Assembly (NCBI RefSeq): GCF_003003795.1
Contig: NZ_PVWK01000017.1
Location: 175,185-239,184 of the forward strand
DNA from: Stenomitos frigidus ULC18
GTDB lineage: Bacteria > Cyanobacteriota > Cyanobacteriia > Leptolyngbyales > Leptolyngbyaceae
DNA length: 64,000 nt
Direction of reading: 5' to 3'
Positions within the stretch are counted from its first letter, which is position 1, and each line of letters opens with the position of its first letter. The notes under the pieces are model-generated. The model saw only the letters and a program-made list of their open reading frames with translations. It ran no database searches and was not told the DNA's origin. This document shows positions 1 through 64,000 of this stretch, in pieces. The translations under genes were made by a program, and so were the position numbers.

Positions 1-116
1 AACATATCGCCAATACTACGGCACGATCACTCAATCGCACAAGCGCAATTTCGCACAAATGAGATCTCGTTAAATTGCCGTGTAACAATTGACCCCGAAC
101 TAAAACGGAAAGTTCT

Positions 117-290
117 ATGGCAAAGGAGATCAGGGAGATTCGAGGTAGAGTGCCGAAAGACTTGAAAATTGCGTTTGAGGTTGCCTGCGTGCGAATGGAA
201 CTGACCCAGGCAGTAGCACTGGAAGAAGCAATCAAGGATTGGCTGCTTAAAAAGGGTTTCCCTACCAGCGATGACGGTAAGCAGCGATAA
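117..290 (+). CDS. Small ribbon-helix-helix-like protein (57 aa)
   Basis: The ATG at 117 opens a 57-codon frame ending TAA at 288-290. The protein begins MAKEIREIRGRVPKDLKIAF, a short beta-strand with alternating residues, followed by two predicted helices (about residues 14-30 and 34-47). This is the shape of Arc/CopG ribbon-helix-helix DNA-binding proteins used as antitoxins or plasmid and transposon regulators. No toxin partner follows; the next gene starts 350 bp away. The assignment rests on length and pattern only. It could equally be a partition-type accessory or an orphan regulator. Confidence 0.5.
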   Translation: MAKEIREIRGRVPKDLKIAFEVACVRMELTQAVALEEAIKDWLLKKGFPTSDDGKQR

Positions 291-642
291 AGGGTGAGCA
301 CTTGTCGTGATGTTCACACACCTTGCTTGATGCTGATCCCTGCCACATTACTGCTGAGGCAGTCATCTCCAGGCTCTTGCAGCATATACAGCTAGAAAAC
401 TTCAGGTAGCCGCGTTGCCGCTTCTTCCTGACTATAGCTACTAATAGTGTGAAAGAGAGGCAGAAAACACTAAATCTGTATATTATTGTTGATTACAATG
501 CTGGCCTTAAAGCGCTTCAAGGTTTTTTGTTGCTTCTATCCGAACAGGCTGATACAAATGATCTATTTCCTGTTGCTTCTGCCAACTGAATTTCGGTTTA
601 TAGCACGGTAGAGAAAACACCATTCAGTCAAGTTAAACGTTA
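291..642. other. Intergenic, 352 bp, no gene seen
   Basis: No convincing reading frame, RNA or long inverted repeat is visible. It presumably holds the promoter of the operon starting at 643. The first gene has no strong Shine-Dalgarno sequence directly before its ATG. Confidence 0.4.
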
Positions 643-2532
643 ATGACAGCTAAACCTTCCACTAAGCGCAAGCCGCAATGGATTTTTGATCCGGTGCCGC
701 CATCCGGTCAGTTCACAGGGGGTATCCCTTCTGCCTATGTCTTTAAGCCTGAACTGGATACCTTTGTGCGGGAAGTGTTGCAGAACAGTCTGGATGCCAG
801 AAAAGCGGCAAGCCAGACACCCACTGAGGTGAAATTCACCTTCAGGCAATTGCAGGGAGACGACAGGACGCGCTTTCTCAACACGATCGACTGGGAGTAT
901 CTGCAAACGCATTTGCAGGCGGTGGCAGAAGGTCATACCGCTATGTCTACTTTGCTAGCGAACACGATCTCCGACCTAAACAGCACCCCCCTGACCATTC
1001 TGAGAATTGATGACTCTAGTACGGAGGGGCTGACAGGAGATGAAGATACCCCCGGTACGAACTTCAGCAGCCTCTGTCGCAATATTCTCGACACAACCAA
1101 AGATGCACCCAGTAAGGGCGGCAGCTACGGTCTTGGTAAAGCCTTGCTCTGGCAGTTCTCCACCTTATCGACTGTGCTGTTTTCCTCGCGTCTTGAGGGA
1201 GAAGCGCCTCAGCAATTTCGCTTTTTTGCCCGCACAGAGCTACCTTCCCATGAAACAGAGCAGGCACGATGGAATGGCTCCGGCTGGTATGGACTGCCGG
1301 AAACTGTCCGCAATGGTAAGCGGGCTGTCTCAATCTGGGATGAAGTTGCCGAGAAGATCACACGATCGATTTACCTGTACCGCCCTGTGCAGTTGGGGAC
1401 CGGAACGTCCATTATGGTAGTTGGCTTTCACGAGCCTGCTCAGGAAGAAGCCCGTCCCCTCGCAGCGATCGCTCAAGAGATCCTGCACTCGGCTGCTCAA
1501 TGGTTCTGGTATTGCATGATTTCGGCTACCCCTTCACTCAGGGTAGTAGCAGAAGTCTACGAAGGGCATGAATTGAGCTTCCGGGGTGAAGCGATTCCGG
1601 GTAAAGAACTGGAACCGTTTATTCAGACTGTGCTGGCTGACACAACGGTTGCTAAAGCCTTTCATCGAGGCGAGGTGGCAGAAAAGGAACTGACCTTCAA
1701 AATTCCCGCTAAGAAGTCAGGCGAAGCCCCCGAAGTTGAAGCCGCCCTGAATTTCCGCTTGAGCCGGGGCGAGGATGACTCAGAGGACGCACTCTGGGGT
1801 AATCGCATTGCCTTGATCCGTGGATCGGGCATGGTGGTCGAGTATCGTTCTCCTGGCAAAAAACTGTCCGGTATACCTTTCTGCGGGGTGCTGCGGGCTG
1901 GCAATGCCAGAGGCTTTGCTGAAGCCGATGACGCGCTGGAAATGTTTTTGAAAGACGCTGAGCCACCGTCTCACGATCAGTGGAAGGCAACGGAACGACT
2001 TCAGGAGGAGTACAGGAAAGGTTCCAAAAGCCGCCTCGATAAACTCTGGAAAGATCTGGATGAAGCGGTGGTCGAACTGTGTGGTCAGGAAATGCGCCCG
2101 GATGCTGAAGCGCCAGAAGCCCTTGCCCGTCTATTCAGGAAAGATGCGATCCAGAGTGGTAAGACGCTCAGGCAGGATGATCAGAAGCTCCAGGTATCGT
2201 GTTTAGAGGCTTTCTTTACCGAGGGTGTCTGGCGGTTTTCTGGGCGGGTCACGCAGCCAGGGACGTTGAAGAAACCCTGGAGTTTCTCGTTGCTGGTGCG
2301 GCTCGACAGTGAAACGGGGGAGGGTGAAAAACTGCTGATTGATCATTTGCGGACAACCGGAGCCGCTTCAGTACAGATCAAAGCGGAACTGGCAGAGTGT
2401 GTCGTCCAGCCATCCAGTCAGGAAATTGTCTTTGAAGGTGAAACAAAACCTGTACATGGCAATAGCCGGATGCCAGATTTGCAGCGTACTCGTGTACGCC
2501 TTGAGGTTCAACCGGGCAGAGGAGGTCGCTGA
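643..2532 (+). CDS. GHKL (HATPase) superfamily ATPase of a putative methyltransferase-linked defence cluster
   Basis: A 629-aa protein. The N-terminal part carries the GHKL/Bergerat ATP-binding signatures: an N-box in REVLQNSLDARK (about residues 43-54), a D-containing strand LRIDDSS, and a glycine-rich lid KGGSYGLGKALLW (about residues 160-172). This places it with MutL/Hsp90/histidine-kinase type ATPases. The C-terminal half matches no family I recognise. It starts an operon: its TGA overlaps the next ATG at 2532, with a GGAGG ribosome site. Two unknown genes, a cytosine methyltransferase and a DNA glycosylase follow on the same strand. GHKL ATPases in restriction-modification-like neighbourhoods are known (MutL/MORC-type), so an ATP-dependent clamp or sensor role is inferred. 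Confidence 0.75.
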   Translation: MTAKPSTKRKPQWIFDPVPPSGQFTGGIPSAYVFKPELDTFVREVLQNSLDARKAASQTPTEVKFTFRQLQGDDRTRFLNTIDWEYLQTHLQAVAEGHTAMSTLLANTISDLNSTPLTILRIDDSSTEGLTGDEDTPGTNFSSLCRNILDTTKDAPSKGGSYGLGKALLWQFSTLSTVLFSSRLEGEAPQQFRFFARTELPSHETEQARWNGSGWYGLPETVRNGKRAVSIWDEVAEKITRSIYLYRPVQLGTGTSIMVVGFHEPAQEEARPLAAIAQEILHSAAQWFWYCMISATPSLRVVAEVYEGHELSFRGEAIPGKELEPFIQTVLADTTVAKAFHRGEVAEKELTFKIPAKKSGEAPEVEAALNFRLSRGEDDSEDALWGNRIALIRGSGMVVEYRSPGKKLSGIPFCGVLRAGNARGFAEADDALEMFLKDAEPPSHDQWKATERLQEEYRKGSKSRLDKLWKDLDEAVVELCGQEMRPDAEAPEALARLFRKDAIQSGKTLRQDDQKLQVSCLEAFFTEGVWRFSGRVTQPGTLKKPWSFSLLVRLDSETGEGEKLLIDHLRTTGAASVQIKAELAECVVQPSSQEIVFEGETKPVHGNSRMPDLQRTRVRLEVQPGRGGR

Positions 2533-3497
2533 TGCCTGCTGAAAGCTTTTATCCTTACCGTACCGGGGCTGAAATGGTGCTGCTGCATCTGGATCTACCT
2601 GAGCGTGAAGAGCACCAGGCGAGTGACGAGAGCCTGCCAGTTTACCGTTGCAGCAGTGCGGAAATTCAGCTTCGGGCAGCCGCGATCGTCCCTGATGCGG
2701 TCTGGGAGAAAGTTTTTGATGCATCTGAGCGAACTCATCCGCCTGCCAAGCTCTGGCTGGTGGCACAAAGTATGGAATCACGCTCCAGACAGGCGTTTGA
2801 GCTTAAGGGGGATGGACAGGTCTTTGAGGCTTTGATCCGCCTGAATACTGATGATTGGGCAGGCAAAGCAGAATTTCAGGCAGTGCTTGCCAGAACAACA
2901 GCCAGGGATGCATCGCCATCAGGCTATGCATCCGATGTGGGAGCGCGGCTGGCATGGTCTAAAGCCCATCTGGCACTGTTCAGGGAACCCCCGGTGCCGC
3001 AGCGCGACAGGCTAAAAATTCAGTGGAAGAAGTTTGAGGGTAGTCAAAAGTCGCAACTGTTTGCCCTTGATCACTCGGAGCCGCAACCAAAACTCTGGCT
3101 CAACTCTGAGGTTGAGGGCTTGTATGATGTGCTGAACAGTCGGGCAGTGCGAGGCTGGAATCCGGCGATCGCAGAGAACACCAGCTACCTGATCGCCCAT
3201 CAGGTCTGGACATCATTGCTGGCAACCGCTATCAGTCATCTGGCAGAAACGGGAGACTCTGATAGCCTGCCTGATCTGGCTGAGTTGCTGGAATGGGAGC
3301 GCTTGGTGCTGGAAGACTGGATTGAGTCTCTCTTTCCAGACAGGCAAAGGGATGCGGCTTTCGATCTGTTGCTGGACTCCGTGCGTCAGCACTACTTTAG
3401 GGAAGAATTGCTGGTGCAACGGATTCCAGAAGCGATTCAGGAGAAGCTCAACACATACAGGGGTTTTGAGCATCTGTTGAAGGAGGCAGGCAGATAA
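2532..3497 (+). CDS. Unknown protein (321 aa), second gene of the GHKL-methyltransferase cluster
   Basis: The start ATG overlaps the stop of the GHKL gene (TGATG) and has GGAGG upstream, so the two are translationally coupled. I see no catalytic motif, membrane segment or signal peptide. The N-terminal 160 residues look mixed alpha/beta. The C-terminal part from about residue 195 is helical and leucine-rich, ending in HLLKEAGR. The stop is followed at once by the next ATG at 3499. Its constant companionship with the ATPase suggests a dedicated partner of it. No function can be assigned. Confidence 0.7.
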   Translation: MPAESFYPYRTGAEMVLLHLDLPEREEHQASDESLPVYRCSSAEIQLRAAAIVPDAVWEKVFDASERTHPPAKLWLVAQSMESRSRQAFELKGDGQVFEALIRLNTDDWAGKAEFQAVLARTTARDASPSGYASDVGARLAWSKAHLALFREPPVPQRDRLKIQWKKFEGSQKSQLFALDHSEPQPKLWLNSEVEGLYDVLNSRAVRGWNPAIAENTSYLIAHQVWTSLLATAISHLAETGDSDSLPDLAELLEWERLVLEDWIESLFPDRQRDAAFDLLLDSVRQHYFREELLVQRIPEAIQEKLNTYRGFEHLLKEAGR

Positions 3498-3498
3498 C

Positions 3499-4200
3499 AT
3501 GGCTCAGTCATTACGACGCTTCACTGTACCCGTGACCCGCCCCTGGCTTTACCGATTGCTGGAGAACCCGGACTCAATGCTGACAGAGCCAGTTGATGGT
3601 CAGGCAACCCTTAAAGAGGTGAAGCGTACCGTCAATCGGTTGATCAAAAAATGTGGGAGTGAACCGCTACCTGCCAATCAGCGATCGGCGTGGGATCGAG
3701 AACTCGTCAAGCCGCTTTACGAAGCCCTCAACAGACTACCGCGTAGAACTCTGGTGGATATGCGTTTCTGGCACTGGCTCTGTACTACGCCCCTGCAAGA
3801 TTTTGTCTGGTATCGCTGGCATGGGCAGATTCCTGCTGATCCCCGCAGCGTTTTGAATCAGAGTCAGGCACTGATCGGTCGGTTTACGGGCACTCCCTCC
3901 CTGAATGGCTTCAGCCGGAATGCCTTGACTCGCCTTTACTGGTGTGCGGCGACTCTGTATACCGAAGAGGAAGGCTTCTATTGGGTAGAACTGGCTCTGC
4001 AAAATCAGGATCTCTATCAGGCTATCTTTGAGCGTCAGTTCAGCCTCTATCCACCAGCCGTGCGAGCGTGTTTGAGGGAACTGAAGGATAAGTCAGAGTC
4101 AGAACGCCGCGAGGCGACCAAACGCCTGAACCACCATCTGACCACGATCGTTCTGGAGACCTTGACTGAAGATGATATCCGCAAGGTGTTAACTCTCTAA
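3499..4200 (+). CDS. Unknown protein (233 aa), third gene of the GHKL-methyltransferase cluster
   Basis: A strong ribosome site (AAGGAGG) precedes the ATG, one base after the previous stop. The protein is basic at its N-terminus (MAQSLRRFTVPVTRPWLYRL) and mostly helical. It has several Trp/Tyr-rich stretches such as RFWHWLCTTPLQDFVWYRWH and a charged C-terminal helix rich in Lys, Arg and Glu. I recognise no family and see no nuclease or NTPase motif. Position and tight coupling make it part of the same functional unit as the ATPase and the 321-aa protein. Confidence 0.7.
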   Translation: MAQSLRRFTVPVTRPWLYRLLENPDSMLTEPVDGQATLKEVKRTVNRLIKKCGSEPLPANQRSAWDRELVKPLYEALNRLPRRTLVDMRFWHWLCTTPLQDFVWYRWHGQIPADPRSVLNQSQALIGRFTGTPSLNGFSRNALTRLYWCAATLYTEEEGFYWVELALQNQDLYQAIFERQFSLYPPAVRACLRELKDKSESERREATKRLNHHLTTIVLETLTEDDIRKVLTL

Positions 4201-4252
4201 CCCTAAATTTCACATCCCCACGACCTGTAGCTTTATTGCTGTCTGAATACAC

Positions 4253-6154
4253 ATGAGTAAGCCCGCTGTTCCCTTTTCAACCGGAGAAAACGTTACTCTC
4301 GCACCACACTACCGTTCCTGCGACCTGGAACAGCTTCGTGCCTATGCTCAAAAGGCACAGAAAGCGAAGAAGCCTTTAGCAATCGACCTGTTTTGTGGTG
4401 CTGGGGGGTTAAGTCTTGGCTTGCAGGAGGCAGGGTTTAACGTGATTTTGGGTGTAGACAGTTATCAACAGGCGGCGGAAACGCATAAAGCCCACTTTGG
4501 CGGAGTTTCTCTCTGTGAGGATCTCTCCAAGCCAGAGGTGATTGATGCCATTGGTGAGGCGTTAAAGGGCATAGCGATCGCGCTGGTTGCAGGTGGTCCG
4601 CCCTGTCAGCCCTTTTCACAGGCAGGGAAAAGCAAGATTCGGCATCTGGTCCAAGAAGGGGCACGGCATCAGGATGATGAGCGCCGGGAACTGTGGCAGT
4701 CGTTTGTGGCAGTTGTCGAGAGAATCAAACCCCAGGCGGTGCTGGTAGAGAATGTGCCTGATATGGCGCTGGGCGATGATGCGATCGTGCTCCGTCAGTT
4801 AGTTGCGGCACTGGAGGCTTTAAACTACGACGTGCATACCCGCATTCTGGCGGCATGGCAGTATGACATTCCTCAATTTCGCCAGCGGCTGTTTCTGGTA
4901 GGGGTACGATCGGGTACCGCGTTCAAATTTCCCGAACCAGTCAGGGACACAAAGCCGAAACTGCGGGATGCCATCGCCGACCTGCCTGTCGTTGAGGCAG
5001 GCGCTAAGAAACTTGTCATACCGTATCAGGAACCAGAAAAGCTCAGCCGCTTTCAGAAATGGTGTCGTAGAGGCGTTGCCGCAGAGGAGCAAAACAAGCT
5101 CTACGACCACATTGTGCGTGCGGTTCGGGAGGATGATTTGGAGGCGTTTCGGCTGATGGATCATCAGACTCGTTACTCTGATTTGCCTGAAGCACTGAAA
5201 CGCTATCGGGATGACATCTTTGACGATAAATATAAGCGACTGGGCTGGGATGAACCATCCAGAAGCATTACTGCCCATCTGGCACGGGATGGCTACTGGT
5301 ACATCCACCCGGAACAGCATCGCTGTCTGACCATTCGGGAGGCTGCCCGCATTCAAAGTTTTCCAGACTGGTATCGCTTTTGTGGGCATCCCAGCCATGC
5401 TTACCGTCAGATTGGTGGCGCAGTCCCGCCCTTGCTTGGCAAATATCTTGGCAAAGCGATCCTTGAGGCGACCAGCAGTTATGACTCATCAACCCGGTAC
5501 GTTTCCACCGCTGCCTTGTCTACAACACTGAAACACTGGCTGGAGCAGGAACCGGAGCAAAACCTGGTGGCTCCCTGGCGACGCAGCACAGACCTGTGGC
5601 AAATTCTTCTGGGTATTACGCTATTTGAGAAACTGCCCGATCGTCAGGTCAGGCTAATCTGGTCTACTTTCAGGGGGCGCTGGGCGGATGCAAAAGGCTT
5701 CTTGAAGGATACGCACAGGGAAGCGGCGATCCGGGCAATGCGACAGAGCAAGCTTCTGCCGACTATCACGGCTGTTGCCAGGAGCCTGAGCAAAAAGAAT
5801 GCGCTCGATAATCTGGAGCTTCCAGAGGTGGGAGAAAACCAGTTGGAAATGGCGCTGGCGCTGGCAGACCTGAGCCATCAGCGTCCCATCTTTGCGCCCA
5901 TTTATCGGGTGGCGGAGCGGGTTTTCGGGGCTGAGGATGAGAGAAGCTCGATCGGGCATGAGCAATTAATGGTTGCCAGACTGGTCGGTGTCGATCAGGG
6001 TGGTCGTGCTTATGCTGGTGTGCTGGAAGTAGCAGACCAGTTCTGTAAGCCTGGTGTGCCAGAGTGTACTCGCTGTCCCCTGAATAAAGTGTGCTTCACC
6101 GCGAGCAAAACTTATCAGCCAGTCTCCTCACAAGAGTTGATACCCACTGGTTAA
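4253..6154 (+). CDS. DNA C5-cytosine methyltransferase with C-terminal glycosylase-like Fe-S domain
   Basis: A 633-aa protein. Residues about 40-410 hold the C5-methyltransferase motifs in order: DLFCGAGGLSLGL (motif I, SAM binding), GGPPCQPFSQAGK (motif IV, catalytic Cys), ENVPDM (motif VI), QFRQRLFLVG (motif VIII) and QIGGAVPPLLG (motif X). Residues about 440-625 are extra. They resemble an HhH-GPD DNA glycosylase and end with four cysteines spaced Cx6Cx2Cx5C, the endonuclease III [4Fe-4S] pattern. Where glycosylases have their catalytic Asp this segment reads IFAPIYRV, and the HhH Lys/Gly loop is degraded, so the domain is probably a catalytically dead DNA-binding module. The gene is 52 bp after the three-gene cluster and 51 bp before a separate intact glycosylase. 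It likely methylates host DNA for the cluster. Confidence 0.88.
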   Translation: MSKPAVPFSTGENVTLAPHYRSCDLEQLRAYAQKAQKAKKPLAIDLFCGAGGLSLGLQEAGFNVILGVDSYQQAAETHKAHFGGVSLCEDLSKPEVIDAIGEALKGIAIALVAGGPPCQPFSQAGKSKIRHLVQEGARHQDDERRELWQSFVAVVERIKPQAVLVENVPDMALGDDAIVLRQLVAALEALNYDVHTRILAAWQYDIPQFRQRLFLVGVRSGTAFKFPEPVRDTKPKLRDAIADLPVVEAGAKKLVIPYQEPEKLSRFQKWCRRGVAAEEQNKLYDHIVRAVREDDLEAFRLMDHQTRYSDLPEALKRYRDDIFDDKYKRLGWDEPSRSITAHLARDGYWYIHPEQHRCLTIREAARIQSFPDWYRFCGHPSHAYRQIGGAVPPLLGKYLGKAILEATSSYDSSTRYVSTAALSTTLKHWLEQEPEQNLVAPWRRSTDLWQILLGITLFEKLPDRQVRLIWSTFRGRWADAKGFLKDTHREAAIRAMRQSKLLPTITAVARSLSKKNALDNLELPEVGENQLEMALALADLSHQRPIFAPIYRVAERVFGAEDERSSIGHEQLMVARLVGVDQGGRAYAGVLEVADQFCKPGVPECTRCPLNKVCFTASKTYQPVSSQELIPTG

Positions 6155-6205
6155 GATTTTGGTTAAGCTGCAAAGAGCAATCTGTTTTGTTCCAGTCCTT
6201 GCTGC

Positions 6206-6979
6206 ATGACTGAAGTCGCTCCTACAGACCGAAAGCAACCTGCTATCGTAACCGACGGCGAACATAGCGTGGATGCGATAGCGTTCCGTAAGGCTTTGAT
6301 CATCTGGGGCAAGGAGAACTTCAGAGCTTTCCCCTGGCGGTTTACCAGCGATCCTTATCGCATCCTGATGGCTGAGGTCATGCTTCACCGGACACAGGCA
6401 TTACAGGTTGTGCCTGTGTATGAGCGTTTTTTGGAACGTTACCCTGATCTCCCTGCACTTGCTACAGCTACAGAAGAAGATTTACATGGAATGCTTTACT
6501 CACTGGGCTTGAAGTGGAGAGTCAAACTGATTTACGAGATGGTGGCTGCGCTGATGCAGCGTTTTGATGGCAAGCTCCCTTCTGATCGAGCAGACTTGCT
6601 CAGCCTGCCCGGAGTCAGTGATTATATCGCCAGTGCAGTTTGTTGCTTTGCCTGGAAACAGCCACAGGCTCTGATCGATACCAACACAGTGCGTATTGTG
6701 GCAAGAGTGTTTAACCTGAAAATTACGGACTCTTTGCGACGTAATCGCCGCTTCAAGGCTTTGCTTGAAACACTGGCCGATTCTATACAACCAGCAACTT
6801 ACAACTATGCGTTGCTGGATTTAGCGAATAAAGTTTGCCTCAAGGTTCGGGAGCCAGATTGCCCAAAATGTCCTTTGTTGGAGCATTGTCATTATGGGGC
6901 GAACAAGTTACGAGTTGCCCCAAAAATCTCCACAAACTCATTCCCTGTATTTGAAACTGTCAGCGAGTGTAAAGCATAA
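6206..6979 (+). CDS. MutY/Mig-like HhH-GPD DNA glycosylase
   Basis: A 257-aa protein with the hallmarks of the MutY/endonuclease III superfamily: FPWRF near residue 45, MLHRTQ (the MLxxTQ motif), the helix-hairpin-helix LPGVSDYIASAV, and the catalytic Asp in ALIDTNTVRIVARVF. Four Cys for an iron-sulphur cluster follow near the C-terminus (Cx7Cx2Cx5C; the first spacing is one residue longer than usual). It lacks the C-terminal Nudix-like 8-oxoG domain of true MutY. Sitting beside a C5-methyltransferase, it resembles the Mig-type G:T mismatch glycosylase that is paired with a methyltransferase in methanogens. The likely job is repair of thymine arising from deaminated 5-methylcytosine, the role Vsr has beside Dcm. 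That substrate is inferred. A restriction-like role on modified DNA is an alternative. Confidence 0.82.
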   Translation: MTEVAPTDRKQPAIVTDGEHSVDAIAFRKALIIWGKENFRAFPWRFTSDPYRILMAEVMLHRTQALQVVPVYERFLERYPDLPALATATEEDLHGMLYSLGLKWRVKLIYEMVAALMQRFDGKLPSDRADLLSLPGVSDYIASAVCCFAWKQPQALIDTNTVRIVARVFNLKITDSLRRNRRFKALLETLADSIQPATYNYALLDLANKVCLKVREPDCPKCPLLEHCHYGANKLRVAPKISTNSFPVFETVSECKA

Positions 6980-7185
6980 CAAGAATCTGAATTACATGGG
7001 TCTTCAACAAGCTTTTCTAACGCAGATCGTGCCTCCCTCTCAAATTCAAAGCAAGTAGCCGCTCAGACATCTGGAGATCAACCTGATACAGATCCCTCAT
7101 ACACATCCCTGAATCCAATATTCCATCCTCTCTAGATTTTCGTATAACGGTTCCAGAAAATTATCCAATGGTTTAAGAATCTGTT

Positions 7186-10100
7186 ATGGAATCCTCCTCT
7201 ATACATCGCCTGTCTCCTATCTCTTTTGATGAAGTTATTCACAAATTGACCGAGGATTTTACAGGATGCGAAGATATATTTAATGCGATCGACCGCTGGC
7301 TAGAATGCCAAAATGAGCGCTTTTTCATCTTGGTTGGTAAACCAGGGGCTGGGAAAAGTGCAGTTGCTGCCTATCTTACGAAAATTCGCCCCGATATAGT
7401 AGCTCATCACTTCTGCATTGCACGTCGCAATAATACCATTGACCCCAATTCTGTGCTTCTATCTTTAGCCGCCCAATTGGTTGAAAATCTTCCAGGATAT
7501 GCAGAAGCTCTAGTTAATACAATTACACCTCTGCATCTTTCGGTTAGTGTTTCAATTGATATTGAGATAATACGAGACAGCCAAGTTAGGGGTGTCATTA
7601 TCGAACATCTACACACCAATAATCCTGGCGAAGCCTTGGATATTATTCTACACCGTCCCATCTTAGCAATATCAAGCCAGATTCAAGAACCTATACTTAT
7701 ACTACTGGATGCTTTAGATGAAGCGATAGCATTCAGTAGTAATGACAATCTTGTGAGACTGTTAGCTAGCGCAAATGATTTATCATCTTATGTCCGATTT
7801 CTGTGTACAACTCGCTCCGAACAGAGGGTATGGAGTTATCTAGACATTTCTAAAATTTATAGATACGATCTAAAAAATCAATCAAGTACTATTTATAGAT
7901 ACATCAATTCAAGACTTTCAAGAAACGCTCTCCAAATAAAAATTCAAAATCTTCAAAACACTCGCGAAATATTTACAAATGAATTGCTGGAAAAATCTCA
8001 AGATAATTTTCTCTATGTCAAATTGCTTTTAGATGAGATTGAAAGCGACCGATATTCTATAAATGAGTTAGCTTCTCTGCCCTCTGGATTAAACAAAATA
8101 TATAGTGAATTTATCAATCGTTCCTTAGAAGGAGTATCAAGGAACTATTCTAAATTAATTCTAGGAATTCTAGCAGTTGCCAGAGAACCACTTAGTCAGC
8201 AACAAATATCTCAATTTACAGGTGTTGAACTTGAAGATGTTGGAGAGCAGATTAGAGTAATTCGCCAATTTTTTGATGTTTTTGATTCTGGACTGGAAGA
8301 AAAATACACTTTATTCCATCAATCTTTTCGGGACTATTTGATAGATAGTAAGAATAAACCAGATTTCTGGTGTGATCCAACTAGGCAACACCAACGAATC
8401 GTTAATTTTTATTGGTCTGACAAAAAAGTATGGAGTCAGGAACATGCTAGTGATAGGTATCTTTGGAACTATTTACCTTACCATTTGAGTCAAGCTACTC
8501 AGGATGAGCAGCTACGGTCTCTACTTCTCAACTTTGAATGGCTCCAAGCAAAACTTAACGCTACCAATATTCATCGTCTGATTGCAGACTATGATCTACT
8601 TTCAAACGATCAAGATTTGGTTTTAGTGCAACAGGCTCTTCGTCTATCAATTGGTGTCATTGAACAAGATAGCCGCCAACTTGCCAGTCAGTTGCTAGGA
8701 CGGCTTATAACTTTTCCAACAAAAGATATTCAGCTTTTAATAGAACAAATTGCCGAGCGTCAAACAGCTTTTCCTTGGTTTCGCTGTTTAACGGCAAGCT
8801 TGACACCACCGGGGGGGGCTTTGGTAGGCACTTGCTGCGGTCATAACAGTTATGTGAGTTCTATAGCCTGGATTCCAAGGCAGCGACAGATGGTTTCTGC
8901 ATCACGAGATTACACTCTACGACTATGGAATGTTGACTCTACTCAATGTTTACGAGTACTGAAAGGGCACGAGAATTGGATTAGAGGAGTAGTGGTTACT
9001 TCCAGTGGTGATTATGCTATTTCAGTCTCAGATGATGCAACTGTTAAGCAGTGGGACTTGAAATCTGGTGAATCTCAGAACATTCTGGAGGCTCACAATG
9101 GTGATGTTACAGCAATAGCAACAGGACTAGATAATGATCAGGTTGTTGTTGCTTTAAGTAACCATGAAGTTGGAATTTGGCAGGCAGACAGTCAACAGTA
9201 TGGTGTGTGCTTTCAAATACCAGATAGGGTAATTACTGCAATTACAGTTTTGCAGAATCAGCGACAAATCATTTTGGTTTTAGATGACTGTACATTTCAA
9301 TTATGGGATTTACTCTCTAAGAAACATCAGCGTACTTTCAAAAAAGAGCATAATGGCTCAATTACTGCTGTAGCCTTTATTCCCAATGAAAATCGAGTAA
9401 TTTCCGCTTCCTATGACTTGACACTGAAAGTATGGAATTTAGAGAACGGTAAGGTTGAACAAACCCTGCAAGGTCATTTTCAGCCAGTTAGTTCTGTTGT
9501 CATAATGCTTGATGGCAAACGGGCAATCTCTAGTTCTCGCGATCGCACACTTAGAGTATGGGATCTAAGTACAGGGGAATGCTTGTCTACATTTTTAGCA
9601 CATCAAGACTGGATCAACTGTGTGACGTTAGTCCCTGATGGCTGCAAGGTTGTCTCTGCATCAGATGATGGAACCTTAAAAGTCTGGGACTTAGAACATA
9701 CCCAGCAACTGCTTCCCATACATCACAATAATCAGATTAATGACTTGGCTTTGACACCAAACGGTAGCCGATTAGTTTCTGCTTCACGAGATAAGACACT
9801 CAAAGCTTGGAATATGAAAACTGAGCAACTTGAACATACATTTCAAGGTCATGAAGCACAAGTCATGGCTGTAGCTGTGATATCTGACCATCAAGCAATT
9901 TCAGCTTCGGCTGACAAAACGTTGAAAGTTTGGGACCTTAACACAGGAAGTTGTTTGTGCACTTTCAAGGGACATTCTAGTCCGATAAATGGTGTAGCTG
10001 TATTTCGGGACGGAAGAACAGCAATTTCTGCGTCACTTGATAAGACACTCAGACTTTGGGATATAGCCACAGGTAAATGTCAACGAATTTTTGAGGGTCA

Positions 10101-10587
10101 TGAAGGTTCAGTCACGACAGTAAAAGTTTTACCAGATCAAAATCAGGTGATTTCTGCTTCAGCTGATGGAATGCTAAGAATCTGGAATATCCACACAGGA
10201 GAATGCCAGCTTTTGAAAAAAAGCCATAGTGCTCCAGTAACCAGTGTTGCAGTTACTCCAGATGGAATGTGGGTAGTATCTGCTTCAGCTGATAGAGCGG
10301 TAAAACTTTGGAACCTAGAGATTGGGTCGTGCGAACTCACACTGGGCAATCATGAAGCCTGGATACATTCTGTTGTGCTTACTTCAGACGGGCATTGGGC
10401 AGTGTCTGCTTCAGAAGATAAGACGCTAAAGCTATGGGATTTAAGACAAAGGGAATGTGCAGCGAGCTTTACTGGAGAGAGTAAGTTTAGAAGCTGTGCC
10501 ATTCTTGCGGATACCCAAACTATTTTTGCTGGAAATGACGCTGGTCAAGTACATACTTTCGAAATACTAAATTCTGAAAATGGCTGA
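7186..10587 (+). CDS. STAND P-loop ATPase with 14 WD40 repeats (NACHT-WD40 type)
   Basis: An 1133-aa protein. The Walker A motif is VGKPGAGKSAVAAYL (about residues 51-65), Walker B is ILILLDALDEAI (about residues 166-177), and a sensor-like segment follows (FLCTTRSEQRVW). Residues about 220-530 form the helical region typical of STAND ATPases. From about residue 545 to the end I count 14 WD40 units, most ending in SAS-D-TLKVWD-like blades, enough for two seven-bladed propellers. These proteins act as signal-sensing switches that oligomerise on ligand binding. There is no recognisable effector domain in the short N-terminus (about 45 residues), so the effector may be encoded nearby. The gene is AT-richer than the upstream cluster, suggesting a different source. 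Confidence 0.85.
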   Translation: MESSSIHRLSPISFDEVIHKLTEDFTGCEDIFNAIDRWLECQNERFFILVGKPGAGKSAVAAYLTKIRPDIVAHHFCIARRNNTIDPNSVLLSLAAQLVENLPGYAEALVNTITPLHLSVSVSIDIEIIRDSQVRGVIIEHLHTNNPGEALDIILHRPILAISSQIQEPILILLDALDEAIAFSSNDNLVRLLASANDLSSYVRFLCTTRSEQRVWSYLDISKIYRYDLKNQSSTIYRYINSRLSRNALQIKIQNLQNTREIFTNELLEKSQDNFLYVKLLLDEIESDRYSINELASLPSGLNKIYSEFINRSLEGVSRNYSKLILGILAVAREPLSQQQISQFTGVELEDVGEQIRVIRQFFDVFDSGLEEKYTLFHQSFRDYLIDSKNKPDFWCDPTRQHQRIVNFYWSDKKVWSQEHASDRYLWNYLPYHLSQATQDEQLRSLLLNFEWLQAKLNATNIHRLIADYDLLSNDQDLVLVQQALRLSIGVIEQDSRQLASQLLGRLITFPTKDIQLLIEQIAERQTAFPWFRCLTASLTPPGGALVGTCCGHNSYVSSIAWIPRQRQMVSASRDYTLRLWNVDSTQCLRVLKGHENWIRGVVVTSSGDYAISVSDDATVKQWDLKSGESQNILEAHNGDVTAIATGLDNDQVVVALSNHEVGIWQADSQQYGVCFQIPDRVITAITVLQNQRQIILVLDDCTFQLWDLLSKKHQRTFKKEHNGSITAVAFIPNENRVISASYDLTLKVWNLENGKVEQTLQGHFQPVSSVVIMLDGKRAISSSRDRTLRVWDLSTGECLSTFLAHQDWINCVTLVPDGCKVVSASDDGTLKVWDLEHTQQLLPIHHNNQINDLALTPNGSRLVSASRDKTLKAWNMKTEQLEHTFQGHEAQVMAVAVISDHQAISASADKTLKVWDLNTGSCLCTFKGHSSPINGVAVFRDGRTAISASLDKTLRLWDIATGKCQRIFEGHEGSVTTVKVLPDQNQVISASADGMLRIWNIHTGECQLLKKSHSAPVTSVAVTPDGMWVVSASADRAVKLWNLEIGSCELTLGNHEAWIHSVVLTSDGHWAVSASEDKTLKLWDLRQRECAASFTGESKFRSCAILADTQTIFAGNDAGQVHTFEILNSENG

Positions 10588-10854
10588 TTATGTCTTGCAA
10601 GTGTAGATTTCAGAATCGCCAATTGACTGGTACTCCAATAGGTTCTGAACAGACATACCTAACCCGAAAATATTTTTTGCTCAATTTCTGGTTATGTATA
10701 TAATTCAATAGAGAGAAATGTTTTTGTATAGCGCATTTTGTCTTCATAGTTTTTTGTAGAAATTTGTGTTGATAAATCTTTCGCTAAAAAATTATAGAAT
10801 TAAACTTATAGTTCTCATGATAAAAGCGCTTCAATTTCATTGGCGAGTGCTGAT

Positions 10855-11589
10855 ATGAATCTTCTTTTGCCTAATCAGGTTCGCAGATGTGGTTTTTCAA
10901 TTATCTATTTACTACCCATAGTGTGTGGATTGCTTTTGGTAGAACCAGTCAAAAGTGCTCCATATTTAGAGTCTGGTGATAGTGGAGGAAGTGTAATTGA
11001 ACTTCAGAAAGCTCTATCTCAGAAAGGTTTTTATACCGGTTCGCTGGATGGATATTATGGTGAAGAGACTAAACAAGCTGTTATTAAGTTTCAGCAGGTA
11101 AATCATTTATCTCTAGACGGTATTGCCGGGGGACAAACACAGTCGGTGCTTCAAGGTGGGTTGTCCCTTGCACCTCAGACTGTTGCTGCTCAAGCATTTA
11201 GCCAAGCAGGTGCTGGATCTCCCGGAAGTATTTTTGCAGGTCTCAGTACCAGCGAAATTCTGGGTTTAATTACTTTTTCTGGAGTGATTGCATCAGTTGC
11301 CTTTCAATCAGGTGCATCTAGAAAAGTCGGGAACCTGCCGTTCAAGCAACGATTTGAGCTTTGTTTCAGGGAGAGACATCTTGCAGATCTGGGGCTTTTC
11401 GATATAGATACACCAAAGCCTGAAATTGCATTGATTCACGAGAAAACTAAACTTTCAGCCAACAGCGCTACATCAACTGGCAACATCTCCATCACTGATC
11501 CTGCCCCTCCAAAAGGGGAGTATACTTATGTTGTTGAAGGTATATATAACGGTGAGAAGGTTACTCGAAAAGGAACATTTAAACTTTAG
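10855..11589 (+). CDS. Exported protein with peptidoglycan-binding domain (PG_binding_1)
   Basis: The ATG at 10855 is preferred over an in-frame TTG at 10840. From it the protein has a typical signal peptide: a basic start, a hydrophobic core (IIYLLPIVCGLLLV) and a likely cleavage after VKSA. Mature residues about 32-95 match the peptidoglycan-binding repeat family: a G-x-V-xx-LQ-xx-L core, then GFYTGSLDGYYGEETKQAV and FQQVNHL. A second hydrophobic segment (about residues 130-150) may be a transmembrane helix. The C-terminal 90 residues are unassigned and end in a beta-rich segment. It follows the WD40 protein by 267 bp on the same strand. A link is possible but not shown; it may simply be an envelope protein. 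Confidence 0.7.
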   Translation: MNLLLPNQVRRCGFSIIYLLPIVCGLLLVEPVKSAPYLESGDSGGSVIELQKALSQKGFYTGSLDGYYGEETKQAVIKFQQVNHLSLDGIAGGQTQSVLQGGLSLAPQTVAAQAFSQAGAGSPGSIFAGLSTSEILGLITFSGVIASVAFQSGASRKVGNLPFKQRFELCFRERHLADLGLFDIDTPKPEIALIHEKTKLSANSATSTGNISITDPAPPKGEYTYVVEGIYNGEKVTRKGTFKL

Positions 11590-11600
11590 GATCGAGTAAC

Positions 11601-12569
11601 TCAGATTTCATGATTTGGAGTGTTACTTTGTAATCTGATCCCAACAATCTTTGAGCTTTTCACTGTTTCTGTTTTTTGTCCAACCTTCATGCTCCCTGAT
11701 TGGGAATTATCAGCGTCGATTCCTACTACATCTGAATTTTCCAAAGTTCCGAATTCCATTTGCACTTCAGCGTTTATAGGTTCTTGCTGTGGATTATTCA
11801 TATTAGAGGATAAATCTGATAATTGAAACTTTCCTAGTATTTCGAAAGCGAATGCGCTGGCATAATAAGAAGCCTTTTCCTGGCGAATCTGTTCTGATTC
11901 CAGAGAATCGTCATTCTTGCCTTCGATTAAGTCAGAAACTCCTCGAATCACGATCGCCTTCATCTCAGGATAAGCAAACACTGCACTCAAGAAGCCAAAT
12001 CCTTCCATCTCAACTGCTATCGCATCGTTATAACGCGCCCTGATGAAGTTAAAAACATCTGATTCTTTCGAGGCAACCACCTTCTCCCCAGCAGCAATAG
12101 GACCTACAAACACACGGGGTTGTGAAGCTGGACTGCTGCTAGATAGCCGCCTTAACCACTCGCCTTTTCTTGCCTCTGCTCTAGCACGCGCCACTAATGC
12201 ATGAGCCGATTGCCCTAACGCAGGGCGGGTGAAGAATTGTTTGTTTATCTTACCGGACTCATAACTATAAACTTGTGTCGCTGCCACCACATCTCCGATC
12301 GCAACGTCTTTGATGCCTCCCGCGATGCCCACAAAGAAAAGGATGTCCGGTTTGAAATAGGTGATCGCCCTTTCCGCTTCGATGGCGGCTCCCGCATTAC
12401 CTGCTCCTACCTCGGCAATCCCGACTTCCCACACCTGCTCATTTTCGACGAATTTTCCTCGCTCGTAAATAGTTCCTTGAGGATGCATCTCCTCCTGAAG
12501 ATCAATCAGATGGGCACGAACCGCTTGGTATTCGACAGGAAGGGCGGTGAGAATAACGGCACGGGGCAT
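11601..12569 (-). CDS. MTA/SAH nucleosidase-like effector (PNP_UDP_1 family), 322 aa
   Basis: The phosphorylase/nucleosidase domain fills residues about 1-245. Visible active-site elements are an N-terminal Glu in TALPVEYQAV, VGIAGGIKDVAIGDVV (phosphate/ribose loop), IAVEMEGFGFLSA (ribose-binding Glu pair) and RGVSDL (catalytic Asp). A further 75 residues form a polar low-complexity tail with no known domain (GTLENSDVVGID and similar), possibly an interaction segment. In conflict systems this domain is a stand-alone or fused effector thought to cleave nucleosides or cofactors such as SAM derivatives or NAD. Three relatives lie in the next 14 kb on the same strand. The housekeeping MTA/SAH nucleosidase is shorter (about 230 aa) and lacks the tail, so an effector role is more likely. 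Confidence 0.78.
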   Translation of the reverse strand: MPRAVILTALPVEYQAVRAHLIDLQEEMHPQGTIYERGKFVENEQVWEVGIAEVGAGNAGAAIEAERAITYFKPDILFFVGIAGGIKDVAIGDVVAATQVYSYESGKINKQFFTRPALGQSAHALVARARAEARKGEWLRRLSSSSPASQPRVFVGPIAAGEKVVASKESDVFNFIRARYNDAIAVEMEGFGFLSAVFAYPEMKAIVIRGVSDLIEGKNDDSLESEQIRQEKASYYASAFAFEILGKFQLSDLSSNMNNPQQEPINAEVQMEFGTLENSDVVGIDADNSQSGSMKVGQKTETVKSSKIVGIRLQSNTPNHEI

Positions 12570-12983
12570 AGTTTTTCGTGATGGCTCTTTTTTCTTATTT
12601 TGACTTTTTTATCCGCGATCGCCCAGATTTCGATCGCTGCATCGGAATTTCCTGAGACCTGTTGCCTTTCAACAGAAAAATCTCTGAAAGCCTTACACCG
12701 TATACTCGACTTTAGTCATTTACGAGCTTGCTGGGTTGCAGCAGCATCAGGGTTTCATGGAATGACCGGGGATTAAAACCGGACTACCCATTTGAGGCAC
12801 TCCGGCTTAACTCTAAATCTTGCCTTGTAAGGGTTTCAGAATTTTGCTTCCAAATTACTCTGATCCGCGCTGAGATCGCGATTGGAGACAACGAGTCCCA
12901 AAAATCTAAAATGGCTAAAGTCGAGGTATAGGTTGCGGTCTTCGGTAATGAAAATCGCATGAAAAGCTTATTATGAATGGGTT
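12570..12983. other. Intergenic, about 410 bp, probably decayed sequence
   Basis: No gene is supported. The stretch lies between the intact nucleosidase gene and the nucleosidase fragment at 12984-13217. It may hold further decayed sequence of that paralogue, but I could not read conserved nucleosidase motifs in it. Confidence 0.35.
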
Positions 12984-13217
12984 TCACGGCTTTTTAAGCC
13001 TTATAAAGAAACAGGTCTCTGCATTGACTTCGGTGATCGCTACTTCCCATGTCTGCTCAGTTGCAGAAAGCTGTCCTAATTCATAAACTGTCCCCTGAGA
13101 ATGCGTTTCCTCTTCAAGGTCTGTCAAATGGGCACGGATAGCCTGATAATCATCAGGATGAGCGGTTAAGATGACTGCACGAGGTATCTCTGGTACCCTT
13201 GTATTACTGCCTGCCAC
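12984..13217 (-). pseudogene. 5' fragment of a nucleosidase-domain gene
   Basis: This 77-codon frame starts with a nucleosidase N-terminus close to its neighbours: PRAVILTAHPDDYQAIRAHL, followed by GTVYELGQL and WEVAITEVNAE. It then leaves the family in unrelated residues and stops. The phosphate loop, the Glu pair and the catalytic Asp are all missing. The sequence fits a truncated third tandem paralogue between the genes at 11601 and 13487. The nearby gene arrangement suggests duplication followed by deletion. Confidence 0.75.
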
Positions 13218-13486
13218 ACTATTTTGCTAGGGCTTGAAAATTTGCCCACTGACATCACTGATTTACTCCTCAAATGGAAACACGCTTGCGTTTTATCGAT
13301 TCTCAAGCGCACCGTTGCAAACGACAAATGTCCGAAAATATTCACCCGTCTTTAACGGTAGGAATTATCATTTTCAGTCACGACTGGGCAGTTAATCTGG
13401 CAGCAGAATCTGTAGGGGAGAAATGCGTTCTACGTGCATGAGATCTTTAAGCAAAGATACTTCTAGTTCAATCAATTCTTTCAGAG

Positions 13487-16400
13487 TTAAGTAACTTGAT
13501 CATCTTCCACTCGCACAGGTTTTCCAACAAGCTTCATAACAGCCATAACTAATTTACTTGGAGGATTTACTGGTTTTGGTAAGTGCATTTGGAATCCAAC
13601 TGAAATTGCACGTTGCTGATCCGGCTCTCTGGCGTACGCTGTTAAAGCAATCGCTGGAATTTGACCGCCCTGTTCTGGAGCAAGTTGTCTAACCTTCTGT
13701 ATTAGGCTGTAGCCATCTTCTCCTGGCATCCAAATATCACTAACAAGTACATCTGGTTTAAATTGCTGAAGTGAATCAAGTGCCTCACTTACTGATGAAG
13801 CTGTAATTACTTGGGCTCCAAACTGTTCTAGAGTGAAAGCAGAAACTTCTAACGAATCCAAAATGTCATCTACTATTAAGACGCATACACTAGAAAGGCT
13901 TAAATAAGCATTTTTGCCATAGTCAGAAGACAGTGGTTCGTTCGACTCACAATTTATTTCAGGGGGATTATCTGCAACTAACTCATTTTGATTAGTTTCA
14001 AAGTGTTCCTTATTCAAATTAGTAAGTGATTGCTTATCCAAAGCTTTAAGATCCTTATACTTTTGCTTTTCAGATTCAGATTCCGTCGATTTTTGTTGCT
14101 CATCTCTATTAACCTCTGGCTGGTGAATTTCAAGTTTTTTCTTCTCCGTCTCTTCAGTAAGAGTCTTCTGATCTTGGGGAGGTTTTTGTTCTAGTACTTG
14201 TATGATTGTTGCTATCAATAGCTCAGGGTTAACGGGTTTGGAAACAGATTGTTGAAAGCCAGCCGCAAAAACATGTTGCTGATCGATTTCTCCAGCATAG
14301 GCAGTAAGAGCAACCGCAGGTGCAGACCCACCTTGTTCGGGTGATCGATTGCGAATCTGCTGCATCAACGTATAACCATCCATATCCGGCATGCTAATAT
14401 CACTGATGAAAACATCTGGTTGAAACTGAAGCAAAACGTCCAGAGCTTCGTCTGCAGAAACCGCTGAGATGACAGTTGCTCCTACCTCTTCTAATAGGAG
14501 AACAATAAAGTCTCGGGTATTGGCATCATTATCCACTACTAAAACTTGAACTCCCTTCAAATTAAGTGCTGGCTTTAATGAGTGAGAACTTGGATTAACC
14601 ACAGATTGAGAGTGCATCAGTGGCAACCAGACAGTAAATGTAGATCCTAATCCTTCACCGGGACTATCGGCTTGAATCGTTCCCCCATGTAGTTCAAGCA
14701 GGTGACGGACGATCGCCAGTCCTAATCCTAGCCCGCCAAACTTACGAGTTGTAGTGCTATCTGCCTGCCGAAAAGACTCAAAAACATGGGGTAAGAATTC
14801 AGAGGAGATTCCCTTGCCAGTATCGCTAACGGTGATTTGAACATAAGTGGAGGGGTGGAAAGTAGAGGCGGTATAGGCATTTGAAGCTTCCCCATTCCCA
14901 ACTTCATCTAATCGCACCTCAACTCGACCGCCTGCTGAAGTAAATTTAATTGCATTTGTGAGCAAGTTCCATACTACTTGCTGCAAGCGAGTTGAGTCAC
15001 CTAAGACCAGTCCCACTTCCTCATCTAGCTTTGTCTCGAGCTGAATCGACTTTGCCTCTGCTGATAGTCGCACGGTTTCGATCGATGCTTCGATGGTTAA
15101 TGCTAAATTTACCGGACTAACCGTCAGATTGAGCTTACCCTGCAGAATTCGGGAAACATCGAGCAAATCCTCGATGAGTTGGGTTTGAAGTTCTGCATTT
15201 CGCTCAATAGTCTCTAGTCCATGCTGAATCCTATCTTCACTTAACTCAGAATTTCTCAGTATTTTTGACCAACCTATAATTGAATTGAGTGGTGTTCTTA
15301 ATTCATGGGAAAGCACTGCCAAAAATTCATCTTTGATACGATTGGCACGTTCGGCTTCGCCTCTGGCGGCTTGTTCTTGCGCTAATAGAATCTCCCGTTC
15401 TTGCTCGGCACGTTTGCGATCGCTAATGTCCTTGAACAGGATGGCAACTTTGTGGCTCTCTGTCTCCCCAATCCGAAAGGCATACACGTCAAACCAGCGA
15501 TTCATCGTATCAGAGCCAGCTTCAAAGCGGACGGGTTCACCTGTATGAGCCACTCTACCGTAGATTTCAAACCAATGTGCTTCTAGATCAGGCAATAGCT
15601 GGCGCGCTGTTTCACCCTCTACTTGCGCGAGTCCTGTTTGCTGCGAAAAGGCGGGGTTTGCTTCTAGGAAGCGGTAATCGATCGGTGTATTGGCGGCATC
15701 AAACATCACTTCAATTAGGCAAAAGCCATCCTCCATCGATTCGAACAGGAGACGATAGCGTTTTTCTGTTTGGCGCAGGGCTATCTCAACTTCTTTGAAT
15801 TCTTGATTCTCCTTAGCAATTCGCTCAGTTTTCTGTCGCAACATGCTCTCTAACTGTCTACGTTCAGTTAAATCGAGAACAAGTGCAAAGAAAGTATTTT
15901 TCTTCTCTCCTCGAAGAGAATAGCTGATTTTTACCGATGCACGGCTGCCATCTTTACGAATGAACTCCTTCTCATATGGTGTACATTCGCCTCTTTGGTT
16001 TGCTTCAGCAAGCCGCTGTTCATCGATGTAAAGATATTCGTTTGGAGTAATATCTGTCCAACGCAAGTTATTGCCAACAAATTCTTCACGAGAATACCCT
16101 AAAATTTGAAGAAATTGATCATTGGCTTCTTTAATATCTCCGTCAATTTGTGCAATGAATGTTCCAATAAAACTACTTGATTGTAAGCCCTCTTCTTCTC
16201 TTGTTTTTTTGTAATCTACACTTCGTTTATGAAAATCTTTGATTTGAAGCGGTAAAAGTGCTTCTAGCTCTGACCATCGATTTTGGGTTTGAGCAAGCAA
16301 ACCTCCCATTAGTAGAAATTGGTCTTCCTGCTGATTGTTTAGCCACTCTTGATAAACATCTCGTACTCGATCAATTAATCGTCTCAAATCACGATCTTCT

Positions 16401-18361
16401 TTTCTCCATTGAGTAAATCGATGCCATCCCTCAATTAATGCTTCATGAGAAAGATCAACCCAAGCATTTTCATCGCCACCTGTTACCAGTAATCGCTCTC
16501 GCACCAGTCTGTCCAAGACTCGGGCAATCATTCGTTGATCTTCTGTCTTGTCATCCACAATTGCCAGCAAATCTGCTTTTACTTGTCGCTGTCGAGTATC
16601 TTTCGTCTCAACCCCAGTTCGCACCAAACTCAGGAGAATTCGTTTAACCCAAAGCTGTCCTTGTTCCCCAAACCGTTTGCCAATCTCAGAATATAGTGCG
16701 TCTGCTCGCTGGTTTAAGGCTCCAGCTAATCGTCCCAAGTTTCGATACTGTGTCAGGGTTAGTTGATGTTCTTGCTCCGTCGCCAACTTCCATAACTCTG
16801 TGAGGGTAAATTGTAGCAGTGGTAAACATTCTGGCTCTTGGCGCATATCCTCCAAAATAACTTCCACTAACCTATCTTCTAACTCATAGCCCTGAATTTC
16901 AGCGGGATGGATGATAACTTCCCGTAGCTCTTCCTGATTCAATACTGGCAAGTAAAGGGCTTGTTGCTGAATCAATTGCGTTAGTGACTCATATCTAAGG
17001 CAAGCAGAAATAAAATCTGCTCGTATAATCACTACTACGGTTAGTTTCGCTGAATGTAATTCTGCAATTTGAGTGAGGAGTTGTATGAAGCGGTCCCTCT
17101 GAGCTTCTTTGCTCGAAGGGCATAGAGTAAAGACTTCCTCAAATTGATCTACGACTAGTAAGATCCTTTCCATCTCTACTAATTTAGTAGCTATAGTCTC
17201 TAAACCTTTAGGAGCGTTATCAATTGCCTCATAAAGCTGTATCAGGTCTTCAGGTTCATCCTGAAACAAAGATCTTAATGCTTGCTTTAACTGCCCTAAT
17301 GGGTCAATAGAGGGCGTTATAGGGGGAAGTATCCGCCAATTCTCCTTTGATCTTAAGCAGGAAATTAATCCTGCTCGAACCAAAGATGACTTTCCACTAC
17401 CCGAATTACCAATAACTGGAACAAAGCTCGCCTGCTCCAGTTTCTGCCTTAGAATTTTAACGATTCTCCTACGCCCAAAGAAGAAATCTTTTGTGGTTTC
17501 ATCGAAGAATCGTATACCTTGATATGGACAGGTTTCACTAACAAAGTGCTGAACGCGTTGAGTTGGAGTATTGGTAGCAGGGAGAAGCAATCTCTCTGTA
17601 GATTGTTCGACAGATGTCTTCGCTAATATCTCAAAAGCAAACGCACTAGCATTGCAAGATGCCTTTTGCTGCCGCTCCTCTTCAGTGCCTTCCGCAGGGT
17701 CATTTGCATTCTTGTCCTTGATCAGATCAGAGATGCCCCGAATCACGATCGCTTTGATGTTAGGGTAGGCAAAAGCTGCGCTTAGAAAACCAAAACCTTC
17801 CATCTCAACAGCGATCGCATCGTTGTAACTCGCTCTAACGAAGTTGAAAATTTCCGATTCTTTAGAAGCAATTACTTTCTCCCCAGCAGCAATGGGAGCT
17901 ATAAACGCATGAGGCTGTGAAATCGGACTGGTCGTTAACCGTTGCAACCACTCTCCTTTTCTTGCTTCTGCTCTGGCGCGTTGTACTAATGCGTGAGTAG
18001 ATAATCCTAAGGCGGGTCGAGTAAAGAACTGCTTTTCTACCTCACCTGATTCATAGGCGTAAACCTTTGTCGCAGCTACCACATCACCAATCGCAACGTC
18101 TTTAACTCCTCCGGCAATACCTACAAAGAAAAGGATATCAGGTTGGAAGTGAGCGATCGCCCGTTCTGCTTCTACAGCTGCCCCAGCATTGCCTGCCCCG
18201 ACCTCGGCAATACCGACTTCCCATGCCTGTCCATTTTCGACAAACTTTCCTCGCTCGTAAATAGTTCCTTGAGGATGCATCTCCTCCTGAAGGTCGGTCA
18301 GATAGTGACGGACAGCCAGGTACTCTACAGCAAGGGCAGTGAGAATAACGGCACGGGGCAT
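13487..18361 (-). CDS. Giant fusion: nucleosidase, STAND NTPase, two PAS, histidine kinase, two receiver domains
   Basis: A single 1624-aa frame. Order: (1) nucleosidase domain, residues about 1-250, with TALAVEYLAV, AVEMEGFGF and RGISDL intact; (2) STAND NTPase of the nSTAND1 type, about 285-700, with Walker A VIGNSGSGKSSLVRAG and Walker B LLVVDQFEEVF; (3) a PAS domain about 735-850 ending ALVLDLTERRQLE; (4) a second PAS about 875-1000; (5) HisKA with the phospho-acceptor His in LSHELRTPLNSI; (6) HATPase_c with NLLTNAIKFTSAGG, SDTGKGIS and GGLGLGLAIV; (7) a receiver with DISMPDMDGY; (8) a charged linker rich in Gln, Glu and Lys; (9) a second receiver with DIWMPGEDGY. The fusion joins an effector, a STAND switch and a hybrid phosphorelay in one chain. 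Phospho-control of the STAND/nucleosidase part is inferred. No premature stop or frameshift is visible. Confidence 0.88.
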   Translation of the reverse strand: MPRAVILTALAVEYLAVRHYLTDLQEEMHPQGTIYERGKFVENGQAWEVGIAEVGAGNAGAAVEAERAIAHFQPDILFFVGIAGGVKDVAIGDVVAATKVYAYESGEVEKQFFTRPALGLSTHALVQRARAEARKGEWLQRLTTSPISQPHAFIAPIAAGEKVIASKESEIFNFVRASYNDAIAVEMEGFGFLSAAFAYPNIKAIVIRGISDLIKDKNANDPAEGTEEERQQKASCNASAFAFEILAKTSVEQSTERLLLPATNTPTQRVQHFVSETCPYQGIRFFDETTKDFFFGRRRIVKILRQKLEQASFVPVIGNSGSGKSSLVRAGLISCLRSKENWRILPPITPSIDPLGQLKQALRSLFQDEPEDLIQLYEAIDNAPKGLETIATKLVEMERILLVVDQFEEVFTLCPSSKEAQRDRFIQLLTQIAELHSAKLTVVVIIRADFISACLRYESLTQLIQQQALYLPVLNQEELREVIIHPAEIQGYELEDRLVEVILEDMRQEPECLPLLQFTLTELWKLATEQEHQLTLTQYRNLGRLAGALNQRADALYSEIGKRFGEQGQLWVKRILLSLVRTGVETKDTRQRQVKADLLAIVDDKTEDQRMIARVLDRLVRERLLVTGGDENAWVDLSHEALIEGWHRFTQWRKEDRDLRRLIDRVRDVYQEWLNNQQEDQFLLMGGLLAQTQNRWSELEALLPLQIKDFHKRSVDYKKTREEEGLQSSSFIGTFIAQIDGDIKEANDQFLQILGYSREEFVGNNLRWTDITPNEYLYIDEQRLAEANQRGECTPYEKEFIRKDGSRASVKISYSLRGEKKNTFFALVLDLTERRQLESMLRQKTERIAKENQEFKEVEIALRQTEKRYRLLFESMEDGFCLIEVMFDAANTPIDYRFLEANPAFSQQTGLAQVEGETARQLLPDLEAHWFEIYGRVAHTGEPVRFEAGSDTMNRWFDVYAFRIGETESHKVAILFKDISDRKRAEQEREILLAQEQAARGEAERANRIKDEFLAVLSHELRTPLNSIIGWSKILRNSELSEDRIQHGLETIERNAELQTQLIEDLLDVSRILQGKLNLTVSPVNLALTIEASIETVRLSAEAKSIQLETKLDEEVGLVLGDSTRLQQVVWNLLTNAIKFTSAGGRVEVRLDEVGNGEASNAYTASTFHPSTYVQITVSDTGKGISSEFLPHVFESFRQADSTTTRKFGGLGLGLAIVRHLLELHGGTIQADSPGEGLGSTFTVWLPLMHSQSVVNPSSHSLKPALNLKGVQVLVVDNDANTRDFIVLLLEEVGATVISAVSADEALDVLLQFQPDVFISDISMPDMDGYTLMQQIRNRSPEQGGSAPAVALTAYAGEIDQQHVFAAGFQQSVSKPVNPELLIATIIQVLEQKPPQDQKTLTEETEKKKLEIHQPEVNRDEQQKSTESESEKQKYKDLKALDKQSLTNLNKEHFETNQNELVADNPPEINCESNEPLSSDYGKNAYLSLSSVCVLIVDDILDSLEVSAFTLEQFGAQVITASSVSEALDSLQQFKPDVLVSDIWMPGEDGYSLIQKVRQLAPEQGGQIPAIALTAYAREPDQQRAISVGFQMHLPKPVNPPSKLVMAVMKLVGKPVRVEDDQVT

Positions 18362-18493
18362 GATTTTCGTGACGGCTTATTTTCTCTTATTTTGGCTTTT
18401 TTAGGAGCGATCGCCCAGTTTTCTGGTGTTGCTGGTGTTCGTTTCGCCAATCAGCCAAAATAGCAGAGCAGGGCTACAGTGCAGGATGCCGCC

Positions 18494-19045
18494 ATGAGTG
18501 ACAAAGACCCGGTGCTCGAAATCTTTTTTAAGGAATATGACAAGCTGAAGTCGGAGCAGGCTCAGCGGATTGGCTTTCGGGACAACCTGCTTTACGTCAC
18601 ACTGGGCTTATTGGGGACAGTCGTCTCCTTTGCGGTTTCTAACCCCTCTAACTACTATGCCTTTCTCGTCATCCCGTGGGTATGCCTGATTTTGGGCTGG
18701 ACTTACCTGGTTAACGATGAGAAAATTTCAGCGATCGGCAGGTACATCCGCCTCACCCTGGTAGAAAGGGTGAAAGAAAAGACGGGCTACAGCGATCTGG
18801 AGTCACTGTTTGGCTGGGAGATTGCTCATCGGAGCGACCCACGACGGATGCGGCGCAAGGTTCAGCAGTTGATTGTGGATGAAATCACGTTTGTCGTTTC
18901 GGGGCTGATTGCGCTGGCAGCCTTCTGGTTCCTGGTGCCCAAGCCGCCTGTAGGGGTGACGCTTCTGTCCTGGGTGGAGCTTCTCCTTCTAATTGTGTTG
19001 GGGGTTGAAACGTTCATTTATGCTGACCTGGCAAAGGGGCGCTGA
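18494..19045 (+). CDS. Four-helix membrane protein, unknown function
   Basis: ATG at 18494 gives MSDKDPVLEIFFKEYDKLK, a soluble helix of about 35 residues. Two hydrophobic segments follow (LLYVTLGLLGTVVSFAV and AFLVIPWVCLILGWTYLV), then a charged cytosolic loop of about 60 residues, then two more (TFVVSGLIALAAFWFLV and LLSWVELLLLIVLGVETFIY). An in-frame GTG at 18479 is an alternative start. It is transcribed divergently from the giant fusion gene, whose start is 133 bp away. Small proteins with paired membrane helices commonly accompany STAND and nucleotide-signalling systems as pore-forming effectors. Here that role is only a possibility. Confidence 0.65.
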   Translation: MSDKDPVLEIFFKEYDKLKSEQAQRIGFRDNLLYVTLGLLGTVVSFAVSNPSNYYAFLVIPWVCLILGWTYLVNDEKISAIGRYIRLTLVERVKEKTGYSDLESLFGWEIAHRSDPRRMRRKVQQLIVDEITFVVSGLIALAAFWFLVPKPPVGVTLLSWVELLLLIVLGVETFIYADLAKGR

Positions 19046-19092
19046 CCTTGAGCCTGGGTGGATGATTCAGCCGTGAACAAAAGGGTTCTGTG

Positions 19093-19464
19093 ATGGCGAA
19101 GGATGAACGGGACGAGGAGCGGGAAGAGCGCATCACAATGGAAATTGTGGTGGATGCCTATGGTCCGGAAGAGCAGGCGATGGGCTGGTACTACTACTTG
19201 CAGGACACAATGCAGTTTCCCTTCACTGCAACCTGCATTAGTCAGCGGCGCAGTTCTCCCTTGAAGGAAGGCGCGATCGTTGAAGTGGTGGGTATGGCAC
19301 CAGAGGATGAGTGCGATCGCGAAATGTTTGTGGAGATCGACTGGGAGGGCGATACGCTGGCAGTGCCATTGATTCAGCTTGAGGCGACCGAGGCAGACGA
19401 AGAGACGCAGCAGGCTATTGCCGATTGGCATTACTGGATGAATCAGGGCTATGAGTTTGGGTAG
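19093..19464 (+). CDS. CcbP-like cyanobacterial calcium-binding protein
   Basis: The ATG at 19093 (after an in-frame GTG at 19090) encodes 123 aa. The core (EIVVDAYGPEEQAMGWYYYL, MQFPFTATC, VEVVGMAPEDECDREMF, DWHYWMNQGYEFG) fits the cyanobacterial CcbP family (Calci_bind_CcbP). CcbP in Anabaena binds calcium through acidic surface residues and influences heterocyst development. This protein is highly acidic, and the first 16 residues are a charged extension. It stands alone between the membrane protein and the toxin-antitoxin pair. Identification is from recalled family sequence. Confidence 0.7.
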   Translation: MAKDERDEEREERITMEIVVDAYGPEEQAMGWYYYLQDTMQFPFTATCISQRRSSPLKEGAIVEVVGMAPEDECDREMFVEIDWEGDTLAVPLIQLEATEADEETQQAIADWHYWMNQGYEFG

Positions 19465-19502
19465 CGTTTAGTGCTCAATTCTACGTTCGCTCTGGCTCAC
19501 AT

Positions 19503-19985
19503 TCATTCGTTTGCCAATTTTAGTACCGCAGCACGGGTCGCTGGAGACAGACGAAAATTCAGGGCATTCAGTTTGTCGAGTAGCGGAGTCAGCGCCTCCA
19601 CGTAGCCTGACTGCTTGCCTTTCAATAGGACTCCCAATGTCCCTGTAATTGAAAGGTTCAGTCGTTGGGCATAGCTTCTTGCCAGTGCATCATCCAGAAT
19701 CACCAGGGCATCAGGAATAGTGACAGCCAAACTGAGAGCTTCGCGTTCGCCTGCGCCGAGATTGGGCAGATCTGGAATCAGGCTGGATGAGGGCACGGGG
19801 CACAGTGTCATCCAGGAGAGGGCGGTTAGATCGGGCAACGAAATGCCTTGAACACGCCCTTGAGCCAATTCAGCCGCTACTGCCCGGGGCATTCTGATCT
19901 GCCCATACAGAGCGGGTAACAGATCCAGTTGAGCAAGTTGATAAAGGTATTGAAGCGGTGAGGTGTCGGTGATGACCTCAGGCAT
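19503..19985 (-). CDS. PIN-like toxin, DUF3368 family
   Basis: A 160-aa protein starting MPEVITDTSPLQYLYQLAQL, with the first acidic residue of the PIN fold (Asp7). It carries a GAGEREALSLA segment (second acidic site) and VILDDALARSYAQRL (third site), then GTLGVLLKGKQSGYVEAL, the usual DUF3368 C-terminal signature. DUF3368 proteins are predicted PIN-fold RNases and the toxin half of UPF0175/DUF3368 pairs. The ATG overlaps the end of the antitoxin gene by 8 bp, as expected for a coupled antitoxin-first operon. All expected acidic positions seem present, so it is probably active. Confidence 0.82.
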   Translation of the reverse strand: MPEVITDTSPLQYLYQLAQLDLLPALYGQIRMPRAVAAELAQGRVQGISLPDLTALSWMTLCPVPSSSLIPDLPNLGAGEREALSLAVTIPDALVILDDALARSYAQRLNLSITGTLGVLLKGKQSGYVEALTPLLDKLNALNFRLSPATRAAVLKLANE

Positions 19986-20229
19986 TCGCTAGATCCTCGA
20001 CCAGTTCGGCTTCGGTAAGATGAAAGGTATCCACACCGTAGTCGCCCAGTTTGCTCAGAAAGACGGTTCGGGGAATGCCTGCCAGATTTGCGGCAGCACC
20101 GGAGGATAATCGACCCAGTTCATAGAGCTTCACAGCCACAACCATGAGCATTTCCTGGTTCAGCTTGTCGGGAGTGGTTTGGAGCGCTTGCAGGGCTTCG
20201 TCAGGAATGGTAAAGGTGACTGTATGCAT
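19978..20229 (-). CDS. UPF0175 family antitoxin
   Basis: An 83-aa protein beginning MHTVTFTIPDEALQALQ. It contains the UPF0175 features ELGRLSSGAAANLAGIPRTVFLSKLGDYGV, a helix-turn-helix-like stretch, then an acidic tail. It lies directly upstream of, and overlaps, the DUF3368 PIN gene. The protein should neutralise the toxin and repress the pair's promoter upstream of 20229. Confidence 0.82.
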   Translation of the reverse strand: MHTVTFTIPDEALQALQTTPDKLNQEMLMVVAVKLYELGRLSSGAAANLAGIPRTVFLSKLGDYGVDTFHLTEAELVEDLANA

Positions 20230-20453
20230 GGAAGGAACTCATCGAGAACTGCCGTTGGCTAGTTTCAGGATAGCGTTTTCCAGCCATCTCCCTGGTGCGA
20301 TCGCTCGTCGTGCTCTAGCCTGGTAGCAAACGATCGCAGGTTGGCAGGGGTTGGCAGGGGCGATCGCATCGCTCAAGTTGTGAAGCGATCGCCTCACTCT
20401 CATCAGCATCTCGCCTGAATTTACGACCCAAATATCAGGAGGCACTTCCGGCA

Positions 20454-20693
20454 CTAAATACCATGCTCATCTAGATAGGCTTTAATCCCCGCCTCCAGAT
20501 CCTGGAGTGCTTCTTCGAGACTGGGATAGTTGTCTTTTCCCTCGTAAACTGTTCCGCCCAAATCATATGCCCGGACAAAGGATGAAATCATCTCATGCTG
20601 TCCAATTTCGATCGAGCCGATTTCTTCAACAAAGCGGTGGATAGTTGGGTATTGTTCTTCAAAGATTTTAGATTTTGGCATTGTTACTTTCAA
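20454..20693 (-). CDS. Small conserved cyanobacterial hypothetical protein (79 aa)
   Basis: The frame starts with Met at 20693. A second Met at residue 5 (MPKSKIFEEQYPTIHRFVEE) may be the true start. It resembles short acidic proteins common in cyanobacteria of the pattern SSFVRAYDLGGTVYEGKDNY, then an acidic C-terminal helix. I recognise the pattern but know no function. The 225-bp stretch between it and the antitoxin contains two HIP1 sites, a tandem GGTTGGCAGG duplication and a GTG-initiated 71-codon frame (20239-20454, minus) overlapping its stop; I do not consider that frame supported. Confidence 0.6.
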   Translation of the reverse strand: MKVTMPKSKIFEEQYPTIHRFVEEIGSIEIGQHEMISSFVRAYDLGGTVYEGKDNYPSLEEALQDLEAGIKAYLDEHGI

Positions 20694-20710
20694 GGATAAT
20701 TAACTTTTAA

Positions 20711-23281
20711 TTAAGCAAAACAGAGCATTTGCTGCTCAATTCTTGCCCAAGACTTAGGCGATAATCTTACCGCAGACTGTTTGCAACGTACTATTAAGTA
20801 GTTTGCATAAAAGTAATCATCAATGCCTATCAACTCTGATTCAGTCAATTCTAATAAAGTAGGATCAAGTTTAAGCTCATTTAGATAAATTTCAGAAACA
20901 CCCTCGTTGTAAGCTTGACTCAAGCTATTAGATTGGCTAGCACTAGGAAGCTGTAGAAGTAGTTTTTCTAAGCGGTCAGTAAATGGTACAAGATCTATAT
21001 TTGCAAAAATTCTATTTTTTTCCAGTTCCTCTACTAAATTAGAAGCTATAGCCTTAATTTGCGCTTGATCAGAGCTTCTTCCAGGCAAATAGTTATGGTC
21101 AAGATTTCTGACGGGGATAATTCCAGAAGAACGTGCCAACTCTAAAATATGAAACACATTGGAATTAAGGATACGAAGTAGATCCATAATACTATCTCGA
21201 TTAAGAGCAAAAAGTAGGGCTATTGCTCGTCCAGTAGCAGGCTGAACAGAACTCTCGTTTACAGAAGTCACCGACTCAGCCCACTGCAATAACTCTCTTA
21301 ACCTCGATGTGTTTATGTACGTGCTTGCTTCCTGTTTCATTTTTAGCAATAGTTCATCTGCTCCACGCATTAACCCTGCTACAAGTAGAAAGATTTCTTG
21401 CCAACGCTTATCGGACAAGTGTTCTATAACTAAATTAGAAATCTTGTTATGATCAACAATATACATAGCAGTAAAATACTCCTGAAAGGTTAGGTGAGAG
21501 AAAGAGTATATATCTTGTGCGCGTTTAACTAGAATGCCATGTTGATGCTCAATTTTGTCAAGAACTGCACGCCCATCTAAGTTAATAGGAGCATTTAGAC
21601 ACTCTACAAGGAAGGTTTTTATGTGGTCTGTGAGTTCGCGCTGAGTAAAGAAAAGCTGATGTCTTGAAAAAGCTAGAAATGCAATTTCTGACAAAAGAAC
21701 TTTCTCTAAGTCCGCATTTAAACCTCGGTAAATTTCTTCTCCAGAAATTCGCCTCTCGGCAGCCCATTCCTCTAGCAAAATGTCTACTGCCTTTCTATAT
21801 AAAGCACTCCGTTTTTCAGGAAAAGCTTGTGAACGTTCAAACACCAAACAAAGAAAAGTCAGAAATAGAGGAGAATTCGCGATTTCTTTTATCGAGGAAT
21901 ACTCTGACTGCTGCAATAAATCCCAAAATATTTGAGCATTTTTTCCCTGTTTTTCACTGTTTATGTTGAACCATTTCCTGGTGAACTGCTCAATCTGTGA
22001 ATTATCAAAGTTTGCTATCTCCACAGAAGTAAATCTTTTGAAACTGTAGCTATAATTGTATGCTGCAGTCCGACAAGAGATAATAAAACGATTTTTACTG
22101 TACCGCTCTACAAAATTCTGAATCTCAGCAATTATTCTACTCATTTGACCAAAAGGTACTTCACTTAGTCCATCGAGTAGAATTAGGAGCTTACCTTCTT
22201 CCAATAACTTAGTCGTAAATTGATCAGATGATGGAAGGCTACAAACTTCAAACTCCTGAACAATAGCTTCCTTGATTTTAGGAAGCTCAGGAGAAAATCT
22301 TTTTAATTCTAGAAATACTGGAATACATTCATGTTCGTATTCTTCAGACTTTTCCAGGATTTTTATTCCCAACTGTCTTAGCAATATAGATTTACCCGCT
22401 CCAGGTGCACCTAAAACCATTAAAAACTGATATTCATTTGTAATTTCAAATTCGGTTTTATTTTGACTAATTCCTCTTTGAAATCCATGCTTATTTATTT
22501 TACGGTAATTGTTTTCTAAGTTCTCAATTGATTCATACTTTAAAGTTTCTGATGCATCTAAAAAACGGGTTTTGGTATATACATTCCTCAAAGGTATGGA
22601 TTCACGCATGCCTAAAACTTTGAGAATTCCATACTGCTCTGAATATTTCTTAATATATTTTTCTAAAGCGAAATAAAGCCGCTGAGAGATATTTGCCTGG
22701 TTTTGCTCCCGTTGTTCAAGAAAGATATCTTCTACAGTTGGCAAGAGCCAATTAGCAATTGCTGCTATACCATCTTGGATAGAAATTGTATTTATAGAGG
22801 CAAGAGTAGTAGTGCCATGTTGTGATTCATCAAGGCTCAAGTTGAACTCTATGCCACGAACAGTTTGAGTGTAACCGTACCTCCCTGTCTGCCTTATGAG
22901 TTGCTCTACGCTATCTAGCTCTGACTGAATAGTCTTCACATTAGTTAAGCTCAGGTTTCTAACTGTCACACCCCGTGCGTTCACAAGAGCAATTCTGATA
23001 GTGCCCCTTGCTTCTTCATGTGCGGCTGTCAGTAAAAACTTGGCTTCGCCATAACTTCCGCCAAAGCGATGCAGAATTACAACGGGTTCTCCAACTGGTT
23101 TACTGCTAAATAAATCACTATCTACACTGCAATAAATTGGATAGTCTTCTTCCTCATATTGCCACTCAAATCCCTCGTCTGGGTGCAGATCTATCGTCAT
23201 CAGGTAGGTCTTCCCAACCTGTGCTTCACGCGGGTAGGTAATGATGGGTTTAACTGCGAGTGAAAGAGACTGATCAGTCAT
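20711..23281 (-). CDS. NACHT-family STAND NTPase (856 aa), last gene of the ChlI/vWA/nucleosidase-CHAT operon
   Basis: The N-terminal 120 residues form a beta-rich unit (YPREAQVGKTYLMTIDLHPD to GGSYGEAKFLLTA). Residues about 120-270 are a helical adaptor-like region. The NACHT domain spans about 280-560: Walker A VLGAPGAGKSILLRQLG, Walker B KLLILLDGLSEVP and a sensor FIISCRTAAYNY. The C-terminal 300 residues are helical (LTFQEYFTAMYI is a typical NACHT-associated motif) with no obvious leucine-rich or WD40 repeats. Its ATG overlaps the upstream nucleosidase-CHAT stop by 8 bp, so the proteins are made together. NACHT ATPases act as ligand-triggered oligomerising switches. Here the partner effectors are the upstream genes. 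Confidence 0.83.
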   Translation of the reverse strand: MTDQSLSLAVKPIITYPREAQVGKTYLMTIDLHPDEGFEWQYEEEDYPIYCSVDSDLFSSKPVGEPVVILHRFGGSYGEAKFLLTAAHEEARGTIRIALVNARGVTVRNLSLTNVKTIQSELDSVEQLIRQTGRYGYTQTVRGIEFNLSLDESQHGTTTLASINTISIQDGIAAIANWLLPTVEDIFLEQREQNQANISQRLYFALEKYIKKYSEQYGILKVLGMRESIPLRNVYTKTRFLDASETLKYESIENLENNYRKINKHGFQRGISQNKTEFEITNEYQFLMVLGAPGAGKSILLRQLGIKILEKSEEYEHECIPVFLELKRFSPELPKIKEAIVQEFEVCSLPSSDQFTTKLLEEGKLLILLDGLSEVPFGQMSRIIAEIQNFVERYSKNRFIISCRTAAYNYSYSFKRFTSVEIANFDNSQIEQFTRKWFNINSEKQGKNAQIFWDLLQQSEYSSIKEIANSPLFLTFLCLVFERSQAFPEKRSALYRKAVDILLEEWAAERRISGEEIYRGLNADLEKVLLSEIAFLAFSRHQLFFTQRELTDHIKTFLVECLNAPINLDGRAVLDKIEHQHGILVKRAQDIYSFSHLTFQEYFTAMYIVDHNKISNLVIEHLSDKRWQEIFLLVAGLMRGADELLLKMKQEASTYINTSRLRELLQWAESVTSVNESSVQPATGRAIALLFALNRDSIMDLLRILNSNVFHILELARSSGIIPVRNLDHNYLPGRSSDQAQIKAIASNLVEELEKNRIFANIDLVPFTDRLEKLLLQLPSASQSNSLSQAYNEGVSEIYLNELKLDPTLLELTESELIGIDDYFYANYLIVRCKQSAVRLSPKSWARIEQQMLCFA

Positions 23282-25298
23282 GGGTTGTATCCTCCGTCGG
23301 AGTCAGTTCCAGTACCGTCATTTGGTTACCATAGTAGGCATACAGGCAGGTTGAAAGATAGAGGAGGCAGTTTTCCTGATTGAATGCTTGTCGTAACCGT
23401 TGATTGGCTTTGACTCGTAGTCGTCGCAGAATTTCAGGAATCGTTGCCGTCCTATCCCGGTCAAGCTCTGCAAAAAAGTGTTGGACAATCTGATTTGCTT
23501 CCGGATCATTCAAGGTTTTTAAGCTGCCAATCACTCCTTTCAATCCACCTTCCAGAAAGGACACTGCTATCTCGCGATAACTCATGGAAGGTTGCCCGTC
23601 TAGAAACAACTGCGCGTCAATAAATACTACGATGGAATTGCTTCTCATGGCATCTGTGTAATGCAGGTAAGCCTTCAACGTCTCCTTCGAGAGGCACTGA
23701 AACTCACGACTGGCGATAAAGAGCAAGCCGAACTCTGATTGAGCCTGCTGCAAGCGATTAAAAAATGTTTGTAAGTCTGGAAGGTGAACCGTCTGATAAG
23801 ATCGCAACACTTGAAAGGGTTTATGAGATTCAGTATTGTATCCAACGCCAGCATGAACTAATATCTTGCCCTGGCAACTATGTTTTTTGAGTGTTGGGAG
23901 TGGCAAAGGCATAAGCTCCCATGTGTCTGGGTCATCAACATCATGCCAGCGCACCATTTGGACGACAGTTCCCAGCGTTTCATTTCCTGGTAGATTCAGC
24001 ATCTCCCAGGGAATTTCAAACCCGGTTCGGTCGTTAATAATCAGGCGAGACAGCTCCAAATTGGCAGTTTCGCGTAATGTCCGACGCAGTGTTAGCAACC
24101 ATCCCAGAAACTGCCCCATTGCACATTTTCGTGGTCGATAGGCAACCAATGTACCCAAAAAATCGCTAATTTGCTGACTACTCTTCAGTTCATCTGGTAA
24201 AAGGGGTGGTGGTGGGCAATCTTTTAGTGGCTCCAGAGAATCCTGCTCAGCATTGAATGCCTTGAGCGCAAGTTTGCCCTCTCTCTCTTCCACATACAGG
24301 ATTGCTACATCTTTGGGAAACTGTCGTTCCAGAGGAATTTGAATCGTTTCATCGATATGGACTGCGATTGCTTCAGTTCCACTCTGGCTGGTATCTGGTA
24401 CAGGACTTGCAATTCCCCCTCCCCACAATTTTGCCAGCACCTCAAACGCAAACGCACTGGCATGACGTGCTGCAATTTCTTTGAACCCAGCCGTATCCAT
24501 CTCTTCCTTCCGGTCAATCAGGTCAGAAATGCCGCGAATCACGATCGCTGCGACCCGTTGATCCATCCGAGCAGCTTTTAAGACCCCAAATCCTTCCATC
24601 TCGACTGCGATCGCATCGCTGTACTGCTGTCTGAGAAACCCAAAAATGGGGGAACGCGTGGAGGTAATGACCTTCTCACCAGCCGCAATTGGAGCAGCAT
24701 GGACTCGTGGCTTAGAACCTGCGACTGAAGACTGTACCCGTCTCAACCAGTCCGTTTTTCTTGCCTCTGCCCTAGCTCGGTTTACCAGTTTATAGGCTCC
24801 TTCTCCAAGTTCTGGTCTGGGCAAAAACTGCTCTTCGGCTCGACCGTATTCATAGCCATAAACCTTCGTTGCCGCCACCACATCTCCAAGCGCTACATCT
24901 TTGATTCCACCGGCTACGCCAACAAACAGCATGACATCAGGATTAAAGCGGTCGATCGCACGAACCGCCTCCGCCGCAGCGCCATCATTCCCCATGCCAA
25001 TCTCAACAATCACCACATCCCATACCTGCCCATTGGCAATAAATCTGCCCCGCTCGTAAATGGTATCCCGGTAAATCTCCTCGTTCCACTCATTTAAATG
25101 GGCACGAACTGCCAGGTATTCCACCTGAAGAGCAGTGAGAATCACAACAGAGGGAATCGGCTGATCTGCTGCCATGTCTTCCAGAGCACTCTCTAACCCC
25201 AGCGTTGGCTCAACTGCTTCCTCTAAAGCAGCAGGTAGTCCCGGCGATCGCCGAGGACTCCTGTTGCCAGTGCCAGGTTGAAAGAAATCACTGACCAC
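23274..25298 (-). CDS. Nucleosidase-CHAT fusion with degenerate CHAT catalytic residues
   Basis: A 674-aa protein. After about 45 variable residues comes a nucleosidase domain (about 48-290) with TALQVEYLAV, VGVAGGIKDVALGDVV, AIAVEMEGFGV and RGISDL, so that active site looks complete. The C-terminal part (about 330-665) has the layout of a caspase-like CHAT domain, including FEIPWEMLNLP before the protease core. Where active CHAT proteins have a His-Gly after a hydrophobic strand it reads GLLFIASREF. Where they have SAC it reads VVFIDAQLF. Both catalytic residues thus appear lost, suggesting a scaffold or sensing role. Its stop overlaps the NACHT start by 8 bp, and its start overlaps the vWA stop by 1 bp. 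Confidence 0.78.
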   Translation of the reverse strand: MVSDFFQPGTGNRSPRRSPGLPAALEEAVEPTLGLESALEDMAADQPIPSVVILTALQVEYLAVRAHLNEWNEEIYRDTIYERGRFIANGQVWDVVIVEIGMGNDGAAAEAVRAIDRFNPDVMLFVGVAGGIKDVALGDVVAATKVYGYEYGRAEEQFLPRPELGEGAYKLVNRARAEARKTDWLRRVQSSVAGSKPRVHAAPIAAGEKVITSTRSPIFGFLRQQYSDAIAVEMEGFGVLKAARMDQRVAAIVIRGISDLIDRKEEMDTAGFKEIAARHASAFAFEVLAKLWGGGIASPVPDTSQSGTEAIAVHIDETIQIPLERQFPKDVAILYVEEREGKLALKAFNAEQDSLEPLKDCPPPPLLPDELKSSQQISDFLGTLVAYRPRKCAMGQFLGWLLTLRRTLRETANLELSRLIINDRTGFEIPWEMLNLPGNETLGTVVQMVRWHDVDDPDTWELMPLPLPTLKKHSCQGKILVHAGVGYNTESHKPFQVLRSYQTVHLPDLQTFFNRLQQAQSEFGLLFIASREFQCLSKETLKAYLHYTDAMRSNSIVVFIDAQLFLDGQPSMSYREIAVSFLEGGLKGVIGSLKTLNDPEANQIVQHFFAELDRDRTATIPEILRRLRVKANQRLRQAFNQENCLLYLSTCLYAYYGNQMTVLELTPTEDTTHD

Positions 25299-27235
25299 TA
25301 CTCTTCCACCTCCCAGGTTTTCAAAGGTGGAATCTCAGCAATTCTTGCTCCCAAAGCCCGCGCCAGTTTCACAGGCAAATCTCTGTAGTGCTTCGGCTGG
25401 GGGTTCAAGACAACCGCCTTCACTTCCTTCAGTCCAGCAATCTGTTGAGCCACCTGAAGCGCATCCTCAATGCCCCGTTTTCCAACAGGCGGAATTACCT
25501 TTCCAGTTCGACTTGTCTCCAGTGGTACATTCCCCCGCCCATCGGTGATCACCACCAACACCGCCTGCTGGATGGCACTACGACCATGCTGCAACGCATG
25601 GCGTAACGACTGCAAGACTAGATCCAGCCCATGTGCCAGTGGGGTCGCTCGTCCTCGCCCAACGCTCAGGCTCGCACGAAGGCGAGGCACCAGGATTTTG
25701 TCCGCCGTCAGCTTCTCTGCCTGCAATTCATGATGAGCATTCGCAGCACCCACCTGAATCAGGCAAACACTGGCACGCTCCTCATACGCCCACTGCCAGT
25801 AGGATAATAATGATTCCTGCCACTTGCAATCCTGCAAGCAGGTGTGATCCAGCACCAGCGCCAGCATTTGCTCTGGCACCACTGCCCGCCGATATCGCCG
25901 CAGGTCGGTTGGTCGAAGAATCAGCGATTGTCCCCCATTCGGGCTGCCTTTCCCGCCAACCTCGACCTCGTTTGGAAAGCCCTGCTGCTCCAGCAATGCC
26001 GATCGCCGAATTTGTTGGTATTTTGCTGCTTCCAGAAGGGTACTGACGATCGCCAGATCTTGTGGAGTAGTGGCTAGCTCAACTCCAACGATGGCTCCTC
26101 GCCCTGACACCGTATTTTTGAAGCGTCGGAGTGGCAACCGCAGCAAAGCCGCCTCACGCTGAACGGGCATGGTGTCTTCAGGATAAGGATTGGCGATCGC
26201 ACCCTCCATGCGAAGCGGCTGCGACGGCAGGGTTTCTGTAGTATCAGACGCATAAACAGGCTCCTGCATCGGAGCAGGTGCCCGTTTATCCAGCAAGGCT
26301 TGATCATCACCCGCAGAGCTTTGGATGAGGGAGTCTGTAGCAGCTAATTCTGGTTGGATTGGTTGTTCAGGTTCTTTAGGAGCTAGATCCAGGGATGGCT
26401 TGATCGGTGTCAGTCCAATCATCTGTGCTGCCAGATCCACCTGCTGTGCTCTCACCTGACCTGCTTCTGCAAGTTGGGCATTTGCCTGAGCCAGCCGCAG
26501 AAGCGCCAGTTCGCGCCGAATACTGTAGCTATCCGTGGGAGACATATAATCGAGGACTCGTTTCTGGGCATCCAGAGTGACTTCAGGATGGAGCAATTTC
26601 GCTCGCTGTAATGGTTCCATCCACTCTGGTAGCAGCGGCTCTTCCTCCCAGTCCGGCTTATGCGGTGCTTGCAGCCATTGTTGAATCGCTTCTGTGCGAT
26701 CAGTCTTCGCCAAAGCCTGACCAGTCAACCGCAGGGCAAACCGATCCAGTAAATGAGGCGACACCAAGCCAATGTCTGGTCGCGAACAACCCGCTAACCA
26801 GCAGAGCCTCGGCTGCCAGCTATCCTGATGCCCATGCCGCTCCAGATACGCAACTTCAGTTCCCATCAACGCCACACAGGCTCTCGCTGCTGGCAGACTC
26901 AACCGCGTCAGGTCTGGAATAACGACTAACCTCAGTTCCTGCCCCCGTCCACCTGCCAGCAGTCCCTGTTGCCATTCAAAAGAACCGTTGGCATCCCCCC
27001 GTAGCAACGCCAGTCCGCCCCACAGGTCTTCTTCCGTCTCCACTACCCCTAGCTGCACTGTCACAACCTGGTAGCCCGTCACCTGCTTCAGCATCCCGGT
27101 CAGATTCTGGGCGGCACATTGTAGGGTGGCGATCGCCTCGTCAAACACCAGAATGCTTCGCAGACCAGGGTTGAGGGCGGCACATGCCAGCCCTCGTAGC
27201 AGCGGATTGCTTAAGTCTGCGCCTGCCTTACTCAC
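25298..27235 (-). CDS. ChlD-like protein with C-terminal vWA domain
   Basis: A 645-aa protein. The N-terminal 300 residues resemble the AAA-like module of magnesium-chelatase D subunits (SNPLLRGLACAALNPGLRSI to RRELALLRLAQANAQLAEAG). A Pro/Gln/Glu-rich linker (about 290-380) follows. The vWA domain is about 455-640: the metal-site strand is LALVLDHTCLQ (DxTxx, a variant of DxSxS), then GRGRATPLAHGLDL and VVITDGRGNVPL. In Mg-chelatase, I and D subunits form a double ring. Here the pair sits with nucleosidase-CHAT and NACHT genes, matching the MoxR/vWA-type NTP-dependent conflict systems described in bacteria with complex lifestyles. Housekeeping chlorophyll synthesis is unlikely given the context and divergence. 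Confidence 0.8.
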   Translation of the reverse strand: MSKAGADLSNPLLRGLACAALNPGLRSILVFDEAIATLQCAAQNLTGMLKQVTGYQVVTVQLGVVETEEDLWGGLALLRGDANGSFEWQQGLLAGGRGQELRLVVIPDLTRLSLPAARACVALMGTEVAYLERHGHQDSWQPRLCWLAGCSRPDIGLVSPHLLDRFALRLTGQALAKTDRTEAIQQWLQAPHKPDWEEEPLLPEWMEPLQRAKLLHPEVTLDAQKRVLDYMSPTDSYSIRRELALLRLAQANAQLAEAGQVRAQQVDLAAQMIGLTPIKPSLDLAPKEPEQPIQPELAATDSLIQSSAGDDQALLDKRAPAPMQEPVYASDTTETLPSQPLRMEGAIANPYPEDTMPVQREAALLRLPLRRFKNTVSGRGAIVGVELATTPQDLAIVSTLLEAAKYQQIRRSALLEQQGFPNEVEVGGKGSPNGGQSLILRPTDLRRYRRAVVPEQMLALVLDHTCLQDCKWQESLLSYWQWAYEERASVCLIQVGAANAHHELQAEKLTADKILVPRLRASLSVGRGRATPLAHGLDLVLQSLRHALQHGRSAIQQAVLVVITDGRGNVPLETSRTGKVIPPVGKRGIEDALQVAQQIAGLKEVKAVVLNPQPKHYRDLPVKLARALGARIAEIPPLKTWEVEE

Positions 27236-28238
27236 TGCCTAACAATTGCTCTAGGGTTTCCCGATCCTGATCACTCCAAATTTCCTGGCTGCTTTGCGCC
27301 ATTTGGGGACGACGGTGCTGAAGTGCCAGAGGCGCAACCGTTTTAAGATGGCTACGAGTGACCTGAGATGCTCCTTCTAGCGCAGCATACGCCTTCGCTG
27401 CCATCGCCAACACATAATCGCCCCGGTTCCCTTCTGCCTGAAATTCGCCAGACAGTTTAATACACAGCTCCAAGATCTTTGGGGAGACTTCAACTGAGTT
27501 AAATTTCTTCTTCGCCTGCTGTAATTTCTTAAATGTCTCCTGATCCTGCTGCTTTGCCTGCTCAAGCCAGTCAGAGGGTCCAGCCTGCTCCGGAGTAGCG
27601 ATCGCCTGGTCGAACGCCAGCACGTTCTGAAGAATTGCCAAACGCTTCTCCACATCCGTTTCAGCAGCTACACTCACCATCAACCCAAAGCGATCGAGCA
27701 ACTGAGGGCGCAGCCCTCCTTCCTCCGGGTTCATCGTTCCAACCAGCGTGAAGGCAACTTTCTCAGGCTGCTGATTTTGCCCGTCCCGCTGCACCACCAG
27801 TACACCTGTGGAAGTCACGTCCAGGATGATATTAACAATATGATCATCCAGCAGATTTACCTCATCGACATAAAGCAGGCGATCGTTGGCTTCCACTAGC
27901 AAACCAGGCTGCCACGTTGATTCGCTCCGCATCAAAGCATCAATCTTCCACCCACCCACTACCCGATCTTCTGTGGCATTAATGGGTAGCGTCACGGGCA
28001 ACCGACCGTAAACCATGCGGGCAAACGCCCGTACTGCCGTAGATTTGCCAGTCCCTCGCTGTCCGCTAATCAGCACACCACCCAGTCGCTGCGGTGCCAC
28101 ATAAGCGATCTCCAATGCCAGCTTGATCTGCTCCTGCCCGACAATCCGGCTGTAGGGCAGAATCGGAATTATGGAGGCGGTGTCCTGCATATCGATTGAA
28201 GGCTGGGTTTCCACTGCTCTATCGTCGCCTGTATTCAA
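27228..28238 (-). CDS. ChlI/MoxR-like AAA+ ATPase, first gene of the conflict operon
   Basis: A 336-aa AAA+ protein. Walker A is GVLISGQRGTGKSTAVRAFA (about residues 54-73), Walker B LLYVDEVNLLDD, a sensor-1-type Asn in LVGTMNPEEGGL, and the arginine finger region LRPQLLDRFGLMV. It closely follows the magnesium-chelatase I subunit pattern, but the usual porphyrin-pathway genes are absent. The coding end overlaps the vWA gene by 8 bp, and the operon continues through nucleosidase-CHAT and NACHT. The ATPase and vWA proteins are expected to form a ring complex that regulates the effectors. Confidence 0.82.
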   Translation of the reverse strand: MNTGDDRAVETQPSIDMQDTASIIPILPYSRIVGQEQIKLALEIAYVAPQRLGGVLISGQRGTGKSTAVRAFARMVYGRLPVTLPINATEDRVVGGWKIDALMRSESTWQPGLLVEANDRLLYVDEVNLLDDHIVNIILDVTSTGVLVVQRDGQNQQPEKVAFTLVGTMNPEEGGLRPQLLDRFGLMVSVAAETDVEKRLAILQNVLAFDQAIATPEQAGPSDWLEQAKQQDQETFKKLQQAKKKFNSVEVSPKILELCIKLSGEFQAEGNRGDYVLAMAAKAYAALEGASQVTRSHLKTVAPLALQHRRPQMAQSSQEIWSDQDRETLEQLLGSE

Positions 28239-28487
28239 GGTGTTTAATTACTGCCTTGCTTAACTCTGTAGTCTAGCCTGCTAAAAAGCAGAATGCAGTC
28301 AGAGAATAACTGTTTGTTGCGTTTTACCTCTGGCAAATGAGTAAAGTACAGCCGTTTTATAATCTCCAGCTTTCCAACCTTCACAAGAACTTCTTGAAAA
28401 GTGATCCCCTTCTCCACCCACAACCAGTCCGTTTTGGGAACTCTGATCTAGGATCGCTCATAGAACCTTTTGCTATCGGTTATACAA

Positions 28488-30065
28488 ATGTTGCGGCTAT
28501 CTTTCGGAGATCCAGCCACAAAGCCTGTCAGCACAGAATTAATGCCATCAGTCAAACGACAAACTCAGGAAGATTATGACATTGCCGAGCCTCGTGCCTC
28601 AGCCATGATCGAGTCTCTTCGCGCTTTTGGCTACAACATCCAGACGGCGATCGCTGACCTCATCGACAACAGCATTTCTGCTGAGGCAAAAAACGTCTGG
28701 TTGACCTTCTTTTGGGATGGCTCCGACTCGTATATGTCCATTAGAGATGATGGGCGAGGCATGACCGAGGAAGAACTGGTCAACGCGATGCGACCGGGTA
28801 GCCAGAGTCCCCTTGAGCAAAGAAACCCGAATGATCTGGGTCGATTTGGGCTGGGACTTAAAACTGCCTCCTTCTCACAATGCAGAAGACTTACGGTTGC
28901 CTCTCGACATAAAGGCTGTGAAGTCGCGATTCGTAGATGGGACTTAGACTATGTGAATCAAACTGACCAGTGGCGGCTTCTCCGTTCTGCGGCAAAGGGG
29001 TCGGATGGCAGACTGACTGGTTTGAAAGAAATGGCGAAGGGCACAATTGTGCTTTGGGAATGTATGGATCGGATGGTCGGCGATGCCAGAACCGATGATC
29101 GCAGAGCCCAAGAACATTTCCTCGATACGGTTGAGAAAATTGAGAACCATTTGGCAATGGTTTTTCATCGCTTTCTTGAAAAGCGAAGTCCCCTCAAAAT
29201 CTGGCTAAACGATAGCTGTGTTGAACCCTGGAATCCTTTTCTGGCAGACGAAAAGGCGACGCAAATGCTTCCAGAGGAAAAGTTCTGTGTGGGTGGAGAA
29301 AATTTGATTGTCCAGCCCTATGTGCTGCCCCATCATTCCAAGATTGACTCAAACAAGTACGCTAGAGCCGCTGGAATAAAGGGCTGGAATGCTCATCAGG
29401 GCTTCTATGTTTATCGAAATGAACGTTTGCTGGTTGCAGGCGACTGGCTGGGACTGGAGTTTAAGAAGGAAGAACACTGCAAACTTGCTCGCATTCAGGT
29501 AGACCTACCCAATTCAATGGATAGTGACTGGAATATTGATGTCAAAAAATCTGGAGCACGTCCGCCCGCTTCCTTGAAAGCAGATTTAAGACGTATTGCA
29601 GGACTGACTCGTAAAAAAGCAACGGAGATCTATCGACATCGGGGTAAGGCGATTGCCAGACAGGTCTCAGCAAGCTACTCATATCTCTGGGAGCAAAAGG
29701 TGAAGCATGGGAAGACTTTCTACAGGCTTAATCGAAAGCATCCTCTGGTTGAAGCTGTATTGAGCGAGGGGGAAAATCTTACCCTCAAACTCAAGGCTCT
29801 TCTGAGGCTGGTTGAAGAAACAGTTCCAGTGCCTCTGATTACCCTGAATAGCACAGAACACCCTTACTCCCAGACACAACCCTTTGAAGGCGTTCACGCT
29901 GAGGAGTTGATAGGAATTATTTCTGAGGTCCTCGATACTTTGCTCAAAAATGGATGGACTATCGAAGAGTCAAAGGGATGTCTGTCAGGCATGGAACCTT
30001 TTCAGAAGCACGAAGACTTGATCGTAGTTGCGCTGGAGCGATACCAGAATCAGGAGGATAGATGA
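28488..30065 (+). CDS. MutL/MORC-like GHKL ATPase of an Mza-like system
   Basis: The GHKL motifs are clear: an N-box in IQTAIADLIDNSISAEAK, IRDDGRGMTEEEL (ATP-binding Asp and Gly) and the lid FGLGLKTASFSQCRRLTVAS. Residues after about 250 form the transducer domain and a helical tail. Two ATG starts fit, 28488 and 28545; the longer is given, although the conserved YDIAEPRASAMIESLRAFGY begins soon after the second. The stop overlaps the Z1 gene start (ATGA). MutL-like ATPases followed by Z1, DUF4420 and AIPR form a defence cluster first noted near restriction-modification genes and later named Mza. The ATPase probably acts as a DNA clamp or conformational switch. Confidence 0.85.
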   Translation: MLRLSFGDPATKPVSTELMPSVKRQTQEDYDIAEPRASAMIESLRAFGYNIQTAIADLIDNSISAEAKNVWLTFFWDGSDSYMSIRDDGRGMTEEELVNAMRPGSQSPLEQRNPNDLGRFGLGLKTASFSQCRRLTVASRHKGCEVAIRRWDLDYVNQTDQWRLLRSAAKGSDGRLTGLKEMAKGTIVLWECMDRMVGDARTDDRRAQEHFLDTVEKIENHLAMVFHRFLEKRSPLKIWLNDSCVEPWNPFLADEKATQMLPEEKFCVGGENLIVQPYVLPHHSKIDSNKYARAAGIKGWNAHQGFYVYRNERLLVAGDWLGLEFKKEEHCKLARIQVDLPNSMDSDWNIDVKKSGARPPASLKADLRRIAGLTRKKATEIYRHRGKAIARQVSASYSYLWEQKVKHGKTFYRLNRKHPLVEAVLSEGENLTLKLKALLRLVEETVPVPLITLNSTEHPYSQTQPFEGVHAEELIGIISEVLDTLLKNGWTIEESKGCLSGMEPFQKHEDLIVVALERYQNQEDR

Positions 30066-32818
30066 GTCACTCACTGGAATATGAACAAGCGCTTGATTTT
30101 TCGTTGTCTATCTTAAAGCACAACGATGATGTGACTGACGAGGTAATTCGAGCAACAGTTGACCTCGCTATCAAGATGGTAAGTCTTCAGGGCAATGCCG
30201 ACAATGTGGATCTGGAGGCGCTTAGCCGGGATCTTCAGAGTAGGTTTAATGTCAGAATCGGAACGGGTACTATTTTGGACGGCAACGATCGCCGAGACTG
30301 GCTACCTGAAAAGCGTGACCATATTGAGTGGAGCTTCTGGAAACGGTATGAACGCTACCTGCGTGAAGAAAAGCACTGGTCGCCCCGAATTATTCGGCGA
30401 GTTGACGAACTCACCGATAAGGTGCTGGAACGATTAGAAGACCCGATTCGTAGCGGCAGTTGGGACCGACGCGGAATGGTAGCTGGTCAGGTTCAGTCTG
30501 GAAAGACAGCGAACTACACAGGACTGATTTGTAAAGCCGCTGATGCTGGTTATCGACTGATCGTCGTTCTGGCAGGAATGCATAATAACCTGCGGAGTCA
30601 AACTCAGCTTCGGTTGGACGAGGGCTTCTTAGGCTATAACACGCGGTATCGCATGACCTTCGATCAAAGTAATCTTCGAGTCGGAGTGGGTGCTCTCAGA
30701 GGTGAGAAACTGCACCCTGTGCAGTCATTGACACACAGCGAGGATGCTGGAGACTTCAAACTTACAATTGCTAAGCATTCCAGTATCGATTTAAGCGCAG
30801 TTCCATTACTGCTGGTCGTTAAGAAACAGGGGTCAATTCTAAGAAATCTCAATCGCTGGTTGACTGGCAGGTATGGAGAAAAAGACACCAAGACTCAACG
30901 CTTAATAATTCACGATGTTCCGCTGCTGTTGATTGATGATGAATGTGATAATGCTTCGATCAATACAAGAGATGAAGATACAAACCCAACTACTATCAAC
31001 GCAAGAATTCGAGAGCTGTTACATAGTTTTGCCCAAAGTTCTTACGTTGGCTATACGGCAACTCCATTTGCGAATATCTTTATTAATCTAAACACCAGTA
31101 CAGAGCAACACGGTGATGAACTATTCCCACGAGACTTCATCATCAATCTACCTGCCCCAGACAATTACATTGGTCCAGTTCGCTTTTTTGGTCTCAGCGC
31201 TGATCCTGAAGCTGGTTTAGAAGCGCAGACTGGTCTGCCTGTTATTCGTTACGTCGAAGACTACGAAGATTGGATAGCTGATAAACATAAAACAGATTAT
31301 GTACCGGGGATATTACCGTTTTCCTTGAAAAAGGCTCTTAAATCTTTCATCATTTCCTGTGCTGTAAGAATGGCACGGGGGCAGGAAAGGGAGCATAATT
31401 CGATGCTGGTTCATGTAACGCGCTTCACTGAGGTTCAGAACAAGGTCAGAACTCAAATTGATCAGGAAGTGAGGAGTCTTCGGCAACGTTTACGTTACGG
31501 AGATGGAGCCTCGCCTGACCATCTTATATCTGAGCTTGAAAGGCTATGGAATGAAGATTTTGTGCCAACTACCGAGGCAATAGACGATCCTGAAGTCCCA
31601 AAAAATACCTGGCAGGAGATAAAGGTATACCTGGAACCAGCTATTCAAAAAATTCAAGTTAAAACCATTAATGGCAAAGCGAAGGATCTTCTAGATTATG
31701 TAGAGAACCTGGATGGTCTCAATGTCATCGCAATTGGCGGTGACAAACTATCGCGGGGGCTGACCTTGGAAGGTCTAACGATCAGCTACTACCTCAGAGC
31801 TTCAAAGATGTACGATACATTGATGCAAATGGGGCGCTGGTTTGGTTACCGTCCAAAGTATCTCGATCTTTGCCGTCTGTATACAACTGATGAATTAGTT
31901 GAATGGTACAAACATATTACTGTTGCCAGTGAGGAGTTGCGACAGGAATTTGATTATATGGCGATGCTGGATAAAACTCCTGCTGAATTTGGGTTGAAAG
32001 TTAGAACACATCCCGCAGGACTCGCAATTTCTAATGTTGGCAAAATTAGAGATGGTAAGACTTTACGAGTATCTTACGCTGGCTCTATCAGCGAGACGGT
32101 TGCCTTTTACAAAGATCCTCTGAAGAACAGGAGGAACCTTGAGAAGTTCGCACAGTTTTTAGAGGAGTGCGGCAAGCCCAATGTTGCTCCAACTGCGAGT
32201 AGTGGTGACGACTACATCTGGAACAATATTCATGGGACTGATATTGTAAAACTTTTGAAGAACGTGGAAACGCATCGTGATTCTTTGAGAGCAAATAGTA
32301 AGCTTCTGGCTGATTACATCAATGCTCAACTGGCAAAAGATGAATTAAGAAGCTGGACTGTTGTACTGAAATCTAAAAGGAACTTCAAACCAGGCGAAAC
32401 ACCGATTTATGGCAACATTGGCGAGTATAAAACTGGCTTATATACTCGTAAAAGCTCAAAAGCCAGCAATCTAGATCGGTATTCAATTCAAAGATTGGTT
32501 AGCCCAGTGGATGAGGGTATTGATCTCTCCGAAGAAGTCCGGAAGCGCCTAAGAGAGGAGATGAAGCAAGAGAATGGCACAGCACAGAAGCAGGTTGTAG
32601 AAGGCGAACCGAGCAACCCTTTCAGACGAGAGCGATCGCCTGATAGAGGTCTCCTTCTTATCTATCCCCTTGATCCGCAGGATGCCGGATGGTCGTCGGA
32701 ACCCCCTATTCTCGGCTTTGCGATTAGCTTTCCGGGCAGCACAAATGCAAGCAGTGTGGAGTATCGGGTAAACAACGTGTACTACTCAGAAGAATTTGGG
32801 GATGAAAAGGAAGAATGA
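30062..32818 (+). CDS. Z1-domain superfamily II-like ATPase of an Mza-like system
   Basis: A 918-aa protein. The helicase-like core has Walker A GMVAGQVQSGKTANYTGLIC (about residues 138-157), Walker B PLLLIDDECDNASINT, a motif III-like SYVGYTATPFANIF, and the Z1 signature GGDKLSRGLTLEGLTISYYL, followed by MYDTLMQMGRWFGYRP (motif VI with arginine finger). The last 220 residues are unassigned. It overlaps its neighbours by ATGA at both ends, showing strict coupling with the MutL-like and DUF4420 genes. Z1 proteins are predicted DNA-dependent ATPases in phage-defence clusters. Confidence 0.88.
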   Translation: MSHSLEYEQALDFSLSILKHNDDVTDEVIRATVDLAIKMVSLQGNADNVDLEALSRDLQSRFNVRIGTGTILDGNDRRDWLPEKRDHIEWSFWKRYERYLREEKHWSPRIIRRVDELTDKVLERLEDPIRSGSWDRRGMVAGQVQSGKTANYTGLICKAADAGYRLIVVLAGMHNNLRSQTQLRLDEGFLGYNTRYRMTFDQSNLRVGVGALRGEKLHPVQSLTHSEDAGDFKLTIAKHSSIDLSAVPLLLVVKKQGSILRNLNRWLTGRYGEKDTKTQRLIIHDVPLLLIDDECDNASINTRDEDTNPTTINARIRELLHSFAQSSYVGYTATPFANIFINLNTSTEQHGDELFPRDFIINLPAPDNYIGPVRFFGLSADPEAGLEAQTGLPVIRYVEDYEDWIADKHKTDYVPGILPFSLKKALKSFIISCAVRMARGQEREHNSMLVHVTRFTEVQNKVRTQIDQEVRSLRQRLRYGDGASPDHLISELERLWNEDFVPTTEAIDDPEVPKNTWQEIKVYLEPAIQKIQVKTINGKAKDLLDYVENLDGLNVIAIGGDKLSRGLTLEGLTISYYLRASKMYDTLMQMGRWFGYRPKYLDLCRLYTTDELVEWYKHITVASEELRQEFDYMAMLDKTPAEFGLKVRTHPAGLAISNVGKIRDGKTLRVSYAGSISETVAFYKDPLKNRRNLEKFAQFLEECGKPNVAPTASSGDDYIWNNIHGTDIVKLLKNVETHRDSLRANSKLLADYINAQLAKDELRSWTVVLKSKRNFKPGETPIYGNIGEYKTGLYTRKSSKASNLDRYSIQRLVSPVDEGIDLSEEVRKRLREEMKQENGTAQKQVVEGEPSNPFRRERSPDRGLLLIYPLDPQDAGWSSEPPILGFAISFPGSTNASSVEYRVNNVYYSEEFGDEKEE

Positions 32819-33822
32819 GCATTCGTGAGCTTTGGAATGAACTTGAGCGCGATGTTCAACAGGATAGATCTGGGTATGTAACTAGACGAGTGCGACCAGA
32901 CTCTATTTGCGATCTACGAGTTGCTGTCATGGAACCTCAAGGAACACGAACACTGCTTCTAAAAGCAAGGCGAATAATTATCGAATTAATTCAAGAATAT
33001 CCAGAATCTGCGGGTTTTCAGGTTCAACTAATGCAATTAGCAGGCGAAAGTCCAGATTATTTGACACTTCAACTCACCCTGACCCAGAGTCGATATTCTG
33101 ATATCTTTACGGCACTGGCTGATGACATAATTGCAGGAGTTGCTGAAAAAAAAACTGAAGAGGCGGGGTTGGAAGAATTCATTGTTCGCCTCAAACGCTG
33201 GCAGGCATTCCTCAAAGCCAATCAACCCGACGGCTTGAGCGAGGAACAGCAGCGAGGACTTTATGGAGAACTCTGGTTTCTAAGACAGGTGGCATCTCTG
33301 AGCCTTGAACCGCTCAGAGGCATTCAGTTCTGGACCGGTCCGCGCGGAACTCAGCAAGACTTCCAGTTTGCCAGAAGTGCTATTGAGGTTAAAACAACCA
33401 TATCCAAACAGCATCAGAAGCTAACGATCGCCAGTGAACGACAGTTAGACGACTCAGGTACAGGTACTCTGATCTTGCTGCATCTGTCTCTAGATTCCCG
33501 TCCGGGAAGAGGAGAGGCGCTGCCAGACATTGTTACCAGTCTGAGATTGCTGCTGGTAAATCATTCAGCCGCAAGAGAAGAATTTGAAAACCATCTCTTT
33601 GCAGTAGGCTACCTGGATATCCACGCTTTGCGGTATGAGCAAATTGGCTACATAGTTCGTGAAACTAACTATTTCAAGGTTGAGGGAGGCTTCCCCAGAA
33701 TTATAGAGTCGGATCTTTGCAATGGCATCGGTGACGTTCGTTACACTATCAGCGTTGCGGAGTGCAAGCGGTTTGCGATCGCTGAAGCTGATGTTTTGTC
33801 ACTCATTGGAGTTCAATCATGA
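32815..33822 (+). CDS. PD-(D/E)XK nuclease-like protein (DUF4420) of an Mza-like system
   Basis: A 335-aa protein of the DUF4420 family. The conserved core is GLYGELWFLRQV (about residues 143-154), then GTQQDFQFARSAIEVKTT, which supplies the Asp and the ExK of a PD-(D/E)XK nuclease. The order D, then EVK, with the preceding Glu in the GELWFL helix, matches the restriction-endonuclease fold. It is probably the DNA-cleaving subunit. Both ends overlap adjacent genes by ATGA. Confidence 0.85.
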   Translation: MSIRELWNELERDVQQDRSGYVTRRVRPDSICDLRVAVMEPQGTRTLLLKARRIIIELIQEYPESAGFQVQLMQLAGESPDYLTLQLTLTQSRYSDIFTALADDIIAGVAEKKTEEAGLEEFIVRLKRWQAFLKANQPDGLSEEQQRGLYGELWFLRQVASLSLEPLRGIQFWTGPRGTQQDFQFARSAIEVKTTISKQHQKLTIASERQLDDSGTGTLILLHLSLDSRPGRGEALPDIVTSLRLLLVNHSAAREEFENHLFAVGYLDIHALRYEQIGYIVRETNYFKVEGGFPRIIESDLCNGIGDVRYTISVAECKRFAIAEADVLSLIGVQS

Positions 33823-35870
33823 ACAATGATGAATTGGAACTGACCCAGTTTGCTGAAAATCTCCGCCAGGAAGTCATTATGGCAGCCGAAGCAGGCGGGG
33901 ATCATGATGAGGGAAACTCCTTCCGTGAGGATGCCTTTACCCAATTGATAATCGGCTACCTGACGGAGGCTGGAGAACTGGAAGATGGGCACGTCTGTCA
34001 CTACGTTGCCAGAGGCATGAAGATTAACGGTTACAGTCTCCATGAAGACGACGAATGCCTGAACCTCTTTACCTCGATCTACACCCAACAGATACCCCCT
34101 GCGACGGTGCGGAAAGATGAAGTCACCAGTGCCTTAAAGCGGTTGATCAAATTTGTCGAGCAAGCCTTCAAAGGGCTGTACCAATCGCTTGAAGAAGCAT
34201 CCTGTGCCTTCGACATGGCAAATCTCGTTTTTAGTCTTAAGGGAAAACTGAATCGCATTCGGCTCTTTGTCTTTACCGATGGGCTGACGACTAAACAAGT
34301 CTGGCAGGAGACTGTGCAGGGCGACATTACCTTTTCCTCGCACATCTGGGATATCCGTCGCCTTTATCAGTGTGTGACCTCCGGGCAGCGACGAGAAGCG
34401 ATCGAGATTGATTTCCAAGAGCGCTATGGGGCAACCATTCCTTGCCTAGTTAGCCCTGCTACACAAGCAGACTATGAAGCCTGTCTGGCGATCGTTCCCG
34501 GTGACATTCTCTATAAACTTTACGATGAGTACGGTTCTCGCCTGCTGGAACGCAACGTCCGCTCCTTCCTTCAGGCAAAAGGTAAGGTCAATAAAGGTAT
34601 TCGGAGTACCCTGAGCGAACAACCGCAGCGCTTTCTGGCATACAACAATGGCATTTCTGCCACTGCGGAAGCCATTCGTTTCGTGGATTTACCGGGAGGT
34701 AAGGCGATCACCTGGATTCGTGATCTCCAGATTGTCAATGGCGGACAGACCACTGCCTCTATTTTTCAGGCAGCCCGTAAAGATAAAGCGGATCTTGCAG
34801 AGGTTCATGTTCAGGCAAAAATCACGATTGTTGATCGGGAGCAGTTAGACGAAATCGTGCCGCTCATCTCCCGCTACGCTAATAGTCAGAACAAGGTCAG
34901 CGATGCGGACTTCTCAGCCAATGATCCTTTCCACATTCAGGTTGAGGAACGCTCCCGCACCATCTGGGCACCTGCCGTGGATGGCAGTCAAAAACAAACG
35001 CGCTGGTTTTACGAACGGGCAAGAGGGCAGTATCTGGATGCCAAAAATCGGTTGACACCTGCCAAACAGAAGGACTTTGCGGTGCTCCACCCCACTGCCC
35101 AGAAATTTACGAAAACCGATCTGGCAAAATACGAACACACCTGGAATCAGTTACCGCACTTGGTCAGTCGAGGAGCACAGAAGAACTTCAATGATTTCAC
35201 TGTACGCCTGAAGCAGCGCGGCAGCTTTGTGGTCGATGAAACCTATTTCAAGCATCTGATTGCCAAAGCCATCCTGTTTAAGAAAGCTGAAAAACTGGTG
35301 CAGGCACAGGCGTTTGGCGGCTATCGGGCAAACATTGTGACCTACACGCTGGCTTACCTGAGCCATCGAACGGCTCAAACGATCGACCTGAATGTGCTCT
35401 GGAAAGACCAGGATGTTCCCAAAGCGCTTCAGGGTGCCATCACACTGGTTGCCATAGCCGTGCATCAGGTGATCACTCAGCCACCTGGTAGCGGTAATGT
35501 CACGGAGTGGTGTAAGAAAGAAGCCTGCTGGGAGGCAGTGAAAAAACTTGAAGTACGTTTGCCTGACGCGCTAGCGCCTCTATTGCTTGGCACGAGAGAC
35601 GCAGGCAAGCTGGGCAACCGTGGTATAGATGAACCTGATATCGCTGAACAGCAGCTGATTCATGAGATTGCCAGCCTTGCTGCTGAAACCTGGTTTGAGA
35701 TTGCTCACTGGGCGAAAGAGACAGGTAATTTACTACCCTGGCAACGTAGCCTTACGGTCAGTCTGGGCAAGCTTGCCAGTCAGGAGAAGCTGCCATCCCG
35801 TAAACAGGCATTGCGCGGGATGGAAATCCTGGAGGAGATTGAGCGTTTAGGATTCAAAGTTTCAGCCTAA
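33819..35870 (+). CDS. AIPR (abortive phage infection) family protein of an Mza-like system
   Basis: A 683-aa protein with the AIPR core: LLERNVRSFLQAKGKVNKGI, RFLAYNNGISATAEAI, RDLQIVNGGQTTASIFQAAR and LISRYANSQNKVSDADF. AIPR proteins were first found as abortive-infection phage-resistance proteins, and they occur as the last gene of MutL-Z1-DUF4420-AIPR clusters. Their molecular activity is not firmly known; a nucleic-acid-binding or nuclease role is suspected. The gene closes a four-gene unit in which every junction is an ATGA overlap. No paired methyltransferase is directly adjacent; the nearest is at 4253-6154. Confidence 0.87.
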   Translation: MNNDELELTQFAENLRQEVIMAAEAGGDHDEGNSFREDAFTQLIIGYLTEAGELEDGHVCHYVARGMKINGYSLHEDDECLNLFTSIYTQQIPPATVRKDEVTSALKRLIKFVEQAFKGLYQSLEEASCAFDMANLVFSLKGKLNRIRLFVFTDGLTTKQVWQETVQGDITFSSHIWDIRRLYQCVTSGQRREAIEIDFQERYGATIPCLVSPATQADYEACLAIVPGDILYKLYDEYGSRLLERNVRSFLQAKGKVNKGIRSTLSEQPQRFLAYNNGISATAEAIRFVDLPGGKAITWIRDLQIVNGGQTTASIFQAARKDKADLAEVHVQAKITIVDREQLDEIVPLISRYANSQNKVSDADFSANDPFHIQVEERSRTIWAPAVDGSQKQTRWFYERARGQYLDAKNRLTPAKQKDFAVLHPTAQKFTKTDLAKYEHTWNQLPHLVSRGAQKNFNDFTVRLKQRGSFVVDETYFKHLIAKAILFKKAEKLVQAQAFGGYRANIVTYTLAYLSHRTAQTIDLNVLWKDQDVPKALQGAITLVAIAVHQVITQPPGSGNVTEWCKKEACWEAVKKLEVRLPDALAPLLLGTRDAGKLGNRGIDEPDIAEQQLIHEIASLAAETWFEIAHWAKETGNLLPWQRSLTVSLGKLASQEKLPSRKQALRGMEILEEIERLGFKVSA

Positions 35871-36054
35871 TTTGCAATTTTCAAACCGAGCAACTCCACA
35901 GCCTACTCTTCCATCCGTAACCAGCCGTAGCATACAGCTCCCTGACTCAAACGATCAAGCGTCGGCCCCTTGAACACTATTGCCAATCAACCTTGAGAGT
36001 GCTGCTTCCCTACGAAGGCATGAACATCAGCCATACGATCGGACTCAACGAGGC

Positions 36055-36417
36055 TCAAAAGATGGCTCTGAGGGCTTTGTCACACCATTGACTTTTCAAG
36101 AACGGCTGTAAAGGAGAGGCTTTACCACGCTGCTTCACTTTGCTTGCTGGTAGTATTGATGGTTTTGGCTGCTCAGCCTTTGCAGTGCTGGTTTTGATGG
36201 CAGCCGATAACTGAGAGTCACGCGATACTTCTGCAGAATCGACACTCCCTGGCTGACGATGCGGTTGCGTTGATGGGTTTTTAGTGGGTCGTGCCATGAT
36301 CGCAGTTACGACTGGCTCCGTTGCTATGGTCGGTAAAGGGCTTCCATTTTCTGTAGCAGGCACCTCAGAAGCGCTTTCATGAGTGCTAACAACTGGTATC
36401 GAGTGCGGAGCAGCCAC
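36055..36417 (-). CDS. Hypothetical low-complexity protein (possibly the end of a broken gene)
   Basis: The 120-codon frame from a GTG is rich in Pro, Ser, Thr and Lys and matches no family I know. The frame stays open upstream to about 36530, with a coiled-coil-like stretch (VQQKTEQLQGIKTILSEADI) before the nominal start. A different frame just upstream (about 36500-36620) carries a compatible helical segment (PKDEAIAFVASLQTVQNHL). A frameshifted older gene spanning about 36055-36650 is therefore possible. Confidence that a functional protein is made is low. Confidence 0.3.
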   Translation of the reverse strand: MAAPHSIPVVSTHESASEVPATENGSPLPTIATEPVVTAIMARPTKNPSTQPHRQPGSVDSAEVSRDSQLSAAIKTSTAKAEQPKPSILPASKVKQRGKASPLQPFLKSQWCDKALRAIF

Positions 36418-36948
36418 TACCAGTCCTAATATATCGGCTTCAGAGAGTATGGTTTTAATGCCTTGAAGTTGCTCTGTCTTTTGCTGTACCTGCGTTTCCC
36501 AGCCGCAGGAGTGCCTGACTCAAGTGGTTTTGCACTGTTTGCAACGAGGCGACGAAGGCGATCGCTTCGTCTTTGGGTAAGGTTAGCAGGTAGGACGTGG
36601 AAGCAGTTGCCACTGTGGGCCTTGAGGACGATACTTTGCCTTGATTCTACTGCACGCGCTGCTAATCAGAGCTTTGCAGCACCTTGACTTAGCGTCGATC
36701 GAGGGTCAGCACCAGGCTGGTCTCTAGCCTCCGCCAGCGGTTTGGGTAGTAGCTTAGGTCTTGGCGTGGTGGTTAGGGTAGTCACTTTACCTGAATCGCT
36801 TCGTTTGGCAGCAACAACCGGAAACAATCGCCGTCTCGCGTGAGGAAAAAGTGCTGCTCGGAACGGTAGCCGCCACTTTTGTCGAGGAGCAGCGGCTGGC
36901 CAAGGGGTTACAGTCGGCTGGGTGCTGGCGAGCACCCAGCGAGCCCGG

Positions 36949-37581
36949 TCACCAATCGAGCACTGGCGGACAGGGGTCAAGCAGCGTTAGGTGGCGGACT
37001 CGCCCCTCTGTCTCATTAACGGGTCGTGGCGGACGGTTGCCTTGGTCAAAGAGACTGGCAAGATCCAAGCCGTCAAGGGCAGGGAAGCAGTTGACAGGGG
37101 GATCATCCTCATCCTCCAGCCAGGGCTCAGATGGCTCCTCACTCGCCTCCTCCTGTGCCACGAGCTTTTGTGTAATCGCCCAGGCGATCGCCTCGCTCAC
37201 TGCCAGGTTGCGCTCCCAGACGTTGGGGAAAAAGAATAAAGGTTGGAGTGACAGGCGCGTCGGGTTGTGCTGCTGAAGGCGTGCGCATTGTGCGAGCAGT
37301 TGCGCGCGCGTGTGTAACCCACGCCCATCCATGAAGGCATCGTCGCCGAGTTTGACCACCGTATGGACAACATCACCCACAGACGCGGGCTCAACCTTCG
37401 CCGCAACGTAATGCAGTGCACCGCCTGCTACCTGTTGGATCGCTTTCGCGATCAGCCAACACCCGCCGTTCAGAAAGCCCACAGGATAGCCGTAGTAAGC
37501 GAACAGGCTGTGGTAGTCTACCTGGGTGACGGCATGATGCAACTGTTGCAGTGCCTTGGGGGTCCAGTTATTCATGACCAT
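36949..37581 (-). CDS. Unknown protein with papain-like Cys-His-Asp signature
   Basis: The start is placed at ATG 37581, with GAGGTGAGA just upstream; an in-frame TTG at 37677 would add 32 residues of unlikely leader. The protein (about 210 aa) begins MVMNNWTPKALQQLHHAV. It has FLNGGCWLIAKAIQQ (a Cys at the start of a helix), then GDVVHTVVKLGDDAFMDGRG (His followed about 11 residues later by Asp). Cys-helix, His-strand, Asp is the order of a papain-like or transglutaminase-like active site, also found in toxin and immunity peptidases. The C-terminal 60 residues are acidic and proline-rich. No family name is assigned. The next frames downstream look decayed. Confidence 0.5.
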   Translation of the reverse strand: MVMNNWTPKALQQLHHAVTQVDYHSLFAYYGYPVGFLNGGCWLIAKAIQQVAGGALHYVAAKVEPASVGDVVHTVVKLGDDAFMDGRGLHTRAQLLAQCARLQQHNPTRLSLQPLFFFPNVWERNLAVSEAIAWAITQKLVAQEEASEEPSEPWLEDEDDPPVNCFPALDGLDLASLFDQGNRPPRPVNETEGRVRHLTLLDPCPPVLDW

Positions 37582-37731
37582 ATCTCTCACCTCTGTTTCA
37601 AACGACAAAGCCACTCCACCAAAAAGCGTGCCAGCGGCATACTTTTCATCATGCCTGCCACACTCGCACGGCACCAAGCGTTTCCTGGCAATGAACCATA
37701 CTTTTCCTGGTCACTTTGGGCGTGTGATGCG

Positions 37732-37959
37732 CTACACTTGCTGCCCTCCGAGCGTGTGGTGCATCAACGCCAGCAGCGCAATCGCCTTCCCAGTGCTGCC
37801 AGGTTGCGATCGACTGGTTCCTGCCGCTAAAACTTCTACCAACTTAAGATCACGCTCGCAGCTACCAACGGTGTGAGCCTGCCATGTTTGTAGCTGCGCC
37901 TGATAGGCAGACGATCGCTCTGAGGGGGCAAAAAGTAGCACAGGCGGTGTTGCCACCAC
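37732..37959 (-). CDS. Short hypothetical protein, weak DUF4174 resemblance
   Basis: A 75-codon frame starting MVATPPVLLFAPSERSSAYQ. A hydrophobic strand is followed by a helix and then CERDLKLVEVLAAG, a layout like the N-terminal half of DUF4174 proteins. If so, it lacks the second half and is a fragment. It lies 150 bp upstream of the papain-like candidate on the same strand. Base composition here is unlike the Mza-like operon. Support is weak. Confidence 0.28.
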   Translation of the reverse strand: MVATPPVLLFAPSERSSAYQAQLQTWQAHTVGSCERDLKLVEVLAAGTSRSQPGSTGKAIALLALMHHTLGGQQV

Positions 37960-39113
37960 TGGTCACTCAGCTTAAAATCAACGCCTTTCTGTGCAGGCGT
38001 TGATAAAACCCGCAGGGTGGCATAGTGACGCTGGTAGCGAAGACTCCGATGTTTGACTCATCAAACTGAGAGGCTGAGCGTTGGGGCAGGCTAGAAGCAG
38101 CGGTAGCACAAGCACAGGCACAAAGCACGGCAGCATGGCTGGGGCTGAGACTACACCTTCACTGCAATCAGGTTAGTGTTCGGTGGACTGGCTCTCAGGT
38201 GAGAATTTTCAGGTCCTTTGTGCAATCAGGCTTGCCGCCTGCTGTCAATAGCCAGCCAAAAAACGGGCAATGCTGATCAGACCTACGCTTGGTCCAATAA
38301 TCCTGCCCTCAGAGACAGCACGACCATGAGTGGCGAGAACAGCGGCAGCAGGAGAATCATGCAGTCCAGTTGCTGGTTCTCTCTTGCTCCCAGCAACTGG
38401 GCTGCCAAGCAAGACTACACTTTGTTTCATCCTTAGCTGCTAACCGCAACACTTTCATTAACAGTGAAGCCAGCAGTGCGATGGCAAGAAGCAACTCGCC
38501 AAAGTCGTCAAGCGTCAAAAGTATGAATACGCAAAGCCAAAGCTTCTGAAATTTCTATACCGACCTGCATTTTGATTGGTTTAAGTTATAGCGTTTTTTT
38601 GCTAAAACTGACTTTTTCGCCCAATTTAGTACGATTTTATACGCAGTAGAAGCATTTCACACTGATCTCATTTTTACTTTGTCTATAGAGATTCAAAGTC
38701 TGATCCATCGCGTTCTCAAAAATCAATCTCTTAGCCGCGAGTATTGAAATATCCCAAACCCTGGAAGCACCTCCCCATCGAGCATCAAGCACTTCCCATA
38801 TGTGCTTAATTGGTGCTTACAGACATTTTCAATTTTAAAGCGCACTTATGAGCAGAAATTTTTACTAAAATAAGCCGTTTTCGCCTCAAAAACACGATGA
38901 CTTAATATTTCTTATTAATTCGGCAGGCAAGACCTTCTGAACCGCAAAAGATCAGTAGTCAAGGTTGTTGTTAAGCAAATTGGTATCTGCAAAGATTAAT
39001 CGTGCTTCGAGTCAGTTTTGATTGTTAGAAGCAATGACTATTTAACGTAAGAGAAAGAAGCTTTTTCCTGACTCAAATGATGTCCACTTCTCTTTGATCA
39101 AGCAAAGGTCAAT
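37960..39113. other. Long non-coding stretch, about 1150 bp
   Basis: No reading frame here looks genuine. The first 550 bp are GC-balanced, like the ORF debris at 36000-38000. From about 38560 the sequence turns AT-rich (GTTTTTTTGC near 38594). A 12-nt word at 38887-38898 (AAAAACACGATG) also occurs in the putative CvkR operator region at 53303-53314. No tRNA, CRISPR or transposon end was recognised. Confidence 0.4.
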
Positions 39114-39326
39114 ATGGCGCATTTTCTAACACTATCTAAGTTTATCTTCAATATCGATTGTGTTCAGCAGGTTCAATTTCTACCAGATCCTCCCACCGTT
39201 TCAATTCTTTGGGCATCCGGCTATGAAGAAACAATCATTACTGGTCAGGATGCTTTAGTTTTTATGGATGCAGTTAATCAATTTTCAGTCGGCGATCTAA
39301 CAACACTTCCCTCCACAGGAGAATAA
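39114..39326 (+). CDS. Small conserved-looking cyanobacterial protein (70 aa), unknown function
   Basis: ATG at 39114 follows CAAAGGTC, a possible weak ribosome site. The protein (MAHFLTLSKFIFNIDCVQQV, then VSILWASGYEETIITGQDAL) is compact, with alternating strands and a final helix, and contains no low complexity. It resembles short cyanobacterial hypothetical proteins. It sits 336 bp upstream of the divergent cas12k gene on the same strand, where other V-K elements may carry a regulator, but it has no helix-turn-helix that I can see. Confidence 0.55.
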   Translation: MAHFLTLSKFIFNIDCVQQVQFLPDPPTVSILWASGYEETIITGQDALVFMDAVNQFSVGDLTTLPSTGE

Positions 39327-39662
39327 GGCGAGCCTGAAAAGACTTTGATGCATCAGTCCCCATAGTCAGACCATCAAGTGAGACGATTGCGAAATCAAAT
39401 ACAGCGTCAGCATTCATTTAACACATGAAGGCTTATTTTCCGATGCTTTATACAAGCAAAAGTTTAAGCGCTTGGCTTTTTTTGGCGATTGAATTCGAAG
39501 CTCTTAGTTAAGAGCGGTAAATTTCATTGCCCTCGTAACAAGCTTGGAGCTAGTTGCAGTAGTACTCAATCTACTGAATTAAACCCATGCCTATTTATTT
39601 ACTGCTTGTTCCTGAGTGATTAGACACTGCACTTTACTTAGAGACTTAGAGACGGTTCAGAT
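39327..39662. other. Upstream region of CAST-1 cas12k, 336 bp
   Basis: No gene is visible. A tandem repeat of TTAGAGAC lies shortly before the start codon (about 39639-39654). No copy of the CvkR-type palindrome and no MerR-type gene was found beside this cas12k. Confidence 0.35.
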
Positions 39663-42140
39663 ATGCAGATGCGGACTATTAAAACTGACTCCATAGTCAG
39701 AATCACCCAGCGTCGTAAAAGGAAGGGAGTCACAGAGGACCTGCCCTCGTTTGATGAAGCAGCCTGGTGCCGTTTATGTGAATTTAGCTATAAACATACG
39801 CTGCTGGTCGATACGATCGTTAGCCAGATCAAACAGCATCATAAGCTCATCAATTGGATACGTAGCAGTCAAGAGCTTCAAAGACAGGATGACACCACTC
39901 AGGAAACAGAAGCGAAGCAGGGGCAAAATGGGTTGCCAGAGGGGTTAGTCAAAGCATTGTGTGATGCTCTAGCAAGCACGCCTCAGTTTAGTAAGATGTC
40001 TGGACGCTTCTATACCTCAGCTATCGATCGCGTTGAAGAACTCTTCAAAGGCTGGTTTGCTGCTCACCAAAAATTGATCCATAAAATAAGGGGAAAACGA
40101 CGCTGGTTGGCAGTTGTTGAAAGTGATGCTGCTTTAGCTGAGACCAGTAATTTTAGCCAGCAGGAAATCGAGATAAGAGCTGCGCAAATCCTAGCCGAAC
40201 TAGAAGCTCACAATGGAACGAATGCTGGCAGCAATGATCATGTAGATTTCAACACCCTATTCCAGAAATTTGACGAGACAGAAGAGACTCTAGCTCGCCG
40301 TGCCATTATTCATCTGCTCAAAAATGGAGGTAAGACCCACGCGGAAGTAAAGAAGCCTAGAAAGAGAAAGAGAAAGGGCAAAAGCATCTCTACACAGCCT
40401 CTAACGCTTACTGAGCGTTTGGAAGCGCAGCGAGTTGGAATAGAACGTTTGGAAAAGCAGCTTCTAGGACAGCTTCCGAGAGCCAGAAATCTCTTTCCTG
40501 AACAGGCATTTGAGCACCATCTGGAAGCGGTAATTGCCATGCCGAACTCAGATGCAACCGAGCTTGAGCGGTATTACTTTTTGTATTTCTCACTGTTGCT
40601 TTATCTTGCCGATGCCAACGAGTATCTTCAACTTGAGCGGCACTTACTGACAACACTGGTACTTCAATGGAGCAAATTAGGTGATCTCCATTACTATCGA
40701 GTTTTGATTTATGCTTTTATGCTGCACGCTGCCTCTGCACAGCAATATCTTCAACTTGGGTCTTATTTACTGCAAACCATCAAACTTGAGGCAGAAAGAG
40801 TTGAAGCTGCTTTCTTTGCTTGGCATGAGTCAATCACACCAAAGTTACACGACTTCTTGAGAGAGCCCAAAGCTCTACCCTACCCCATTAGTTTTGGCTA
40901 CGATGATGTCCGATCGTGGCAAATGAATCAAAAAGGGAAAATTTTCTTCAAGTTAAATGGTTGGGGTGACTTGCTCTTTGAGGTACGTTGCCACCATCGT
41001 CAGTTGCCGCTGATCAAAACCTTTCTGAAGGACTGGCAAACTAAAAACGCCTCTGAAAGGAAAGCTCAATCTTCAAAGAAGGATCCATTTACAGGGAGCT
41101 TGATGCTGCTCCGTTCCATTGAACTGATCTGGAAGCCTAAAGAAGCCAGCGATCAAAAAGATGCCCAGTTGTGCTCCCACTGCGAGGTGTTTCAGCAGTC
41201 CAGCGAACAAGGGTTCTGGAATGAATGCAAGCTCACGATTCATTGGACTTTTAATGCCGAGGCTCTGACACGTCAGGGTTCAGAAAAGATGCGTCAGCGC
41301 AAGCTGGAGCTACAGTTGCAGCAGTTGCAGGCGAAACAGGCAAAGCTGGAACAGCAGCAAGACCGGCTGGACAAGTTGGAGCAAGCAGCACCAGAAGCTG
41401 CCAAGAGCCAAGAGCAACTCAAACGCATTAGGAATCTGAAAAAGCAGATTCAGCAGCTTCAGGAAGATCTTGCCAAACTACGCCCAAAACTAGCTTGTCT
41501 CCAAGCTGCCCAACCGTTTGGGCGTCCCGATCGCCCCCTTTACGAAGGTGTCCCCAACATCTTTGTTGGTGTGCTCCTTGATCTCGACACACATCTTGCC
41601 GTGACCGTCGTGGATGCGATGCGCCGTAAGCGTTTAGCCCTCCGCAGCGCTCCTAAGATTTCATCAGAAGGTTACAGGCTCCTCCAAAAATATTTTCGGC
41701 AACGACAGGAACACTCAAAACAACGCCAAGAAGATCAGCAAGCACAGCGGTATAGCCATCAGACTGAATCTGGCTTAGGTCAACAGGTAGACCGTTTGTT
41801 TGCCAAAGGGTTAGTTGAATTAGCACAGGCGTACAAAGCTAGCACGATCGTCATCCCGATCAAGGGTGGATGGCGGGAGCGATTATATAGCCAGCTAGTT
41901 GCCAGAGCCAAACTTAAGTGCAATGGCAACAAACAAGCGATGGCTCGATACACCAAAGCACATGGCGAACGGCTGCATCAGTGGGATTACAACCGTTTAA
42001 GCCAAGCAATCACGGATTGTGCCGCCACGCATGGTATAGAAGTTGTTTTACAAAAAACTGTGTTTGAAACAGATGTGTTTCAACAGGCAGCAAACCTTGC
42101 AATCGCAGCTTACGATTCGTTAAATTCTGCTCAAACGTGA
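39663..42140 (+). CDS. cas12k: Divergent, oversized Cas12k (type V-K effector) of CAST-1
   Basis: An 825-aa protein collinear with Cas12k, which is usually near 640 aa. Shared stretches in order: SGRFYTSAIDRVEELFKGW, GKRRWLAVVESDAAL, ARRAIIHLLKNGGK, ALPYPISFGYDD, NQKGKIFFKLNGWGDLLFEV, RPLYEGVPNIFVGVLLDLD, GLGQQVDRLFAKGLVELA and HQWDYNRLSQAI. The RuvC-I position reads GVLLDLD instead of GIDxG and the second RuvC site reads IPIKGGWRE, so it is predicted not to cut DNA, as in known Cas12k. Extra length comes from a longer N-terminus, an insertion after the LLKNG motif (about 215-420) and a coiled coil (about 545-620, rich in Leu/Gln/Lys). A tracrRNA region, CRISPR array, homing spacer and transposon end follow on the same strand. 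It should guide RNA-directed transposition. Confidence 0.87.
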   Translation: MQMRTIKTDSIVRITQRRKRKGVTEDLPSFDEAAWCRLCEFSYKHTLLVDTIVSQIKQHHKLINWIRSSQELQRQDDTTQETEAKQGQNGLPEGLVKALCDALASTPQFSKMSGRFYTSAIDRVEELFKGWFAAHQKLIHKIRGKRRWLAVVESDAALAETSNFSQQEIEIRAAQILAELEAHNGTNAGSNDHVDFNTLFQKFDETEETLARRAIIHLLKNGGKTHAEVKKPRKRKRKGKSISTQPLTLTERLEAQRVGIERLEKQLLGQLPRARNLFPEQAFEHHLEAVIAMPNSDATELERYYFLYFSLLLYLADANEYLQLERHLLTTLVLQWSKLGDLHYYRVLIYAFMLHAASAQQYLQLGSYLLQTIKLEAERVEAAFFAWHESITPKLHDFLREPKALPYPISFGYDDVRSWQMNQKGKIFFKLNGWGDLLFEVRCHHRQLPLIKTFLKDWQTKNASERKAQSSKKDPFTGSLMLLRSIELIWKPKEASDQKDAQLCSHCEVFQQSSEQGFWNECKLTIHWTFNAEALTRQGSEKMRQRKLELQLQQLQAKQAKLEQQQDRLDKLEQAAPEAAKSQEQLKRIRNLKKQIQQLQEDLAKLRPKLACLQAAQPFGRPDRPLYEGVPNIFVGVLLDLDTHLAVTVVDAMRRKRLALRSAPKISSEGYRLLQKYFRQRQEHSKQRQEDQQAQRYSHQTESGLGQQVDRLFAKGLVELAQAYKASTIVIPIKGGWRERLYSQLVARAKLKCNGNKQAMARYTKAHGERLHQWDYNRLSQAITDCAATHGIEVVLQKTVFETDVFQQAANLAIAAYDSLNSAQT

Positions 42141-42299
42141 ATGCAATTTCTGCCTAAAGCAGTATTATTTGAGCCATGCGTCGAAGGTACATGCTCTACA
42201 GACTCAGGTCTTTTAGTGTCTCTGTGCTGGGGATTAGTCTTAGTGAACGGAGAGTCACTTTGGATCGGTCACAAGCTTTTCCTTAAGTGATTCTAACCG

Positions 42300-42760
42300 A
42301 CGAACTAAGTGATCGAGAGGGTTATGTTTTACCATCGCAAGGTGGATACTGTCAGACCCTCGGTAGCTGCTTGCTCCTGGTGAGGTGCCCTGACACCTTA
42401 CCCTACTACAGCAATGTGTGTGGCTGTCTGGTTATGAGCGAAGTTAGGGCATAGGTTCCTTACCTGATTCAATCATAAATTACGCGACCAGATAAGTGAG
42501 TATGATCCGCAAGGATCTATATGTCTTTAGCAAAGAGGCTTTTCTGCTTTGTTACTGGCGTAGGGCATGGTTCCCAGGACTTCTAGGGAATTAATCGTCT
42601 CAGATCCAAACCATAAGGCAAACCCTGCTTGGAGGTTTCGGTATTTTGGGACAACTTAAATTTTGGAAGTCCTTAAAGTGGCTACTGAATCTTCCCAATT
42701 TTTTTGGCAAACCGAAGCGGGAGCAATATTCCTGGCACGTTTGCCAAATTCCTGTATTCC
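42300..42760 (+). ncRNA. tracrRNA region of CAST-1 (limits approximate)
   Basis: The 742 bp between cas12k and the array contain, in the right order, blocks matching recalled V-K tracrRNA: AGAGGGTTATG at about 42316, then CAGACCCTCGGTAGCTGCTT near 42353-42372, and GTGGCTACTGAATC near 42678. An AATTTTTTTGGC stretch near 42697 could pair with the crRNA repeat. The equivalent CAST-2 locus has the same blocks. Exact ends cannot be read from sequence alone. Confidence 0.65.
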
Positions 42761-42882
42761 TGGCTAGATAAAGGTTTTACGATCACTGCTGCTTGCTAAA
42801 GCCTTTCACTGAAGGGCAAAAGTGAGGCAGAAGCAGGGGTTTGGCTTGAAACCGTTGCCAGCTAGGAATCTTGATGCCAAGG

Positions 42883-42992
42883 GTCGCAATGACTGTTTTG
42901 GCTTGGGGTGGAATGAAAGCTTAAAGCGCCGAGGTTCCTGAAAGGCAGTACCATTGTCGCAATGACTATTTTGGCTTGGGGCGGAATAAAAG
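42883..42992 (+). CRISPR. Two-repeat CRISPR array of CAST-1
   Basis: Two 37-bp repeats (42883-42919 and 42956-42992) begin GTCGCAATGACT, share TTTTGGCTTGGGG and differ at three positions. They flank one 36-bp spacer (42920-42955). The second repeat ends AATAAAAG instead of AATGAAAG. A decayed third copy may lie at about 43021-43057, keeping CTATTTTGGC at 43032-43041. The repeat has the same length and GTCGCAAT start as the CAST-2 repeat but a different core. It lies downstream of cas12k and the tracrRNA, the usual V-K order. Confidence 0.8.
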
Positions 42993-43080
42993 AACCATTG
43001 AGAGTACCGAATTCATAGTTGAGCGAAGCCGCTATTTTGGCATATTGGATGTCATAGGTAGCATCCGTTCTATTACAATT

Positions 43081-43121
43081 CTGTCTATTGGGAAGGATGA
43101 AAGAGGCAAGGGTCTGCAAAA
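43081..43121 (+). CRISPR. Delocalised half-repeat and 18-nt homing spacer matching tRNA-Cys
   Basis: A degenerate repeat end (TTGGGAAGGATGAAAG, ending at 43103) is followed by AGGCAAGGGTCTGCAAAA (43104-43121). These 18 nt are identical to the tRNA-Cys gene on the minus strand (43511 down to 43494), where they are preceded by GTA, a valid GTN PAM. Short delocalised spacers aimed at the tRNA attachment site are the known homing mode of V-K CASTs. Confidence 0.88.
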
Positions 43122-43152
43122 CCCTGTGTACGGTAAAGTTAACAGCACATTA

Positions 43153-43210
43153 CATCTAAAAAACTAACGCACCTAAACCTGATGGTTTAGGTGCGTTAGT
43201 TTTTTAGATG
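43153..43210. terminator. Perfect 27-bp stem hairpin with TGAT loop, probable terminator
   Basis: Arms 43153-43179 and 43184-43210 are exactly complementary over 27 bp around a four-base loop. The right arm contains TTAGTTTTTTAG, so a run of six T lies in the stem itself, and the left arm supplies A6 for the opposite strand. It lies 31 bp past the homing spacer and before the TnsB repeats. It most likely ends the crRNA transcript and insulates the transposon from outside transcription. The unusually long perfect stem could also have another role. Confidence 0.7.
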
Positions 43211-43312
43211 CGGTCAATGGAGTTTGACTAACTTAACAGTTTCAGTTTCCTGTCAACTTTGCCTTTACTAGCTTGCTGTACCGCTCAAGCCCTCTCAAAC
43301 TGTCAGCGGCTA

Positions 43313-43445
43313 GCGACATTAGTGTGCGAAAAGTGCTCGAAAACGACAAAAACGACATTAAAGTACGAATATCGTCGCAAGACGCTAAAATTCAGCAAAA
43401 ACGACACTAACGCGCGAATCGCGACATTTAGCGTGCGACCGTACA
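43313..43445 (-). repeat. CAST-1 terminal region with TnsB-type repeats
   Basis: Read on the minus strand from 43445: TGTACGGTCGCACGC at the tip, then repeated units of the form CGCACGCTAAATGTCG, CGCGCGTTAGTGTCG, TCGTACTTTAATGTCG and TCGCACACTAATGTCG. At least four units are spread to about 43313. TGTAC tips and arrays of a roughly 17-bp motif ending in TGTCG are the hallmark of V-K ends. The unit differs in its first half from that of CAST-2. Confidence 0.83.
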
Positions 43446-43460
43446 ACAACTCACCCTTGA

Positions 43461-43531
43461 AGGCGGCACCCAGATTCGAACTGGGGATGAGGATTTTGCA
43501 GACCCTTGCCTTACCACTTGGCCATGCCGCC
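43461..43531 (-). tRNA. tRNA-Cys (GCA)
   Basis: Acceptor arms GGCGGCA and TGCCGCC pair perfectly. The anticodon loop is TCTGCAA with GCA, the T arm has GTTCGAATC, and the discriminator is U, as usual for tRNA-Cys. The gene is intact. It contains the GTA PAM (43514-43512) and the protospacer of the CAST-1 homing spacer. CCA is not encoded. Confidence 0.95.
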
Positions 43532-44084
43532 GGAATTATAATTTATCTGCCGAAACTTGACTATACCAAATTTCATTCGCTACTGATCTACTGAATGTGT
43601 CTATGTTGATCCATAAGCAAAGGGTTATAGATATGGCTGTTTGGCAACAGAAACATTGGAGAGGTTGGAACAACAGTGACGCTCTACTGGCAATGCGCCA
43701 ATCTTGATGAACCTGCACTATAGCTATAGCCATACTCACGCCCCCACTCCCCCTTTGATCCCAATGTCCTAAGCTTTTTGACAACAGCTATATCTGTTTT
43801 TTGTGGCGGCTCTGACCGGCTGAACAGGAGTATGTTGCTCAAAATCCCAAGGCTCTGATTGCGGTGCTCGATCGCCGTATCACAGTAAATTAAGTACTTT
43901 TGCGCATGTTTTCGCGCTTCTGTCGCGCTGGATGAAGCAAAACCGGGCTTCAGGATAGTCGATTTGTCCCCTGACACAAGCTGGTGAACAACGATTGAAC
44001 AATCAAGCTACGTTCACGCGCTGATTTAGCCGCAACAGGGTACTGCTGTGACAGACAAGAAGCCGTAAAGTCTTCAGCTTTTTC
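43532..44084. other. Intergenic, about 550 bp, no gene supported
   Basis: Two short minus-strand frames are open here (43536-43784 and 43684-43977), but neither resembles a protein family or has a ribosome site. This is probably ordinary chromosomal spacer between tRNA-Cys and the large CHAT gene. Confidence 0.4.
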
Positions 44085-47000
44085 CTACCACGGGTTGCCA
44101 ATCATGGTAAAGGCCGCCCAGTAGTAGGGATGGGTGAGTTGCCGATCGCGTACCGCAAGGCTGGCGGGGGGTAAAGGAATCCCTTCGCCTGCTTCGATAC
44201 CTTGCAGGCGACCATTTTCGAGAAAGACCCGTCCTTTTGCCATATCGAGTTGTGCCTTGCGGAGTGCTTCAGCTTTGATGCGAGCCGTCCGCAGGTCTTT
44301 GTAGAAGCCGGTCATGAGGGCAGTGGTGGCGGCATCACTGACGTACCAGAGGCTAGCAACGGCGGTTTTAACGCCCGTTTGGACAGCCAGCCCCCCAAAC
44401 CCTAGCTCGGCTTCGCGATCGCCCAAAGCCGTGGCACAGGCGCTAAGCACCAGGAGTTCGATCTGCGGCTCGTTCCAGCCCAGTTGACGCACCTGATCAA
44501 GCCGAAGTTTGTCGTTCCAAAGCTGGATGTAGGAATTACTGTTCGCGCCCGGATAAAAGTCGGCGTGAGTTGCCATATGAATGATGCCAAAGGGCTGCTC
44601 TTTCCGAAAGGCTTTGAGGTTTTCGAGGGTGACGTTGTTGTTGAAGGCGAGCCGTCCTGACCACAGTTGATTGACCAGTATGGAGACTTCGACGGGTACG
44701 GCTGGTAGGGGTGGCTGATCCTGCGTACTTTCTGAGATGCCTAGCCCCAATACCTTTACGTCTCGAATGTTGCGGTAGCGGGTATCGGTGAGGCTCAGGC
44801 TGGGCATAACGCCAAGGCTGTATTTCTCAATCAAAAAGCCTTGACCATCGTTAAGAGCAGCCACGGGCAGCGATCGCAATCCGGTATCCATCAAAAACAC
44901 CAGATTATCGATGCCTCTGGTTTGCAGGTCAGGGGCGATCGGTGCAATCAGCCACTGGTAAAGTTGGCGGCTCATACCCATGTAGGTGACAGCACGAGTT
45001 TTGCGCGGGTCGGAGATTTCGTTGCGAAATTGTTGTGCCAGGGCAATGACTTTGCTACGCGTTGCTTCGGGAAGGCGCTTGCGAATAGCATCACCCTTTG
45101 CGGTGATCACCACCAGTTCAAGCTGATCGGTGGCATCTGACTTCGCAACGTCGTCCGTTTGCAGTTGCTTTGCCTGGTCTGGCTGCTGAGTCACGCCTAG
45201 CGAGGCGGGCACAAAGCTGATGTAAATGAAGGCAGGCTTGGCTCCCGTATCTTTTTCAATGCGCTGGGCGATGTCGCGTGGTTCTTCACGAGATTTGGGA
45301 CGAGTATCTTCCAGGCCAAGGTAAGACTCGAACGTGCGGGTGAAGCGGTCTTCTGGGGTGTCTGGTGCCAGTTTGAAGGTTTGCAGTGGAGTGACGTTCG
45401 GTTTAAGATCCGTTTTGGAGCAGCTTGTCAGCGCACAGAGGTCTGGGATGTTGACCTTGACCGCCACCTGCACCTGCACCTGCACTGGGTTTGAGGTCGA
45501 AACCCCATCGCTGGCTCTCAGCGTAAAGGCGTTCAGCAGCCCCGTGGCATCGGTCGGTGGCGTATAGACCAGAACATCACCAGGGGCAAGCGTGACACTG
45601 CCAGGAACGACCGGATTGCCGTTGAGGGTGAGCGTTGCACCAGGGGCGATCGACGCAATGGTCAGCGTCGTCACGTCCTGGTTCACATCGGTGATTGTCG
45701 GGGCGATCGCGGCATAGCTGATCACAAACGGAGTATTTTTGATGGCTCCTGAGAGGGATGTGGTGGCGCTCAGGGTCGGTGGCGTGTTCACCGCAGTCAG
45801 GGCAATGCCAGTCGCGGGTACCACCGTGATTGTGTTTGCCTGCACCGGAAAACTACCGGAGGCGATGACGTTGCCGCCGCCCCGGTTGATTGCGCCTGCT
45901 GTACCGTTTGTGCTGGCAGACCCAACCACAAAGGGGAGGTTATTCGGCCCCCCATCGTGTTGAATCGCTACCGTCCCGCCCGTATTTGTTCCTTGCGTGT
46001 CGATTGTGGTGCCTGCTTGTGTGCCTTGTACCAACCCTGTTGCTGTGACTGTCACGTCGCCCCCTGCGCCTGTCGCATTCAGCAGGGTTTCGATGCCGCG
46101 CGTATCGATTCTCGTAAAGGTAATGTTGCTGCCAGGGGCAGAACCAGCGGTAAGCGTAACGGCTCCTCCCTGGTAGGTTGGGGTGCCGATCGCAAACGTG
46201 GCATTTGAAATGGCTGAGGCATTGATGGTGCCAGTCAAAATGCTACTTCCGGCTTGCAGTGTCACAGCCCCCCCCTGAGCGCCGTAGCCGTTGCCCCCTG
46301 TATAAAACGAGTTGATATCGTTTGTGGTGATGGAGCCACCAGCAGTCAGGCTAATGTCTCCTCCGCTTAAAGACGCAAACGAGGTGCCTGTAGAGGACGC
46401 GTTGATCGTGCCCGTTGTGATATTGCCAGGTGCGGCCAAAATCACCGATCCCCCATTGTCGAACCCTGCGCCGCTAGTGGTGAGGTTTCCAACCGTAATG
46501 CTGGCGGGTGAAGCTGTCGTTCCGGGAGAGCTAAACGTGGTGCCTCCCTGGGTTTGAGGTATGTTGGCGGCTGCAACAGAGATCCCTGCCCGCAAAATGA
46601 GTGCCCGTTCAGTCGTCAAAACAGTGAAATCAGGATCGGTAGCAGGAATATTAATAGGAGTATCAGGACCAGTGATCGTGATGTTGCCCCCGGTAATACT
46701 GCCTCCAGCTTCTACCTTGAGTGCGGCACCTGTGTAATTACCAAAGGTGACATCTCCACTTGAGGTCACGATCGGGTCATAGAGACTAATGAGGTTCCCC
46801 GGTTGTCCTGATCGGGTGAGGATGGAGAAATTCCCCTTGCTGCCAAAGTGGGAATCGCCAGAAATCACACCATCACTGATCAGGCTCAGATCACCACCGC
46901 TCTGGAATGGTGCCGTTTGCAGGTGGTTGAGCGCCAGAATATCGATGCCCCGATCGCCCTGAATCGTCAGCATCCCACCCGCTTTTGCTGTAAATGGATT

Positions 47001-48794
47001 GGCCACGCTATCGCGAATGAATACCGTCTCCCGCGCCAGCAAATTTAAGTCTCCCGTTGTTTGCAGTTGGCTCTCTACCAGCGTCAGGTTGCGGTTAGCA
47101 GCAAGGGTAGCCGTCTGGGCTGTGGCAGTACGAACAACGACATCACCCGTTACGATCGCCGTTGCCGAGCCAGTCAAGGCAACGGTGCCATCAGAATTCA
47201 CGCTCACTCCGGTGGCGTTGCCAAAATTTCCACCCGTAAGCAGTTGAGGGAGAGAGGCGATCGGCAAACTCCAGGCATTGGGCAAAGTCGTGGGCTGACT
47301 GAGCGCGATCGGCTGAATTTCCAGACTCAACAGGCTTCCAGGCTGGCTGAGTTTAACCAGGCTTTGGCCGGGCACAGCAGCGGCAATGAGTTGTCCTCCT
47401 GGTGCGGCCAGGGTTCCAGTGCTGACGATCGTGCCACCTAGCAGTGCCAGCGTTTGACCTGACGGCACCGCTAGATTGCCGAAATTAGCAATACCGCCTG
47501 GTTGCGCCATCGTGAACGCAAATGCTCCTGGAGACCCAATCAGCGTCGTATAGTCATTCGTGCCGCTGGCATTAAACCAGCCACTGCCAAAGCCAATCCC
47601 ATTCGCAGTCGTTGCTGTAAAGGAACCAGGCACATTCAGGCTGGCATTAGCACCAAACACAAGGCCTGCCGGATTCAGCAAAAACAAGTTGGTGTTGCTG
47701 CCCGTCACCTGCAGCCGTCCGTTGATGAGGGAAGTTTCACCGCCCACGACGCGTCCCAGAATATTCTGCACCTGGGGATTGGCCAGAAAATTCGCGGTTT
47801 CATTGGCAGACAGCCCAAACCGCTGAAAGCTCTGAAACAGATTGCTGCCAGCCTGGGTGCCGCCGCTAATGTCGTAACGGTTGCCGTTGAGGGTCACGCT
47901 GGTATTCGTGCCATCGGGGGATGCTGTGACCGACTGCGCGCGCGCCGGAGCCGTTGCCATGATTCCCAGTAACGGCAAGGACGCCAGGAGCGACCCGACT
48001 TTGGCAGCTAAAGGAGCTTTCACTGGAGTAGGCGCAGCCTTGCGTCGCAGAAAAAAGCGCCCGTCAGGAAAACGGACGTCGACTGCAAGCTGATCGGCCA
48101 AGCCCCGACGTTTGAGCGCCTGGGTGACTGCTGCTCGAGCGCGCAATACCTGCTCCAGTCGCCATCCTTGAGAAGCACTGTCGGCATGGTTGCGGTAGTA
48201 GTAAAGTGGCTGCCTGACCCGCCGAATCTCAGTCACTTCCGAAAGGCGGAGGCATAGGTCGTAATCTTCCACATAGTCCAAAGCCCGGCTGATGCCGCCG
48301 ACCTGCTCGAAGACCGATCGCCGCATCAGGCGAAAGTGAAACGTCATAAAGTCGAGTAACAGCCCCTCTTTGGAGTAGGGAATGCGACACCGCTCTCCAT
48401 AGCGCATGACAACGCTCTGTTCGTCAATGTCGAGGTAGTCGGTATAAACCATCCCCGCTTGAGGATGCTCCTGAAAGGCAAGTAACGTCTGCTCCAGCGC
48501 TGTGGGAGCCAGCAGGTCATCGCTATCCACCCAGCCGAGGTAGGTGCCCGTTGTATGCGCGATCGCCGCCTGAAGGGCTGCTACCCGTCCCCGATGCGCG
48601 GCAGTCACCACACGCACCCGCCGATCGCGCTGAGCATAGCTATCGGCAATGGCAACCGAGCGATCGTCAGAGCCATCATCCCAAACCAGCAGTTCAAAAT
48701 CGGTAAACGTCTGTTGCAGTACACTTTCGATCGCGGCACCGAGATACCGCTCCCGGTTGTACGTCGTCATGACAAGCGAAATCAGCGGTGACAT
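44085..48794 (-). CDS. Glycosyltransferase 2 + haemagglutinin-type secretion domain + CHAT protease fusion
   Basis: The start is placed at the ATG encoding MSPLISLVMTTYNRERYLGA (48794), giving 1569 aa. Residues 1-225 are a family 2 glycosyltransferase (DDGSDD nucleotide-sugar motif, GWVDSDD DxD-type motif). A hydrophobic segment follows (VGSLLASLPLLGIMATA, then ARAQS), like a signal sequence but internal. Next comes a two-partner-secretion haemagglutination domain (NGNRYDISGGTQ, NLFLLNPAGLVFG), then beta-helix repeats rich in Gly, Thr and Ser, a cadherin-like unit, and a C-terminal CHAT domain with both catalytic residues (HMATHADF and LSACATAL). Haemagglutinin-CHAT proteins are common in cyanobacteria. 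A glycosyltransferase fused in front is odd, since it would keep the signal internal. A missed gene boundary (separate start near residue 255) is the main alternative. Confidence 0.8.
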   Translation of the reverse strand: MSPLISLVMTTYNRERYLGAAIESVLQQTFTDFELLVWDDGSDDRSVAIADSYAQRDRRVRVVTAAHRGRVAALQAAIAHTTGTYLGWVDSDDLLAPTALEQTLLAFQEHPQAGMVYTDYLDIDEQSVVMRYGERCRIPYSKEGLLLDFMTFHFRLMRRSVFEQVGGISRALDYVEDYDLCLRLSEVTEIRRVRQPLYYYRNHADSASQGWRLEQVLRARAAVTQALKRRGLADQLAVDVRFPDGRFFLRRKAAPTPVKAPLAAKVGSLLASLPLLGIMATAPARAQSVTASPDGTNTSVTLNGNRYDISGGTQAGSNLFQSFQRFGLSANETANFLANPQVQNILGRVVGGETSLINGRLQVTGSNTNLFLLNPAGLVFGANASLNVPGSFTATTANGIGFGSGWFNASGTNDYTTLIGSPGAFAFTMAQPGGIANFGNLAVPSGQTLALLGGTIVSTGTLAAPGGQLIAAAVPGQSLVKLSQPGSLLSLEIQPIALSQPTTLPNAWSLPIASLPQLLTGGNFGNATGVSVNSDGTVALTGSATAIVTGDVVVRTATAQTATLAANRNLTLVESQLQTTGDLNLLARETVFIRDSVANPFTAKAGGMLTIQGDRGIDILALNHLQTAPFQSGGDLSLISDGVISGDSHFGSKGNFSILTRSGQPGNLISLYDPIVTSSGDVTFGNYTGAALKVEAGGSITGGNITITGPDTPINIPATDPDFTVLTTERALILRAGISVAAANIPQTQGGTTFSSPGTTASPASITVGNLTTSGAGFDNGGSVILAAPGNITTGTINASSTGTSFASLSGGDISLTAGGSITTNDINSFYTGGNGYGAQGGAVTLQAGSSILTGTINASAISNATFAIGTPTYQGGAVTLTAGSAPGSNITFTRIDTRGIETLLNATGAGGDVTVTATGLVQGTQAGTTIDTQGTNTGGTVAIQHDGGPNNLPFVVGSASTNGTAGAINRGGGNVIASGSFPVQANTITVVPATGIALTAVNTPPTLSATTSLSGAIKNTPFVISYAAIAPTITDVNQDVTTLTIASIAPGATLTLNGNPVVPGSVTLAPGDVLVYTPPTDATGLLNAFTLRASDGVSTSNPVQVQVQVAVKVNIPDLCALTSCSKTDLKPNVTPLQTFKLAPDTPEDRFTRTFESYLGLEDTRPKSREEPRDIAQRIEKDTGAKPAFIYISFVPASLGVTQQPDQAKQLQTDDVAKSDATDQLELVVITAKGDAIRKRLPEATRSKVIALAQQFRNEISDPRKTRAVTYMGMSRQLYQWLIAPIAPDLQTRGIDNLVFLMDTGLRSLPVAALNDGQGFLIEKYSLGVMPSLSLTDTRYRNIRDVKVLGLGISESTQDQPPLPAVPVEVSILVNQLWSGRLAFNNNVTLENLKAFRKEQPFGIIHMATHADFYPGANSNSYIQLWNDKLRLDQVRQLGWNEPQIELLVLSACATALGDREAELGFGGLAVQTGVKTAVASLWYVSDAATTALMTGFYKDLRTARIKAEALRKAQLDMAKGRVFLENGRLQGIEAGEGIPLPPASLAVRDRQLTHPYYWAAFTMIGNPW

Positions 48795-49104
48795 AGTGTG
48801 CCTCAATGAAGAAACCCCTCGCTCACAACGGCGACTGCTTGAGCAAGCCTCAATCATCCACGATCAAGCTCGGTACTCAAAACTTAAATCTATGCCGAAT
48901 GATGCCCATCCCGAAAGCTGGTATAAATCTTGACAAATGCACTCATGTAAACAGCTTTGGGTGGGCGCTCCAAGCGATCATCACATGATTGAACAACCTT
49001 GCACAAAAACCTTTCGCAAAGAAGAGGCATGAAAAAATGGGAGCGGCATTAGAGCAATGCTTTTTGAAGTGTGAGGAGCCTTTGGGTATCAGAAGGCAGA
49101 AAAA

Positions 49105-49139
49105 GCTGACCGCTGACCGCTAACCGCTAACCGCTGACC
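49105..49139. repeat. Heptanucleotide short tandem repeat
   Basis: Five tandem units, GCTGACC (three) and GCTAACC (two), fill 35 bp just after the acetyltransferase gene. Heptamer tandem repeats in intergenic DNA are typical of filamentous cyanobacteria. Confidence 0.85.
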
Positions 49140-49143
49140 AAAT

Positions 49144-49641
49144 CTACTTACCGCACTGTAAACCCATAATCACCAAGTCACGGGGCTGCGTTTCAAACTC
49201 TGCGACTCCAGGTAAATAGCCCCACCGCTGAAAGCCAAACTGCTCAAACAAGCGTAGGCTCGGTTCATTGTGGGCAAAGATAAACCCCAGGAGCGTTTTG
49301 ATGCCGAAAGCAGGGCTTTGAGCGATTGCCTGCTGCAATAGCGTTTGTCCGATGCCTTTGCGACGGTAATTTGAGGAGACATAGATGCTCAGCTCCGCCG
49401 TCGCATCGTAAGCAGCCCGACCATAGTAAAACGACTGGAACCCTAGCCAACCAGCCACCTCTCCGTCTATATCCATCACCCACAGCGGTCGTTTGTCGGC
49501 ACTGTGCGCGTAAAACCAAGGCAAGCGACTTTCGACTGTAACGGTATGCAGATCGGCTGTCACCACACGGCCAGCGATCGTTGCATTGTAAATCGCGACG
49601 ATCGCCGTCAAATCCGCTTCTACTGCGTCTCGAATGTACAT
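49144..49641 (-). CDS. GNAT N-acetyltransferase, phosphinothricin-acetyltransferase-like
   Basis: A 165-aa protein starting MYIRDAVEADLTAIVAIYNA, the usual N-terminus of PAT-like GNAT enzymes. The acetyl-CoA loop is YVSSNYRRKGIGQTLLQQAI (R/Q-x-x-G-x-G/A). C-terminal motif B is HNEPSLRLFEQFGFQRWGYL. It transfers an acetyl group from acetyl-CoA to an amine; the true substrate is unknown. It lies 149 bp upstream of tRNA-Asp, transcribed away from it, and appears to be part of the resident chromosome between the two transposons. Confidence 0.88.
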   Translation of the reverse strand: MYIRDAVEADLTAIVAIYNATIAGRVVTADLHTVTVESRLPWFYAHSADKRPLWVMDIDGEVAGWLGFQSFYYGRAAYDATAELSIYVSSNYRRKGIGQTLLQQAIAQSPAFGIKTLLGFIFAHNEPSLRLFEQFGFQRWGYLPGVAEFETQPRDLVIMGLQCGK

Positions 49642-49790
49642 TACTGCCCCTTAGCGTCCACGTTGGCTGGAACTTATCACAAAGTCGGTTTTGCGTCAGC
49701 TCTTCAAGACCGCTTAAGAAAAACAAAGAAAGTGTTTGACAAAACTGGCAGCGATCGTCACAATGTAGATCGCCTCTAAAAAGGCATCGA

Positions 49791-49864
49791 GGGACTGTAG
49801 TTCAATTGGTTAGAGCACCGCCCTGTCACGGCGGAAGTTGCGGGTTCGAGCCCCGTCAGTCCCG
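49791..49864 (+). tRNA. tRNA-Asp (GTC)
   Basis: Acceptor arms GGGACTG and CAGTCCC pair, the anticodon loop is CTGTCAC with GTC, the T arm is GGGTTCGAGCCCC, and the discriminator is G, as expected for tRNA-Asp. The gene is intact. It contains the GTT PAM (49809-49811) and the 17-nt CAST-2 protospacer (49812-49828). The CAST-2 tip begins 9 bp after its end. Confidence 0.96.
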
Positions 49865-49872
49865 TAGTCTAC

Positions 49873-49990
49873 TGTACAGTGACTAATTAGCTGTCGCTGG
49901 TGACAGAATAGTGTCATCGGTGACTAATTGGTGTCATTGTGCCAATTTGCTGTCGTTAAACTGGTGGTGACAGATTATTTGTCGTTACAC
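49873..49990 (+). repeat. CAST-2 terminal region with five TnsB-type repeats
   Basis: Starting TGTACAGTGACTAATTAG, the 118 bp hold five units of the general form GTGACTAATTAGCTGTCG, alternating TGTCG and TGTCAT endings. The tip closely matches the recalled end of the Scytonema V-K element (TGTACAGTGACAAATTATC). Confidence 0.88.
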
Positions 49991-49996
49991 CCCAAA

Positions 49997-50022
49997 TGAC
50001 AGGGCGGTGCTCTCTTTCAACC
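49997..50022 (-). CRISPR. Delocalised repeat end and 17-nt homing spacer matching tRNA-Asp
   Basis: On the minus strand, a repeat remnant ending GGGTTGAAAG (50023-50014) is followed by AGAGCACCGCCCTGTCA (50013-49997). These 17 nt are identical to tRNA-Asp 49812-49828, next to a GTT PAM. The next base differs (T against C), so the match is exactly 17 nt. This is the same homing arrangement as in CAST-1. Confidence 0.9.
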
Positions 50023-50119
50023 CGCAAAGAATTTAGAGTTCCTTCTACTTTTCTGGTTTGAACCTATTTAAGCTTTTATTCTCTGAATCAATAAAAATGA
50101 TGCAGCATTCGATGGCTGG

Positions 50120-50598
50120 GATTCAACCTGCCTCAGAAAGGACAGGTAATTGCGACTCGCGCAGTTGTCAGGCGGCTCATGACGCTGATTTCTTTCAACC
50201 TGCCTCAGAAAGGACAGGTGATTGCGACCCAGAGTGGACAGACGTTCACGGATGGTGGTCTGGTTCTTTCAACCTGCCTCAGAAAGGACAGGTGATTGCG
50301 ACATCACTTTCCTTTCACTGTGGCTTGAATGGCTTGGCTCTTTCAACCTGCCTCAGAAAGGACAGGTGATTGCGACATGCGTGTGCTGCCAGGGTAGCAA
50401 AAACGTCAGCCTGTCGCTTTCAACCTGCCTCAGAAAGGACAGGTGATTGCGACTTGTCGAGCGTAGCCGCCATGACTGGCACGGCAACAACTTTCAACCT
50501 GCCTCAGAAAGGACAGGTGATTGCGACATGAGCCGCGATCGCGCTCTCCACGAATTGCCGCCTTTCAACCTGCCTCAGAAAGGACAGGTGATTGCGAC
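50120..50598 (-). CRISPR. CRISPR array of CAST-2, seven 37-bp repeats and six spacers
   Basis: Repeats start at 50120, 50192, 50266, 50340, 50417, 50491 and 50562. In the likely crRNA direction (minus) they begin GTCGCAATCACCTGTC and end GCAGGTTGAAAG, the typical V-K ending. Spacers are 34-40 bp. The repeat at 50120 has three changes (at both ends of its unit), marking it as the old, leader-distal end. This agrees with transcription from the tracrRNA side leftwards. Confidence 0.95.
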
Positions 50599-50774
50599 GG
50601 CAGCCAACCAAAACCCAGACTAGGCAGAAGTTTCAGAAGGTCTTTGCGCGGATCGCATTGCCTGCCCTTCTCTAAACCTGAGCTTTCACAATTTAGAGCT
50701 GATCTAAAATCATGAAACCGATGCAGCACAAGGCTTTGAGCCTTTGCGCGAATCACTGCAAAAAATTACTCTTT

Positions 50775-51290
50775 TGGTGACCGCTGAAAGGAAGAATAGA
50801 AAAGGGTTCCCCCTTGGTTGGGGGTGATTCGGTAGCTACTACAGCAGTACATCCGCGCCCTTGTTGCCGGGAGCGCACCGACGCCATAATTGAAGCAGAC
50901 TAACGCCTCAACTATGACTTAATCTCGTTTAAGAGACCGAAGTCTCCTATCCGACGGCATCAGGGTGAGCAGCTAAGCTGATGTGCATTCAAGTTGCATG
51001 GGCAAGGGGCTTAAGCCCCTTGTTCGCAGAATTTTCTGCGTTTTCTAGGATTGCAACTTAAACGACGATTAGCCTATCCCTCTTCTACCACGCTTGTCAG
51101 AGAAACAGCTAAAAGTCTTGCCTGCCATGACTTCCACTCTTGGTCCACGTTTGAGCAGCTAAAGTGAAAGACAGAGACCAGATCAGGCTTTTAGAGTTCA
51201 CTCCAGCCAGAGTGATTAAAGAGGGCTACCAGGGTCAGAAAGCAAGACTGTCTGACGACAGCCAAACTAACCCTTATTTTGCACGAACGT
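50775..51290 (-). ncRNA. tracrRNA locus of CAST-2, interrupted by about 250 bp
   Basis: On the minus strand the blocks of V-K tracrRNA are present: AAGGGTTAGTTTGGCTG (near 51275), TTTCTGACCCTGGTAGC (near 51240), TGCTCACCCTGATG (near 50965), GGTGCGCTCCCGGCAACAAG (near 50870), ATGTACTGCTGTAGTAGC and GGGGGAACCC (near 50810). GGTAGC and TGCTCACCC are adjacent in CAST-1 and in the recalled Scytonema RNA, but here lie about 250 bp apart (50976-51228). Ends are approximate. Confidence 0.72.
50991..51059. repeat. Nested palindromes within the tracrRNA insertion (MITE-like)
   Basis: Outer inverted repeats AAGTTGCA (50991-50998) and TGCAACTT (51052-51059) enclose two hairpins: the perfect palindrome CAAGGGGCTTAAGCCCCTTG (51003-51022) and CGCAGAATTTTCTGCG (51025-51040). 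The 69-bp unit lies inside the segment that separates the two halves of the tracrRNA. Confidence 0.7.
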
Positions 51291-51368
51291 AGACTGCAAG
51301 CAGCATATGTCGCGGCGCTGTTTAAATCATTCGGTTTTCAAGGTGCAAAACTTGGACTACAACCCTTT

Positions 51369-53267
51369 TTAAGCGCGGGCTTGGTAAGCCGCGATCGCCA
51401 CAGCTCTCGCCTTCTCTTCGAGCCTGCCAACCAGGGGCTGTTTCGCTTCTTCAATAGCCAGGCCAAGTTTGCTGCCTGGGCTGCGAAGGTTCTCAAGGAG
51501 TCTGCCGTAGCTCCAACGGTGAACACTAGCGCGATACTGCTTGGCGTATTGCTGTTGCCCTTCCAGATAGCCTGGACTTTTTTGCTCGGCTTTAGCTTTG
51601 ATCTCGGCTTCGACGATGGCTCGAACGTCGCCTAGCTTGGGTAAGGCAAGACTGCTCGCGTTGTAGCGCTTAGCGATCGCCACGATCGCTTTTGCCAGCA
51701 GTCGATCAACGTACTGCCCCAGTTCCGATTCGCCAAAGTGGTCAGGGGCTGATCGCTTTTGTGCCTTGTGGCGTTGATGGGCGGTTTTCTGCTGCTCCGA
51801 ACGTCTTCGATTCAGCAGCCTATAATTCTCACCGAGTAGTTGCCGAATCCCATAGATGGCAAGCGGTTGGATCGCATGGGCATCCCAAACAACGATCGTG
51901 GCAGGCTTTTCTAAACCCAGGCTCAGTCCGACAATAATGTGAGACAGCCCCTTGTAGAGCGGTTTGCTGGGGCGATCGAACGTTGTGTTAATCCGAGTCA
52001 GGGTAGAGTTTAGGCGTTTGACATACGCTTGCTGGGTTGCCCGAAGGTCGCCCTTACTCTCCATTTGAGTGATTTTCTTGGCAATGTCTGCTGCTTTTTC
52101 TTGACGGACTTGCTCAGTCCCCTCAACCGTCCAGAGCCGCGTGTCGATGGTGCAGTAGAGGGTGAGCCGATGCACATCCCAGGGATGCCCTTTCCCTTCG
52201 CCTTCCTGCCATCCTAGACGAGCAGAGCGGAGGGTAAAAAGGCCACTAGAATGCTGATCTTTGCTGGCTCGTTTGGTCTCCTGGTCTTCTAAAAACCGTT
52301 GGAACCAGGGAAGCTGGCGTCGATCGCAGTAGATCGCAAAGGCGTGGTCACTGAACCCGTTAAAGTGGACACAGAGCCGACCCTTAGCGTTTTTCTCCCA
52401 AACTAAATCTTCATTGGTCTCGAAGATGAGCGGAAAGGGGAGCACGCCCGGTCTGGTCAGCAAACGATCTTGCCAGCGTTTAGCCTCAGCATTGTCTCTT
52501 GGAACAGTTTGAGTGGCTGTTTCAAGCGCATCAAGCCAGCTCTGCACGGTCAGGTCGCGCCCATGCGGTAGGCGACCCTCGATTTGCTCCTGAAGTCGCT
52601 TGACTTGAATCTCGACCTTACGGCGACGTTGAGCAAATTTCTGTGGGTCTTCGTCTTACTGTGGCACTTTGCAGCCGTTCTTGAGCAGGAAGGCGATCGC
52701 ACAGCGCTCCAGCACCGATTTTGTATCCTGATAGCGCTCAAACAGTTGGTTCGCCAAGCTCCGATCCGATAAGGCAACCTTCTTTTTGCTCTTCTTGCCT
52801 GGGTTCTGAGTGGGCTTGCCTGAAGCAGTGACTGGTTGAAGCTGAGTCAGAAGCGCAGCGGCACGATCGCGAAGGCTGAGGAGTTCGACGCCACTCTCTT
52901 GAGCCAACGCCTCGTCGCTTTTGAGCATTTCCAGCCAGCGCAGCTTACCATCCACCCTGCGCTGAAGGTGCTGCTGAATTTTGAGCCAAGACTTGTAGAT
53001 ATAATCTGCCATGTGGACAGCAGAAGTGTAGAGCCGTGAGGGTTGCCCCGTAAAACGGGTATCGGTTTTAAGGGGTTGGCAAAGTTGACTCACAACCGCC
53101 GTTGGATGCTTTCCCTTTTGCCGCCAGGTCTCCAAGTCTGAATGCTGGCTCATCTGCTCCAAGATTTCATTAATCAAGGGGGTATTGCGCTCTGCCATCA
53201 AACTCCAGAGTGCTTGCCGAGTAGAGGCACTGGCAACCAGACCACATTGAATCGTGATTTGACTCAT
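51369..53267 (-). pseudogene. cas12k: cas12k of CAST-2, interrupted by one in-frame TAA
   Basis: From the ATG at 53267 (MSQITIQCGLVASASTRQAL) to 51369 the frame codes for a 632-position Cas12k of normal length, very close to the Scytonema protein. One TAA at 52658-52656 interrupts it after LLKNGCKVPQ. The reading frame is the same on both sides (DEDPQKFAQRRRKVEIQ follows directly), and the stop falls where the Scytonema protein has Lys (DKEED), so an AAA to TAA change explains it. RuvC residues are already absent (VGLSLGLEK), as is normal for Cas12k. Without readthrough, only a 203-residue N-terminal piece is made. It could be a sequencing error, but a second premature stop exists in this element (hepT). 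Confidence 0.85.
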
Positions 53268-53303
53268 AAGGTATAGCCCGTCAAGTAGAACTAAAGTACT
53301 ATA

Positions 53304-53318
53304 AAAACACGATGTTTT
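53304..53318. promoter_or_regulatory. Putative CvkR operator between cas12k and cvkR
   Basis: AAAACACGATGTTTT, with 6-bp inverted arms around CGA. It matches the published CvkR consensus AnnACATnATGTnnT except for one base (C for T in the left half). It lies in the 87-bp divergent intergenic region, 37 bp before the cas12k start and 37 bp before the cvkR start, where a repressor could cover both promoters. Confidence 0.72.
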
Positions 53319-53354
53319 CAAGAGGCTAAGGTGTTTTTTCTTTCTTTTTGTACG

Positions 53355-53819
53355 ATGGATCGTATGGAAGGACGATTTTTTACGAGTACAGAAGCGGCTG
53401 AGATTACACAATGCTCTCGGCGGCAATTGCAGTATTGGCGAGAGCAGGAGATTGTTGTACCGACTGTGAACACGACAGGGAAAGGGCGCAACGTGTATTA
53501 CTCCGTAACGGACTTATTAGCGCTAACGCTGATGGAGTATTTGCTTTCGGTTGGTTTGAGCTTTGAAGTTTGCCAATCGGCTCTAAACTTTCTGAGAGCA
53601 GTGGACCCAAAGCTTTTCGAGCTGCCGCTGCATGGCAAGACTGAAAAGCGGTTTATGCTCTGGCAAAGTGCCGGAGAGGAAACGCTGCGTTGTACAGAAT
53701 TTGATGAACAGAAAGCGATCACGGCCATTCAGGCTGGACGGGCGATCGTCCCGATTCAGATCGAAGCACTGGGCAAACGCCCGGAAAAAAGGCTTCAATT
53801 GGTTAGTAGTCCCAGCTAA
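53355..53819 (+). CDS. cvkR: CvkR-like MerR-type repressor of the V-K CAST
   Basis: The ATG at 53355 gives 154 aa (MDRMEGRFFTSTEAAEITQC); an ATG at 53364 is also possible, and the GTG at 53331 is unlikely. Residues about 7-75 form the MerR winged helix: TSTEAAEITQCSRRQLQYWR, then GRNVYYSVTDLLALTLMEYL. The C-terminal part has no long dimerisation helix with metal-binding Cys, unlike classical MerR regulators. CvkR proteins are encoded divergently from cas12k and repress cas12k and tnsB; the position here is identical. The only other CAST gene visible under its control is the broken cas12k. Confidence 0.87.
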   Translation: MDRMEGRFFTSTEAAEITQCSRRQLQYWREQEIVVPTVNTTGKGRNVYYSVTDLLALTLMEYLLSVGLSFEVCQSALNFLRAVDPKLFELPLHGKTEKRFMLWQSAGEETLRCTEFDEQKAITAIQAGRAIVPIQIEALGKRPEKRLQLVSSPS

Positions 53820-53986
53820 GCGTTTAGCCGTCAGCATAAGTCGGAAAACGGGAAACGCCAAGGCTGGCACACTGCAAAAGTCGGTGTCTTACACGTTCTT
53901 ACTGCTCTGGCACAAATGATTGGTCACAGCGCTAACACTGTGTAAGCCGCTGAAGCCTCCCATCCAGTGTTACCAAGCCTTACCCT

Positions 53987-56323
53987 ATGGCAGAAGAGTT
54001 CGATAAGCGTTCTCTCAGTGAACGAGACATCTGCACAAAGTACATTACTCCCAGCATCGTGGGGGCTGGATGGAATGTGCAGACCCAGATCCGGGAAGAA
54101 GTGACGTTTACGAAGGGACGAGTTAACCCCAAAGGTAAACTGGTCAGTCGGGGAGAGTCGAAGCGGGCAGATTACATTCTTTACTTCAAGCCCAACATTC
54201 CTTTGGCGATCGTGGAGGCGAAGGACAATAACCACGGCATCGGCGACGGGATGCAGCAGGCACTCACCTATGCCGAGATTATGGGTATTCCCTTCGTCTA
54301 CAGTTCTAATGGGGATGCCTTTTTGGAGCACGATCGCACGGGCAATGCAGCCCAAGTCGAACGAGAATTTGCCCTCAATGAGTTTCCCTCGCCGGAGCAA
54401 TTGTGGCAGCGGTACTGCATCTGGAAAGGGATTGCGCCTGAAATTGAGCCGATCGTGACCCAGGATTACTACTTTGATGGGAGTGGTAAAGAACCCCGAT
54501 ACTATCAACTCAACGCGATTAATCAGACGATCGAGGCGATCGCCAAAGGGCAAAACCGCATTCTTTTGGTCATGGCAACGGGAACGGGCAAGACTTTTAC
54601 GGCATTTCAAATTATCTGGCGCTTGTGGCGATCGGGTGCGAAGAAACGGATTTTGTTTCTGGCTGACCGCAATATTCTGATCGACCAGACGAAAACGAAC
54701 GACTTTAAGCCGTTTGGGTCGGCGATGACCAAAATTACTAAAAGGCAAGCGGATAAGTCGTTTGAGATTTATCTGTCGCTGTATCAAGCTGTTTCGGGGA
54801 CGACGGAAGCGCAGGACATTTACAAGCAGTTTTCCCGCAACTTCTTTGACCTGGTGATTATCGATGAGTGTCACCGGGGCAGTGCGGCGGAAGATTCGGC
54901 ATGGCGAGAGATCCTGGAGTATTTTGAATCGGCAACTCAGATTGGTTTGACGGCAACACCCAGAGAAACCAAAGAGATTTCCAACATTGAGTATTTTGGG
55001 GAGTCGCTCTATACCTACTCGCTCAAGCAGGGCATTGAGGACGGTTTTCTGGCTCCCTATAAAGTGGTGAAGATTGACATTGACAAAGACCTGGAAGGAT
55101 GGCAACCGCAACCGGGACAAAAGGACAAGTATGGGCGGGAGATTGAGGATCGAATCTACAACCAGAAGGACATCGATCGCTATATTGTCTTCGAGAAACG
55201 CATTGAACTGGTTGCCCAGCGCATCACGCAGTTTTTGCAGGAGAGCGGCGACCCTTACATGAAGACGATCGTCTTTTGTGAGGATATCGACCATGCGGAA
55301 CGGATGCGAAAAGCGCTGGTGAACGAGAATGCGGCACTGGTTGCCCAGAATCGTAAGTACATCATGCGGATTACGGGGGATGAGAATGAGGGCAAGGCAG
55401 AGCTGGATAACTTCATTGCTCCTTACGAAACCCATCCAGTCATTGTCACAACCTCCAGGCTGATGACCACGGGCATTGATGCTCAAACCTGCAAGCTGAT
55501 TGTGCTCGATCGCCGCATCCAGTCCATGACTGAGTTCAAGCAAATTATTGGACGGGGCACTCGCATTAACGAGGAGTACCACAAGCTGTACTTCACCATC
55601 ATGGACTTCAAGAAGGCGACCGAGTTGTTCTACGACCCGGACTTTGATGGCGATCCGGTGCAGATTTATGAACCGAAAACGGGAGAGCCTACCGTTCCAC
55701 CCGCTGAAGACGTTGGGGAAGAGGTGGTGATCGTTGGTCCCACGACTGGCAGCAACAGGCGCGTGAAGTATGTAGTGGCAACTGAAGGCGCAGGCATTGT
55801 ACGGGAACGGGTGCAGTATTACGGCCCTGATGGTAGGTTGATCACCGAGTCGATTAAGGACTTTACTCGTAAGACGGTGCGCCAGGAGTTTGCGTCGCTG
55901 GATGCCTTCCTCAAGCGCTGGAGTGAGGCCGCGCAGAAGCAAGAGATTTTGAGGGCATTGGAGGAGCGGGGTGTTCTGCTAGAGGCGCTGGCAGAGGAAG
56001 TCGGTAAAGACTTCGATTCGTTTGACCTGATTTGCCATGTCGCGTTTGATCAGCCGCCGTTGAGCCGCAGAGAACGGGCGGAACAGGTTCGCAAGCGCGA
56101 TTACTTTACGAAATACGGAGAGCAAGTCAGAGACGTTTTGGCTGCCCTTCTGAATAAGTATGCCGATGAGGGCATTGAAAACATCGAGGATATTAATGTT
56201 CTGAAAGTTCAACCGATGAATCGATTGGGCACACCGACTGAGATTATCAAGCGATTTGGGAGCAGGCAAGCGTACTTCCAGGCAGTTCAGGAGATGACTG
56301 CAGAGCTCTACAAGGTTGCATGA
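53987..56323 (+). CDS. hsdR: Type I restriction enzyme, R subunit (HsdR)
   Basis: A 778-aa protein of the EcoEI-type short R subunits. The N-terminal nuclease domain has [20 protein letters not shown] (Asp and ExK of PD-(D/E)XK, about residues 60-84). Motor motifs are [14 protein letters not shown] (Walker A, about 196-209), [10 protein letters not shown] (DEAH-like box), [11 protein letters not shown] (motif III) and [12 protein letters not shown] (motif VI). The last 110 residues match the EcoEI R C-terminal domain ([20 protein letters not shown]). It cuts unmethylated DNA after translocation, with HsdM and HsdS. It starts 167 bp after cvkR and is the first gene of the cargo locus. A 672-codon open frame on the opposite strand (53924-55942) is a shadow. 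Confidence 0.93.
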
Positions 56324-56365
56324 TATAACATCCTAGTGGAAAGATCGGCAAGCGCTCAGGATATC

Positions 56366-56443
56366 ATGGCATCAATTGCCAATTGGCTTTTTGGTAAAGA
56401 CACATCTTCTAAATTTAATTTTCTTAGTAAATCTTATGGGTGA
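56366..56443 (+). CDS. Possible 25-codon leader ORF overlapping the next gene
   Basis: The ATG at 56366 starts MASIANWLFGKDTSSKFNFL and ends TGA at 56441-56443, overlapping the ATG of the membrane protein gene (56436) in TATGGGTGA. An overlapping short frame of this sort could couple translation or act as a tiny amphipathic peptide. No homology is claimed and it may be chance. Confidence 0.25.
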   Translation: MASIANWLFGKDTSSKFNFLSKSYG

Positions 56444-57506
56444 CTTGACTGAAAATAGTAATTCTTCTATCCAACTTGACGATGTGATTCGCAAGATACA
56501 AGATGCCTCTCTCGCAGACACACTATTTGATCATGATTTTCAAGAGGAAGTTGCCAAAGTACTTCGTGTTACCTGTCAACTAAAGAGTGATTTATTAATT
56601 GCAGAAGATCAAGGGGACAAGGTTAAGCAGCGAAGATTAGAGGCGGTGATTCCTGGTCTTGAAGTTGCTGCGTGTGCAGTGCATAAAAAACCAAACAGAG
56701 CTTTAGTTCGGGATATCAGACGTGACACAGAGTTTGTACTTCGTCAGATTGAAAGTCCGTTTTGGGGTAGAGCCAACAATTTTTTCAAGACCTTCTTGTA
56801 TTCAACAGAAACTCATACAAAAGTTGTTGTCGGCCTTTTCGGTGCCTTACCTGTTCACCTGATAACTCCTATTATTTTGGTTGTCCTTCTAGGGGGGGCT
56901 ACTGAGTGGTTAAAGGCTCATGGTGTTGTCGCACCTCGACCAACTACACCCACTCCCTCCGCTTCAACCAGTTCTCAAAAAGCGCCTGAAAACGGACCTA
57001 AGCAACCTGAACCTGCTCCCTCCGCTTTAGCCAGTCCTCAAAAAGCGTCTGAAAACGTTCTAAAAAGATTGACTGAAGATGAGTTTAGCGAAACCGTAGC
57101 CTTTCTAATTATGTCTGCAATGGCAGGAGCGACTGGCAGTGTGGTGAGTATTATGCTGCGGCTCGACCAATACCAAAATCAGAAGTATAGGGAAACGTTG
57201 CTACCCGTCTTCGTTGGAGCCTTTAAACCAGCAATCGGTGCCTTTCTAGGAATTTTCGTATTTGCGCTGATTAGCTCTACACTGCTACCTATCACTGTTT
57301 CCAAGGATGAGTCGAAGCCAGTGAATCGGTGGTTAGCGTTTATGGCGATCGCGTTCGTCGTAGGTTTCAGTGAACGGTTTGCGAATGATCTGATCAGCCA
57401 AGCAGAGCAAATCGTACCTGGAAAAAATCCACCTGGAAAGAGCTTGTCATCCTCGGAGGATGAACTCATTGCTCACTCTGAACACAAGCCAAAGGATACC
57501 AATTAA
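56436..57506 (+). CDS. Membrane protein within the hsd locus, unknown function
   Basis: The start is placed at ATG 56436 (MGDLTENSNSSIQLDDVIRK), giving 356 aa; the longer TTG start at 56376 is unlikely. Residues 1-130 are soluble and helical. Four hydrophobic segments follow: VVVGLFGALPVHLITPIILV, ETVAFLIMSAMAGATGSVVS, FKPAIGAFLGIFVFALISST and LAFMAIAFVVGFSERF. Between the first and second is a Pro/Ser/Ala-rich linker containing a near-duplicate of about 19 residues (ASTSSQKAPEN and ALASPQKASEN). It sits between hsdR and hsdM, 3 bp before hsdM, so it is co-transcribed. It may be an added membrane effector or unrelated cargo. Confidence 0.7.
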   Translation: MGDLTENSNSSIQLDDVIRKIQDASLADTLFDHDFQEEVAKVLRVTCQLKSDLLIAEDQGDKVKQRRLEAVIPGLEVAACAVHKKPNRALVRDIRRDTEFVLRQIESPFWGRANNFFKTFLYSTETHTKVVVGLFGALPVHLITPIILVVLLGGATEWLKAHGVVAPRPTTPTPSASTSSQKAPENGPKQPEPAPSALASPQKASENVLKRLTEDEFSETVAFLIMSAMAGATGSVVSIMLRLDQYQNQKYRETLLPVFVGAFKPAIGAFLGIFVFALISSTLLPITVSKDESKPVNRWLAFMAIAFVVGFSERFANDLISQAEQIVPGKNPPGKSLSSSEDELIAHSEHKPKDTN

Positions 57507-57509
57507 ACG

Positions 57510-58952
57510 ATGTCTATCAGCACCACTATTAAGACCATTCAGGACATCATGCGGAAGGATGCCGGGGTGGATGGTGATGCTCAGCGCATTAGCCAACTGG
57601 TGTGGATGCTGTTTTTGAAGGTGTTTGATGCTCAGGAGGAAGAGTATGAGCTGATGCGGGATGCCTATCACTCACCGATCCCAGAGGCATTACGCTGGCG
57701 GAACTGGGCAACGGATGCGGAGGGCATGACTGGGGAAACTCTGCTGGACTTTGTAGATAATGTCTTGTTTAAGGCGCTGAAGGAATTGCCGATCGGTCCC
57801 GGAACCGACCCACGCGCCAAGGTGGTGCGGGATGTGTTTGAGGATGCCTACAACTACATGAAAAACGGCACCCTTCTGCGGCAGGTGATTAACAAGCTGA
57901 ATGAGGTGGACTTTAACTCGGCGAAAGACCGTCATCTGTTTGGCGACATCTACGAAAAGATTCTCAAGGACTTGCAGAGTGCGGGCAATGCGGGGGAGTA
58001 CTACACGCCTCGCGCAGTTACGCAGTTCATGGTGACGATGACCGATCCCAAGCTGGGCGAGACGGTGTTTGACCCTGCTTGCGGCACGGGTGGCTTCCTC
58101 ACCAGTACGCTGGAGCATGTTCGCACGCATTATGTGAAGACGGCAGAAGATGAGGAGACGCTGCAACGATCGCTCAAAGGCTTTGAAAAGAAACCCCTGC
58201 CCCATCTACTCTGCATCACCAACCTGCTGCTGCATGGGGTGGATGTGCCTCCGGTGAAGCATGACAACACGCTAGCGCGACCGCTACGGGATTACTCCAC
58301 TCGGGAAAAGGTGCAGGTGATTGTCACCAACCCGCCCTTTGGTGGCATGGAGGAGGACGGCATTGAGAACAATTTTGACTCTTTCAAGACACGGGAAACG
58401 GCAGACCTGTTTCTAGTGCTGATTATGCACCTGTTAGAGGATGGCGGCAGAGGGGCAATCGTCCTGCCCGATGGCACGCTGTTTGGCGAGGGTGTGAAGA
58501 CGCGGATTAAGGAAAAGCTGCTGCAAGAGTGCAATCTGCATACGATCGTTCGGTTGCCCAATGGCGTGTTTAACCCCTACACGGGCATCAAGACGAATCT
58601 GCTATTTTTCACAAAGGGAGAGCCAACCACAGAAGTCTGGTACTACGAGCACCCCTATCCCACCGGGTACAAGTCCTACAACAAAACGAAGCCGATTCGG
58701 TTTGAGGAGTTTGAGCCAGAGCAAGCCTGGTGGCACAACCGGGAGGAGACGGAGTTTGCCTGGAAGGTATCGGTAGAAACGATCAAGGCGAACAACTACA
58801 ACCTGGACATCAAGAACCCGCATCGGGTGGATGTGGCACACGCTGACCTGGAGGAAATGCTGGAGGCCCATCAGACGCTGCTGAAGGAGTTGGATGAGGT
58901 GCGGAGTAAGCTGAAGTTTGAGTTGAAGGCGTCGCTGGAACGGCAGGAGTAA
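57510..58952 (+). CDS. hsdM: Type I DNA adenine methyltransferase subunit (HsdM)
   Basis: A 480-aa N6-adenine methyltransferase. The N-terminal HsdM helical domain (about residues 8-135) is followed by SAGNAGEYYTPRAVTQFMV, FDPACGTGGFLT (motif I, SAM binding) and VIVTNPPFGG (motif IV NPPF catalytic site). The C-terminal end is a coiled helix (LEEMLEAHQTLLKELDEVRSK) that contacts HsdS. It methylates one adenine in each half of the HsdS-specified target. The gene follows the membrane protein with 3 bp between, and an MNT/HEPN pair separates it from hsdS. Confidence 0.94.
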   Translation: MSISTTIKTIQDIMRKDAGVDGDAQRISQLVWMLFLKVFDAQEEEYELMRDAYHSPIPEALRWRNWATDAEGMTGETLLDFVDNVLFKALKELPIGPGTDPRAKVVRDVFEDAYNYMKNGTLLRQVINKLNEVDFNSAKDRHLFGDIYEKILKDLQSAGNAGEYYTPRAVTQFMVTMTDPKLGETVFDPACGTGGFLTSTLEHVRTHYVKTAEDEETLQRSLKGFEKKPLPHLLCITNLLLHGVDVPPVKHDNTLARPLRDYSTREKVQVIVTNPPFGGMEEDGIENNFDSFKTRETADLFLVLIMHLLEDGGRGAIVLPDGTLFGEGVKTRIKEKLLQECNLHTIVRLPNGVFNPYTGIKTNLLFFTKGEPTTEVWYYEHPYPTGYKSYNKTKPIRFEEFEPEQAWWHNREETEFAWKVSVETIKANNYNLDIKNPHRVDVAHADLEEMLEAHQTLLKELDEVRSKLKFELKASLERQE

Positions 58953-58956
58953 CGAG

Positions 58957-59247
58957 ATGGAGCGATCGCATGTTCTGAACATTATTGCGGCACACCAGGA
59001 GTCCTTGAAAAATCTGGGGGTGAAATCCCTGGAGTTGTTTGGTTCGGTTGCCCGAAATGAGGCAACAGCGACGAGTGATGCCGATTTTTTGGTGGAGTTT
59101 TCGACGGAGGCTGGTTTATTTGAGCTATTTCGGGTGCAGCATTACCTGGAGGAAATTTTGGGGTGTGCAGTGGATTTGGGGACAAAAGATTCCCTACGGG
59201 AACACCTGAGAGAACCTGTGCTGAAGGATGTGATCCGTGCCCTCTAG
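58957..59247 (+). CDS. mntA: MNT-type nucleotidyltransferase (antitoxin of HEPN/MNT pair)
   Basis: A 96-aa minimal nucleotidyltransferase. It has the GSxxR turn in LELFGSVARNEA and SDADFLVEF with the metal-binding Asp pair. In HEPN/MNT systems this enzyme modifies the HEPN RNase (HepT) with AMP and so neutralises it. It overlaps the hepT start by 11 bp. The partner here carries a stop codon, so the antitoxin may be without its target. The pair is inserted between hsdM and hsdS, a common position in type I loci. Confidence 0.85.
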   Translation: MERSHVLNIIAAHQESLKNLGVKSLELFGSVARNEATATSDADFLVEFSTEAGLFELFRVQHYLEEILGCAVDLGTKDSLREHLREPVLKDVIRAL

Positions 59248-59581
59248 AGATTGGCAACTGCGAGTAAGTGATATCCTGAATGCGATCGCCAACATTCAAC
59301 AACTGACAGCAGACATCAGCTTTGAGAAATTTGCGGAAAATCAACTGGTGGCAAAAGCAGTTCTCTATGATTTTGTTGTGATTGGGGAAGCTGCAATCAA
59401 TATTCCAACTGAAGTGCAGGTGAAATATCCCGATATTCCCTAGCGATTCATGAGCAATATGCGAAATGTGATTGTCCATGAATATTTTCAGGTAAATTTG
59501 ATGATTGTCTGGAACACGGCACAAAACAACCTGCCGCCTCTAATTGCCCTGCTAGAAGCATTGCTACATAAAGAAGGATGA
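59237..59581 (+). pseudogene. hepT: hepT, HEPN toxin gene with amber stop before the catalytic motif
   Basis: A GTG start at 59237 gives VPSRDWQLRVSDILNAIANI, a normal HepT N-terminus. A TAG at 59441-59443 follows KYPDIP, where HepT proteins have Trp (PW-R), suggesting TGG to TAG. The same frame then continues RFMSNMRNVIVHEYFQVNL to a TGA at 59579-59581. The HEPN RNase motif RNVIVH lies after the stop, so the truncated 68-aa product should be inactive. The true end overlaps the hsdS ATG by four bases. Confidence 0.85.
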
Positions 59582-61200
59582 GAGGAATGAACGTAGAAAC
59601 GTTTTTTGAGAATTTTGAATTACTGACTAATGCCTCAAATGCAGTTGATAAACTGAGGGAAGTTGTTTTGCAGTTAGCTGTACGAGGAAAATTAGTTTCT
59701 CAAGATTCAGAAGATGAATCAGCTTCATTGCTTTTACAAAAAGTACAAGCTAGGAAAGAGTTTCTGATTAAAGAGGGGAAAATTAAGAAGATAAAAGAAT
59801 CTAAACTAACTATTGATGTTGATGACATCATATTTTCTCTTCCTAATGGATGGTGTTGGGAAAATCTTTCAAAATTGGTGCTTCAAATTAAAAGGGGGCC
59901 GTCCTTAAAATGTAACCAGGAAGGATTAGGAATTAGATACATTACGTCTGGAAATTTACTAAATGGAAAACTAGATTTAAGCGCTGATTTTAAATTTTTA
60001 GATGGATTTGATAAAATCTATTCTTGCCGTTTGTATCCTGGCGACGTTATTCTAAACTGTGTTAATAGTTTGGAAAAACTTGGCAAATCTGCAGTTTTTA
60101 GAGAAGAGCACGGAGATGCAATTGTAGGATTTAACAACTATGCTCTTGAATTACCCAAGGATTTGATATTTCCAGACTATATTCAAATTTTTTTTCAGTC
60201 TTTTGTATTCAAAAAGCAGCTAGTTCCTCTAACTAAGGAAGCTATCAACCAAGCTAGTATCGCTACAAGAGAAGTTAATTCATTTATATTGCCTATTCCA
60301 CCGTTTGCTGAACAGAAGCGGATTGTGGAGAAATGCGATCGCCTCCTCATTGTCTGTGACGAAATCGAAAAACGGCAGCAGCAACGGCAAGCAAGCCTCC
60401 TCAAAATGAACGAAGGTGCAATTTTTCAACTCCTCACCGCCCAAACCCCCGACGACTTCCACCACCACTGGCAGCGCATCTGCAACAACTTCGACCTGCT
60501 CTACAGCATTCCCGAAACCATTCCCAAACTCCGTCAGGCAATCCTGCAACTGGCTATGCAGGGACTATTTGTAACTGAAAAAGCCAATAATGAACAGAAT
60601 GCACTTTCTCAGCCCCAGAAAGTATCTAACTTTGTAAAGGTCTTAAACGGGTATGCTTTCAAGAGTGAGTGGTTTCTAGTTAACGGAATAAAGCTTTTGC
60701 GTAATGCAAACATCGGTCACGGTTTCTTGCGTTGGGATGACACTGCTAGAATCTCGCCCGAACAAGCATCAGAATTTCAAAGATTTAAGCTCGGCGAAGG
60801 AGATATTGTTATATCTCTTGATCGTCCAATTATTAATACTGGGTTAAAGCTTGCAAAAGTTAGCAAAAATGACCTGCCGTGCCTTCTATTACAGCGTGTC
60901 GGCAAGTTTGAGTTCTTAACGAATGAAGTTGATTCTGACTATTTTTTCTGGTGGCTCCAATCCCCAATTTTCATAAACTCTATTGATCCTGGTAGAAGCA
61001 ATGGGGTACCACACATCTCGTCGAAGCAGATCGAAGCAATTCCTTTTAATCCACCACCCCTCGCTGAACAAAAACGCATTGTCGCCAAAGTCGATTCCCT
61101 TCTTTCCCTCTGCGATGCCCTGGAAGCCAAACTCAAAGCCGCCCGCGACAGCAGCACCACCCTGATGGAAGTCGCCGCACGACAGATTTTAGTCGCTTGA
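59578..61200 (+). CDS. hsdS: Type I restriction specificity subunit (HsdS)
   Basis: A 540-aa protein with two target-recognition domains. The first, about residues 80-235, runs from LPNGWCWENLSKLVLQIKRG to the conserved PIPPFAEQKRIVEKCDRLL helix. The second, about 340-490, ends in PPPLAEQKRIVAKVDSLLSL. Each TRD is followed by a long conserved helix that sets the spacing between half-sites. The start at 59578 (MRGMNVETFFENFELL) overlaps the true hepT end; ATG 59587 is possible. Part of its 3' end is duplicated at 62386-62502. It gives the enzyme its bipartite target; the target cannot be read from sequence. Confidence 0.92.
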   Translation: MRGMNVETFFENFELLTNASNAVDKLREVVLQLAVRGKLVSQDSEDESASLLLQKVQARKEFLIKEGKIKKIKESKLTIDVDDIIFSLPNGWCWENLSKLVLQIKRGPSLKCNQEGLGIRYITSGNLLNGKLDLSADFKFLDGFDKIYSCRLYPGDVILNCVNSLEKLGKSAVFREEHGDAIVGFNNYALELPKDLIFPDYIQIFFQSFVFKKQLVPLTKEAINQASIATREVNSFILPIPPFAEQKRIVEKCDRLLIVCDEIEKRQQQRQASLLKMNEGAIFQLLTAQTPDDFHHHWQRICNNFDLLYSIPETIPKLRQAILQLAMQGLFVTEKANNEQNALSQPQKVSNFVKVLNGYAFKSEWFLVNGIKLLRNANIGHGFLRWDDTARISPEQASEFQRFKLGEGDIVISLDRPIINTGLKLAKVSKNDLPCLLLQRVGKFEFLTNEVDSDYFFWWLQSPIFINSIDPGRSNGVPHISSKQIEAIPFNPPPLAEQKRIVAKVDSLLSLCDALEAKLKAARDSSTTLMEVAARQILVA

Positions 61201-61229
61201 TTCCACGCTCTTGAAATTAGGACCTAACC

Positions 61230-62285
61230 TTGCAAGCCGACCAGTTTCACCAACTCCTAGACGCCTTCAAAAGCCTGCCATCTCCGATTAAAGACCCAAC
61301 CTTCATGGAGATTGCAGGCTATCCCCATTACGAAAACGTCTGTAGCAACATCCTGGCATTTTATTTTCAACCTGACGCCCCTCATGGCTTATCTGACCTA
61401 TGCCTCAAGGCACTAATGTCTTTAGCGTCTGACTACGAGCCACAGTCAAACGTTACTGTCGAACGGGAAGTTGCAACCAAAGCCGGAAACCGTATCGACA
61501 TCCTGATTCAATCAGACACGCACCTGATTGCGATCGAGAATAAGATCTACCACTCAGCCGTGAATCCATTTCACGACTACGCATCCTTCCTGCAACAGCA
61601 ACGCTCTCACCGTAAGTTGACCACGTTTCTCCTCAGCCTCTATCCCGTAGGAGACCAAAATCTGCATGGCTTCATTCCCATCCAGTATGCCGATTTCTTC
61701 TCCAAACTTCGCCCACTGATGGGAGATTACCTCGTCGGAGCCAATACCAAATTCCTGATTTCACTTACCGACTTTATGGAAACGATCGAAAACCTAATGA
61801 GGGGGTCAATAATGGATGAAAGTATGTTCAACCTATTCAACGAGAGAGGTAGCGAAATTGTTGCTCTGCTGGAAGAAGTTAACAAATTTAAGGCAGAGCT
61901 ACGTAAAAAAGTGTCTGAATTGGGAAGCCTGATCGACTATCAGAACAAACCCGTAGAGATTAAGCAGTGGTACTACCGCAAAGAACGAGCACTTTTAGAT
62001 GTTTTAGTTCATGAAATTTATCTACCAAATAGCTTTGTAGTCGCAATAGACTGCGTACTAACAGTAGAAGGTTGGAAAATTGGGGGGTATGAAAGAAAGG
62101 GGGATTTTGAAAGCGCGCGCGCACTCTTTAACAACCTTCAAATCCCTCTCAAACAGAACTCCAACAGCGGAAATAGGTTAGAGCACATTACAACATATCC
62201 TTACAACGAACCACTAACCACTATTCAGACAGTTGCTCAAGACTGGATTGATAAGATTGCAGCTACACAAGTCCCTCAATCATGA
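61230..62285 (+). CDS. PD-(D/E)XK nuclease superfamily protein (PDDEXK_4-like)
   Basis: A TTG start at 61230 is chosen because the conserved FMEIAGYPHYENVCSNILAF begins near residue 25, leaving no room for the first ATG at 61305. The core RIDILIQSDTHLIAIENKIY carries the Asp and the ExK of the nuclease fold. HGLSDLCLKALMSL before it and PFHDYASFLQQQ after it fit the PDDEXK_4 family often found in defence islands. The C-terminal half is unassigned. It lies 29 bp after hsdS and is flanked on the right by a copy of the hsdS 3' end. Confidence 0.8.
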   Translation: MQADQFHQLLDAFKSLPSPIKDPTFMEIAGYPHYENVCSNILAFYFQPDAPHGLSDLCLKALMSLASDYEPQSNVTVEREVATKAGNRIDILIQSDTHLIAIENKIYHSAVNPFHDYASFLQQQRSHRKLTTFLLSLYPVGDQNLHGFIPIQYADFFSKLRPLMGDYLVGANTKFLISLTDFMETIENLMRGSIMDESMFNLFNERGSEIVALLEEVNKFKAELRKKVSELGSLIDYQNKPVEIKQWYYRKERALLDVLVHEIYLPNSFVVAIDCVLTVEGWKIGGYERKGDFESARALFNNLQIPLKQNSNSGNRLEHITTYPYNEPLTTIQTVAQDWIDKIAATQVPQS

Positions 62286-62385
62286 ACACAGCAATTACTC
62301 AGCTACCAAGCTAGAAAACTGCTCCAACTTTGCTTGTAAAGTCCCCCAAGTTCCAAGCTGTTGTTCTAGTTTCTGAGTGCACCCC

Positions 62386-62502
62386 CAACAGAAGCGGATT
62401 GTCGCTAAATTCGATGCCCTCCTCTCCCTCTGCGATGCTCTCGAAGTCAAACTCAAAGCCGCTCGCGACAGCAGTAGCACCCTGATGAAAGTTGCAGCAT
62501 GA
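62386..62502 (+). pseudogene. 3' remnant of a second hsdS copy
   Basis: In frame from 62386: QQKRIVAKFDALLSLCDALE, then VKLKAARDSSSTLMKVAA and TGA at 62500-62502. This nearly repeats the last 40 residues of the intact hsdS (61075-61200). Nothing upstream of it up to the nuclease gene is recognisable as hsdS. Confidence 0.88.
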
Positions 62503-62616
62503 CAGGTTTTGTAATATATTGTAGGGGTCGTATATTACATTAAGCTGTTCATCATTCAAACTGGGCATTTAGGAGGCTGAAACCCCTTTCTGGCTTAGAT
62601 CGACTCGAAAATTTAA

Positions 62617-63348
62617 ATGCATAACAGCTTATCAGCTCAGTTAACTTTACTCATGACTCAGCCTTTACTCAAATACAAAGTTGAAATCCCGCTAAATACT
62701 AAAATTAATTATAGTTTGGCAGATGACGATCTCCTTGAGGAGAACGTTGTTCTTCTGCATGAACCAACATCAAAAACACATACTTTGTTTGCAAGGCTTT
62801 CTGATCTTTTTCCTGAAATCAAAGATTTCTTAATTGAATCTTTAATTCTAGAAACATCTTTCTCAGAAGCGCAAGACTTACCAAAGCTCTATCAGGTTGC
62901 ACGAAACCACATTAATCAGTACTTATATATTATTCGATACGTCACGCGCGAAGACTCTGCAACTTTGATTAATAGAGAAGCTTTAGTAACCGAGGTACTT
63001 GATGGTGAAGAGCATCAATATCGCTATCACGAGATTTTTCCACCTCAATCCACAGATAGCATTACGAGAGTACATTTTCTAACAAGAGAAACCTTTGAGT
63101 TTTTACTCAATGCTCCTTCTATAAACTTTGAAAAGTACATCGATATTTTTGTCGATGTGTCTAATCTTCGAGACCCTATTGCACGACTAATTGGTTTTGC
63201 GTCTTTAACTGAGTTAATTAATCATGAAGTAGGCGCAGGAACTATTGTGGTTGATGATTTAGCTAAAGCTGCTCGAAATCTCGTTGCTCATGGATTTGTA
63301 AGTGGACAAACTACTGTCACTTCTCTTAACGACCAATTCAATAAGTAG
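62617..63348 (+). CDS. Unknown protein with C-terminal HEPN-like RxxxxH motif
   Basis: A 243-aa protein from ATG 62617; Met13 (MTQPLLKYKVEIPLNT) is an alternative start. Most of it is helical with no signature. Near the C-terminus is LAKAARNLVAHGFVSGQ, with RNLVAH fitting the Rx4-6H RNase motif of HEPN domains, preceded by a helical bundle. An ApeA- or AbiV-like HEPN role is possible. It follows the hsdS remnant and precedes the IS630 element by about 70 bp, on the same strand as the locus. Confidence 0.6.
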   Translation: MHNSLSAQLTLLMTQPLLKYKVEIPLNTKINYSLADDDLLEENVVLLHEPTSKTHTLFARLSDLFPEIKDFLIESLILETSFSEAQDLPKLYQVARNHINQYLYIIRYVTREDSATLINREALVTEVLDGEEHQYRYHEIFPPQSTDSITRVHFLTRETFEFLLNAPSINFEKYIDIFVDVSNLRDPIARLIGFASLTELINHEVGAGTIVVDDLAKAARNLVAHGFVSGQTTVTSLNDQFNK

Positions 63349-63420
63349 ATCAGGCTTGAAAAGCTCCGGTATGTAAAGTTAGATGGAGGTATCGATTTCA
63401 ACGATTTGGAGGTGCAGCAT

Positions 63421-63831
63421 ATGGGGGCACGCTTACGCCTTTTTCTGAATGCTGCTGAAGAGCGCACTTTGTTTGAGCTTCGCACCGCGACCACCGTGCC
63501 GCAACGTGTGAAAGACCGAGCCACAGCGGTTCGTTTGAGTCATCACGGCATGTATGTCGAAAAAATAGCGGCTTTTCTCAACTGGAACGAGCGGACAGTG
63601 CGAGAAACCTTGCAGCGCTGGCAAGCGCGGGGACTGGGTGGACTCTGGGATGCGCCCCGACCCGGAGCGCAACGCCGCTGGCAACCGGAGGACATCGCGT
63701 ACCTAGAAGCGTGCTTACGAGATGACCAGCACACCTACAATAGCCAACAACTCGCTCACAAGTTAGCCACCGAGCGGCACGTGCAGTTGAGTGCCGACCA
63801 CCTCAGACAGGTACTCAAAAAAAAGGGGTGA
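63421..63831 (+). CDS. IS630-family transposase, orfA (helix-turn-helix part)
   Basis: ATG at 63421 (MGARLRLFLNAAEERTLFEL) is preferred over the in-frame TTG at 63406. The winged HTH region (VEKIAAFLNWNERTVRETLQ, then GLGGLWDAPRPGAQR) and the QLSADHLRQVLKK linker are typical. The frame ends at TGA 63829-63831, just after a run of eight A (63817-63824). Confidence 0.85.
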   Translation: MGARLRLFLNAAEERTLFELRTATTVPQRVKDRATAVRLSHHGMYVEKIAAFLNWNERTVRETLQRWQARGLGGLWDAPRPGAQRRWQPEDIAYLEACLRDDQHTYNSQQLAHKLATERHVQLSADHLRQVLKKKG

Positions 63832-64000
63832 TTTGGAAGCGTACACGTCACAGTCACCGAGGCAAACAAGACCCGCTCGAAAAAGCGAAGAAACTGGCGG
63901 ACTTAGAGATGTTGCAATGGTCAGCCGCCGTGGGCGAAATCGACTTGTTCTATCTCGATGAATCCGGGTTTTCGCTGTGGATGCCGGTCGAGTACAGTTA
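63813..64000 (+). CDS. IS630-family transposase, orfB (DDE part, incomplete)
   Basis: In the -1 frame relative to orfA, the coding continues KKGVIWKRTRHSHRGKQDPL, then IDLFYLDESGFSLWMPVEYS, the first catalytic Asp region of the DDE domain. The junction is A8 followed by GGGG, a classic site for programmed -1 frameshifting, which IS630 elements use to make the full transposase. The start coordinate marks the slip region. Confidence 0.82.

Follow-up and report, generated by a model that had tools for sequence, protein, structure and literature searches.

Two different type V-K CASTs at neighbouring tRNA genes in Stenomitos frigidus ULC18, and flanks suggestive of copying without donor cutting

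Stenomitos frigidus ULC18 carries two different CRISPR-guided transposons, CAST-1 and CAST-2, 6.4 kb apart and each beside one of two neighbouring tRNA genes. We analyzed a stretch of 64,000 nucleotides (the window) on contig C80 of a draft assembly of 167 contigs (genome G000). The features are listed below in window coordinates, except where C80 is given.

C80:140997-144761, CAST-1 right end with tnsB, tnsC and tniQ, roughly 30 kb before the left edge of the window
1..43445 (+), portion of CAST-1 within the window (whole element C80:140997-218629, 77,633 bp)
28470..35870 (+), CAST-1 cargo, anti-phage genes MzaB, MzaC, MzaD and MzaE (PADLOC)
39663..42140 (+), cas12k-1, intact, long-form Cas12k of 825 aa (PADLOC, NCBIfam)
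42883..42992 (+), two CAST-1 CRISPR repeats, 42883-42919 and 42956-42992, separated by a single spacer
43104..43121 (+), CAST-1 anchor spacer following a truncated repeat; all 18 nt match tRNA-Cys
43290..43445 (-), CAST-1 left end, TnsB-type repeats, terminal GTACA at 43441-43445
43461-43531 (-), tRNA-Cys, protospacer 43494-43511 (-), PAM GTA
44085..48857 (-), resident gene of 1590 aa with glycosyltransferase, TPS and CHAT domains (Pfam), kept in congeners
49144..49641 (-), resident GNAT acetyltransferase gene (Pfam), adjoining tRNA-Asp in 6/6 congeners
49791-49864 (+), tRNA-Asp, protospacer 49812-49828 (+), PAM GTT
49873..49990 (+), CAST-2 left end, terminal TGTAC, TnsB-type repeats
49997..50013 (-), CAST-2 anchor spacer; all 17 nt match tRNA-Asp
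50192..50598 (-), CRISPR array of CAST-2 with six matched repeats; a further, diverged repeat near 50120 seen by eye
51369..53267 (-), cas12k-2, one frame with one in-frame TAA at 52656-52658 (PADLOC family match)
53987..61200 (+), CAST-2 cargo, type I restriction-modification genes hsdR, hsdM and hsdS (PADLOC)

The first-pass annotation of the window had proposed two different V-K CASTs at neighbouring tRNAs. This was borne out, since tips, anchor (homing) spacers, PAMs and distances are all present and the two Cas12k proteins are only 31-38% identical where alignable. We also confirmed that CAST-1 ends 66 bp from a GTA PAM in tRNA-Cys and CAST-2 61 bp from a GTT PAM in tRNA-Asp, and that the roughly 6.4 kb of resident DNA between the tips spans 43446-49872. 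Both distances fall inside the 46-82 nt that PMC9938897 (118 native V-K systems) gives for the PAM-to-tip spacing; under published convention, the tRNA-side tip of each element is its LEFT end. The two left ends have TGTAC-N14-TGTYR-N15-TGTCR in common. A one-site end pattern, allowing zero mismatches, matched 90 of the 388 genomes of the class, and reversing that pattern left 4 matches (table count); Cas12k was matched in 2 of 72,556 plasmid records.

This organization resembles that of known type V-K CASTs such as ShCAST, AcCAST and AnCAST (PMC9938897): cas12k, tnsB-tnsC-tniQ, a CRISPR array, a truncated repeat, an anchor spacer of 17-18 nt, a GTN PAM and a left end beside a tRNA. Unlike in the known systems, however, two unrelated elements occupy adjacent tRNAs here, and CAST-2 is degenerate. 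CAST-1 differs in its size (77.6 kb), in its Cas12k of 825 aa, compared to 639-651 aa in the solved ones, and in the lack of a matching 5-bp duplication.

CAST-1 is a type V-K CAST. Its far end and transposition genes, predicted by the first-pass annotation to lie outside the window, were found to the left of it, with tnsB-tnsC-tniQ at C80:141239-144761 behind the right end; its TniQ shares 50% identity with one that Pfam recognises. The stretch from the right end to tniQ, checked for TnsA, held only tnsB, tnsC and tniQ as ORFs of at least 120 aa. Cas12k-1 was assigned to its family by PADLOC (6.6e-195) and by NCBIfam V_Cas12k (409 bits, cut-off 150); its predicted structure has a mean pLDDT of 73, with the extra region mostly below 50. 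Among the sequences listed, a conserved non-coding stretch follows cas12k in four long-Cas12k elements; Rfam gave no tracrRNA match. The cargo includes a tyrosine recombinase gene. The left end of CAST-1 is present in a single copy in the genome.

CAST-2 has a CRISPR array, a tRNA-matching anchor spacer, a GTN PAM and the typical spacing, but its cas12k, although matching the family, is not intact. What had been read as two cas12k genes proved to be one continuous frame with a single in-frame TAA; a frameshift was thus rejected. The prediction of a far end and transposition genes did not hold for CAST-2 on C80, as this contig ends at window base 64000 inside an IS630-like ORF and the far part of the element is absent from it. 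Two other contigs carry genes matching a CAST of a congener (G002:C4), namely tnsB on C81 (93%) and tnsC (91%) and tniQ (89%) on C149, and the Cas12k of that CAST is 87-90% identical to Cas12k-2. Because of this identity of 87-93%, CAST-2 most likely continues on C81 and C149, as judged from sequence comparison. The likely tnsB is interrupted by an IS-like repeat, and CAST-2, which also has the stop in cas12k, is degenerate. No second copy of its left end occurs in G000. We found no right-end tip for CAST-2, and no tip with the expected TCTAC in the 235 kb of G000 searched. A far end beside gltX on C43 was ruled out, the sequence there being IS-like with no CAST tip. The broken cas12k-2 and the unmatched CAST-1 flanks were beyond what a first reading of the window could show.

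We then compared the same tRNA sites in congeners, where the first-pass annotation had anticipated clean empty sites. This was correct for tRNA-Asp, which is CAST-free in G001 and G004 with gltX behind it (in G000, gltX lies on a contig other than that of tRNA-Asp). No clean empty tRNA-Cys site was found: tips or CASTs are present at this tRNA in G001, G006 and G002, and tRNA-Cys was not located in G003, G004 and G005. Since other CAST ends occur at the same two tRNAs in congeners, these represent a recurrent hotspot for CAST insertion.

A matching target-site duplication was not obtained for CAST-1 or CAST-2. The outer flanks of CAST-1 read TCGGG and ACAAC; its left end lies at tRNA-Cys, and its right end sits in a vapC-like remnant beside allC. 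The right-end tip is exact, new sequence starting at its terminal base. In all six congeners, allC and the GNAT/tRNA-Asp block are on separate contigs, which, these being draft contigs, does not in itself prove distance; the neighbours of allC vary among relatives. The partner halves of the CAST-1 flanks were not found in the 235 kb of G000 searched.

To place these flanks among those of relatives, we performed a census of V-K elements for which the pattern found both tips, giving, among the matches listed, 16 flank pairs from 15 elements, CAST-1 included. G292 was kept, with only a cas12k fragment remaining. Left out were G026 (34.8 kb between its tips, tnsB distant from the second of them, AGGAA/AAAAT as unmatched flanks), G133 (no cas12k or tnsB within 6.5 kb of either end), close tip pairs in G022, G113 and G333, and elements with one tip only despite the presence of cas12k or tnsB, among others G016, G033, G162, G347 (2283733), G002:C4 and G010. 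Among the matches listed, an exact 5-bp duplication was found in 3/16 pairs, flanking repeats of 7-54 bp in 5/16 and no repeat in 8/16. The five longer repeats measured 7, 8 and 10 bp (exact), 10 bp (9 matches) and 54 bp (53 matches), the last in G063, whose two ends lie on separate contigs. As a control, 238 mismatched pairs yielded two exact repeats of at least 7 bp and no near-exact repeat of at least 10 bp. Since 13 of the 16 pairs, CAST-1 counted in, lack an exact 5-bp duplication among the matches listed, such a duplication does not define native V-K members. Decay or later rearrangement could also account for the 8 pairs without a repeat.

A Nostoc genome (G374) contains two inverted CAST copies of 21,787 bp, 100% identical where compared, which share one split 5-bp duplication, CCACG. 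Each copy borders half of a fecR gene, and the copies are more than 1.1 Mb apart. Joining the flanks restores the FecR reading frame, which is intact in another Nostoc. Array pieces compared with 200 bp of flank gave no 11-mer match to a spacer guiding a copy into fecR. An assembly error between two identical repeats of 21.8 kb could also produce the appearance of this inversion.

The locus combines a CAST-1 with unmatched outer flanks and a CAST-2 with a stop in cas12k, and the borders of CAST-1 are likely due to V-K elements copying themselves without donor cutting or excision and thereby rearranging the chromosome. TnsA-less transposition would join donor and target into a cointegrate, in which each copy would keep one old flank and gain one new flank. 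With sister chromosomes as donor and target, and the two sites offset by a few bases, the repeat at the flanks would come out at more or less than 5 bp; with different loci, a chromosome segment would be inverted or lost and the flanks left unmatched, as in CAST-1. Crossover between two copies through RecA would produce an identical footprint, indistinguishable here from copy-type transposition. Alternatively, CAST-1 made a simple insertion at tRNA-Cys that duplicated 5 bp, and its right flank was later replaced through an unrelated deletion, a translocation or a wrong assembly join. The draft state of the assembly and the differing allC gene order among congeners would fit this account, which we nevertheless consider rather unlikely, as the right tip is exact up to its terminal base and relatives often have repeats of odd length or none at all.

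Tandem or stacked ends do occur in relatives (two tips 9 bp apart in G010; two right ends, 99.5% identical over 2.4 kb, in G347), and CAST-1 might similarly combine two related V-K CASTs, one at the vapC/allC site and the other at tRNA-Cys, that lost their inner ends. This is improbable: C80:140997-218629 contains neither internal tips nor another set of core genes, and a TnsB 74% identical to TnsB-1 occurs together with a long Cas12k (60%) in G063. Exact 7-, 8- and 10-bp repeats at intact tips would also be expected if V-K TnsB cut with a variable stagger, but this could not yield the 54-bp repeat of G063, unmatched flanks or the split duplication of G374, and we regard it as very improbable. 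We favor copying without donor cutting, and infer that in native hosts V-K CASTs transpose by a copy-type (TnsA-less) route that yields hybrid flanks and rearranges the chromosome.

A replicative cointegrate route is expected for TnsA-less, resolvase-bearing Tn7-like elements such as Tn5053 (PMC8649781, PMC11406308). In contrast to these, V-K CASTs reportedly have no dedicated resolvase (PMC11406308), so that their products would fall to host recombination; the CAST-1 cargo does include the tyrosine recombinase gene. A 2024 review called the handling of V-K cointegrates by native hosts unknown, and our literature searches found no paper on V-K CAST target-site duplications or rearrangements in native hosts.

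Overall, the locus adds an instance of adjacent tRNAs occupied by two unrelated V-K CASTs, of which CAST-2 is degenerate and CAST-1 has open core genes. On balance, we lean toward the broader view that native V-K CASTs spread as copies rather than as clean insertions. They would exchange flanks with the site they came from, end up bordered by repeats of nearly any length, and invert or join chromosome segments on the megabase scale (fecR in G374; vapC/allC to tRNA-Cys for CAST-1). Their persistence in the absence of TnsA and of a dedicated resolvase would be owed to recombination of the products by the polyploid host. V-K CASTs are being developed as gene-insertion tools, and a main worry is cointegrates, since these systems lack TnsA; with flank footprints, this worry becomes testable in closed cyanobacterial genomes.

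The window is the final 64 kb of contig C80 (239,184 bp) in the S. frigidus ULC18 genome (G000, a 7.0-Mb draft of 167 contigs), and the best named match for one of its resident genes is Leptolyngbya sp. FACHB-321. Two type V-K elements, CAST-1 at tRNA-Cys and CAST-2 at tRNA-Asp, have their tips 6.4 kb apart. By the published convention, the tRNA-side tip is the left end and the tnsB side the right end.

Features of the locus (window coordinates unless C80 is given)
43461-43531, minus strand: tRNA-Cys (ARAGORN and Rfam)
49791-49864, plus strand: tRNA-Asp (ARAGORN and Rfam)
39663-42140: cas12k-1 (825 aa), left of tRNA-Cys
C80:140997: CAST-1 right-end tip
C80:141239-144761: CAST-1 tnsB (681 aa), tnsC and tniQ, behind the right-end tip

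Left of tRNA-Cys, CAST-1 has TnsB-type repeats, a left-end tip whose last base is 43445, two CRISPR repeats, and a truncated repeat whose anchor spacer is 18 nt long. Right of tRNA-Asp, CAST-2 starts at 49873; its TnsB-type repeats differ in sequence from those of CAST-1, its anchor spacer measures 17 nt, and it has a CRISPR array and cas12k-2. The PAMs are GTA (CAST-1) and GTT (CAST-2), lying 66 and 61 bp from the tips, within the range of 46-82 nt that PMC9938897 gives for native V-K CASTs. Cas12k-1 and Cas12k-2 are 31, 32 and 38% identical in three alignable stretches. Earlier papers note two V-K CASTs at separate loci of one genome (PMC8649781) and describe changeable tRNA att sites (PMC11406308). 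Two unrelated elements at adjacent tRNAs add a new case to a kind already known. By eye, a long hairpin lies between the CAST-1 anchor spacer and left end (43160-43215), as at the same place in the congener G002. A 1590-aa ORF at 44085-48857 unites glycosyltransferase, TPS secretion and CHAT protease domains, and the congener G006 has a similar ORF of 1557 aa.

The first-pass annotation had proposed looking for transposition genes beyond both window edges; tnsB, tnsC and tniQ of CAST-1 were found left of window base 1 (C80:141239-144761), and the element spans 77,633 bp in total. End-pattern searches and a motif scan of C80 revealed no additional tip within CAST-1. The cargo includes MzaB-E and a tyrosine recombinase gene (L022:5791-6762, that is, C80:160975-161946). 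The latter could be a resolvase, which this class of elements is said to lack. Relatives of this gene occur near long cas12k in G060 and G006.

Cas12k-1 is a long-form Cas12k. Among the best 7,995 candidates scored, 20 proteins matched: Cas12k-1 itself, 15 of 764-868 aa, three of 562-583 aa, which cover 69-70% of Cas12k-1, and one of 645 aa. Residues about 301-385 are gaps in the 645-aa relative and partly gapped in four others. The long group (P0002-P0018; mostly 764-868 aa) has some 85-95 additional residues around 301-395 and an extended N terminus; the AlphaFold2 model is unreliable over the extra region. All four elements examined with a close long-form Cas12k (G000, G063, G060 and G002) sit at tRNA-Cys with an almost identical anchor spacer. 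Immediately upstream of long cas12k, G063 and G060 encode a TnsB-like protein of about 470 aa (L211:2692-4110, L214:12009-13424), additional to a normal tnsB elsewhere and absent from the window; by eye, its catalytic motif seems altered.

cas12k-2 is a single reading frame with one in-frame TAA, and its product is 87-90% identical to Cas12k of a CAST adjoining tRNA-Gly on contig C4 of G002. G000 contigs C81 and C149 hold genes whose products share 93% (TnsB), 91% (TnsC) and 89% (TniQ) identity with the proteins of that CAST; its TnsB aligns to C81 over residues 8-531 and to C149 over 521-596. Near this tnsB break, both contigs carry a common 17-bp sequence, oppositely oriented with respect to the gene, which is the arrangement expected of IS ends. 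From these sequences we infer that a dead CAST-2 extends onto C81/C149; a search for its far tip found none. G000 also has a third, intact cas12k (637 aa) with its own CRISPR array (L026:1229-3142, contig C54) and another broken tnsB with tnsC and tniQ (L024, contig C150); both contigs stop within CAST sequence.

In all six congeners (G001-G006), a GNAT gene lies at most 1 kb from tRNA-Asp, and tRNA-Cys adjoins a CHAT gene in two of the four whose fetched stretch extends past that gene. gltX follows tRNA-Asp about 1.0 kb (G001) and 1.8 kb (G004) further on, and end-pattern searches detected no tip in between; gltX of G000 is on contig C43. A comparison with clean empty sites in related genomes had been proposed as a check: tRNA-Asp sites with no tip detected exist in G001 and G004, and no clean empty tRNA-Cys site was found among the congeners with a located tRNA-Cys. 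A CAST-2-type tip lies 9 bp beyond tRNA-Asp in G003, and tRNA-Cys has a TGTACA tip in G001 and a different TGTACA tip with an 866-aa Cas12k relative in G006, indicating that both tRNAs were targeted more than once. Other elements use this tRNA-Asp too, given its duplication in G006 (9.2 kb apart, an integrase-like gene between; L143:111-9394) and G002 (0.4 kb apart; L139:10539-11003).

The outer 5 bases of CAST-1, TCGGG at the right end and ACAAC at the left, do not match as a target-site duplication would. Next to allC, the right end interrupts a vapC-like remnant that by eye already has an internal stop; the left end is single-copy in G000. allC and the GNAT/tRNA-Asp block are on separate contigs in all six congeners; as these assemblies are drafts, this means no observed linkage rather than distance.

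A revealing case is G374, a Nostoc among the class genomes, where a contig of 6,618,685 bp, whose end and start join via a CAST left end, holds two inverted CAST copies of 21,787 bp each, at least 1.1 Mb apart and 100% identical over the compared 6,017 and 6,063 bases. Neither copy is flanked by a duplication by itself; CCACG is found both outside copy a's left end and outside copy b's right end. When these flanks are joined, they form a single frame in which a FecR domain spans the joint. This domain scores 35.5 bits (cut-off 24), while one half alone scores 23.6 and the other has no match. The joined protein shares 97% identity with an intact Nostoc FecR protein of 418 aa and matches it without any difference through the joint. 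The shared CCACG and the restored frame thus point to one insertion event split over two copies. The left end of copy b adjoins tRNA-Met, which is therefore probably the older site.

The end pattern matched in 90 of 388 class genomes (backwards pattern, 4 hits in all). When cas12k-side tips were paired with tnsB-side tips, the matches listed gave outer flanks of 16 pairs from 15 elements, one of them as two copies; the census covers V-K elements. Among these matches, an exact 5-bp duplication occurs in three pairs (G266, G150, G060), a longer repeat in five (G292, 7 bp; G166, 8 bp; G122, 10 bp; near-exact in G001, 10 bp with 9 matches, and G063, 54 bp with 53 matches) and no repeat in eight (G347, G225, both G374 copies, G160, G350, G008 and CAST-1). 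In 238 mismatched pairs, exact repeats of at least 7 occurred twice and near-exact repeats of at least 10 never. By eye, the G266 element is the newer of two CASTs at its tRNA and sits within the tip of the older one. Stacked elements are also seen in G010 (C1:4246506 and 4246516; L231), with two tips facing apart and 9 bp between. G347:C3 (L251, L271) carries a pair of right ends with 99.5% identity across 2.4 kb. They point the same way, are separated by 21.8 kb and differ in their flanks, and the outer one has lost part of tnsC and tniQ.

Cointegrate handling in native hosts is called unknown in PMC11406308 (section 2.7), and the literature listings and passages searched yielded no report of copy-type V-K transposition footprints in native hosts. 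In a cointegrate, each copy has a donor flank on one side and a target flank on the other. Sister chromosomes struck a few bases apart would leave flanking repeats longer or shorter than 5 bp by the offset, and donor and target at different loci would give inversions or deletions with unmatched flanks. A RecA crossover between two copies would leave the same marks. Misassembly, of the identical repeats in G374 or of the draft G000, may also lie behind the flank patterns there; the repeats of odd length are independent of both assemblies. Copy-type transposition, as one process, would explain the repeats of 7-54 bp and their absence elsewhere, as well as G374 and CAST-1.
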